37,300 nt of DNA, from IMG/VR virus record IMGVR_UViG_3300008267_008449, positions 1 to 37,300 of that record; one strand, 5' to 3'. Within the stretch, counting starts at the first letter, position 1, and every line of letters starts with the position of its first letter. This stretch comes from a virus. A program made the position numbers and the translations under genes. The notes beneath the pieces were generated by a model, which worked only from the letters and a program-made list of their open reading frames with translations, was not told where the DNA came from and made no database searches. Below are positions 1 to 37,300 of the stretch, in pieces.

Positions 1-1
1 T

Positions 2-520
2 TACAATGGTTGGAGAAGAGTAAACGGTTTAACAACTTCTTACACTCAAAAAGATTGGAACCAAACGTTGATTACAGCAATTAACCAATTGTCTGCTCAA
101 ATCCACAAATCTACTTTGAGAGGTGGTGCTAACTGGATTGTTGTTTCTTCTGAAGTTTCAGCTATCTTTGATGACTTAGAGTACTTCCACGTATCTAATG
201 CTTCTCCTGAACAAGACCAATATAACATGGGTATTGAAAGAGTTGGAACATTAGCAGGACGTTACCAAGTATACCGTGACCCTTACTTCCCAGCTAACCA
301 AGTGTTAATTGGACACAAAGGAACATCGTTACTTGATACAGGATACGTCTACGCTCCGTATGTACCGTTACAATTAACTCCAACAATGTACAACCCATTC
401 AACTTTACACCGATTAAAGGTATAATGACTCGTTACGCGAAAAAGATGGTCAATAACAGATTTTACGCACGAATTACAGTTGATGGTGTTAGAACATTCG
501 ATTTAAGAGAATTGAGATAA
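2..520 (+). CDS. 23: T4-like major capsid protein gp23, C-terminal part (5' end outside window)
   Basis: The reading frame is open from the left edge (codons from base 2), so this is the last ~172 residues of a longer protein; there is no need to start it at an internal TTG or ATG. Landmarks of the T4 gp23 C-terminus are visible in order: GANWIVVSS, LAGRYQVYRDPY, VLIGHKGTSLLDTGYVYAPYVPL, then NPFNFTPIKGIMTRYAKK. In T4 this protein forms the hexamers of the head shell after cleavage by the prohead protease. The gene ends 22 bases before a strong terminator, so it is the last gene of its transcript. The family match is a strong motif reading; the N-terminal protease site cannot be seen here. 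Confidence 0.93.
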   Translation, partial: YNGWRRVNGLTTSYTQKDWNQTLITAINQLSAQIHKSTLRGGANWIVVSSEVSAIFDDLEYFHVSNASPEQDQYNMGIERVGTLAGRYQVYRDPYFPANQVLIGHKGTSLLDTGYVYAPYVPLQLTPTMYNPFNFTPIKGIMTRYAKKMVNNRFYARITVDGVRTFDLRELR

Positions 521-542
521 TCAAAATCTTAAAATATTTAAC

Positions 543-570
543 AAAAAGGGACTATATGTCCCTTTTTTTT
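543..570 (+). terminator. Rho-independent terminator after the capsid gene
   Basis: A perfect 10-bp stem (543-552 with 558-567) has a TATAT loop and runs into a T tract of eight. The stem core is GGGAC/GTCCC flanked by A and T runs. It closes the gp23 transcript and insulates the HNH gene and accessory cassette downstream. Confidence 0.9.
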
Positions 571-601
571 ATATCTTTTAGTTAATAATAGGTTTTTTGG
601 T

Positions 602-1306
602 ATGATTGTTGTATACTTATATAATATGAGAAAATTTGTACCAACACAAGAAGAATTAGAAAACATACTTAAAATGTATAATGAAGACCTACTTGGGTCA
701 CATACTATTTCCGAAAAAACAGGAATTAGTAAATCAATAATACTAAGAATATTGAAAGAAAATGGTATTATTATGGGTCAATCAGGTAGAAGATTTATAG
801 GTGGTAAAAAAGCGTCTGATAAAAGAAATTATTATAAACATAGAGAAAAAAAATTAGAATATCATTCTAAATGGAGAGAAGATAAAAAAGAATATTTGAA
901 AAAATATATTAAAGAGTATAGAGAAAATAACTCAGATAAAATTCGTCAAGTTAAACGTGATTACGAAAGAAATCGTAAAGCGAGAGACCCCCTCTATAAA
1001 CTAATCTCCAATTTCAGAACGGCAATTTACACAGTATTAAAAGAAAGTAATGTAGATAAATACGGTCATTACTTTGACATCCTACAATACACACCTGAGG
1101 AATTGATTAATCATTTAGAGAAACAATTTAAGGATGATATGACGTGGGATAACTATGGAATTTGGCACGTTGACCACAAGTTACCAATAACGTCATTTGA
1201 CATACAGGAGATGGGTGATGATGAGTTTATGAAATGTTGGTCGTTAAATAATCTCCAACCAATGTGGGGTGAGGAAAATATTCGTAAATCCAATAAAGTT
1301 TTATAA
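602..1306 (+). CDS. Free-standing HNH homing-type endonuclease with N-terminal helix-turn-helix
   Basis: A 234-aa protein. Residues ~34-55 look like a helix-turn-helix (ISEKTGISKSIILRILKENG). The middle is highly basic (Lys/Arg/Tyr-rich, ~65-135). The C-terminal HNH site has WHVDH (H189, D191, H192), then NNLQPMW (N216-N217) and EEN (N226), the usual metal-binding and catalytic pattern of phage HNH homing endonucleases that nick or cut DNA. A second ATG at 626 (MRKFVPTQEE...) is a plausible true start and would remove eight residues. It sits alone between the gp23 terminator and the accessory cassette, a common position for such selfish genes. I see no group I intron fold around it. Its stop codon overlaps a TATAAATA box serving the next gene. 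Confidence 0.85.
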   Translation: MIVVYLYNMRKFVPTQEELENILKMYNEDLLGSHTISEKTGISKSIILRILKENGIIMGQSGRRFIGGKKASDKRNYYKHREKKLEYHSKWREDKKEYLKKYIKEYRENNSDKIRQVKRDYERNRKARDPLYKLISNFRTAIYTVLKESNVDKYGHYFDILQYTPEELINHLEKQFKDDMTWDNYGIWHVDHKLPITSFDIQEMGDDEFMKCWSLNNLQPMWGEENIRKSNKVL

Positions 1307-1309
1307 ATA
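1302..1309 (+). promoter_or_regulatory. Late-promoter-like TATAAATA box
   Basis: Exact match to the T4 late promoter core. It overlaps the stop codon of the HNH gene and lies 27 bases before the ATG at 1337. A second AT-rich element (TTATATAAAAGGA) follows and includes a weak AAAGGA ribosome-site-like stretch. The assignment is inferred from the gp55-like sigma gene in this window. Confidence 0.5.
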
Positions 1310-1336
1310 CATAGGTATTTATATAAAAGGAAAATT

Positions 1337-2476
1337 ATGAAAAATTTATTTGAAATATCAAGTGATGAAAAAAATAGAATATTAAATCTTCACGAGAGTG
1401 CAACAAAGAGACAATACTTGACTTTAGAGCAAGATGAAAAAGTTGAAAACATAAAAACTGTTTTTCCAAAACAAAATGTTGGGAATCAATTTAAATTTGG
1501 TGAATATCAGTCAGATGTTGTTAAAAATTCTATTGTGGGATTGAAACCTAAAATTGATGAATTTATCCTTAAAAATGGTGGTAAACAATTTACTGTTAAT
1601 ATTAGTGCTGGTGAATCAAATGTAACAAATCCAAAGGGGTTTGAAACAAAAGGGAGTTTAGCTTTGGCGAGAGCGAATTCTGTTAAACAATATTTCCAAG
1701 AGATATTTTCAGATTTAATTAAGAAGGGTACATTAATTATTAAGTCACCTGCGGATGTTAGTCAAGTTGTTTTAGGTAAAACACCATATGACAAAACTAA
1801 GGGAGATATTAAAAATCCTGAAAAAATCAAATTATATAATCAAGAACAATTTGTAACATTTGACATTGTTGGTTCAGGTAACTATGATAAAATCACTAAA
1901 AATTTCTGTAAATTTTCAAGAGATGCTAAGGGTGGGGTTGCCTCACCTGAATCAGGGTTTTTGGGTTATAATGAAACTTTAGATATTAGTTCAGTTAGTA
2001 CTGGAAAATCGTTAACTATTAGATTAAACCCTTACCAATTTCCTGATTTATTAGTTGTTACTCTAGGTAATGAAACTAAATCATCAGGTTTTGTTGGGTT
2101 AGGTCTCGCATCATATCTTGGGATTTTGGCGACTATATTAGGTAATCAATACACATTAAAAGGTAATCCAATCCCATCTATATTTCCATCGGATATTGAG
2201 CCTATGCCAATAGAAGAAGCGAAAAAATTATTTCGTAGTAATATTAAATTTATTGAAGACAAAACGAAACATGTATTGAAAGAGGTTAATTGGCAACAAC
2301 CAGCAAATGTGGTATTAGAATCAATTAAGTTTTATAAATTTAAAACAAACCCTGTTAAAAGTAGTGCAGGGGTTATTACATTTCTCAAACCGGAGGGTGT
2401 CTCTGAAATAAATGTTAAAGTATATAGTCCTATTGGGGATACTATTTGGAATTTAAATGGGGCTTGTCAAAGATAA
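1337..2476 (+). CDS. Putative virion-packaged protein with conserved N-terminal tag and OmpA-like domain
   Basis: A 379-aa protein. Residues 1-30 (EKNRILNLHESATKRQYL at 11-28) are almost identical to the start of the protein at 2787, while the rest of the two proteins is unrelated. The shared block contains LHE at 18-20, which fits the (L/I)xE site cut by T4-type prohead protease gp21, so it may be a capsid-targeting peptide. Residues ~84-178 resemble the OmpA C-terminal fold that binds peptidoglycan: a strand, GESNVTN, SLALARANSVKQYF, and QFVTFDI at the end. A hydrophobic stretch lies at 251-269. The last 35 bases overlap the convergent gene at 2442-2714. The OmpA call is tentative; a head-packaged protein delivered to the host envelope is an inference. 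Confidence 0.75.
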   Translation: MKNLFEISSDEKNRILNLHESATKRQYLTLEQDEKVENIKTVFPKQNVGNQFKFGEYQSDVVKNSIVGLKPKIDEFILKNGGKQFTVNISAGESNVTNPKGFETKGSLALARANSVKQYFQEIFSDLIKKGTLIIKSPADVSQVVLGKTPYDKTKGDIKNPEKIKLYNQEQFVTFDIVGSGNYDKITKNFCKFSRDAKGGVASPESGFLGYNETLDISSVSTGKSLTIRLNPYQFPDLLVVTLGNETKSSGFVGLGLASYLGILATILGNQYTLKGNPIPSIFPSDIEPMPIEEAKKLFRSNIKFIEDKTKHVLKEVNWQQPANVVLESIKFYKFKTNPVKSSAGVITFLKPEGVSEINVKVYSPIGDTIWNLNGACQR

Positions 2477-2714
2477 TTGTGGTATCTTTAATTTTATCAT
2501 TTTTATAATATCTAAAATGTACGTATTCACTATCCCCAATTATAGTGTGGCTAAACATTACGATTTTTTTCTTATAAATTGTAGAGGCTGAATCTAAAGT
2601 TTTATAAACACTAGCAACAGCATCTTTTGGTTCATTCATATATTTTCTATTAAGTTTTTGTCCAAAGGTCAAGGTTGTAATAAGTAATGATGAGATAATA
2701 AATAATTTTTTCAT
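2442..2714 (-). CDS. Small exported protein with flavobacterial-type signal peptide
   Basis: A 90-aa protein. The first ~19 residues form a classic signal peptide (MKKLFIISSLLITTLTFGQ): two lysines, a hydrophobic core, and the FGQ cleavage region common in Flavobacteria. The mature part of ~70 residues is polar, with no further membrane segment, and I do not recognise a family. It has its own host-type promoter (TTG, 19 bases, TATCTTTG) just upstream and runs convergently into the 3' end of the plus-strand gene before it. A small exported protein with a host promoter fits an accessory gene expressed early or independently, for example one altering the host envelope. That role is a guess. Confidence 0.7.
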   Translation of the reverse strand: MKKLFIISSLLITTLTFGQKLNRKYMNEPKDAVASVYKTLDSASTIYKKKIVMFSHTIIGDSEYVHFRYYKNDKIKDTTIIFDKPHLNSK

Positions 2715-2733
2715 AGTGTGTCTTTTTTTTTTA

Positions 2734-2763
2734 CAAAGATAATGAATTATTATTAACTTACAA
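2734..2763 (-). promoter_or_regulatory. Bacteroidetes vegetative-type promoter (TTG-N19-TATCTTTG)
   Basis: On the minus strand TATCTTTG (complement of 2734-2741) matches the -7 element TAnnTTTG. TTG lies exactly 19 bases upstream (complement of 2761-2763). It drives the signal-peptide gene starting at 2714. The upstream element lies next to the late box of the divergent gene at 2787. Confidence 0.65.
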
Positions 2764-2769
2764 TATATT

Positions 2770-2777
2770 TATAAATA
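2770..2777 (+). promoter_or_regulatory. Late-promoter-like TATAAATA box with very short leader
   Basis: Exact TATAAATA ends nine bases before the ATG at 2787. With T4 spacing (box at -13 to -6) the transcript would begin about four bases before the start codon, giving a nearly leaderless message. Confidence 0.6.
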
Positions 2778-2786
2778 AAATATTTT

Positions 2787-3740
2787 ATGAAAAAATTATA
2801 TTTCTTAGATGAAGAAGAAAAAAATAGAATTTTAAATCTTCACGAGAGTGCTGCAAAGAGACAATACTTATCTGAACAAGGTTTTAATATTAACGACCCA
2901 TTAGGTATGAATGCAATTACAAAGAAGCTTATAGTTCAAGGTGAAGGTAGTGACCCATATCAATATATGAAATGGAGTGATAAATTTTGGTACGCAAAAA
3001 AATCTGAAGGTAAAAACCCTAAATGGATTGAGGCTAAATCACAAAAAGCTATTGATAGTATTAATGCAAAAATATATGGTGGAAGTGTATCATCCACTAA
3101 ATCATCGGCTGGTCAGATTAAAAAAACAACAAAACTTAAAGATAAAGAAATTACTAAAAAAATAAAAGAAAAAACCCCCAACACTCAACCCGGAGTTACT
3201 AGTTGGTTACGTAAACGATTTCCGAACATTGCGGAATTATTAAAAGGTAGGGAATTGACCACTAATGATTTCACGGACGAACAAAAAAAAGCATTATTAT
3301 CCGCTATAAATAATTCTCAAAAAAGAACAAAAAATCAAAATATGGGTAGTACAGATTATTCAGATTATGGTAATGATGTTGCTAGCACATTTCAAAATGA
3401 AAAAGGTAGTCCAACAGATTGGGATGTAATATGGAATAGTGTGATAAATAATGACAGATTTGCTATGGCCACACTATTTGGTAAATTTAGTTGGGTTAAA
3501 AATTCAGACGGTTCATATACAATTGACGATAAATACGATTTCAAAAACCCTAATTATGAAAACATTGCGGGTGTTAATAGAAAAAATTTGGAAGGTAAAA
3601 CCATTACTCAACTAAAAAATGATTATGATTTAGGGACTTATGAGGCGGCCAGAGTTAAAGGATGGGTTGACCATCCAGAAGAAATTCCGGGGAAGGCTAT
3701 TCCATTAAGGTTACGGATTAATCCTTCTGATTTAGCATAA
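2787..3740 (+). CDS. Putative virion-packaged protein sharing the N-terminal tag
   Basis: A 317-aa protein with the same N-terminal block as the gene at 1337: EKNRILNLHESAAKRQYL at residues 11-28, with LHE again at 18-20 and a second (L/I)xE site, LSE, at 28-30. The body is basic and hydrophilic, rich in Lys, Asn and Ser, with no signal peptide or membrane helix. A middle segment (~110-135) is a run of Lys/Thr-rich sequence. A recognisable feature is YQYMKWSDKFWYAKK near residue 52, but I cannot assign a family. The start is fixed by the shared tag and the close TATAAATA box. Its last 23 bases overlap the convergent membrane-protein gene. It is likely packaged or ejected together with the 1337 product, by inference from the tag. 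Confidence 0.75.
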   Translation: MKKLYFLDEEEKNRILNLHESAAKRQYLSEQGFNINDPLGMNAITKKLIVQGEGSDPYQYMKWSDKFWYAKKSEGKNPKWIEAKSQKAIDSINAKIYGGSVSSTKSSAGQIKKTTKLKDKEITKKIKEKTPNTQPGVTSWLRKRFPNIAELLKGRELTTNDFTDEQKKALLSAINNSQKRTKNQNMGSTDYSDYGNDVASTFQNEKGSPTDWDVIWNSVINNDRFAMATLFGKFSWVKNSDGSYTIDDKYDFKNPNYENIAGVNRKNLEGKTITQLKNDYDLGTYEAARVKGWVDHPEEIPGKAIPLRLRINPSDLA

Positions 3741-4038
3741 CACATAAGGTTAATAAATAAATGATTAAAGCAGGTTGTAATATTACAAAAATTACAATAT
3801 TAAGTTCTTCATAAGAATAACCTAATTTAACAGCGTAAAATTGAATACAATCACAACACCATTGGAATAATCCGTTGGTGTTTTTTTGTTTTAATAAAAT
3901 ACCAAATAAATCTAATGATGTGGAATTTTTATTGATTAAATAATAATGTACTCTATGTACTGTGTTAGAAGAAAACTTTGACATAACATAGATTACGATT
4001 GACCAAAAAATACCGGTATACACTAAAAATTTTTTCAT
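3718..4038 (-). CDS. Small two-helix membrane protein
   Basis: A 106-aa protein when started at MKKFLVYTG. An in-frame ATG at 4086 would add 16 residues but lies upstream of the likely promoter, so I prefer 4038. A first transmembrane helix spans ~4-20 (FLVYTGIFWSIVIYVM) and a second lies near the C-terminus (~78-101, NIVIFVILQPALIIYLLTL). The loop between them is polar and holds a CCDC motif. No family is recognised. A host-type promoter sits directly upstream, and the 3' end overlaps the convergent tagged protein gene. An inner-membrane accessory protein, for example one affecting host physiology or superinfection, is possible but unproven. Confidence 0.65.
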   Translation of the reverse strand: MKKFLVYTGIFWSIVIYVMSKFSSNTVHRVHYYLINKNSTSLDLFGILLKQKNTNGLFQWCCDCIQFYAVKLGYSYEELNIVIFVILQPALIIYLLTLCVMLNQKD

Positions 4039-4056
4039 ATCTATTAATTTAGAGTA

Positions 4057-4086
4057 CAAAGATACAAAAAAATTATTCCTCCACAA
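4057..4086 (-). promoter_or_regulatory. Bacteroidetes vegetative-type promoter (TTG-N19-TATCTTTG)
   Basis: TATCTTTG (complement of 4057-4064) has TTG exactly 19 bases upstream (complement of 4084-4086), the same spacing as the promoter at 2734. The start codon at 4038 is 18 bases from the box. This placement supports the shorter start of the membrane protein. Confidence 0.65.
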
Positions 4087-4309
4087 CTTTTTCTACATTT
4101 TTTTTTGATAAAACTCTAATTGATTTAGAAATCACCTCAGATTCACCTAAAGAGTATATTCCAGAATGGAAGGCGTATTTAACGGCTTGTGTTAAAAAGT
4201 AGTTCGCTCTATCATTATCCATAGTATCTAAAAGAATATCTAAATGTTCTTCAGTGTGTAGGGGAATTGATTCAAATAATTTTCCAAATAGTTCTTGTTG
4301 TTCTTCCAT
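4073..4309 (-). CDS. Small hypothetical acidic protein
   Basis: A 78-aa protein, mostly helical by appearance and acidic at both ends (MEEQQELFGKLFE..., ...KVVEE). The centre reads YFLTQAVKYAFHSGIYSLGESEVISKSIRVL. There is no signal peptide or membrane segment, and I do not recognise a family. It has a TATAAATA box 15 bases upstream on its own strand that overlaps a plus-strand box for the divergent gene at 4338. It may be co-transcribed with the membrane protein downstream, although that gene also has its own promoter inside the 3' end of this one. Confidence 0.65.
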   Translation of the reverse strand: MEEQQELFGKLFESIPLHTEEHLDILLDTMDNDRANYFLTQAVKYAFHSGIYSLGESEVISKSIRVLSKKNVEKVVEE

Positions 4310-4324
4310 AATTAAAATTTTGTA

Positions 4325-4336
4325 TATTTATAAGTA
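4325..4336. promoter_or_regulatory. Overlapping divergent late-promoter-like boxes
   Basis: TATAAATA on the minus strand (complement of 4325-4332) overlaps TATAAGTA on the plus strand (4329-4336) by four bases, so one short element faces both ways. The minus box fits the gene starting at 4309. The plus box is only one base from the ATG at 4338, which is too close for normal T4 late spacing, so its use is doubtful. Confidence 0.4.
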
Positions 4337-4337
4337 T

Positions 4338-4850
4338 ATGAATAAAAATATCAAAAGACAAATTAATGTGATACCATCTGATATAAACAATATCAATCAA
4401 GACCCGAGTGAAGATAAAAAAATTACACCAATAAAAGAAAATACCACATCTAGCGGTGGTGGGGAATATAATGGACCTATTGAGTTAGGGTTAAAAAAAT
4501 GGAAAAAGTCAGAACTATTTCCCTTTATTAACCAATCCACACATGAAATCAATAAAAAGAGTAAGGGTAAAAACGTAAAAAATAATATTAAAAAGGTCGT
4601 TGGTGTATGGGAAAAGGGTGTTGATGGAACTTATGATATAGACATACACGATGTTCATACGGTTAATGAATGGATTGAGATAACACAGGACACCATATCA
4701 GAAGATTTAACCTCAAATGATACTTCGGGTCGTTTTAATAAAGTTGTGTCCGGAAAACCACTTAATATTAATCAAAATAAAAAATCCCAAAACAAATCGT
4801 TAAGGGACTTAATTAAAAAGGTTTTATCTGAAAATACTAAGACAATTTAG
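4338..4850 (+). CDS. Hypothetical hydrophilic phage protein
   Basis: A 170-aa protein starting at MNKNIKRQINVIP; an open frame extends upstream to 4254 but would cross the divergent gene's start and the promoter region. It is highly charged. A conserved-looking centre (~42-115) has GGGEYNGPIELGLKKWKKSEL and then VHTVNEWIEITQD. The C-terminus ends in an amphipathic helix, NKSLRDLIKKVLSEN, that resembles one in the protein at 21392-22003. No family is recognised. Its 3' end overlaps the convergent gene at 4837 by 14 bases. Confidence 0.65.
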   Translation: MNKNIKRQINVIPSDINNINQDPSEDKKITPIKENTTSSGGGEYNGPIELGLKKWKKSELFPFINQSTHEINKKSKGKNVKNNIKKVVGVWEKGVDGTYDIDIHDVHTVNEWIEITQDTISEDLTSNDTSGRFNKVVSGKPLNINQNKKSQNKSLRDLIKKVLSENTKTI

Positions 4851-5247
4851 ATAGTATTGTTGATAAAGAATGTTTTATTTGAGAATTCATCTCACTTTCA
4901 AATTCTTGTCTAATCTTCTCGGTTTTATTGTCATACATATTTGTGATTCTCTCCCAACTTCTGTTATTAATTACCACATCATAATGGTACACATGATTAG
5001 TAATACTAATTCGTCTATCCTGAAAAACAATAAATAATTCTAACTCATCATTCTTAATATATCTTTTCATAGAAAGAGGCGCAATCAAGAATTTTGACTT
5101 AGGATGATTAATTAATTTTCTACATATAGAAGCACATTTTTTTTCAGTGTCCTCAAGTATTGGTCTATCATTACTTGTAAGATTTCTTAAAAATTTAACA
5201 ATTCTATAATTAGTTTGTTTTGATAATCTTTTCATACTTTTCATCAT
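4837..5247 (-). CDS. Hypothetical small basic protein
   Basis: A 136-aa protein with no membrane helix or signal peptide. The N-terminal third is basic (MKRLSKQTNYRIVKFLRNL). The middle has FLIAPLSMKRYI and a strand-rich stretch, ELELFIVFQDRRISITNHV. The C-terminus is a probable helix with conserved-looking EKIRQEFESEMN and HSLSTILSKL. I do not recognise the family. Starts at 5247, 5244 or 5235 (MMKSMKRL) are all possible. A TATCTTTG box lies just upstream, so it is the third small minus-strand gene here with a host-type promoter, and the third that converges on and overlaps a plus-strand neighbour. Confidence 0.65.
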   Translation of the reverse strand: MMKSMKRLSKQTNYRIVKFLRNLTSNDRPILEDTEKKCASICRKLINHPKSKFLIAPLSMKRYIKNDELELFIVFQDRRISITNHVYHYDVVINNRSWERITNMYDNKTEKIRQEFESEMNSQIKHSLSTILSKLS

Positions 5248-5266
5248 TTCTATTTATTTTATTCTA

Positions 5267-5274
5267 CAAAGATA
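5267..5274 (-). promoter_or_regulatory. Bacteroidetes vegetative-type promoter -7 box (TATCTTTG)
   Basis: TATCTTTG lies on the minus strand 19 bases before the start at 5247. The upstream region is T-rich but lacks a clear TTG at the 19-base spacing seen in the two sister promoters, so this one is weaker. Confidence 0.5.
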
Positions 5275-5289
5275 TGAATAAAAATGATT

Positions 5290-5314
5290 AAAAAAAATAA
5301 AAATAAAACTTTTT
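5290..5314 (-). terminator. Possible weak AT-only terminator of the long minus-strand operon
   Basis: Just after the stop at 5316, the minus strand reads AATAAA/TTTATT around a short loop, followed by a long T-rich tract. The stem has no G-C pairs, so termination would be weak. It is placed where the structural operon should end. Confidence 0.3.
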
Positions 5315-5315
5315 A

Positions 5316-5657
5316 TTAAAAATTATTTCCTTGTTGTGATGCCAATGTATAAAAACCTGTTGATGTTGTACCTAACTTATTAGCTATTGTTTCTAATATA
5401 ACAGAGTCATCCGTACCCCAATTAGAGATTTCATCACTATTTAAAACAACGTTTGTGTTTAATAATTCCGAAAAATTAGACACTTGATTATTAACAATAG
5501 TTGCGGTTCCGAAAGTAACTTGGAAGTTAACTCTTGATGCTCCCAATGTGTATGGTCTAGCAGTTGCACACATTAAGTCTGCGTATTCTGTAATTGCTGA
5601 AAAAGGAGTTACTTGTGTTGTTTTTTCAGCTGCTGGTGTAATTTGTAAGTATATCAT
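5316..5657 (-). CDS. Small putative virion structural protein
   Basis: A 113-aa protein, Thr/Asn/Ser-rich and probably beta-rich, with no signal peptide or membrane segment. The N-terminus MIYLQITPAAEKTTQVTPF is followed by FSAITEYADLMCATARPYTLGASRVNFQVTFG. No family is recognised. It is the last gene of the minus-strand string, 13 bases after the preceding gene, and has an AATAAATA box six bases before its start. Position after the baseplate and decoration-like genes suggests a late structural protein; that is inference from context. Confidence 0.65.
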   Translation of the reverse strand: MIYLQITPAAEKTTQVTPFSAITEYADLMCATARPYTLGASRVNFQVTFGTATIVNNQVSNFSELLNTNVVLNSDEISNWGTDDSVILETIANKLGTTSTGFYTLASQQGNNF

Positions 5658-5663
5658 AATTTT

Positions 5664-5671
5664 TATTTATT
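5664..5671 (-). promoter_or_regulatory. Late-promoter-like AATAAATA box
   Basis: One mismatch from TATAAATA on the minus strand, six bases before the ATG at 5657, similar in spacing to the exact box before the neighbouring gene at 6036. Confidence 0.35.
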
Positions 5672-6036
5672 TAATTGTTTAATCCGTTTATTCCTCCTAA
5701 TGCAACGGCATTTAATTGGATAACCGCTTTACCAAATTCGTTTATATGTGTTGGGTGGGGGGGTTTTATAGATATGGTGTTACCACTACAATCAAAAACA
5801 CATAAATCATATTCTGTTCCCGCTGACAATGGAGCATTACACTCAGAACAATTGTCAAACGGTCCATATAAGATTATTGTATTAGTTTCTCCGGCTGTAG
5901 ATGCACTATAAGTTAATGAAATACAATTTAAATTAATATCTTGATATGTTTTTCCGGTTAAAAGACCCTCAACTGAAATAATTCCAATTGGTGAATTATC
6001 AACACAAGATGTCCCCGAGTAATATATGTTTGCCAT
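5671..6036 (-). CDS. Small Cys-containing putative structural protein
   Basis: A 121-aa protein, probably all-beta, with Gly/Thr/Ser-rich strands and three cysteine pairs or singles: one near residue 11, DNCSEC at ~62-67, and LCVFDC at ~77-82. The end, INEFGKAVIQLNAVALGGINGLNN, is hydrophobic. No family is recognised. The Cys spacing recalls the Cys-rich insert of the 846-aa fibre-region protein. It has an exact TATAAATA box seven bases upstream, giving an almost leaderless late message, and lies directly after the 491-aa structural gene. A minor tail or decoration protein is the likely role. Confidence 0.65.
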   Translation of the reverse strand: MANIYYSGTSCVDNSPIGIISVEGLLTGKTYQDINLNCISLTYSASTAGETNTIILYGPFDNCSECNAPLSAGTEYDLCVFDCSGNTISIKPPHPTHINEFGKAVIQLNAVALGGINGLNN

Positions 6037-6043
6037 AATTTTT

Positions 6044-6051
6044 TATTTATA
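6044..6051 (-). promoter_or_regulatory. Late-promoter-like TATAAATA box
   Basis: Exact TATAAATA on the minus strand, ending seven bases before the ATG at 6036; T4 spacing would leave a leader of one or two bases. Confidence 0.55.
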
Positions 6052-6060
6052 AATATCTAA

Positions 6061-7536
6061 CTATTCCAAATATTTCACATTAACAATCTGAAATTTGATT
6101 TGTTTTTTGTAAGTGTTTATTTCCCCACTACTTTCAACTTTTATGTCTATATAATATTCATTTGGGATTTTATCTCTTGTGTCAAACATAAAATAATATT
6201 CGTTTGGTGTTCTATTTATTTTAGTCCAATCTTGAACTTGAACTTCGGTTTGACCTTCCCTAACATAAATTCTATAATATGCACTAACATTTTGTAATAA
6301 TTTTTGTGTGGAATATGCTTGTTTAATAACCACACCAACTTTTCTTATGTCGGTGTTATATATTTTTTCATCTTGTTTTAAACCATAAAAATCAAAACCA
6401 TATAATTTAGGTTCAGACGAAACAACCCCCATTTGAATTGAGTGTTTTAATGGGTATATAACAAAATCATTAGTCATTTGAGGTAATTCAAACCCGTTTA
6501 AATTTAAATCATACCATCTATCAGAAAAAGTACAAGGAGTTTTATAACCTATAAGAGGTGGAATAATTACTTCATAAACCCCTTTAGTTTTTTGACAAGT
6601 ACTAAGACCAATAAGACCTGATATTTCATCACCATTCATATCTAAAATATCTACTGATGGGTTATAATCCAAATTAATAGGGTTACCATTATCAAAAAGA
6701 TATAAGAATAATTTATTAACTTTACCCAAACTAAAAGAATTTCTATCATCTTCAATTAAATCATCGTAAGATGTTTCTAAAAATGGTTCATAAAATGTTT
6801 GTGTGTGACGAGTAAAAAATTGAACCTCGTAATTGTCAGTAATACCTGTTATGTTCTCTACTTGTGGTTTGTAAGCAATACCCCATCCTGAAACATTAGT
6901 TAATTGACCGGTTAATATTGAGTTAATCTCACTAGACATATCAAAACTAACATTTTCATTACCAAATTCAAAATGTTGGGTATCAACAATAGTTAACCCA
7001 CTATAAGGAACATTACCAATGTTTTTATTATTATATATACCTTCTTCTTCCCAAGTACCAATAGTTGTTGTTTGAAACCAATTAGATGGTCTATCAGAAA
7101 AGTTTTTATCTAATGGACTATAATCGTAAATTAAATCTGCAAAATCATACCCAACACCTTCATCCCAAACTTGGGGTTGGTTAGGGTCGTTATCAATATA
7201 TGGTATTCTAAATAAAATTAAATCAAATGAAGTTGCTCTCATTCTACCTTGAGATGTGGTAGTATTTAATAGTTCTTCATTAAATGATGAGGTATTCACC
7301 ATTCTTAAAGTATGTGTAGGTAGTTCACCACAATTTAAATTTATGGTACCATCAGAGACTTTTTGATTTAATAAGGTAAAATCTAAATCAAAGATAAATC
7401 TACTATACCCATTTGGGTATTGAGAACTAATAACTGAACCATAAAAAAGCTCGGTAACCGGATTTCTTCCAGTATTTACAAAGCTATTTGATGTAAGAGT
7501 ATTGTTCTTGCTAAAATACGAGTTATTAATTGACAT
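6061..7536 (-). CDS. Putative virion structural protein (baseplate or tail-associated)
   Basis: A 491-aa, Asn/Thr/Tyr-rich, beta-rich protein with no membrane helix or signal peptide. Recognisable stretches include YSRFIFDLDFTLLNQKV near residue 44, WDEGVGYDFADLIYDYSP near 125, RPSNWFQTTTIGTWEEEGIY near 152, and a C-terminal strand-rich half (~260-491) that looks like separate Ig-like or fibre domains. I do not know a named T4 counterpart. It follows the gp5-like hub gene with a short gap containing a TATAAGTA box, so it is co-expressed with or just after baseplate genes. A baseplate wedge, fibre-attachment or neck-fibre protein are all possible. Confidence 0.7.
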   Translation of the reverse strand: MSINNSYFSKNNTLTSNSFVNTGRNPVTELFYGSVISSQYPNGYSRFIFDLDFTLLNQKVSDGTINLNCGELPTHTLRMVNTSSFNEELLNTTTSQGRMRATSFDLILFRIPYIDNDPNQPQVWDEGVGYDFADLIYDYSPLDKNFSDRPSNWFQTTTIGTWEEEGIYNNKNIGNVPYSGLTIVDTQHFEFGNENVSFDMSSEINSILTGQLTNVSGWGIAYKPQVENITGITDNYEVQFFTRHTQTFYEPFLETSYDDLIEDDRNSFSLGKVNKLFLYLFDNGNPINLDYNPSVDILDMNGDEISGLIGLSTCQKTKGVYEVIIPPLIGYKTPCTFSDRWYDLNLNGFELPQMTNDFVIYPLKHSIQMGVVSSEPKLYGFDFYGLKQDEKIYNTDIRKVGVVIKQAYSTQKLLQNVSAYYRIYVREGQTEVQVQDWTKINRTPNEYYFMFDTRDKIPNEYYIDIKVESSGEINTYKKQIKFQIVNVKYLE

Positions 7537-7546
7537 TTAAGTGTTT

Positions 7547-7554
7547 TACTTATA
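7547..7554 (-). promoter_or_regulatory. Late-promoter-like TATAAGTA box
   Basis: TATAAGTA on the minus strand, ten bases before the start at 7536; one mismatch from the T4 late core. An overlapping plus-strand TATAAATA (7551-7558) would fire antisense into the hub gene and is probably incidental. Confidence 0.4.
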
Positions 7555-7558
7555 AATA

Positions 7559-9136
7559 TCAATTAATTCGAATATTTTGATTTAGTATGTCATTTTCCGC
7601 ATTAGCTAAGAGACTTTCTATTTCAAAACTAGATTGTGCGTTACCCGCCGCTATCGGAACAGGTGGCATTGTAGCTATGGGGTGTACGTGACCGGTAACA
7701 AAGGCAAACATTTTTCGGAGTAATATCATTAATTGGTCTCCTCTAACAACAGGGTAAGTTTTATTGAGAATACTACCTTCACCTCTAACAAATTTATCTT
7801 GGGGAATACCGTAAAGAGTGTCGGATAAATCAATTAAACCTTTTGGTCCTCTTGAATCGTGAGATAATAAATAAATTCTTTGACTACCTAATACTCCATA
7901 AGTTATGTCAGAATTATTAAAATCGTTTATTATTGATATCTCTGGTTTTGTATTAAATTGTGGTCCTATAAATGGGGCCCCTTTTGAATTTGTTGTTGAT
8001 ATAAGAAAAAAACCAGTTTTAGTTTGTGTTGAATTACATTTAATTTTAGAATAAAATTTAATATAATTTGTTAATTCTAATACATCATTAGAGGTTTGCG
8101 TTGCATCAAATTTATTACCTGTTTCATAAGATAATTTTGATGGTGTAACAATTAAAGGTAGATTAGCACCTTTTACAAAATTTTGAGGGTTTTTAACTGC
8201 ATACCCCGGAATATTAATCTGTCCGTTGAAAACTGAAGAAATAAATTTATTAATTTTATTAACACAAGTATCAAAAGTATCACCAACAAAAGAATAACTT
8301 TCAACTGCATTTGTATAGTTAGTACCAATACTTAAAGATGTAATACTCTCCGGTTTGAAATTTTTAGTATTGACTGATATACTTGGTATCACATTATGTA
8401 AACTAACAGTTCCGGTAAAATTAAAATTACTCTCTAAATTTGAAATATCCCATATTATCATTTTTTTAACCATATCAACAACCTCCTCAAATCTAGTATC
8501 CATTGTTGGTGTACCAGGGATTTCTTGTGTTGAGAAATTAGATAATTGTAAAAAACCTCTTTTTGTGTTAACTTCAGGTAATACTCCGGTAAGAGGTTTT
8601 GATTTACCTGCTCTAATTAATACATCATTTTCTTTTACAACGACATCAGCAGAACCTCTACCCAATAAAGCGTTATCACCTGGTTCGGGATAAATACCTT
8701 TATTTAAAGTTGGGTCTCTATATTCACCATTTTGATTTTTAATTGATGTCCCCTCTTTTATTTTATCACCCGCCGCTAAAAATTTTTGAGCACCATTAAA
8801 TTGTTCAAATGATGTTTTTGTTGGTGAAGAAAATGGTCCTTGAATGTAAAATTGATTTTGATTTGGAAATTTTTTGTTCATATAAATGATATGAACATAT
8901 TCGTCAATTTTAGGTGTTTGGCTAATGTAGAAAGGTAATAATGACATAAAAACAATTGGGTCTTTACTTGTCCATTTATCAGTCTCTTCATTCCAATCTG
9001 GTACACCACCTATTATCGATGAATAATCTTTACCTTCAGGTAAAACACGTAAACGACCAAGCATAGTGGGGTCTTGGTTATCATATACCCTACCAGCGAA
9101 TAATATTTGATATTTATTTTGTCTATCTATTTGCAT
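7559..9136 (-). CDS. 5: Baseplate hub protein, gp5-like OB-fold (no lysozyme domain seen)
   Basis: A 525-aa protein. Residues ~9-35 (YQILFAGRVYDNQDPTMLGR) match the start of the gp5 N-terminal OB-fold, where a strand is followed by V-x-D-x-x-D-P-x-x-x-G-R, as in T4 gp5 and other tail-spike proteins. The OB domain probably covers ~8-110. The C-terminal part has VVRGDQLMILLRKMFAFVTGHVHPIATMPP; the HxH there recalls metal-binding or conserved histidines in spike proteins. I see no T4-lysozyme catalytic pattern and no obvious triple-stranded needle repeat. Its start overlaps the stop of the small gene upstream (TAATG). Role: central hub/spike part of the contractile-tail baseplate. Confidence 0.75.
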   Translation of the reverse strand: MQIDRQNKYQILFAGRVYDNQDPTMLGRLRVLPEGKDYSSIIGGVPDWNEETDKWTSKDPIVFMSLLPFYISQTPKIDEYVHIIYMNKKFPNQNQFYIQGPFSSPTKTSFEQFNGAQKFLAAGDKIKEGTSIKNQNGEYRDPTLNKGIYPEPGDNALLGRGSADVVVKENDVLIRAGKSKPLTGVLPEVNTKRGFLQLSNFSTQEIPGTPTMDTRFEEVVDMVKKMIIWDISNLESNFNFTGTVSLHNVIPSISVNTKNFKPESITSLSIGTNYTNAVESYSFVGDTFDTCVNKINKFISSVFNGQINIPGYAVKNPQNFVKGANLPLIVTPSKLSYETGNKFDATQTSNDVLELTNYIKFYSKIKCNSTQTKTGFFLISTTNSKGAPFIGPQFNTKPEISIINDFNNSDITYGVLGSQRIYLLSHDSRGPKGLIDLSDTLYGIPQDKFVRGEGSILNKTYPVVRGDQLMILLRKMFAFVTGHVHPIATMPPVPIAAGNAQSSFEIESLLANAENDILNQNIRIN

Positions 9137-9351
9137 TATTTAGTATTTGTTCTTTTTTGATATTCATTTAGAATTGTATTATAAGTAACCTCAACTTTAT
9201 CTAAATGTTCTGTTAACTTTATAATAGTTTCTTTTGTTAATTTAAAATCTTCTTGAATAAAATCCATAACAAAAATTAAATCTTTGTTTGATGAAGATTT
9301 ATAATTTTTTATAATGTCTAATGCCTTTTCTGATTCTTCTATTTTTGTCAT
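9136..9351 (-). CDS. Small helical protein between baseplate genes
   Basis: A 71-aa protein, charged and almost wholly helical by appearance, with a coiled-coil-like second half (ETIIKLTEHLDKVEVTYNTIL). It is tightly coupled: the stop overlaps the next start by one base (TAATG), and it begins two bases after the stop of the 641-aa gene. No family is recognised. A small assembly factor for the neighbouring baseplate proteins is plausible from position. Confidence 0.65.
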   Translation of the reverse strand: MTKIEESEKALDIIKNYKSSSNKDLIFVMDFIQEDFKLTKETIIKLTEHLDKVEVTYNTILNEYQKRTNTK

Positions 9352-9353
9352 AA

Positions 9354-11279
9354 TTATAGTTTTTTTCCGGTGGCTTTAGATGGGATAGTTAAACCCGATG
9401 GTGTCATTGATAATGGACCTATTGCCACCTCTAATTTACCGTTTGAATTTTCTTCATTAGCCATTGCTTTCATTTGACTAAATTTTGATAACATATCTAA
9501 ATTAGGACTCCCATCTGGTAGAGCCCCTGTTGGAATCCCTGTCTTTTGAAATTCTTCTATAGCCCCTATGAAGGCTCTTGAAGCTGAATAACCATCTAAT
9601 AATTGTGATGCGAATAATAAAGGTAAAGGTATACCTCCACCAAGCCCGGGTATACCGGAAGTGATTAAAGATAACATTCCTAATATTTCATCAACAACAC
9701 TTTTACATCTTCTCCAATCACTAATAAAACTTGAAACAATTAATAGTAATTGAACTAATTTTAATATCATCGTTAATCTTTTATCAATTTTTTCTTTAAC
9801 TAAATCATTTATTACTCTCTGAATTAATACCATAATATCTCTTTTAATTAATTCAAATAATTCTTTAATGAATATTGCCCCAACTTTTGAAATAATATTA
9901 ATTGCGAATTTCTTAAAATTTTTAATGAAGGTCATAAAAGAATTAATTAAATCAACCAAAGATTGACCTAAAGATTTTAACATAATATAAATTGGTAATA
10001 ATATTTTTGGGGATAATAATGATGAGGCAATACCTTGACACATTAATTTTATAAAATTAAAATCAACAGCTGCTTTTACATCTATTTCAGGAGCTAATCC
10101 CCAGGCTGGGTCATTAATTAATGAATTAGTTAGATTATCCATCGCATCAACTAAATCATTATCGTCAACAAAATTTAAATTATTTAAATCCTCAAAAATT
10201 GCGTCAGCATTTACAGGGACTTTAATATTGTCACACCCCTCAAATTCAATTACCCCGTTTTTTATATTTGTAACCGTCTGTTCTATTTTTCTTAAATCAA
10301 TTTCGTTAAATTCAAAAAATGATTCATCAACACCGTCTAAATCGGCTAATTTGGCGATTCCACTAACATCAATTTCTTTTCTGTTATCAAAACATAACCC
10401 TAATATTCTTTGGACAATTGCACCAAATTTAGTTAGGTCATCAATTTGACCAATACCGGCATCAATTTTAATTGATACAGCCCCTGACAAGGCTTCCATA
10501 ATGTTAGCCATTATGTTTGTAGTGTCAACAATTTTAATTGTTTTAAAATAATCTATCATGAATTCACCAACTTTATTGACTGCACCACCATTAATTCCGA
10601 TACGGTCTTGTAAGGTTACTTTATACCACGGTCCTGTTACATCTTTATCATCAGTCTCAACATATTGAATATCAAATAAATTTCGTCCCGATTGTCCTTT
10701 ATATAACTGACTATTAGTTGTTGAATACGGATTACCATTTTGAATTAATTCGTACAATTGTTTATTCATAGGATACGGATAACTTTGTACGGTAGTTAGT
10801 GGTTGTTTTTCATATAATGGTTTCCCATCGTCTTCAGTTGGTGATAATTTTAAAAGATTAAGTAAATCAATGGATTTTACTTTAATATATAAAGTTTGAG
10901 CGCTAAAAGATTGTTGTTGGTCACACCCAATAGCGTTTAAAGACTCTTCAAATAGAATTTTAGCAATTTCAGGTTCAATTCTTTTAAGAACTGTTAAAAA
11001 CAATCTTTTAACATATCTAGTTGAGTTACCACCTTTACCACCAGTAATCTTATTAATATCTAATAGTTGTTCAAGTTGAGTTTTAATCTCTTTTTGATAT
11101 CTTTTAGATTGATTTTTTAAATTTTGAATTTGACCGGTAATTTCAGACTTTGCATTCTCAAATGCCTCCCCAGCTTTTTTAGTAGTATCATCATACTGAC
11201 CTTTTAAATCGGAGTATGATTTTGTTGCATTTATTTTATTTTGAACCGAATTATAGTCAAAGTTTAAATCTAATCCCAT
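9354..11279 (-). CDS. Large putative baseplate/tail protein with long hydrophobic helical region
   Basis: A 641-aa protein. The N-terminus (~20-75) is a coiled coil rich in Lys, Glu and Gln. The middle (~85-400) is mixed. Residues ~415-530 contain a run of hydrophobic and amphipathic helices (LLSPKILLPIYIMLKSLGQS, LINSFMTFIKNFKKFAINII, VLIQRVINDLV) and then LLLIVSSFISDW. The C-terminal ~100 residues are Gly/Pro/Ser-rich. Neighbours are a gp5-like hub gene and small helical proteins, so it is probably a baseplate hub or tape-measure-related protein. The hydrophobic region could act in membrane penetration. I do not see a clear match to T4 gp27 or gp29, so the exact role is open. Confidence 0.7.
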   Translation of the reverse strand: MGLDLNFDYNSVQNKINATKSYSDLKGQYDDTTKKAGEAFENAKSEITGQIQNLKNQSKRYQKEIKTQLEQLLDINKITGGKGGNSTRYVKRLFLTVLKRIEPEIAKILFEESLNAIGCDQQQSFSAQTLYIKVKSIDLLNLLKLSPTEDDGKPLYEKQPLTTVQSYPYPMNKQLYELIQNGNPYSTTNSQLYKGQSGRNLFDIQYVETDDKDVTGPWYKVTLQDRIGINGGAVNKVGEFMIDYFKTIKIVDTTNIMANIMEALSGAVSIKIDAGIGQIDDLTKFGAIVQRILGLCFDNRKEIDVSGIAKLADLDGVDESFFEFNEIDLRKIEQTVTNIKNGVIEFEGCDNIKVPVNADAIFEDLNNLNFVDDNDLVDAMDNLTNSLINDPAWGLAPEIDVKAAVDFNFIKLMCQGIASSLLSPKILLPIYIMLKSLGQSLVDLINSFMTFIKNFKKFAINIISKVGAIFIKELFELIKRDIMVLIQRVINDLVKEKIDKRLTMILKLVQLLLIVSSFISDWRRCKSVVDEILGMLSLITSGIPGLGGGIPLPLLFASQLLDGYSASRAFIGAIEEFQKTGIPTGALPDGSPNLDMLSKFSQMKAMANEENSNGKLEVAIGPLSMTPSGLTIPSKATGKKL

Positions 11280-11285
11280 TTTAAA

Positions 11286-11666
11286 TTATTTTTTCATTTT
11301 ATAAGAATCAGAACTTTTGGATATGTCTTTTTCAATTAAGGTTTTTAATAAATCATCGTCATCTCCTAAATCAGTAATAGAAAAACTTTCACTACTATTA
11401 TTATTATTAGATTTTTCCCACATACCAGATTGAAGTTTAGATAGAGTTAATTTTTTCTCAACACAATCATTGATTATTTTTTGTTGTTTCTCAATCACAG
11501 GACCTATGATAGTCATATCTTCAGGTTCCTTCATCATTGTCAACATTTTATTTTGAATTCTAATTGCGGTGTTTCTCTGCTCAACTAGTTCATTGTATAT
11601 TTCTTGCATCAATGATAACATTGATTCTTTAGATAAATTAATTTCGTTTTTTTTTGGTCTTGCCAT
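11286..11666 (-). CDS. Small coiled-coil protein, hypothetical
   Basis: A 126-aa protein. It starts with basic MARPKKNE, then a long helix (~10-80) rich in Met, Gln, Glu and Lys (LSLMQEIYNELVEQRNTAI...). A low-complexity Asn/Ser stretch (~88-95) is followed by an acidic segment (LGDDDDLL) and a basic tail. It lies six bases upstream of the 641-aa gene. No family is recognised. A chaperone or assembly factor for the following tail protein would fit the order, by inference. Confidence 0.65.
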   Translation of the reverse strand: MARPKKNEINLSKESMLSLMQEIYNELVEQRNTAIRIQNKMLTMMKEPEDMTIIGPVIEKQQKIINDCVEKKLTLSKLQSGMWEKSNNNNSSESFSITDLGDDDDLLKTLIEKDISKSSDSYKMKK

Positions 11667-11691
11667 AATGATAAATATTTAAACGTGTGAT

Positions 11692-12441
11692 TTATTTAAC
11701 CATATTTTGAATTAGTACCAAATACATATTTTTAAATTTTTTCATAGACCCTCTGATTTCTTTGGTTGTTAAGTTTGTCATCTCTCGTAACGATAATAAA
11801 ATAATATTTTTATTAAATTTATTATTATCGTTTCCGACAAAAATCTTATCATAATTTTCAAATATTTCATACAACGCGTAACCTAATTTAATTTCGTTTT
11901 CCGAAAGGTTACCCTCTTTAATAAATTTTTCTAATTCTAATAAAAAATGTCTGATAACTCTTTCAGGGTCTAACCCATCATTTTCTATACTATATGAAAA
12001 CATTTCATTGTTTTCAATACTAGTAGAAATATCCTCGTATGAAATTTTTCTATTTGTTTCTTTTTGGTCTTTAATGATTTGACCCATTAAATAATTTTTA
12101 CATATGGTACCAAAATAAGAATATGCCTTCTTTTCTCTAGAAGGTTTAAATTTTTCTATTTTGGTCATTAAAAATGAGTGAGTGTCTACATGAATTTCAG
12201 TGAAATCCATGTCTTTTCTGTATAATTTATATCTACGAATAATTGAAGATATCATCTTATCTAAAGGTTGTTTTAAAAACTCATTATAAATTTTATTTCT
12301 TTCTTCGTAATCCTCGGTTGATAGAAATCTAACAACCGCTAATTCTTCCCGAACATCAAAATAATTTAATTGAGTTGGTTTTCTACCTTTCTTTTTTAAC
12401 TCAACAACGGTATCTCCTGTTAAATTAACTATTTCACTCAT
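11692..12441 (-). CDS. 55: Late-transcription sigma factor, gp55-like
   Basis: A 249-aa protein resembling T4 gp55, the sigma-like subunit that directs host RNA polymerase to TATAAATA late promoters. The region-2-like core spans ~60-130 and includes EIHVDTHSFLMTKIEKFKP followed by KKAYSYFGTICKNYLMGQI, the same layout as gp55 (F-D-x-x-K, then A-Y-x-x-x-x-C-x-N-x-F). The C-terminus (~212-240, LREMTNLTTKEIRGSMKKF) looks like a small helix-turn-helix. It is longer than T4 gp55 (185 aa). Its start overlaps the stop of the glycosyltransferase gene before it (TAATG), so it is translated in the middle of this operon. Boxes matching its expected target occur upstream of several genes here. Confidence 0.72.
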   Translation of the reverse strand: MSEIVNLTGDTVVELKKKGRKPTQLNYFDVREELAVVRFLSTEDYEERNKIYNEFLKQPLDKMISSIIRRYKLYRKDMDFTEIHVDTHSFLMTKIEKFKPSREKKAYSYFGTICKNYLMGQIIKDQKETNRKISYEDISTSIENNEMFSYSIENDGLDPERVIRHFLLELEKFIKEGNLSENEIKLGYALYEIFENYDKIFVGNDNNKFNKNIILLSLREMTNLTTKEIRGSMKKFKNMYLVLIQNMVK

Positions 12442-13253
12442 TAAACTTCTTGAGGTTCGTATTTTATGTTTCTATCATTAATAAAGAAATATTCTTTTTT
12501 AGCTGACTCAATCCAAAACTTAACCTCATCATCTGTTAAAACATTTTCACCATTTTTATAATTCCAAAAAATAGAACCTTGTCTTAAATTTGTATGTTTA
12601 TAACCTATTCTTGGAATTGATATAATTTTTACCGAGTTATGTGTCATTCTTAAAAAGAATTCATAACCAAAGGTTAATTTAAACGACGATTTAATTAATC
12701 CGAAATCAATAAACGATGATTTTTTAATAACCATACCTGACGTTTGAAAATTCTGATAGTCAAGTAGTGTTTCATTAGTTAAAACACCCATCTCTTCAGT
12801 AAAATTAGCTGCGAAAGTAGCCTCATTAGTAAATCCGGCAAATTTACCTGTTTCATCCGTATCAACAACTATAGGTAAAAAAGCATTTACATCAGGATAC
12901 ACCCCACTATATAACTCAACATTTTTAAACCAAATACTTGAGTATTCATCATCAAATTCAAATAATGAAACCCATTCTGAATTTGAATTTCTAACTCCGT
13001 AATTTATTTGGTCGGCGTAGTTGGGGTCTTTAGACCATTCAAATTTTTTAACATTTAAATCCCCAAAATCAAATTCGTTTAAATAATCAGTCAAATAACT
13101 TTCGTTAGTGTGCACAATTATTAATTCATTTATCCCTACTTTTTGATTCTGTAATGATTTTATACATTTTTCAAAATACTCTGTAAATCCTAAAGTTTTA
13201 CCTGATTTTATTGGTAAAATAACGGACACGTCAAATGTTTTAGTTTCTTCCAT
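12441..13253 (-). CDS. Family 2-type (GT-A) glycosyltransferase
   Basis: A 270-aa protein with a GT-A beginning: a strand DVSVILPIKSG at ~8-17, then CIKSLQNQKVGINELIIV (~31-48), and an acidic metal-binding motif in SLFEFDDEYS (~95-104). Later it has a family-2-like acceptor part with SGMVIKKSSFIDFG and FGYEFFLRM. It would transfer a sugar from a nucleotide donor in the cytoplasm. It lies between the GT-B gene and the late sigma gene with one- or two-base junctions, so the three are co-translated. The substrate cannot be read from sequence. Confidence 0.8.
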   Translation of the reverse strand: MEETKTFDVSVILPIKSGKTLGFTEYFEKCIKSLQNQKVGINELIIVHTNESYLTDYLNEFDFGDLNVKKFEWSKDPNYADQINYGVRNSNSEWVSLFEFDDEYSSIWFKNVELYSGVYPDVNAFLPIVVDTDETGKFAGFTNEATFAANFTEEMGVLTNETLLDYQNFQTSGMVIKKSSFIDFGLIKSSFKLTFGYEFFLRMTHNSVKIISIPRIGYKHTNLRQGSIFWNYKNGENVLTDDEVKFWIESAKKEYFFINDRNIKYEPQEV

Positions 13254-13254
13254 A

Positions 13255-14316
13255 TTATTCTATTGTTTCTAGTTTAGATAATTGTTCTTCAAATGATTCT
13301 AATCTAACAGACAAGTATCTCTCAAAGAGGTTTATTGCTTCAGAGTTGAATGTCTCTTTAGTTGATAATGTCTCAACCGTTTTTAACATTTCACTTTTTA
13401 AATTTTCGTTAATACTATCCTCTAACCAATTTTGTAAAAAGTCAGAAATATAATCAACAATTTGTATTTTATTATTAACCCAAATACCGTTATCCTCATT
13501 CATCCATTCCGGTACTAAATTAGGTGCTAATCCTAAAACAGGAACATTACATTTCATAGATTCCAACGGGAATGTACCATACGAACTTGTCTCATCAATC
13601 CAAACAGAAAGAAAACACTCTTTTAATGTCTTGGCGAATTCAGTTTCAGATAATCCTCTCATATCTCTAAATGTTATCCATCTATATTGAGGAAATTTAA
13701 TGTAAAACGATTTTATAATATTAGTTGACTCTCTTTGGTCTCTAGCATGTATTGCGATAATTGGTTTTGGTGGTAATGAGTTTGGTACAAAATTGTCTGA
13801 AATAAATGGTTTTAGTATGTCAAATGAGATGTTTCTCATTACATTTTCCAAATATTCTTTTTGAATTTCCGATGTTGCGATACATTTAAAAAACCCTAGT
13901 TGAGACCAAGTTTGTCCTGGCTGTAAGGTTTCTAATATATGGTCATATGCTTGACATAAAACTATCTTACCACAAGGTAATTTAGAAATTTGACTCATTA
14001 CAAACCCATAAAGTTCTGGTAAGATAATAAAATCTTCAGGAGATACTTCTAAATTTTCACCTTCAATTGGTTTATGAGGTAATAAATCCATATACTCTTG
14101 TCCTAACCAACTTTGTACTCCTGTGTAGTCAGACTTTTCGTGTAACATAATTGGATTATACCCTTCCTTTAGTAACGCCATACCTAAATTATATATGTAG
14201 GATAACGAGGCTTTCGCATTGCCTTTAGTGTCTTGAACTAAAAGATAAATTCTAGACTTCTTATCTTTCATGTTTTGAATAGATTTCTCTAATTTTGAAA
14301 TTTGTTCTTGTGTCAT
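13255..14316 (-). CDS. GT-B glycosyltransferase (GT4-like)
   Basis: A 353-aa protein with a two-lobed GT-B layout. The N-terminal lobe starts after a short coiled coil: RIYLLVQDTKGNAKASLSYI, then YNLGMALLKEGYNPIML. The linker and C-terminal lobe begin near KPIIAIHARDQRE (~183). The GT4-like signature SSYGTFPLESMKCNVPVLG (~243-261) matches the E-x7-E donor-binding region, although the first acidic residue sits in WIDETSSYGTF. It is tightly packed with the GT-A gene downstream (one base apart). Likely a step in the same glycan pathway. Confidence 0.75.
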   Translation of the reverse strand: MTQEQISKLEKSIQNMKDKKSRIYLLVQDTKGNAKASLSYIYNLGMALLKEGYNPIMLHEKSDYTGVQSWLGQEYMDLLPHKPIEGENLEVSPEDFIILPELYGFVMSQISKLPCGKIVLCQAYDHILETLQPGQTWSQLGFFKCIATSEIQKEYLENVMRNISFDILKPFISDNFVPNSLPPKPIIAIHARDQRESTNIIKSFYIKFPQYRWITFRDMRGLSETEFAKTLKECFLSVWIDETSSYGTFPLESMKCNVPVLGLAPNLVPEWMNEDNGIWVNNKIQIVDYISDFLQNWLEDSINENLKSEMLKTVETLSTKETFNSEAINLFERYLSVRLESFEEQLSKLETIE

Positions 14317-14320
14317 TGTG

Positions 14321-14596
14321 TTATATTTTGTTTATTAATTTTTTATATAATAATGTGTTAAATGCCAATTTAAAAGGTATTGATAATTGACCTATACCTT
14401 TAATCCCTAATTTTTCGTCAATTTCTTCTGACTCATCCATTATGACTTCTAACATTAATTTAATTGTTTCGTATTTTATAATACTAATTGCTGTACCTTC
14501 TGTTTCTCCGGATGATGATACTTTATCTTCTATTTGAACATAAGAATCAATTTTATCTAAATCCAAGTAATAATTTTCGCCTAATACTTTTAACAT
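14321..14596 (-). CDS. Small hypothetical protein
   Basis: A 91-aa protein. The beginning MLKVLGENYYLDLDKIDSYV looks strand-rich, the middle is acidic (MDESEEIDEKLG), and the C-terminus is a hydrophobic-basic helix (FKLAFNTLLYKKLINKI). No family is recognised. It overlaps the HAD-like gene upstream by seven bases and precedes the GT-B gene by four, so it is probably expressed with them. Confidence 0.65.
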   Translation of the reverse strand: MLKVLGENYYLDLDKIDSYVQIEDKVSSSGETEGTAISIIKYETIKLMLEVIMDESEEIDEKLGIKGIGQLSIPFKLAFNTLLYKKLINKI

Positions 14597-15189
14597 TCTA
14601 TAATTTTTTTTAATTTATCCTCCAATTCTTTAATTGATGTTATAGAATGGATTGTGTTAATCTCTTTATTGTACTCCGTCTCAAATTTTATTAATAATTT
14701 ATCTGAAGGGTGTTCTAATAATAAGGCGGGATTTGACGTAAGTAAAACATCAATTTCATCCCACATAGAATTTATTGTGGAATTACTATAAAATTTCACT
14801 TTTTCTAATAAACAACCAAATTTTGATAAGAAAAATAATGACGCTGGTTTAGACCGACCAATTTCATCAGACACAATTAATAAATCGTGATTATCTCTTA
14901 AATTAATATATATTTCATTTAAGTCTGTAAATGTAGAATATTCCACTGATTGAGAATGTCCAAATATTTCCATAGGAAATTCTTCATATAAAAATGAAAA
15001 TAGTTCGTCGTCATTTTGAAACTTGAAATGGTCTTGTAATTGTAGTGATGTTACAGGTAAAGACATTCCGTAATTAAATATCTCATCTTCTATACCATCA
15101 GTTTTATCAATATAATATTTTTGATATGTTTGTTCTATTTTATTAATAGTGTTTCTTAAAACCCCATTAATCTCAATTGCTATTCTCAT
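14590..15189 (-). CDS. HAD-like protein with degenerate catalytic motif
   Basis: A 199-aa protein with the layout of a small HAD-superfamily hydrolase. Motif I, normally DxDG(V/T), reads IEINGVLRN (E6, N8), so both catalytic aspartates are changed. A motif II/III-like region is LLIVSDEIGRSKPASLFFL, with the usual serine and lysine, and a motif IV-like stretch is MWDEIDVLLTSNPALL. This suggests a fold that no longer has classic phosphatase activity, perhaps a binding or regulatory protein. It overlaps the PhoH gene upstream by 17 bases and the small gene downstream by seven. The fold call is from motif order only. Confidence 0.6.
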   Translation of the reverse strand: MRIAIEINGVLRNTINKIEQTYQKYYIDKTDGIEDEIFNYGMSLPVTSLQLQDHFKFQNDDELFSFLYEEFPMEIFGHSQSVEYSTFTDLNEIYINLRDNHDLLIVSDEIGRSKPASLFFLSKFGCLLEKVKFYSNSTINSMWDEIDVLLTSNPALLLEHPSDKLLIKFETEYNKEINTIHSITSIKELEDKLKKIIEC

Positions 15190-15937
15190 CAGATTCGTTA
15201 TCGTATTTATTTAATATTTTACTAATTAAAGGGTTTCTTACGATATCTTTCTTGTCTTTAAATTCAAATGTTGATATATATTCATCGTCCCTAAATTTCT
15301 CAATTGCGTCCCATAAACCACTTTGAGTTTTATTTTTGTATTTGTCAGACTGCTCAACATCACCTGATATAAAAAATTTACTATTATAACCAATTCTAGT
15401 TAATAGTAATTTCATTTGACTAGGGGAGGCGTTTTGACCTTCCTCAAAAATTAAAATAGAATTATCTATATTCATACCTCTCATAAAGGCCAAGGCGAAT
15501 ACTTCAATAACCTCAATCTCTTTTAATTTTTCTCTAGATTCTTTACCTATAATTTTATTTAATAAGTAATAAGATGGGAAAATATACGGGTCAAGTTTTT
15601 CTTCAACATTCCCTGGTAATGAACCCAATTTTTCTTCAGCTTCAACAGCCGGTCTAACAATAATTATTTTTTCATAAGGGGTACTTGAATCTGAAAGTAA
15701 GTCAACGGCTGCCTTCATTGTTATATAACTTTTACCAACACCTGCCGGTCCGGAACAAATAGTTATTTCACTATCAATTAAAGTGTCATAATATTTTTTT
15801 TGATTTAGAGTTAAAAATTTTTCTTTAGTTTTTCTCTTAATTATTTGACAAATTAAATCTTTTTTACTTACCGGTTTACCTGTTGGTTCAGATATGGGGG
15901 TAGTAGTTGGTCTTTTTTTTCGCTGTTCAGCCATCAT
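15173..15937 (-). CDS. phoH: PhoH-like ATPase
   Basis: A 254-aa PhoH-family P-loop ATPase, common in T4-like and marine phages. Walker A is SGPAGVGKSY (62-71). The family signature IVRPAVEAEEKLGSLPG spans 93-109 and is followed by EEKLDPY. Walker B is ILIFEEGQN (161-169), where the family usually has DEaQN, so the first acidic residue is Glu rather than Asp and Ala is Gly. Sensor-like ISGDVEQSD follows. The first ~35 residues are a basic, Pro/Thr-rich extension. Starts at 15937 and 15934 (MMAEQ) are equivalent. The cellular role of phage PhoH is not settled; RNA metabolism or phosphate stress has been proposed for the family. Confidence 0.9.
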   Translation of the reverse strand: MMAEQRKKRPTTTPISEPTGKPVSKKDLICQIIKRKTKEKFLTLNQKKYYDTLIDSEITICSGPAGVGKSYITMKAAVDLLSDSSTPYEKIIIVRPAVEAEEKLGSLPGNVEEKLDPYIFPSYYLLNKIIGKESREKLKEIEVIEVFALAFMRGMNIDNSILIFEEGQNASPSQMKLLLTRIGYNSKFFISGDVEQSDKYKNKTQSGLWDAIEKFRDDEYISTFEFKDKKDIVRNPLISKILNKYDNESDENSN

Positions 15938-15983
15938 ATGATTGTTTTTTATTTTATAAGAATACTTCTTTTAATTTAAATGT

Positions 15984-17507
15984 CTATGTTTTAATCATTA
16001 AAATATGTTTGTGTAATCTTTCTATATTATTAGAAACAAATGGGAATAAAGTATTTTTAAAATCAAGTTGTAATTTTTCTAAATTTTTAGGGTCATCATT
16101 TCGGGTCTGACTTTCAAAATGATAAGCAACTAAATTAGTATCACAAATATTCCGATAACCTAATAAGACGGATTTTAAATTTAACTCAACATCCTCAAAA
16201 CAAGAAATGTAATTTTCGTTAAAATAACCTAATTTTTCAAAAATAATTTTTTTAATCATCAGTAGTCCACCCGTTGAACCGATAACATCATTAACTTTAT
16301 ATGTTTTAGAATAGTATTTATTTAAATCAATATGACCTACCCCAAAATTACCGGCAGAGTTAAAATTGGTTACAATACCATTATGTTGTATTGTGTTATT
16401 TCCGTAATGTAATCTACATCCAACAGTCCCAATTTTTGGATTTTCTTTAAAATGTTTTAACATCCCGTAAATAACGTTGTTAAGGATTTTAATATCGTTA
16501 TTACAAAATAATAAAAATTCGTATTCATCGGTTATGTGATTTTTAACCACATCATTATTAATTTTTGCAAAATTATAATAATCGTACTCAATTAAGTTTA
16601 TCTTAATATTAGTCTGATTTTCTAATATAAATTCTTTAATTTCTTTTTTTTCAAAATCTGACGACCCGGTGTCGGCAATAAACACATCAAATAATTGGGG
16701 ATTACAATTTTTTATAAAAGAGTTTATACAGGAAAATAATAAATCTGTCTTACCTTTTGTTGGTATAATTATAGCAACTCTACCAATATTTTTTAATTGT
16801 TTTTCTTTTATAATTGGTATATAAACCTCCAAAGGTTTTAAATCCAAAGGTAATTTATCACCCCATTTTTTAATAAACATATCTTTTGACTGATAAAATT
16901 CTATATTAGGTTTACCAACGGATTCGTGAGTAATTTCAAAAGATGAGGTAACACCAATTTTAATACCATCTAAGTAATTTGGAACACAAAATAAATGGTC
17001 GTAAAAATGAAATCTACCTATTGTCTCATCAAATTGATGTTTAACTTTTAACTTATTAAATGATATGAATAACCCGTCAATAGTCACGACAGGTATTAAA
17101 TAAGGCGATTTTGATGAATAAGTACTTAACCACTTATTCTGTCCTTTAGGGTGGTGGTAAACTTGTCCAACCATTGTTTCATTCATTTTTTCCCAGTAAA
17201 CCCCTGATTCCGGAAAATAACAAGAACCTGCTTTACCTATAATACCATAATCAGGGTTTTCATCAAAATCTTTTAATAATTTCTTACCCCAACCATTTTC
17301 AAGTTTAATATCGTTATGACAACATACGATAATATCATTCTCTGATTCAGAAATACCTCTATTGTATAATTCGGATAAACTATATTGATTGTGGTTAACA
17401 TATTCTAATATTTGAATATCTTTTAAACCTGAACTTTGTAACAAATGTTGTCTAAATTTGTTATTGTATGTTTCGTCTTTATGTGTTGAGTATATTATCG
17501 TTACCAT
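15984..17507 (-). CDS. Two-domain GT-A glycosyltransferase
   Basis: A 507-aa protein with two GT-A-like units. The N-terminal domain (~1-230) begins MVTIIYSTHKD and carries IVCCHNDIKLENGWG, typical of the Glyco_tranf_2_5/StrF-like group. The second unit starts near residue 243 (RVAIIIPTKGKTDLLFSCINSF) and has the family-2 motif FLLFCNNDIKI, then STGGLLMIKK and CFEDVELNLKSVLLGYRN, typical of rhamnosyl-type GT2 enzymes. Such tandem enzymes often add two sugars or polymerise. It overlaps the gene upstream by 29 bases. It is the largest glycan enzyme in the cluster. Confidence 0.82.
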   Translation of the reverse strand: MVTIIYSTHKDETYNNKFRQHLLQSSGLKDIQILEYVNHNQYSLSELYNRGISESENDIIVCCHNDIKLENGWGKKLLKDFDENPDYGIIGKAGSCYFPESGVYWEKMNETMVGQVYHHPKGQNKWLSTYSSKSPYLIPVVTIDGLFISFNKLKVKHQFDETIGRFHFYDHLFCVPNYLDGIKIGVTSSFEITHESVGKPNIEFYQSKDMFIKKWGDKLPLDLKPLEVYIPIIKEKQLKNIGRVAIIIPTKGKTDLLFSCINSFIKNCNPQLFDVFIADTGSSDFEKKEIKEFILENQTNIKINLIEYDYYNFAKINNDVVKNHITDEYEFLLFCNNDIKILNNVIYGMLKHFKENPKIGTVGCRLHYGNNTIQHNGIVTNFNSAGNFGVGHIDLNKYYSKTYKVNDVIGSTGGLLMIKKIIFEKLGYFNENYISCFEDVELNLKSVLLGYRNICDTNLVAYHFESQTRNDDPKNLEKLQLDFKNTLFPFVSNNIERLHKHILMIKT

Positions 17508-18210
17508 ATAAAAAATTGTATGCTGTTAAATCAGTTATTTCGTTAATATTATGCGACTCAAATTCGTTAATATTTTTACCGACGTTCATATCTGCTCTCC
17601 CTCTGGTGCATTTAAGTATAAATTCTTCTTTTGTTTTACAAGCGTAATGATTAAGTTGGGCGATATCTACCATTCCTTTATCGTTAAAAGGTCCTTTAAA
17701 TTTTCTATGATTAGTATCGACGATTTCTCTGTCTGGAGAGTGAACATTCATAAAATTAGGTTCTTTTAAATTAAGAATTGTTTTAATATGTTGATTAGGG
17801 ATAGACTGACATTTTGTAAATCTTTTAACCACACCATATTCACCATTAATTTCAGATAAACCATTATCACCAAACATAACCCAATTAATCCCAACACCAT
17901 TGTGGTCTTTATAATCAAAAATAAATTCTTTAATGTTCTTATGTTTTTTTAACACCAAAAACTCATCAACATCAAAAAATGCCGCCCAATCATAATCTTT
18001 TTTATAATTTTTAATAAATTCATTATAACAGGGTACTTGTTTTGTTACTCCATCGTACTCTATTTTAATGACATTTGGCTCATCAATAGAACATCTCCAA
18101 TTGTTTTGGTAAATAAAAATATCATCAAACCCCAATTTTTTATTATAGTCAACCCATTCTTGGATGTAATTATCTTCATTTTTTGCAATACAAACTAACG
18201 CAACTCTCAT
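17479..18210 (-). CDS. GT92/Glyco_tranf_2_4-like glycosyltransferase
   Basis: A 243-aa protein starting MRVALVCIAKNEDNYIQEWV, the hallmark opening of the DUF23/GT92 and Glyco_tranf_2_4 groups. The metal-binding DxD lies in WAAFFDVDEFLVL (~94-106). Near the end is LNHYACKTKEEFILKCTRGRAD, which matches the conserved H-Y-x-x-K-S-x-E-E-F region of these enzymes. It is one base from the methyltransferase gene upstream and overlaps the two-domain transferase downstream. Donor and acceptor are unknown. Confidence 0.82.
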   Translation of the reverse strand: MRVALVCIAKNEDNYIQEWVDYNKKLGFDDIFIYQNNWRCSIDEPNVIKIEYDGVTKQVPCYNEFIKNYKKDYDWAAFFDVDEFLVLKKHKNIKEFIFDYKDHNGVGINWVMFGDNGLSEINGEYGVVKRFTKCQSIPNQHIKTILNLKEPNFMNVHSPDREIVDTNHRKFKGPFNDKGMVDIAQLNHYACKTKEEFILKCTRGRADMNVGKNINEFESHNINEITDLTAYNFLYGNDNILNT

Positions 18211-18211
18211 A

Positions 18212-18793
18212 TTATTTTAATTTAAACCAAGACCCGTCACCAAATGTTTTATCCGGAGTCCCTAATGATTCATTTATCGCCACTTTAACTCCGGCTATAT
18301 GTGGATGAAACACAATAAATTCATCTGTATTATAATCATGACCAGAAATAACTTTTTTAGTTAATGGGTTCCAATGTTTAATATCGTTCATAACACACTC
18401 ATATTTATGACAAGCATCAATATAAACCATATCGCATTCGATTGAAAAATCTGTTGAATACCCTTTTAATTTTGTAATGTTATTAACAGATGATAATCTT
18501 AAATCAAATTGTTCTTCAACATCAATATAATCAGCGTGACTAGCGGAATCGGAATCATCAAAACCTCCTTCCCACGAGTCAATACATATAATTTTTCCAT
18601 TCGGAAATTCTTGTGAAAAAATTAAACTACTTTCTCCCATGTATGAACCAAGCTCAACAATTGTAGGAGAATCTCCTAAAGTTTCTCTTAATTCTTGACA
18701 AAACAATCTTAATTCGTGTTCTGATTCATAAGGTCTCATGACCACTTTTAAATTTGTTGAGTTATATCCCTGTACTTCCAAATCCATTCTCAC
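18212..18793 (-). CDS. Class I SAM-dependent methyltransferase
   Basis: A 193-aa Rossmann-fold methyltransferase of the Methyltransf_24 type. Motif I is IVELGSYMGESS (45-56), followed by the acidic residue after strand 2 in IICIDSWEGG (D72). The strand-4 region CDMVYIDACHKYECVMNDI and the following VISGHDY are typical of this group, which often works with glycosyltransferases in sugar or polysaccharide methylation. The start at 18793 overlaps the dUTPase gene by 32 bases; MDLEVQ at 18787 is an alternative. Surrounded by glycosyltransferases, it probably caps or modifies the same glycan. Confidence 0.82.
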   Translation of the reverse strand: MRMDLEVQGYNSTNLKVVMRPYESEHELRLFCQELRETLGDSPTIVELGSYMGESSLIFSQEFPNGKIICIDSWEGGFDDSDSASHADYIDVEEQFDLRLSSVNNITKLKGYSTDFSIECDMVYIDACHKYECVMNDIKHWNPLTKKVISGHDYNTDEFIVFHPHIAGVKVAINESLGTPDKTFGDGSWFKLK

Positions 18794-19358
18794 CCCTATC
18801 TTTTTCGTTTATTTTGTTAACCTCAATTAAGTCAACCCAACCCCCATTTACAACAGGACATAAAACAGCTTGTCCTATTTTCATACCTTTAAATATTGTA
18901 AATTCATGAGGGTTAGTATTAAAAATTATTCCTTTTATTTCTCCTGTATATGAGGAATCTATTGTTCCGGGAGAATTTAATATCATAAGACCCTGATTAA
19001 TAGCTAAACCACTTTTGGTTCTTACTTGAATTTCGTACCCATCTTTAATATTAAAAGACAATCCAGTTGGGACTAATACTCTCCCAAATGGGGGAATGAT
19101 AATATCATCAATAGAATGTAAATCAAATCCTGAATCACCTTCGTAATTATATTTGGGGGTTATTGCATCAGGATGTAATTTATGAAATTCTAAAGGTAGT
19201 TTAGTTTTTTGATTTAACATTTTATCCTCTAACTCTTTAATATCAATACCTAATTCATTCATCATTTCGTTCATATCCAAATCTTCGAAATCACCATCCA
19301 ATCTTTGTCTTAATTCTTTCGCCTTTTCTTCTAAAAAATTTAAATTTTCGTAATCCAT
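18762..19358 (-). CDS. dut: dUTPase with N-terminal extension
   Basis: A 198-aa trimeric-type dUTP diphosphatase, converting dUTP to dUMP and keeping uracil out of phage DNA. All five motifs are present: SGFDLH (76-81), RTKSGLA (113-119), NSPGTIDSSYTGE (128-140), KGMKIGQAV (157-165) and DRGENGFGSTG (187-197). Motif 2 has Lys where Ser is usual. The first ~52 residues, before LPLEFHKL, are an acidic helical extension not found in minimal enzymes of ~145 aa. The start and the preceding stop overlap as TAATG. Confidence 0.95.
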   Translation of the reverse strand: MDYENLNFLEEKAKELRQRLDGDFEDLDMNEMMNELGIDIKELEDKMLNQKTKLPLEFHKLHPDAITPKYNYEGDSGFDLHSIDDIIIPPFGRVLVPTGLSFNIKDGYEIQVRTKSGLAINQGLMILNSPGTIDSSYTGEIKGIIFNTNPHEFTIFKGMKIGQAVLCPVVNGGWVDLIEVNKINEKDRGENGFGSTGI

Positions 19359-20059
19359 TATTCTAATTCTTTTAATTTTTTTATTACATCAATTAATACT
19401 AACACATCTCTTTCACAATATGCGGTTATTTCTGGCAACATATTTTTATTCCAATATGCGTCATGAACTTTATCTCCGGTGACATCACCTTCTTTTGGTG
19501 ATGGGACATCCATACAAGAACACATTAAGTCCAATGAACCTATTGCAGTATAAGCCCCATATTGCCAAATTTCTTTGGTATCAATAGCTTTAATTTCCCA
19601 CGGCTTGGTATCATACGATGGTAATAATGTTGGTGGCATTAATCCATTAATAATCATTCTTTTTGCTAACATCGGAATATCAAAATTCTTAAGGTTGTGT
19701 CCACATAGATGGAAATCCAATTTACCACAACGATTAAGTAATGTTTGACATTCTTTTAATAAAACTTTTTCATCGTCACCTGAAAATGATTGTTTTTTAA
19801 TATCACCATTATCCATAACAAATGCGACACTAACACAAACAATTTTTGCAAACTCCGGAACTAAAGCCGCTCTCGTTTCAAAAACTTTATCTGCGGAAAA
19901 TCCGGCATCTTCAGGAAATCGTTTTTGAAACCAATCAAAATATTTCTCAAATTGTTTTGCAACATTTGGATTACTTATTTTACATTCTGTATAGTTTTTA
20001 CAACCACCAACAGTTTCTATATCAAGAAACAATATTTTGGTTAAAGGTATTTTTATCAT
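19358..20059 (-). CDS. 3'-5' exonuclease, PolB-like DnaQ superfamily
   Basis: A 233-aa protein related to the proofreading domain of family B polymerases (DNA_pol_B_exo2 type). Exo I is FLDIETVGG (D13, E15), Exo II is CGHNLKNFDIPML (D127), and Exo III is AYCERDVLV (Y214, D218), so all four catalytic acids are present. No polymerase domain follows. It begins four bases after the GT-B gene and is joined to dUTPase by a TAATG overlap. Likely role: DNA repair, recombination or proofreading in phage replication. Confidence 0.88.
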   Translation of the reverse strand: MIKIPLTKILFLDIETVGGCKNYTECKISNPNVAKQFEKYFDWFQKRFPEDAGFSADKVFETRAALVPEFAKIVCVSVAFVMDNGDIKKQSFSGDDEKVLLKECQTLLNRCGKLDFHLCGHNLKNFDIPMLAKRMIINGLMPPTLLPSYDTKPWEIKAIDTKEIWQYGAYTAIGSLDLMCSCMDVPSPKEGDVTGDKVHDAYWNKNMLPEITAYCERDVLVLIDVIKKLKELE

Positions 20060-20063
20060 TTTA

Positions 20064-21281
20064 TTATTTAATTAAAGATTTGTAAAATTCTGCTCTTGTT
20101 ATTGTAACATTATTTAAATCGTATTTGTCTTTAACGGTTTCAAATAATCTCTCACCCAATTCATTAATCATTTCAGGGTTTTGAACCAACTTTTTAATTG
20201 ATTTAGACCAATCACTATGATTTCTACTTTCAGGGACTAAAATTGCGTTACCATCTGTGAAATTACCATTTTTTAAACAATGTTTTAAATCAATTGTATA
20301 TGGACCAATCTCCGAAGCGATTAACGCTTTTTTATAAAATCCGGCCTCAATAACTTTTAATTGAGATTTCATTCTATTAAAAATATGATTTTTAATCGGT
20401 GCTAAAGATATATCAAATTTTGAATAATTCATAGCGTAAGTTGTAACAGGTTTTGTCCAAACTCTAACATATGGTAAGTCATCTGTTGATAAAAACTCCC
20501 TTTCTTTGAATTCTAATAAATGTTTTTTATAGTTCTCATCAACGGTCTTATACTTGTTGGTAAAAATTTCTTCATATTTAGTCCAAACGGTTTCGTGAGG
20601 TAATATATCTCTTTTTCTCTCTTCACCTGTTTGTGGATTCATTTCTGTTACGGTACCTCTAATATCAAAACCACAGATAACGTATTGTAATTTATGATTG
20701 ATATCCTGATTTTTTTGAACAAACTCACCCAATAAATTTAAATCCTCAATGTGAGAACTACCTCCAAGCCATCCAACTCTAATTTTTTCTGATGGTGGTG
20801 TTGGCTTATTAAATTGTCCTTCTTTTGGGTTTATAGCGTTTGGTAAAACTAATACATTTTTATTAAGTTTACGAATTTCATTTGCAAATAAATCAGTTGT
20901 GGTAGTTACATAACTTGCTTCTTTTAAATTTGCAACAATTTTTTCATGAATTTTATGTTTTACGATAATACTATGGATTGGATGGTCTATTGTTGGTAAC
21001 CAATAATCGTCAATATCAATAATAACAATAATCCCTAATTCCTTTAATCCTTTAATTATTTGCGAAGCCACTTCGTAGTTATTACCAATAGTTCTATGTG
21101 CGTGAACTATTTGATATTTTTTCCAATAATTAATATCGTCTATCTTTGGAGTGTAATCAATATCCACATGAAAATCATCAGGATATTTGTTTTGTAAGAA
21201 TACATGGGGGTCTACCGAACGAAATTTTCCAACACCTGACGTATCCGATGGTAGAACTAACACATTAATTTTTTCTTTCAT
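20064..21281 (-). CDS. GT-B glycosyltransferase (GT4-like)
   Basis: A 405-aa protein. The N-terminal lobe starts INVLVLPSDTSGVGKFRSV and includes YQIVHAHRTIGNNYEVA and an acidic IIDIDDYW. The C-terminal lobe starts near residue 167 (KIRVGWLGGSSHIEDLNLL), a typical GT4-type second Rossmann start. The donor-site region is FDISLAPIKNHIFNRMKSQLKVIEAGFYKKALIAS. A C-terminal helix returns to the first lobe. It is the first gene of the long minus-strand string after a 110-base gap, so its upstream region (TATAATTTAA near 21293) may hold a promoter. Confidence 0.82.
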   Translation of the reverse strand: MKEKINVLVLPSDTSGVGKFRSVDPHVFLQNKYPDDFHVDIDYTPKIDDINYWKKYQIVHAHRTIGNNYEVASQIIKGLKELGIIVIIDIDDYWLPTIDHPIHSIIVKHKIHEKIVANLKEASYVTTTTDLFANEIRKLNKNVLVLPNAINPKEGQFNKPTPPSEKIRVGWLGGSSHIEDLNLLGEFVQKNQDINHKLQYVICGFDIRGTVTEMNPQTGEERKRDILPHETVWTKYEEIFTNKYKTVDENYKKHLLEFKEREFLSTDDLPYVRVWTKPVTTYAMNYSKFDISLAPIKNHIFNRMKSQLKVIEAGFYKKALIASEIGPYTIDLKHCLKNGNFTDGNAILVPESRNHSDWSKSIKKLVQNPEMINELGERLFETVKDKYDLNNVTITRAEFYKSLIK

Positions 21282-21336
21282 ATTATTAAATTATAAATGA
21301 AAATATAATGATAGTTAACAAGAATATCAACAATAT

Positions 21337-21371
21337 AAAATAAAAAACCCCCAACTTGGTAGATGAGGGTT
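21337..21371 (-). terminator. Rho-independent terminator of the 24016-21392 operon
   Basis: On the minus strand, AACCCTCA (complement of 21364-21371) pairs with TGGGGGTT (complement of 21346-21353) through one G-T wobble, with a 10-base loop and then TTTTTTATTTT. It lies 20 bases after the stop at 21392 and before the glycosyltransferase gene, so it separates the two minus-strand gene blocks. The rest of the 21282-21391 gap is AT-rich with no gene. Confidence 0.75.
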
Positions 21372-21391
21372 AATTTTGAGAGTAAATAAAG

Positions 21392-22003
21392 TTAAGATAG
21401 TTTTTTTATCTTTGTGACCTTACCTTCAAATATATGTTTTCCAACTTTAAAAGAAAAGACTTCATTTGATTTTTGTGTTGATTCGGCAAGTATACCATTT
21501 TCTAACAACACTTCTTCCACAACTTCTTTTAACATTTCTTTTAATTGTTTGTTGTTAAAACTTGGTTGAGGTGATTGTTCTTTAACTACTTGGTTTGTTT
21601 GTTGAGGACCTTTTAAATTCATTAATTTTGAGGCTTTCTCAACTAATTCATCCGACAATACTGAACCACCTCCCATAGAACTTGGTTGAGTGATTGGGTG
21701 TTCTATCATTAATCGTTTTATTTCGTCAGGTAATTTAGATGACATAACTCTATCTTGAGTTATTGGTTGTTGTGTCATTGGTGTTTTAGGTATTGACGAT
21801 AAGTAAGGTTCATTTACATTTGAATTTTCTTGTAAAAATTCTTGAGGTAACGAATACTTCGCTTGTGGTGCGTCATATGATGCCACTTCAGGTGAATTAT
21901 ATGAATTCATAGAAGGTAATCCACCTCTTGGTGTTTGATTGTGGATATCTATCATTTTTTTAGATATCATTAATTTTTCCATTAAACTATTTTCGTTTGT
22001 CAT
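21392..22003 (-). CDS. Hypothetical hydrophilic virion/assembly protein
   Basis: A 203-aa protein. The first ~130 residues are low-complexity, rich in Pro, Ser, Gln and Asn, and probably disordered. A helix NKQLKEMLKEVVEEVLLENG (~152-171) precedes a compact C-terminal unit SNEVFSFKVGKHIFEGKVTKI, likely a small beta fold. No family is recognised. The helix resembles the C-terminal helix of the protein at 4338-4850. It is the last gene before a terminator in an operon of small, probably structural genes. Confidence 0.65.
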   Translation of the reverse strand: MTNENSLMEKLMISKKMIDIHNQTPRGGLPSMNSYNSPEVASYDAPQAKYSLPQEFLQENSNVNEPYLSSIPKTPMTQQPITQDRVMSSKLPDEIKRLMIEHPITQPSSMGGGSVLSDELVEKASKLMNLKGPQQTNQVVKEQSPQPSFNNKQLKEMLKEVVEEVLLENGILAESTQKSNEVFSFKVGKHIFEGKVTKIKKLS

Positions 22004-22009
22004 AATGTT

Positions 22010-22426
22010 TTAATATTGTGTTGGTTCTGTTTGAGTTGGTTGCTCATTAAAAACCGCATTTATGATAACTCTTGTCATACTTTTATCTCCGGCTGTATTA
22101 TAACCAGGTTTTGGTGTGTTAAACTTTTCTCCGGATGGTTTAAAAGAGAGAATTTTATCTGCTCTAAAAAGTCTCCATCCTGGTAGAGGTTGTTCTCCTT
22201 TATAACCGGTGTGAGACGCTCCTTGAGTATCCCAAGCTCGTAGAACAGGGTTATCAGCTTTACTGTATCCAAAACATACAGGTTCTATCTCCCTTAATCC
22301 ACGACCACCAGGTTCATCACCATCGTAGTAAATTATTATCTTGTCTTTATTTTTTATAGCACTGACTATTGAGTCAACTGACGCTACTTCTAAAATAAGG
22401 GACTTAAATGTATTGTAAAGTTTCAT
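22010..22426 (-). CDS. WYL-like domain protein with possible prohead-protease tag
   Basis: A 138-aa protein. Residues ~25-102 resemble a stand-alone WYL/Sm-like beta-barrel: a strand IIIYYDGD, then GLREIEPVCFGYSKADNPVLRAW, and PGWRLFRADKILSFKP, which follows the I-x-Y, R-x-(I/V)-E-P and R-x-F-x-x-D-(R/K)-I order of WYL domains. The N-terminus MKLYNTFKSLILEVAS carries I-L-E followed by V, a fit to the T4 prohead-protease site (L/I)xE. There is no DNA-binding domain. Its gene order (TAATG overlap with the gene before) puts it among virion genes, so a packaged role is possible. Confidence 0.6.
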   Translation of the reverse strand: MKLYNTFKSLILEVASVDSIVSAIKNKDKIIIYYDGDEPGGRGLREIEPVCFGYSKADNPVLRAWDTQGASHTGYKGEQPLPGWRLFRADKILSFKPSGEKFNTPKPGYNTAGDKSMTRVIINAVFNEQPTQTEPTQY

Positions 22427-22719
22427 TAAGCGCTTGGTGTGGTGTAAGGTGCGTTTGGTTTAAAGGTATTCACTACTATTTCAGATTTTCTTTCTAAAAT
22501 GTCTTGGATTGCTCCAGCACCTTGATTATAAACATCTAAATCACCACCAGTTCCTTTACCTTTAGTGTCACCATCCGCCAATGCGTCAGGATTAACCGAA
22601 GAATATTGGTTGGTTGTTTTATAATCATTTTTTGGGAATAATATTGCTCTTTGAGATGTCGCAATTGACGACAACTTATTTTCTGGTTGAGCCAAGTCTA
22701 TTGGGTCTAAATTTGCCAT
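22426..22719 (-). CDS. Small hypothetical protein, probably structural
   Basis: A 97-aa soluble protein, Asn/Asp/Thr-rich, with ATSQRAILFPKNDYKTTNQY in the middle and a Gly/Asp-rich turn (GDTKGKGTGGDLD). No membrane segment or known motif. It is three bases after the 156-aa gene and overlaps the WYL-like gene by one base. Function unknown; context suggests a virion or assembly component. Confidence 0.65.
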   Translation of the reverse strand: MANLDPIDLAQPENKLSSIATSQRAILFPKNDYKTTNQYSSVNPDALADGDTKGKGTGGDLDVYNQGAGAIQDILERKSEIVVNTFKPNAPYTTPSA

Positions 22720-22722
22720 AAC

Positions 22723-23193
22723 TTAAATTATTTTTTTTATTAAATCGTTTATTCTTTGTAAATTCTCAACAATTGCTGAATCATATCTATTCACGGCTGA
22801 TTTATGTGATTGAGTTGGTCTATTCATCTTTGTCATATCATTTTTTTCGTGAGGTTGGATGAATTGATTTGGTAATACTTCAGACTTATTCTGTTTAGTA
22901 TTCTCAACATTATCTCTCATAGAATTTAATGTGTCATTGACCCAATTTTTCACATAATGACCACCATTTAAAATATGTGTGGTATCATTTTCGTGACCAT
23001 CAAAATTATCAAACCAATTTTTCATTCGTTTTAATTGTTGGTATGTAATTTCTTTCTTATCTCTTAAATCTTTATTTCTTTTAAATCCTTCGGTTGTTTC
23101 GTCAACTTCACCAACGGCTTGATTGCATTGATGTAAATACTCAACAACATCTTGGGGAACGACAAAAGTTTTTCCGTATAAATCTTTATTCAT
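22723..23193 (-). CDS. Hypothetical phage protein
   Basis: A 156-aa protein. The N-terminus LYGKTFVVPQDVVEYLHQC is followed by a basic helix (TEGFKRNKDLRDKKEITYQQL), then RMKNWFDNFDGHENDTTHIL and GGHYVKNWVNDTLNSMRDNV. The C-terminus is a helix, ENLQRINDLIKKII. No catalytic motif is seen. It overlaps the gene upstream by eight bases. I do not recognise a family. Confidence 0.65.
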   Translation of the reverse strand: MNKDLYGKTFVVPQDVVEYLHQCNQAVGEVDETTEGFKRNKDLRDKKEITYQQLKRMKNWFDNFDGHENDTTHILNGGHYVKNWVNDTLNSMRDNVENTKQNKSEVLPNQFIQPHEKNDMTKMNRPTQSHKSAVNRYDSAIVENLQRINDLIKKII

Positions 23194-24016
23194 TTGATTT
23201 TAGTGATTTAATTAACATATTAATACTAATACCTTCTTTTTCAGCAATTTTTTTAATAGATTGGATATTTTTCATTAATATTTTACTGATACCATTATTT
23301 TTAATAACACCTGAATCATCTTTTGATTTTTTGGTTAAAATATCCTCAACCATTTTAGCCATTTGTTGTTTCTGTTGTTCTTCTATTGTATCTTTTTCTG
23401 ATAATCTTTGTTTTAACTTACCATCGTGTTTTTTTTGTTTTGGAAGTTTTCCAAATTCTTGAGCTCTTTCTTCCGGATTCTCAACACCCATTTTAGCAAG
23501 AGTTTTAACCGTGTTATCGTAATCCATATTTTCAGTTTCAACATATCCGAATGCTTCCGAATAATCAACCTCATTTATCATCTCATCACCCTTTTCTTCT
23601 CCCTCACCATAATAAACTCTATAACCTCTAGTAACAGGGTCATTAGGTGTTGTTGTCATAGGAACAGTTTGGTCCATCGTTTTTTCTGGAGATAGTTTCA
23701 TATTAATATATGGTATTCTTGATGTTAACATTGTACCATCTTCATCAACAAATTCTTCTATTTCCGTTTTGGATTTAACATTTTTTAAAGTTTTAGTTAA
23801 ATTGTCTTTTGACACTTTTTTCTTTGAGTTTAAAACTTTAGACATAACATCTTTAATTTTTTTTGTATCTTTTTTATCAAAGTCAATCTTGTCATCTTTT
23901 TTTCTTGATTCGGTTAAAGTATCCGCAACAGAATAATATAGGGATATTTTATCTCCTCTATCTTTTAAAAAGAAGTAATAATTATTACTGAAGTACTCTG
24001 TATTAAAATTTATCAT
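23186..24016 (-). CDS. Hypothetical charged protein, first gene of the assembly operon
   Basis: A 276-aa protein, very rich in Lys, Glu and Asp. The N-terminus (INFNTEYFSNNYYFFLKDRG) is aromatic, the middle has NDPVTRGYRVYYGEGEEKG, and the last ~100 residues are helical with a likely coiled coil (SEKDTIEEQQKQQMAKMVED). There is no signal peptide or membrane helix. No family is recognised; the charge and helices would suit a scaffold or internal head protein, which is only a suggestion. A GATAAATA box 33 bases upstream forms half of a divergent promoter with the fibre operon. Confidence 0.65.
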   Translation of the reverse strand: MINFNTEYFSNNYYFFLKDRGDKISLYYSVADTLTESRKKDDKIDFDKKDTKKIKDVMSKVLNSKKKVSKDNLTKTLKNVKSKTEIEEFVDEDGTMLTSRIPYINMKLSPEKTMDQTVPMTTTPNDPVTRGYRVYYGEGEEKGDEMINEVDYSEAFGYVETENMDYDNTVKTLAKMGVENPEERAQEFGKLPKQKKHDGKLKQRLSEKDTIEEQQKQQMAKMVEDILTKKSKDDSGVIKNNGISKILMKNIQSIKKIAEKEGISINMLIKSLKSNE

Positions 24017-24028
24017 ATAACTTTTTCA

Positions 24029-24057
24029 TATAAATACTTCGTTTTAGAGTATTTATC
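24029..24057. promoter_or_regulatory. Symmetric divergent late-promoter-like element
   Basis: Two arms form a perfect 9-bp inverted repeat, ATAAATACT (24030-24038) and AGTATTTAT (24048-24056), separated by nine bases. The left arm is TATAAATA (24029-24036) reading toward the fibre gene at 24067. The right arm is GATAAATA on the minus strand (24050-24057) reading toward the gene at 24016. The boxes are 30 and 33 bases from their start codons, so the element looks like one switch for both operons. Confidence 0.6.
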
Positions 24058-24066
24058 ATAAAAAAG

Positions 24067-26607
24067 ATGGCGAGTCAAAATATAAATCAATATTATAAGT
24101 CAAATTTGTCTCTAAAGTTGAGTTTAGACTCACAAGATATGTCGTTAGCTAACGATGAAAGAGACTATAATGAGGAAGTAATTTTCTCACCTTATTTGAT
24201 TGCTCAAACTTATGGAAATAGATTACCATTCTATTTTGATATAAATAATCCTCTCACAGTTCAAGACCAAGAATTAACTTATAAAAATTATAATGTTAAT
24301 AATATTTTTGTTTCTCAAAATTATTATAACCCAAATAACGAAGATTTATCTTGTTTTTCATCATCAACATCTTGTGATATTGGATTAACAGGGGTTGACA
24401 ATGGTTTGGTTGATAAAATAAGCGGTGAAATTATTAATTTTACAAAGGGAATATATTCGGATTTTATTAAATTTGATAGATTATCATTTGATAGAAGATT
24501 AAAGTTATTTCAAATAACAGGTTATACTCAATCACCTAATGTTAGATTTTCAGGGTTTGATAAAACCATACTATATGAGGTTGTAAGTAAAGAAGGATTA
24601 ACGGAAGGTAAGTATCACGAATTATACGGCGGATTCTATCAAGGATTTTATAAATTATTTGGATATGATTATGAAATTTTTCCTGAACGAGTAAATAAAG
24701 GGTGGAGCGTTGAGATGGTTTTAAAACCTCGTTTAATTGATGAATACACACCAAGTTCAGGCGAGACAACTCTTAATGTGATATATCCCCAAAATAAGAA
24801 CACATTTTTTTATTTAGGTACAAGGGCGGAAAATAAATTTTATCATCACGCAAATGGTACTCCAAATTGTTTTACAGGATATACGAGAATAACATCTGAA
24901 TTAACGGGGGTTACAACTTGTGCCTGTTGTAATAATACAATAACTAATAGTCGTTGCATTTATGTTTACCCACCTAGGTCCGTTAATAATCAACACGATA
25001 CTCATGTCAGTTATGGTTGTGATTTATGTGGGGGGAATCCCGTAACTAAAATTAGTTGTGGTTGTGGTTGTAATGAAAGTTCTTGCGCAACTTGTGGATG
25101 GGAATGTCAAAACCATATTTGTGAGACAATTATTGAGGTAACTCCTACACCAACACCTACACCAACAGCAACTCAATCTAATTGTGTTATTACACCTGTT
25201 TGTACACCAAGTTGTGAGACCTGTACCACTTGTGATACTTGCGACACTTGTAATCCAACCGGATTTACATCAGTAGAAAATACTTGTGAGGTTGACCCAT
25301 TATACGATTCAATGTCCAACGCATTATCGTTCAAACTTTGTGGTGACCCAAAAAACCCACAAATTGGTGTGAAAGTATTACGATTCACCGGAGGATGTGA
25401 AACAACGGGTAGTTGTGAAACAACCGGAATCACTTATACAACAGGATATACCATCACAGAATATTGTTCACCTGGTGGAATATACCCAGATTGTGAGATA
25501 ATTAACCCAGCTTATTTAGAAGAGGAACATTGGTTTCAGTTAAACGCTGTTTGGGAAAGATATACTTGGTTAGATACTTGTGATTTGTGGTATCGTGGAG
25601 GACTTGGTGATATTACAGAAAGAAAATATTTAGAATCATTAGCCAATAATACGGCATCGTTAATCACAGTACCTTATACACATACAAATGGTCGCACACC
25701 TGAACAAATAGAATTAGTTAATTTAAATGAAAAATGGTTATTAGATAAAGATTATAGAAAAGGTAGGTTAAAAATTTATATTAATGGTAAAATATTTTAC
25801 ACTATTGAGGATTTTGAAGAGATTATCCCAAGAGGATTAAATACCGATAAAGAAAAACAAGTCGGAGTTCCTTTTAATGTTTCGTGGGGTGGAGGTACTC
25901 AAGGTTTAAGAGAAAATTTAACATTCTCTTCATCCACATCTCCATTAGGGCCATATATACAAGACCCAGAATGTCTTCCAAATAATGATTTAAGTGGGAC
26001 AACATTTTCAGGTTTAAATACCAATATATTAATAGAACAGAATTTTGCTGGAACTTTTGATGGGGGAATCTCTCAATTTAGAATGTATGTTTCACCATTA
26101 TCAGCACCTGAAATAAAACATAACTTTAAATTATTAAAAGACACTTTTAAAATGTTTAATCCGGATTGTCCGGATTGTAATACTAATGTTTGTTTAGTTG
26201 ACGATTTTACTTACGAAATTGATACGTATCCACCAACATCCACACCAACATCCACACCAACTAACACACCAACCCCAACAATTACACCTACTATCACACC
26301 AACACAAATGAATGAATTTATTTATGATGCGATATTAGTTGATGATAATGAATACTTGTCGGTGGGAGATGGTTTATATTTGAGATTTTCCGAGATAGTT
26401 CCAACACCTACACCAACACCCACACCAAGTATAACCCCAACAATACCGGAACAAATTATTAATGATGCCATCTTAGATGGAATTGGTGACTATATTTCAG
26501 TGGGGGATAAACTTTATTTAAAATTTGCCGGAACAACACCAACACCAATACAGATAAATTATTCTCTAATACCAAATAATGATTTGGAGATAATACTATT
26601 TAATTAA
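24067..26607 (+). CDS. Large fibre-region structural protein with Cys-rich insert and Thr-Pro linkers
   Basis: An 846-aa protein. The N-terminal ~270 residues are a mixed, Tyr/Asn-rich domain with YHELYGGFYQGFYKLFGYDY and EIFPERVNKGWSVEMVLKPR, resembling a lectin-like/LamG-like virion domain. Residues ~280-410 hold a dense cysteine cluster, including CACC, GCDLCGG, SCGCGCNESSC, CATCGWEC and repeated TCDTCDTC. Thr-Pro linkers follow at ~353-368, ~722-746 and ~779-797. The domain between (~460-700) has EEHWFQLNAVWERYTW and LKIYINGKIFYTIEDFEEII, which looks like the second half of a concanavalin-like fold split by the Cys insert. Two short copies of (D)DNEYLSVGDGLYLRF / GIGDYISVGDKLYLKF close the protein. 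No signal peptide. Likely a tail-fibre or adhesin component. Confidence 0.75.
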   Translation: MASQNINQYYKSNLSLKLSLDSQDMSLANDERDYNEEVIFSPYLIAQTYGNRLPFYFDINNPLTVQDQELTYKNYNVNNIFVSQNYYNPNNEDLSCFSSSTSCDIGLTGVDNGLVDKISGEIINFTKGIYSDFIKFDRLSFDRRLKLFQITGYTQSPNVRFSGFDKTILYEVVSKEGLTEGKYHELYGGFYQGFYKLFGYDYEIFPERVNKGWSVEMVLKPRLIDEYTPSSGETTLNVIYPQNKNTFFYLGTRAENKFYHHANGTPNCFTGYTRITSELTGVTTCACCNNTITNSRCIYVYPPRSVNNQHDTHVSYGCDLCGGNPVTKISCGCGCNESSCATCGWECQNHICETIIEVTPTPTPTPTATQSNCVITPVCTPSCETCTTCDTCDTCNPTGFTSVENTCEVDPLYDSMSNALSFKLCGDPKNPQIGVKVLRFTGGCETTGSCETTGITYTTGYTITEYCSPGGIYPDCEIINPAYLEEEHWFQLNAVWERYTWLDTCDLWYRGGLGDITERKYLESLANNTASLITVPYTHTNGRTPEQIELVNLNEKWLLDKDYRKGRLKIYINGKIFYTIEDFEEIIPRGLNTDKEKQVGVPFNVSWGGGTQGLRENLTFSSSTSPLGPYIQDPECLPNNDLSGTTFSGLNTNILIEQNFAGTFDGGISQFRMYVSPLSAPEIKHNFKLLKDTFKMFNPDCPDCNTNVCLVDDFTYEIDTYPPTSTPTSTPTNTPTPTITPTITPTQMNEFIYDAILVDDNEYLSVGDGLYLRFSEIVPTPTPTPTPSITPTIPEQIINDAILDGIGDYISVGDKLYLKFAGTTPTPIQINYSLIPNNDLEIILFN
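25141..25178 (+). repeat. Thr-Pro linker repeat
   Basis: Short tandem CCAACA/CCTACA codon pairs encode alternating Pro-Thr within the 846-aa protein, just after the first Cys block. Confidence 0.7.
26230..26310 (+). repeat. Thr-Pro/Thr-Ser linker repeat
   Basis: Tandem copies of ACATCCACACCA-like units encode a Pro/Thr/Ser linker between the main domain and the first of two short duplicated C-terminal units. A third short stretch occurs at 26401-26447. Confidence 0.7.
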
Positions 26608-26621
26608 AAATAAACAATATT

Positions 26622-26629
26622 TATAAATA
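26622..26629 (+). promoter_or_regulatory. Late-promoter-like TATAAATA box with short leader
   Basis: Exact TATAAATA ending ten bases before the ATG at 26640; T4 spacing gives a leader of about five bases. The surrounding ATATTTATAAATAAAA is very similar to the box at 2770. Confidence 0.6.
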
Positions 26630-26639
26630 AAACAAAATT

Positions 26640-27218
26640 ATGTTAACAGGAAAAACAATTAGTGAATTACCATTACTAGAAATATTAGATAACGATATGT
26701 CATTACCGGTGGAATTAAGTGGAGTGACTTACCACGTAAACTATTCCCAAATTTCATCAAGACCATATGGGTCTTGGACTTCCAATGTTAGTCAACCTCT
26801 ATCGGGGTCAAATATACCAACTCTTGTTACGGTTGATTCCCCTGATATTGAAGTTGGTGTGACTGTGGTTGACAATTCAAAATTCACGGTATCTCAAGAT
26901 GGTACGTATTTATTCGGAATATCTTTTCAATTAGATAAAAACACATTAGTACCCGCAAATTCAACAGTATATTTTTGGGCTAGAGTAGATGGTGTTAATC
27001 TTCCCGGAAGTGCAGGTGAACTTATAATGTTAAATAATAATAACGAGTCATTCCCCTTTATACCTTACGCCATACCTTTAACGTCAGGTCAATATGTTGA
27101 ATTTGTGTTTGCATCATCAGATAGCACCGTATATTTAAAATTTGTTGAATCAATAACGTCTCCGTATGAAAGACCAACAACACCATCAGTTATAATAACA
27201 TGTAATTATATTTCATAA
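26640..27218 (+). CDS. Small fibre protein with C1q/TNF-like jelly-roll domain
   Basis: A 192-aa protein. A short N-terminal segment (TGKTISELPLLEILDNDMSLPV) resembles a fibre attachment motif often seen at the start of phage fibre proteins. Residues ~75-190 look like a C1q-type jelly roll: FTVSQDGTYLFGISFQLDK, then VYFWARVDGVNLPGSA and GQYVEFVFASSDSTVYL. Such domains trimerise and bind ligands. No signal peptide. It has its own late-type box and stands between two larger fibre-region genes; a fibre tip or receptor-binding protein is likely. Confidence 0.68.
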   Translation: MLTGKTISELPLLEILDNDMSLPVELSGVTYHVNYSQISSRPYGSWTSNVSQPLSGSNIPTLVTVDSPDIEVGVTVVDNSKFTVSQDGTYLFGISFQLDKNTLVPANSTVYFWARVDGVNLPGSAGELIMLNNNNESFPFIPYAIPLTSGQYVEFVFASSDSTVYLKFVESITSPYERPTTPSVIITCNYIS

Positions 27219-27228
27219 AACACTATAA

Positions 27229-28242
27229 ATGTCACAATCAATAACTATAAAAAGTGTTAATTACGATGGAGAAGTAGCAAATATTTTATTTAAACCTTAT
27301 AATGAACTTAATGTCGTTAATTTGGGTAATCAAATATTACCATATTTATTCATCCCAAGTTTATTAACACCACCTAAAGATGTATACGGGACTTATACTA
27401 TATTAGTATTAGATAGTGATTGCCCCAACATTTTAAATGTTCCATTACCAACACCTACAACAACACCCACTCCAACAGTAACAAAAACTCAAACACCAAC
27501 ACCCACGGTTACACCCACGGTTACACCTACATTTAATCCTTGTCCTCCGATACCTCCAACTCGTACACCAACACCAACTCGTACACCAACACCAACAATT
27601 ACACATACACCGGGAGCATCCCCAACACCAACAAATACTCAAACACCTACAAAAACACCAACTCCAACACCAACACCTGTTTATTTTGCAAACTTATTTA
27701 TTGAACCAATGTCTGGTGCTAGTGAGATTGGTCAATGGATGTATGATGGTGGTTCTGATTTCTTTGGATTTACAAATAATAGTCAACCAAAACAAGACCA
27801 AACTCAATTCAACATTGATATGAATCGTTATGTTGATTTTAGTGGTTGGACTAATGGTTTATTTCCGTCAGTTATTAGACAATCCGTTCCACAACAAAGT
27901 GGTGGGTTTGACACTTTTGGTAATCCAATTGTTAGATACAATTTCTTAACAACAGAAATTTTAGAGAACACAATACCGGTATCGGCTTGGTATACTTGGA
28001 TAATACCTGTTTCACTAACAAATAATGAGAGACAAACATCTATAGATGTTAATAGTGATGGAGACCCTAATTCATTAGTTACGGTCAATACAGAAAGAGT
28101 TATTAATGACTATACTTTTACATATAGTGGTGAAACAATACCACCAACAACATACAGAGTTTACACAACTTTTCCAAATAGAATCTTTGCATTAAACAAT
28201 AACCAAAGTATTTATTTCAGAGGAAATACTATTTCTTCGTAA
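27229..28242 (+). CDS. Fibre protein with long Thr-Pro linker
   Basis: A 337-aa protein in three parts. An N-terminal small beta domain (~1-65) has YDGEVANILFKPYNELN and YGTYTILVLDSDCPNIL. A Thr-Pro linker of about 80 residues follows (~72-150), interrupted by CPPIPP and GAS. The C-terminal domain (~152-337) has GASEIGQWMYDGGSDFFGF and a Tyr/Thr/Asn-rich strand pattern. No family is recognised for the last domain. The start overlaps a TATAAATG sequence; it is ten bases after the C1q-like gene, so both are probably on one transcript. Likely a tail-fibre or surface appendage protein. Confidence 0.7.
   Translation: MSQSITIKSVNYDGEVANILFKPYNELNVVNLGNQILPYLFIPSLLTPPKDVYGTYTILVLDSDCPNILNVPLPTPTTTPTPTVTKTQTPTPTVTPTVTPTFNPCPPIPPTRTPTPTRTPTPTITHTPGASPTPTNTQTPTKTPTPTPTPVYFANLFIEPMSGASEIGQWMYDGGSDFFGFTNNSQPKQDQTQFNIDMNRYVDFSGWTNGLFPSVIRQSVPQQSGGFDTFGNPIVRYNFLTTEILENTIPVSAWYTWIIPVSLTNNERQTSIDVNSDGDPNSLVTVNTERVINDYTFTYSGETIPPTTYRVYTTFPNRIFALNNNQSIYFRGNTISS
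27442..27680 (+). repeat. Long Thr-Pro-coding tandem repeat
   Basis: About 240 bases of degenerate six-base units of the ACACCA/ACACCC kind encode Pro-Thr repeats. Local exact units include CGTACACCAACACCAACT repeated in tandem near 27561-27597. Confidence 0.75.
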
Positions 28243-28259
28243 CAAATAATTGTCAAAAT

Positions 28260-31200
28260 ATGTCTAACTTAAATTATAAAAATCCATTATCACCAATAAT
28301 AGCATTAGGGAGTCAATCTTCATTAAGGACTAGTACATTTGGAACAACATTTAGTGTTTTAAATACGGGTGGTTTTATGGAGGTTTACACCTTAAATGAT
28401 TTAATTTATACAATACCTTTTGGTGATACAGGGGATATTGAGTTTTCAGGTAACACTATTCCTATTCAATTTTATAAAGGAATAAATTCTTCATTTTCAT
28501 TTGACACAATAACATTAAACTCCGACAATATCTCATCAGGTAGAAGAAGATTGGGTATGTTGGTTTATGTTTATGAAACAGACCAAGTATACCAATTCTC
28601 TATAGATGATTATAATACACTATGGTCTGACGCTTTAGGTGCTTCAGGACCTGGTGGTGATACCGTAGTTATTTCTGATTTTGGAACAACGGTTAAAAAT
28701 AACTCAACAGAAGGTCAATTATTTATTGATACTTGGACGGGGTCAACAATTGAGGATGTTGATGGTGTCACACGAATTAATGCTAGATGGAGAAAATTTG
28801 CAACATCAATACAAGATATATATGTTACGGGAGGAACTTATTTTTCCGCAACATCTACTTTAGATTTATATAGAAATGATGGTGCGACAGTATCTATAGT
28901 CGCAACCGGAATCGATGGTACATCGGGTACTAGTGGGATAAGTGGTTCTTCAGGAACATCAGGTTCAAGCGGAACAAGTGGTTCTTCAGGAACATCAGGT
29001 TCAAGCGGAACAAGTGGTTCTTCAGGTACTAGTGGAGAATCAGGAACTAGCGGTGAAAGCGGTTCTTCAGGTACTAGTGGAGAAAGTGGTTCATCAGGTA
29101 CTAGCGGAGAATCAGGAACATCAGGAACTAGCGGTGAAAGCGGTTCTTCAGGTACTAGCGGAGAATCAGGAACATCAGGAACTAGCGGTGAAAGCGGTTC
29201 TTCAGGTACTAGTGGAGAATCAGGAACATCAGGTAGAGATGGGTCATCAGGAACTAGTTTTGGGATTATAGGTCAATCAACAACATCAATAAATTTATCG
29301 GGTTTAACGGGTGTTATATCATTAACGACATATTCAGGATTATCTTACACTATAGGTCAAACTTTAATTATTTCAAATTCTGCAACCGATTTTTTTATTG
29401 GTAGAGTTCAAACTTACGATATTAATACCGGTGATTTAACAGTTTTAGTTACTAATGTAACAGGAACGGGAGCTTTTAACTCGTGGACAACAAATATTAA
29501 TGGAGCTTCGGGTGCTGCAGGGTCTTCAGGTTCTAGTGGGACAAGCGGTAGTTCAGGAACGTCAGGTGAATCAGGAACAAGTGGTTCTTCGGGAACATCA
29601 GGTGAATCAGGAACAAGTGGTTCTTCGGGAACATCAGGTGAGTCAGGTTCTAGTGGTACATCCGCTTTATGGAACTTTTTAGGTGTTTATCAAGTACAGA
29701 TACATAACATAGGTGATGTTGTAACTTTTGATGGTCAAACTTGGTATTGTATTCAATATGCACCATCCGGTGCAGGACCTTTTGGAGGTTACATTGATGT
29801 ATATTGGACTTTAATTGCCGCATCGGGAACAAATGGTTCTAGTGGAACAAGCGGCGAATCAGGTTCATCAGGAACATCCGGTGCAAACGGAATTGCCGGA
29901 ACATCAGGAGTATCAGGTTCTAGTGGGACAAGTGGTGTTGGAGAGGCAGGTTCATCAGGAACATCCGGTGCAAACGGAATTGCCGGAACATCAGGAGTAT
30001 CAGGTTCTAGTGGGACAAGTTCTGGAGGTGGTGGTGATAGTATAATCATTACCGGAACAGGTATTAACTCAACTATCAGATGTGGTGTTGGTAACTCCGC
30101 ATCAGGAAATTATTCCGCAGCTTTGGCTGGTAGTGGAAATACAGCTTCATGTGTTTTTTCAGTGGTTGTTGGAGGTAAATGTAATATCTCTTCAGGGGTA
30201 ACATCATTTATTGGTGGAGGACAGTTAAATATTATACATCCTTCAACAAATGCTTACGAAGTTTATTCAAAAATAGGTGACGTAATTGGTGGGGGATGGT
30301 GTAACGTTATTTATACAAACACTTATAATAGTTACGGTCCTACGGGGGGTAATACAATCGGTGGAGGTTGTAAAAATAGGGCAACACCTTATGGAGGTTT
30401 TACCACAATCGGTGGTGGTATTGATAATCGTGTTTGTGGAAGTTTTACCACAATCGGTGGTGGTATTAATAATTACTCGTATGGCTCATTCTCAACAATT
30501 GGTGGTGGTCAAAATAATAAAGCATATGGTTGTAAATCAACAATAGGTGGTGGATTTTTAAATTGTGCTTTCGGTTATGGTTCAATTGTTGGTGGTGGGC
30601 AAGAAAACATTGCATGTGGTGACCATTCATTTGTTGGTGGTGGTAAAACTGCCTACAATGGTTTATATTTCATTCAAAATAATGCCGGAGGTTATGTTTC
30701 AGTTGTTGTTGGAGGTGCAGGTAATATATCGTCAGGGGCAACATCATTCATTGGTGGTGGTAGATTAAACACCACTTTAGTTAAAGAGTCTTCAATTGTA
30801 GGTGGATTTTGTAATAGAATTTTTGGTTACGGGCAGTATGTTGATTCAAAGTGTGGTGATTTTATTGGAGGTGGTTTTGATAATATTATAAATACCCAAC
30901 ATAATAATCCATATAGTGCAAGATATGGTAGCGTTATAAATGGAGGGACATCTAATTCAATTACAGGTAGAGTTTATGGTGGCGTGATTGGAGGAGGTTT
31001 TTATAATTGTTTAACCGGTAATGGAAAAAGTTCTTCCTCACCTTTAATTGGAGGTGGTCAATGTAATAAAATTTTTAATAGTTCTAGTTCAACTATCGGT
31101 GGTGGAGGTCAAAACGATATTTGCAATTCATATAATTCTTTTATAGGTGGTGGTTTACGTAATAGAATTTCAGGTGTGGACGAAATCTATAGTGGGCTTA

Positions 31201-33548
31201 TCTGTAATTTTTCATCAATTGGTGGTGGTTTTTGTAATATAGTATCAGGAGCAACATCATTTATTGGTGGAGGTTGTTGTAATACAATTGGTGGTTCGTG
31301 TTCATCAATACTTGGTGGTCAATGTAATACAATATCTTCCGGTTTTACTAATACAAATATAATTGGTAGTAACATAACAGCAAACAGAAGTTGCACGACA
31401 TTCGTTAATGATTTATCCGTTTGTAGTTTCACTGGTTCTAGTGGATGTAATGTTGGTATATCAACAAACGGTTTATTAATCCCGGTTGCTGCCGGTGGTG
31501 GAAGTAGTAGTATAATTATTACCGGAACAGGTGTTAACACAACCATTAGATGTGGTGTTAGTAACGCTGCCTCATCGTGTTTTTCAGCGGCATTAGCCGG
31601 TAGTGGAAATACTGCATCAGCATGTTTTTCAACAGTTGTTGGTGGTCAAAATAATAGTGTATCGGGAGCAACATCATTTATTGGTGGTGGTTGTAATAAC
31701 ACTGTTTCATCATCTTGTTCTGTGATTGGAGGTGGAGCGAATAATGAATCTCGTGGTAATTTGTCAGTAATTAGTGGGGGCAGATATAATTATACTTTAG
31801 GTCGGTCTTCAACAATTGGTGGTGGTTATTGTAATCGTAATTGGGGTAATTGTTCAACCATCGGTGGTGGTAGACAAAATACCACTATAAATAGTGTGTC
31901 AACAGTAGGTGGAGGAGGTTTTAATCAAGCCGGAGAGCTGTATTCAACGGTTGGTGGAGGATATGGTAACATAGCTAGTGGATGTATGTCATTCGTTGGT
32001 GGTGGTGGTGACGCGAGTGACTTTTCTCTCTATATATATCGTTCAAACAGTGCAACAAAACATGGGTCCGTTGTTGTTGGTGGGTTAGGTAACTTATCAG
32101 CAGGAATTAGTTCATTTATTGGTGGCGGATTTTTTAATTCAGTTAGTAGTAATTGTTCATCAATACTTGGTGGTCAATGTAATACAATATCTTCAGGTTT
32201 TACAAACTCTAACATCATAGGTAGTAACATAACAGCAAATAGAGCTTGCACAACATTCGTTAATGATTTATCTGTATGTAGTTTTAATGGTTCTTCAGGA
32301 TGTTCAATCTGTGTTGGAGCAAATGGTTTATTAGTGACAACATCAGGTGGTACTGGTAATAGTGGTTCTTCAGGAACATCCGGTGCAAACGGAATTGCGG
32401 GAACATCAGGAGTTTCTGGTTCTAGCGGAACAAGTCCTATTGGAGGGGGTGGAATTATCATCACCGGAACAGGATTAAATTCAACCATTAGATGTGATGT
32501 TAATAATACCGCAACATCGTGTTTTTCAGCGGCATTAGCCGGTAGTGGAAATACTGCGTCAGCATGTTTTTCAACAATAGTTGGAGGTCAAAATAACATT
32601 GTATCAGGAACAACATCATTTATTGGTGGGGGTTGTTGTAATACCGGAATCGCCTTCCAATCAACAATTGTTGGTGGTAATAGAAACACTATTTGTAATT
32701 TCTCAACTTATCTTAATAATTACGAGGTTATACCTAACTTCATTGGTGGTGGTAGTTGTAATATTATTTTTTCAAACACTTCATACGATACTTCTGTTGG
32801 TGGTAGTTCTATTGTGGGAGGGAAATGTAATAAAATATGTTCACCATATGGTGGTAGTTCTATATCCGGTGGATTTAGGAATGTTGTTTGTGGTGATTGT
32901 TCATTTATTGGTGCTGGATGGGATAATGAAACAATAGGGTATTCATCATTCGTTGGTGGGGGGAGATGTAATATTACTTCAGGTAATTACACCACAATCG
33001 GTGGTGGGATTAATAATAAAAGTAATTGTACAGGTTCAGTAGTTGGTGGTGGACAAAATAATAATTCTTGTGCCAGTTATTCATCAATACTTGGTGGTTG
33101 TTTTAATACAATATCTTCCGGTTTCACAAATTCTAATATAATCGGTAGTAATATAACAGCAAATAGAAGTTGCACAACATTCGTTAATGACTTATCTGTT
33201 TGTAGTTTTACAGGTTCATCAGGATGTAATGTTGGTATCTCAACAAATGGTTTATTAATTCCGGTCTCACCTGGCGGAGGTTTAACACCAATTAAACTTA
33301 CAGGTCAAACATTAACCGCGGCATCGTGGACACTAGTGGGTGGTTATTATACTTATTCATTCAGTAATGTAAATATTACCGTAAATTGTGATGTATCTGT
33401 TACACCACAAAACTCAAGTTATCTTACAGCATATAATGCACAAGTATTACCTTATGTAGGAGTTGCTTCAGGAGTTGCAACATTTTACTCTCAATTTCCA
33501 CCTGAAGCGAATATGACGGTAGACATAATAATAACACAAACAACATAA
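28260..33548 (+). CDS. Giant tail fibre/adhesin: Gly-X-Y stalks and YadA-head-like beta-roll repeats
   Basis: A 1762-aa protein. Residues ~1-215 form the N-terminal, probably attachment, domain. Four Gly-X-Y-like tracts built from GTS, GSS and GES triplets follow (28917-29258, 29502-29663, 29826-30020, 32364-32435), separated by small domains. From residue ~594 onward there are about 45 copies of an IGGGxxNxxxGxxS repeat, as in the left-handed beta-roll head of YadA-type trimeric adhesins. These are arranged in three modules, each opening with IIITGTG...TIRC and closing with SILGGQCNTISSGFTN...VCSFxGSSGC. The final ~85 residues are a separate domain. Cys often sits in the repeat turn (GGGxCN). 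A trimeric receptor-binding fibre is the likely role. No signal peptide, as expected for a virion protein. Confidence 0.85.
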   Translation: MSNLNYKNPLSPIIALGSQSSLRTSTFGTTFSVLNTGGFMEVYTLNDLIYTIPFGDTGDIEFSGNTIPIQFYKGINSSFSFDTITLNSDNISSGRRRLGMLVYVYETDQVYQFSIDDYNTLWSDALGASGPGGDTVVISDFGTTVKNNSTEGQLFIDTWTGSTIEDVDGVTRINARWRKFATSIQDIYVTGGTYFSATSTLDLYRNDGATVSIVATGIDGTSGTSGISGSSGTSGSSGTSGSSGTSGSSGTSGSSGTSGESGTSGESGSSGTSGESGSSGTSGESGTSGTSGESGSSGTSGESGTSGTSGESGSSGTSGESGTSGRDGSSGTSFGIIGQSTTSINLSGLTGVISLTTYSGLSYTIGQTLIISNSATDFFIGRVQTYDINTGDLTVLVTNVTGTGAFNSWTTNINGASGAAGSSGSSGTSGSSGTSGESGTSGSSGTSGESGTSGSSGTSGESGSSGTSALWNFLGVYQVQIHNIGDVVTFDGQTWYCIQYAPSGAGPFGGYIDVYWTLIAASGTNGSSGTSGESGSSGTSGANGIAGTSGVSGSSGTSGVGEAGSSGTSGANGIAGTSGVSGSSGTSSGGGGDSIIITGTGINSTIRCGVGNSASGNYSAALAGSGNTASCVFSVVVGGKCNISSGVTSFIGGGQLNIIHPSTNAYEVYSKIGDVIGGGWCNVIYTNTYNSYGPTGGNTIGGGCKNRATPYGGFTTIGGGIDNRVCGSFTTIGGGINNYSYGSFSTIGGGQNNKAYGCKSTIGGGFLNCAFGYGSIVGGGQENIACGDHSFVGGGKTAYNGLYFIQNNAGGYVSVVVGGAGNISSGATSFIGGGRLNTTLVKESSIVGGFCNRIFGYGQYVDSKCGDFIGGGFDNIINTQHNNPYSARYGSVINGGTSNSITGRVYGGVIGGGFYNCLTGNGKSSSSPLIGGGQCNKIFNSSSSTIGGGGQNDICNSYNSFIGGGLRNRISGVDEIYSGLICNFSSIGGGFCNIVSGATSFIGGGCCNTIGGSCSSILGGQCNTISSGFTNTNIIGSNITANRSCTTFVNDLSVCSFTGSSGCNVGISTNGLLIPVAAGGGSSSIIITGTGVNTTIRCGVSNAASSCFSAALAGSGNTASACFSTVVGGQNNSVSGATSFIGGGCNNTVSSSCSVIGGGANNESRGNLSVISGGRYNYTLGRSSTIGGGYCNRNWGNCSTIGGGRQNTTINSVSTVGGGGFNQAGELYSTVGGGYGNIASGCMSFVGGGGDASDFSLYIYRSNSATKHGSVVVGGLGNLSAGISSFIGGGFFNSVSSNCSSILGGQCNTISSGFTNSNIIGSNITANRACTTFVNDLSVCSFNGSSGCSICVGANGLLVTTSGGTGNSGSSGTSGANGIAGTSGVSGSSGTSPIGGGGIIITGTGLNSTIRCDVNNTATSCFSAALAGSGNTASACFSTIVGGQNNIVSGTTSFIGGGCCNTGIAFQSTIVGGNRNTICNFSTYLNNYEVIPNFIGGGSCNIIFSNTSYDTSVGGSSIVGGKCNKICSPYGGSSISGGFRNVVCGDCSFIGAGWDNETIGYSSFVGGGRCNITSGNYTTIGGGINNKSNCTGSVVGGGQNNNSCASYSSILGGCFNTISSGFTNSNIIGSNITANRSCTTFVNDLSVCSFTGSSGCNVGISTNGLLIPVSPGGGLTPIKLTGQTLTAASWTLVGGYYTYSFSNVNITVNCDVSVTPQNSSYLTAYNAQVLPYVGVASGVATFYSQFPPEANMTVDIIITQTT
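28917..29258 (+). repeat. Gly-X-Y (GTS/GSS/GES) tandem repeat tract 1
   Basis: Nine-base and longer units encode Gly-Thr-Ser, Gly-Ser-Ser and Gly-Glu-Ser triplets. A 36-base unit is repeated exactly in tandem (28944-28979 and 28980-29015). It is collagen-like in its Gly every third residue but lacks proline. Confidence 0.85.
29502..30020 (+). repeat. Gly-X-Y tracts 2 and 3, with exact 72-base direct repeat
   Basis: Two further Gly-X-Y tracts (29502-29663 and 29826-30020) flank a small globular domain of ~54 residues with WNFLGVYQVQIHNIGDVVTF and TWYCIQYAPSGAGPF, similar to a carbohydrate-binding or chitin-binding type 3-like strand pattern. Tract 3 contains an exact 72-base repeat, 29862-29933 and 29949-30020, encoding GSSGTSGANGIAGTSGVSGS. 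A diverged third copy is at 32364-32435. Confidence 0.8.
30039..33281 (+). repeat. Three large diverged modules of the beta-roll fibre
   Basis: Module A (30039-31500), module B (31509-32340) and module C (32454-33281) share start and end blocks at DNA level, but A has about 22 beta-roll repeats while B and C have about 12 and 11. The closing blocks begin at 31302, 32157 and 33081. This shows duplication of a whole adhesin module inside one gene, with later gain or loss of internal repeats. Confidence 0.8.
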
Positions 33549-33552
33549 TAAA

Positions 33553-35748
33553 ATGGCTTTTAATGTACCAATAAATTCAATAGCACCAATTGACACACCT
33601 TCTGATTGGGTAAGACCACCTGATTGGATAACAATTACTGACACCGCAAATGAGGTTCAGTTTTTAGTTGCCGATACAGGAGCAAAAGCGTTTGCAATTC
33701 AAACCACATTTACAAGAACTTCAGGAAATATTTATATTGATTGGGGTGATGGTACTGTAGATACAATATCAACCACTACTTCTACAACAACCGAACATGT
33801 TTATTCCACAGGAGGTACTCCTTGTTCAAGAGGTTACAACACATTTAAAATAAGAATATATGGTGATGCCACCTGTGTCATTACTAACGCTAAACATTTA
33901 TCTAATTTTACGGTTACGGGTGGTGCTGTTTACTATAATGTTGGATTGTTAGAGGTTTATTTTGGAAATAATACTTGTAATACAACGGCATTAACCGGTA
34001 CTTATTTTTCTTCAGCTGGTGGTACAACATCAGTATCTACTTTTGAATTATTGGAATATGTAAAGCTACCTTCTTCGGTTACTTGGACTACTCAAATGGC
34101 ATCTATGTTTCAGAATTGCAATAATTTGTATCAAGTTGTAATGCCAACATCCGCTGGCTCATTAACTGATTTATCAAATATGTGTAATGGTTGTGGTAAT
34201 TTACGAGATATCGTACTACCATCAAATGCGACTACAATAACTACCTTATTATCAGCATTTAATAGTTGTACAAATCTTAGGACAGTATCGTTTCCAACAA
34301 CATTAAATAGTTGTCTAACTTTAGGTAGTGCATTTGCGTCTTGTTTATCTTTAAAAACTGTAACATTACCTAGTATTAATTTAGTAACAAATATAAATAA
34401 CACATTTTTCAGTTGTGGTTCATTACAATGGGTTAAATTTACATCATTACCCTCACCGGTAAGTAGTGGAGTGATTATTGATACTATCAATTGTTTCGCA
34501 TCTAGTTATAGTTTACAAAACGTATATTTCCCACCCACTTGTTCTAGTAATGCAGTATATAACGCACAAACCTCATTTCAGGGTTGTAATAATTTAAAAA
34601 ACATAATTTTCCCAACAAATTTTAATGCATCAACATTGTCAACCGCCTTTAGTGGGTGTTATTCATTAACAAATGTTACTTTTCAATCGGCGATGCCGAA
34701 TTTAACTATTTTAACCAGTTGTTTTGTCAATTGTTATAGGTTAACATCTTTTACTTTACCAACAACAGTTGGTGCAACAATAACGATGGGATTAATGTTT
34801 GATAGTTGTATTTCTCTTGAATCAATAACAATACCTTCCGGATGGACAATAACAAGTTTAACTAGTACTTTTACAAACTGTGTCAATTTAAAAACAATAG
34901 TTCTTCCAAATAACACTCAAAACAGTATTACTATAATGACATCAATGTGTCTTGGATGTACTAAATTAGAATCTGTAACGATGCCAACTAGTATGACCGC
35001 TGCCACTACAATATCAGGAACATTTCAGAATTGTCCCTCACTAACTGGTGCGACTTTTCCATCAACAATGAATTTGGTAACAACCGCTTCTAACTGTTTT
35101 AATAGTTGTGAGTCTTTAACATCAGTTACAATGCCAACTAGTATGAGTAGTTGTACAAATTTTAGTAACGCCTTTAATGGTTGTTGGTCATTAACTTCAA
35201 TAACAATGCCAGCAACAGTTTCCACATCTTTAACAACCTTTTCACAGGCATTTATACAATGCGTTAATTTAACAACATTAACATTACCAACAACTCAAAC
35301 ATCGTTATTAACCACATTAACATCGGTTTTTGCACAATGTTCTAATTTAACAACGATAAATAATCTAAATAGGTTAGGTAGTTTAACAGCAACACCATTA
35401 GTAGGAGCCACACTTATTACTCAAGCCAACAAATTACCATCATTAAGTTTTAGTTGTCCATTTTCATCGTTGGCGGTTAATGGTAATAGTGCAACAAACT
35501 TTAGTAGATTAAGTGGTTTAAGACTTGTAAATACATCCGCAGGTCAATGGACGGGAACATCACCACAAATAAATGTATCTTTCACTAGTTTATCTACATC
35601 GGCGTTAAATACATTATTTGCTGATATGGCGGCACAAGGAAATGTAACATCTAAAGCAATTAATATAACTTCAGCAACCGGAGCAGCTGGATTAACATCC
35701 GCGGATAGATTAGTGATAACATCTAAAGGTTGGACAATAACAGGATAA
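33553..35748 (+). CDS. PKD-like plus BspA-type leucine-rich-repeat fibre protein
   Basis: A 731-aa protein starting four bases after the giant fibre. A short N-terminus (MAFNVPINSIAPIDTPSDWV) precedes a PKD-like unit, GNIYIDWGDGTVDTI ending in EHVYSTGG (~54-95). Residues ~150-590 carry about 18 repeats of roughly 23 residues with the pattern LxxVxxPxS...LxxxFxxCxx, that is, BspA/LRR_5-type leucine-rich repeats with Cys at the conserved turn. The C-terminal ~140 residues form another domain ending LTSADRLVITSKGWTITG. BspA LRRs in bacteria and protists bind host or extracellular proteins. Here it is probably a receptor-binding or adhesin component. Confidence 0.82.
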   Translation: MAFNVPINSIAPIDTPSDWVRPPDWITITDTANEVQFLVADTGAKAFAIQTTFTRTSGNIYIDWGDGTVDTISTTTSTTTEHVYSTGGTPCSRGYNTFKIRIYGDATCVITNAKHLSNFTVTGGAVYYNVGLLEVYFGNNTCNTTALTGTYFSSAGGTTSVSTFELLEYVKLPSSVTWTTQMASMFQNCNNLYQVVMPTSAGSLTDLSNMCNGCGNLRDIVLPSNATTITTLLSAFNSCTNLRTVSFPTTLNSCLTLGSAFASCLSLKTVTLPSINLVTNINNTFFSCGSLQWVKFTSLPSPVSSGVIIDTINCFASSYSLQNVYFPPTCSSNAVYNAQTSFQGCNNLKNIIFPTNFNASTLSTAFSGCYSLTNVTFQSAMPNLTILTSCFVNCYRLTSFTLPTTVGATITMGLMFDSCISLESITIPSGWTITSLTSTFTNCVNLKTIVLPNNTQNSITIMTSMCLGCTKLESVTMPTSMTAATTISGTFQNCPSLTGATFPSTMNLVTTASNCFNSCESLTSVTMPTSMSSCTNFSNAFNGCWSLTSITMPATVSTSLTTFSQAFIQCVNLTTLTLPTTQTSLLTTLTSVFAQCSNLTTINNLNRLGSLTATPLVGATLITQANKLPSLSFSCPFSSLAVNGNSATNFSRLSGLRLVNTSAGQWTGTSPQINVSFTSLSTSALNTLFADMAAQGNVTSKAINITSATGAAGLTSADRLVITSKGWTITG

Positions 35749-35752
35749 AAAT

Positions 35753-35923
35753 ATGGAAGATACATCAGGATTTTATAGACAAAACGAAGAATTAAATTGG
35801 GAATACGCACCCAATTTTGTTTACGGACCTAATTACACATTAATTAAAGAATTAAAAGATACTTATAGTTATCCGGTTGAAGGGTGGTCTTGGTATGATG
35901 AACAACCTTACACAATAGAATAG
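35753..35923 (+). CDS. 56-aa aromatic-rich small protein
   Basis: A short gene starting four bases after the LRR gene and translating as MEDTSGFYRQNEELNWEYAP..., with YGPNYTLIKELKDTYSYP and ending GWSWYDEQPYTIE. It is acidic and unusually rich in Tyr and Trp, without membrane or signal sequence. The tight spacing, clean stop and biased composition support a real gene. The likely role is a small fibre-associated or chaperone-like protein for the fibre before it; this is inferred only from gene order. Confidence 0.65.
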   Translation: MEDTSGFYRQNEELNWEYAPNFVYGPNYTLIKELKDTYSYPVEGWSWYDEQPYTIE

Positions 35924-35930
35924 TAAATAA

Positions 35931-35952
35931 GTTATAAACTATAGTTTACAAC
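35931..35952. promoter_or_regulatory. 22-bp near-perfect palindrome, possible operator
   Basis: GTTATAAACTATAGTTTACAAC is self-complementary except for one pair, with a perfect 14-bp core. It lies in the 74-base gap between the fibre operon and the sulfation genes. There is no T tract after it, so it is more like a protein-binding site than a terminator. Confidence 0.4.
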
Positions 35953-35997
35953 AATCCAACATCCATTTATTATTAACACAAATATATGTTATAATTT

Positions 35998-36819
35998 ATG
36001 GATAAGACAATCTTTTTTAACTCCTCTCTACCTAGAGCAGGTTCAACCCTATTTCAAAATTTAATCGGACAAAATCCCCAATTTTACGTAACCCCAACAT
36101 CAGGATTAATTGAGTTGGTATCGGGAGCAAAAAATCATTATAATGGTTCTCAAGAAATTAGAGCTCAAGACCCCAAGTTAATGGAAAAAGCGTTCATTAA
36201 TTTTTGTAGAAAAGGGATTCAAGGATTCTTTGAGGAATTAACAGATAAACCCTATGTGTTAGATAAGAGTCGAGGGTGGGGTATTAATTACAATCTACTG
36301 AGTTTATTTAAAGAAGACCCAAAGATTGTTTGTATGGTTAGAGACATTAGATGTGTCTATTCCTCAATGGAAAAGAACTTTAGAAAAAACCCCCACAAAG
36401 AAAGTCATATACAAAACCCAAACGAATTGGTTGGGACAACTGTAAACAAACGAGTAGATATTTGGGCTAGTGGACCGCCGGTGGGTATCACATTAGACCG
36501 ACTACAAGATATCTTCCAACAAAACCTTCACACTAAAATTTTATTTATTAGATATGAGGATTTAATGGATAACCCTGAAAGAGAATTAAAACGATTTTAT
36601 GACTATGTTGGGCAACCAATGTATCAAGGACACAATTTTGAATATATTGAACAGGTGACAAACGAAAATGATGTTGTTCACGGTATATTTGGAGACCATG
36701 TGTTAAGAAAAGAATTTAGAAAATTACCGGATGACTATTTGGATATATTGGGTTATGAATTATCAACCAATATTAAGAATCATTATAAATGGTTTTATGA
36801 TTATTTTGGGTATGTCTAA
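35998..36819 (+). CDS. PAPS-dependent sulfotransferase
   Basis: A 273-aa protein of the P-loop-like sulfotransferase fold. The 5'-phosphosulfate loop is SSLPRAGSTLFQNLI (9-23, with R13, G15, S16, T17). The 3'-phosphate-binding region is VCMVRDIRCVYSSMEK (111-126, R115 and S122/S123). KILFIRYEDLMDNPERELKRF near residue 181 is the third typical block (R-Y-E-D-L). It would move sulfate from PAPS to a hydroxyl, commonly on a sugar. The next gene encodes an APS kinase that makes PAPS and overlaps by eight bases, strong context for this call. The acceptor is unknown. Confidence 0.88.
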   Translation: MDKTIFFNSSLPRAGSTLFQNLIGQNPQFYVTPTSGLIELVSGAKNHYNGSQEIRAQDPKLMEKAFINFCRKGIQGFFEELTDKPYVLDKSRGWGINYNLLSLFKEDPKIVCMVRDIRCVYSSMEKNFRKNPHKESHIQNPNELVGTTVNKRVDIWASGPPVGITLDRLQDIFQQNLHTKILFIRYEDLMDNPERELKRFYDYVGQPMYQGHNFEYIEQVTNENDVVHGIFGDHVLRKEFRKLPDDYLDILGYELSTNIKNHYKWFYDYFGYV

Positions 36820-37258
36820 CATATATTGGATAACAGGTCAGCCGGGAGCTGGTAAAACAACAATAGCAAAAGAACTACGTTCATCAATTGTTGATTCTAA
36901 AAGAGAATTATGTTTTCACATTGATGGTGATGATATTAGAGATTTATTTGACAATAAAGATTATTCCGAAGAAGGTAGAAGAAAAAATATACAACTAGCT
37001 CAACAAATGTCTCAATATCTCAATTCTCAAAGTGTTCATGTTGTTGTTTCATTAGTGTCACCATATAAAGACCAAAGAGAAGAATTTAAGAAAAAGATGG
37101 GTAGAAAAATCACAGAGATTTATGTTCACACATCAGAAATTAGAGGTAGGGAGAATTTGTTTGTTGATGACTATGAATCACCTACGGAAAACTTTATTGA
37201 TATTGATACCACGAACATTGGGGTTAATGAATGTATAAAAAAAATATTAAACAATTAA
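36812..37258 (+). CDS. cysC: Short adenylylsulfate (APS) kinase
   Basis: A 148-aa protein; I start it at MSNIYWITG (36812) because the P-loop follows directly, rather than at an upstream in-frame ATG inside the sulfotransferase. Walker A is GQPGAGKTT (9-17). The APS-kinase pattern IDGDDIRDLF (~37-46), EEGRRKNIQLAQ and VVVSLVSPYKDQREEF follow. The usual lid segment with DPKGLYKKA and FTGIDDPYE is missing or replaced by RGRENLFVDDYESP, so it is ~30 residues shorter than typical CysC. It phosphorylates APS to PAPS with ATP, and would feed the overlapping sulfotransferase. Confidence 0.85.
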   Translation: MSNIYWITGQPGAGKTTIAKELRSSIVDSKRELCFHIDGDDIRDLFDNKDYSEEGRRKNIQLAQQMSQYLNSQSVHVVVSLVSPYKDQREEFKKKMGRKITEIYVHTSEIRGRENLFVDDYESPTENFIDIDTTNIGVNECIKKILNN

Positions 37259-37268
37259 AAAAATAAAG

Positions 37269-37300
37269 ATGAATATAATATTTTCAATAGAAGGTGGATT
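37269..37300 (+). CDS. Start of a further gene, cut by the window edge
   Basis: An ATG ten bases after the APS kinase stop opens a frame reading MNIIFSIEGG to the edge. The spacing fits co-transcription with the sulfation genes. Too little is present to identify it. Confidence 0.5.
   Translation, partial: MNIIFSIEGG

Follow-up and report, generated by a model that had tools for sequence, protein, structure and literature searches.

A viral sulfotransferase gene overlapping a lidless APS-kinase-family gene, a probable sulfation module

The window, the whole 37,300-nucleotide stretch of DNA that was analysed, from a virus record of IMG/VR, ends in a plus-strand run of genes in which a sulfotransferase (ST) follows two long fibre-like proteins and overlaps a kinase of the APS-kinase family (APS, adenosine 5'-phosphosulfate). 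The two genes, their motifs and their neighbours are as follows.

28260-33548, plus strand: 1762-residue collagen-like, IGGG-repeat fibre-like protein (Pfam Collagen, 101.5 bits), a possible acceptor
33553-35748, plus strand: 731-residue BspA-type leucine-rich-repeat protein, a probable fibre (Pfam LRR_5, 149 bits) and a possible acceptor
35753-35923, plus strand: 56-residue tyrosine-rich small protein (8 Tyr) upstream of the ST, listed for context
35998-36819, plus strand: PAPS-dependent ST, 273 residues, phrog_27463 family by Pfam and PHROG matches
36025-36051, plus strand: 5'-PSB motif SLPRAGSTL of the ST (residues 10-18, S10-L18), aligned to TPST PRSGTTL
36334-36378, plus strand: 3'-PB motif MVRDIRCVYSSMEKN of the ST (residues 113-127), aligned to TPST MVRDGRASVHSM
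36812-36819, plus strand: overlap of the ST and kinase genes, ATGTCTAA, 8 nt, read directly
36812-37258, plus strand: lidless APS-kinase-family protein, 148 residues, assigned by Pfam, PDB and clade, putatively PAPS-forming
36836-36859, plus strand: Walker A motif (P-loop) GQPGAGKT of the kinase; G9, Q10, P11, G14 and K15 invariant in 26 relatives
36923-36940, plus strand: DGDDIR motif of the kinase (canonical DGDNxR); D38, G39, D40 and R43 invariant
37049-37066, plus strand: SLVSPY motif of the kinase (canonical S-F/L-I/V-SP), aligned to APS kinases; P84 invariant, V82 nearly so
37130-37183, plus strand: short segment TSEIRGRENLFVDDYESP of the kinase in place of the canonical lid PKGLYKKARAGEIKGFTG, from alignment with canonical kinases
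37270-37300, plus strand: start of the next gene, GT9-like (MNIIFSIEGG...), cut by the window end

The 1762-residue protein is rich in collagen-like (GTSGSSG)n runs and in IGGG..N repeats like those of YadA. The 56-residue protein has no Pfam or PHROG match. The GT9-like gene is present at full length, about 291 residues, in the relatives L002, L003 and L029; its product scores 18.7 bits against Pfam Glyco_transf_9, under the cut-off of 22, and a sequence search found no solved relatives. A scan for promoters and terminators around the ST/kinase pair gave sites not in excess of those in shuffled sequence, and no tRNAs were found in the 37.3-kb window. The minus strand carries a long block (5316-24016) in which most of the large proteins tested have no PHROG match, the exceptions being PhoH (15173-15937) and a glycosyltransferase (20064-21281).

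The gene at 35998-36819 is confirmed as encoding a PAPS-dependent ST, with sulfate transfer from PAPS as its predicted activity. The protein matches Pfam Sulfotransfer_3 (55.3 bits, cut-off 27) and Sulfotransfer_1 (43.2 bits, cut-off 22), and phrog_27463 with an E value of 3.8e-37. Residues P12, R13, G15, S16, T17, R115 and S123 are invariant among 26 relatives of 48-76% identity. The AF2 model has a pLDDT of 90.6, and the top matches in a fold search with this model were sulfotransferases throughout, with Z up to 19.6. The best PDB match is TPST1 (Z 19.6 over 250 residues, 14% identity), followed by a next group at 15.8 and the carbohydrate STs at about 14; a profile comparison, with TPST1 at 1.3e-9, agreed with the fold ranking. 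The initial annotation, made from the letters and the reading frames, had described a sulfotransferase with both PAPS-binding motifs and had proposed structure prediction and a fold search as a check; motifs and fold both bear it out. In TPST the glutamate of the GEETR segment is the catalytic residue. This glutamate is missing from the ST, where the aligned residues are an invariant TPTSG. Thus the ST appears not to use the TPST catalytic base.

The kinase scores 75.6 bits against Pfam APS_kinase (PF01583; cut-off 21.1), and its nearest PDB chains are the archaeal APS kinases 7yq0 and 8a8h. In addition to the motifs listed above, its alignment with APS kinases contains an N..Y(S)...R..N motif. 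The lid of canonical APS kinases, which closes over APS, is a segment of about 19 residues (PKGLYKKARAGEIKGFTG) that is missing in the window kinase, where EIRGREN-(x)-DYExP is found instead, and also in its whole clade. The score against the NCBI equivalog model TIGR00455, 76.2 bits, falls under the cut-off of 138.7. In a quick FastTree phylogeny with a midpoint root, its grouping read without support values, the lidless kinases of viruses fall together with those of Marinimicrobia, marine group III archaea, Crocinitomicaceae and others in a single group, separate from the canonical enzymes. A plain canonical APS kinase was rejected on the missing lid and the failed TIGR00455 cut-off. The initial name of APS kinase thus survives at the level of the family, through the Pfam score and the active-site motifs, and not at that of the canonical enzyme; the intact P-loop and the eight-base overlap, noted at the same time, are present as described. 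The ORF caller gave a 175-residue version starting at 36731. This start is not supported, because the relatives begin at the position of 36812.

Compared with the near-identical loci L002, L003, L004 and L029, the ST has a dN/dS of about 0.06 and the kinase one of 0.05-0.17, so that both lie at about 0.05-0.2. Such low values indicate that both are maintained proteins under purifying selection.

The pairing recurs across viruses. The loci taken from IMG/VR numbered 80 for the ST and 39 for the kinase; removal of near-duplicates and a requirement for at least 3 kb of downstream sequence left 50 ST loci for counting. In 37 of these 50 non-redundant loci the ST is followed, on its own strand and at no more than 4 kb, by a kinase, and in 23 the two genes touch or are at most 60 nt apart. 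The control was a set of 33 large related contigs picked solely by the window's PhoH gene, among which the ST family occurs in none and any APS kinase in two (Fisher p = 3e-10 for kinase linkage, ST loci against control contigs). In both exceptions, L318 and L319, the kinase is preceded at 3 nt by a different ST, the L318 protein matching Sulfotransfer_2 at 48.4 bits (cut-off 22). A Sulfotransfer_2 protein likewise lies 0.5 kb upstream of the kinase in L103. Together these three arrangements show that the kinase travels with more than one ST family. The pairing is more widespread than the sequence alone could show, and the search for the same pair in related phages, suggested at the outset, gave a positive answer. 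The recurring pair suggests that these viruses use sulfate to modify themselves or their hosts chemically. Nine of 14 further ST contigs, mostly picked for having no adjacent kinase and some of them fragments, have no APS kinase at all, so that some such viruses would use host PAPS. Three ST-like proteins with PRCGST or PRTGST (L098 8033-8605, L101 8707-9285, L117 8686-9285) have no Pfam sulfotransferase match and were not counted.

Most relatives have a longer cassette. On the 3' side of the kinase are found a nucleotidyltransferase of about 130 residues (73 loci), a DUF2061 membrane protein (77 loci) and a GT9-like gene, the last near the cassette in 89 loci, either upstream or downstream. 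Examples of the viral nucleotidyltransferase are at L135 963-1421 and L011 11256-11666. It carries the motifs GR(W/F/Y)QPxHxGH, GR(G/D)VGY and ISATKIRE, and its HxGH core is present, with H32, H35 and GR(W/F/Y)Q invariant. The AF2 model (pLDDT 89) has an NMNAT/PPAT-like fold with Z about 10, and the protein is closest to archaeal NMNAT/NadM by both sequence and fold. Against Pfam ATP-sulfurylase (PF01747) it scores 20.5 bits, under the cut-off of 24.3, and no solved ATP sulfurylase was among the matches listed in the structural comparisons. Identification as an ATP sulfurylase by homology was rejected, as sequence and PDB searches point to NMNAT/PPAT, and an ATP-sulfurylase reading rests on context instead. 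In the window and its close relatives, the nucleotidyltransferase and DUF2061 are not beside the kinase, one such contig having DUF2061 elsewhere; the closest contigs, G001-G004, which are possibly fragments, yielded no nucleotidyltransferase or ATP-sulfurylase-like gene.

The partner gene made exchange of the kinase visible. The 385-kb viral contig of L072 has the ST and no lidless kinase; the APS kinase there is canonical (220 bits) and shares its cluster with a nucleotidyltransferase, a DUF2061 gene and another ST. This nucleotidyltransferase is 79% identical to the one that stands beside a lidless kinase in L108, to which those beside the lidless kinases of L011, L099 and L117 are 46-52% identical. 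The nucleotidyltransferases of cellular L162, beside a canonical kinase, and viral L117, beside a lidless one, are 78% identical. Near-identical partners next to different kinase types indicate that the kinase was swapped at least two times while the partner was kept. Such swaps are what interchangeable function of the lidless and canonical kinases predicts, the shared activity presumably being conversion of APS to PAPS. Since the window kinase has no lid and falls under the TIGR00455 cut-off, the case that it still makes PAPS is argued from context, along three lines: linkage to the ST, pairing with an unrelated ST, and the swap with canonical kinases.

A single scan of genomes of bacteria and archaea, with the alignment of the nucleotidyltransferase as query, yielded 80 loci. 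An APS-kinase-family protein, usually adjacent or fused, is in the same locus in 59 of the 68 closer members (L147-L214) and in none of the 12 loci of remoter NMNAT-like hits (L215-L226). Among 94 neighbouring proteins the commonest Pfam family is Sulfotransfer_3 (7), and five match CysQ, the PAP phosphatase that clears the by-product PAP; glycan-synthesis genes are also found. Sat was above the cut-off in 2 of 32 such genomes and CysD in 2 of 32, which is suggestive only, because most of these assemblies are small or incomplete. Single-cell Pelagibacteraceae (L203-L206, L209, L213) have the APS kinase and the nucleotidyltransferase, and Sat and CysD are absent in all four of these genomes tested (L203, L204, L205 and L209). 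In Chitinophagaceae DUF2061 is fused to the kinase (L193: APS_kinase 171 bits, DUF2061 47.4 bits), and such fusions suggest a role for DUF2061 in sulfate activation or sulfation. Further fusions of DUF2061 with an APS-kinase-family protein occur in L197, L200, L192 and L186.

The ST family is rare in the Bacteroidota sample. In one member, L335 (3994-16000, minus strand), a GLUG-repeat protein longer than 2,400 residues, an ST, a 250-residue protein, CysD and a CysN-CysC fusion follow one another in a single run. Read from its genes, L335 would combine an ST and a complete canonical route to PAPS, next to a repetitive surface protein. The same 250-residue family, without a Pfam match in either locus, stands together with CysD and a CysN-like gene in L337 (2573-6022).

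The ST and the lidless kinase are read here as a virus-encoded sulfation module, with a probability of about 0.8. What was observed directly is the identity of the genes, the fold, the conservation of the motifs, the linkage and the exchange with the canonical APS kinase; the activities, the acceptor and the biological role are deduced from these. The kinase would phosphorylate the 3'-OH of APS to give PAPS, and the ST would then move sulfate from PAPS to an acceptor. The initial annotation had taken the two genes for a complete donor-making and donor-using pair. Conserved linkage and the deduced kinase swaps support the pairing; completeness did not hold, as the pathway needs APS and the closest contigs have no ATP-sulfurylase-like gene. 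As neither the window nor the close contigs contain an APS-making gene, APS would be made by the host or by the product of a gene beyond the contig. In most related viruses the HxGH nucleotidyltransferase beside the kinase probably makes APS as a stand-in ATP sulfurylase. Its pairing with the kinase, its neighbours and the genomes without Sat or CysD make it a candidate new ATP sulfurylase. It is an even bet that it represents an unrecognised ATP sulfurylase family which, with the lidless kinase, DUF2061 and interchangeable STs, forms a compact mobile cassette of viruses and cells, of which the window would hold the kinase-ST half. The partner is a more novel lead than the ST-kinase pair itself.

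The acceptor would most likely be a long repetitive surface protein such as a tail fibre, or its glycan, and sulfation may then alter adsorption. The L335 layout and the position of the window ST after the collagen-like and BspA-type proteins favour as the acceptor a fibre or a surface protein, or else a sugar on it that the GT9-like enzyme would have placed there. Both a protein and a glycan are possible, since the catalytic Glu position is not conserved and the GT9-like gene is a constant neighbour, and the two stand at about equal odds. Sulfation of a sugar laid down by the linked GT9-like enzyme, on fibres or on a host glycan, is a strong contender though short of an even chance. The GT9-like gene in 89 loci, other glycosyltransferases nearby and the glycan-synthesis genes among the cellular neighbours argue for it; however, the GT9 assignment is under the Pfam cut-off with no solved relative by sequence, and the ST fold is less like the carbohydrate STs than like TPST.

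Sulfation of protein tyrosine, as in Xanthomonas Rax, on a phage fibre, the 56-residue protein or a host surface protein, is a tentative alternative. It is consistent with the TPSTs as nearest solved structures in both fold and profile, and with the location of the ST beside long repetitive surface proteins in phages and cells. The replacement of the GEETR glutamate segment by TPTSG argues against it. Tyrosine enrichment in the proteins just upstream of the ST was rejected as a sign of a sulfotyrosine substrate, the content being 3.9% against a background of 4.5%. The 56-residue protein was rejected as a dedicated RaxX-like substrate; it is not conserved beside the ST, being confined to the closest relatives and absent in L004.

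The kinase itself could act on something other than APS. A Campylobacter APS-kinase-like enzyme phosphorylates cytidine diphosphoramidate, and with this precedent the lidless kinase might phosphorylate a different activated nucleotide, from which the neighbouring transferase would move a group other than sulfate. The missing lid and the TIGR00455 score leave room for such a substrate, as does a partner nucleotidyltransferase that resembles NMNAT/PPAT rather than ATP sulfurylase in sequence and fold. However, canonical APS kinases occupy the same place beside near-identical nucleotidyltransferases, the gene next to the kinase is a sulfotransferase with intact PAPS motifs, and the cellular neighbours include Sulfotransfer families and CysQ. 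A look through the recurring neighbour clusters showed no diphosphoramidate pathway genes. A non-sulfate role of this kind is unlikely.

Much less credible is that the kinase and nucleotidyltransferase form a NadR-like NAD salvage pair, a ribosylnicotinamide kinase with an NMN adenylyltransferase, to which the ST is incidental. NAD salvage genes are known from phages, and the similarity of the nucleotidyltransferase to archaeal NMNAT/NadM fits with this precedent. The kinase, however, matches APS kinases, with no ribosylnicotinamide kinase among the solved chains that it matched, and its ST partners come from more than one family. In addition the window's own clade has the ST and kinase without the nucleotidyltransferase, and the loci of the remoter NMNAT-like proteins (L215-L226) lack a kinase. 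Viruses are well known to carry sulfur auxiliary genes, cysC among them, but a role for the kinase in boosting host cysteine synthesis is the least probable of all and was rejected, as no PAPS-reductase/CysD-family gene (PF01507) is present in any of 15 contigs and the kinase is tightly linked to sulfotransferases.

The closest functional parallel to the proposed sulfation module is the Rax system of Xanthomonas, in which a bacterial tyrosine sulfotransferase, raxST, is fed by dedicated sulfate-activation genes, with raxP/raxQ providing ATP sulfurylase and APS kinase (PMC3897388; Shen et al. 2002 as cited therein). The Rax system is encoded on the chromosome and combines canonical enzymes with a secretion system, whereas the present pair is viral, has a lidless kinase, and has its ATP sulfurylase absent or replaced by an unrelated nucleotidyltransferase. 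Among solved enzymes, human TPST1 and TPST2 (PDB 5wrj, 3ap3) are the best fold matches and align with the ST at both PAPS-binding motifs, but identity is 14% and their catalytic GEETR is TPTSG in the phage family. The kinase shares the P-loop, DGD-R, F/Y-S-R-N and S-SP motifs with CysC APS kinases (PDB 7yq0, 8a8h, 2gks), from which it differs in the lid, the TIGR00455 score and its separate clade.

Homologous STs of 26-30% identity occur in Synechococcus phages S-SKS1, S-SRM01 and S-SCSM1 and in OM43-phage genomes; unlike the window ST, those inspected have no annotated APS kinase beside them. In the OM43 phage genomes the ST is listed as an auxiliary gene whose function "remains unclear" (PMC10580990), and other viral sulfotransferase auxiliary genes are on record (PMC12285232, PMC13079714). 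A search of the open-access literature, with most subscription papers beyond its reach, returned no paper joining phage sulfotransferases to an APS kinase and nothing on an alternative ATP sulfurylase. Phage STs, so far auxiliary genes of unclear function, are now linked to a kinase of their own that would form PAPS. Together with the candidate APS-forming enzyme that often accompanies them, they outline a testable pathway by which an infecting phage would sulfate virions or host surfaces. Should the nucleotidyltransferase prove to be an ATP sulfurylase, it would also provide a PAPS route for the many bacteria and archaea of the sea in which an APS kinase is present and a recognised ATP sulfurylase is not.

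A lidless kinase is also found in the Stenotrophomonas phages DLP_6 and Bhz60, as the phrog_10255 "kinase" (L119 5623-6354, L120 4587-5327), there fused to the same type of nucleotidyltransferase and, unlike in the window, with no annotated sulfotransferase near the fusion. A different joining is seen in L058 (8133-8480), where an ORF connects the kinase N-terminus, including the P-loop, to the nucleotidyltransferase C-terminus, apparently as the remnant of a deletion within the cassette. In L318 (1944-2285), L313 (1947-2285) and L028 (12705-13058), a HAD-like protein of about 113 residues (FDIDGTI..KYR) lies between the kinase and the nucleotidyltransferase and could be a PAP phosphatase.
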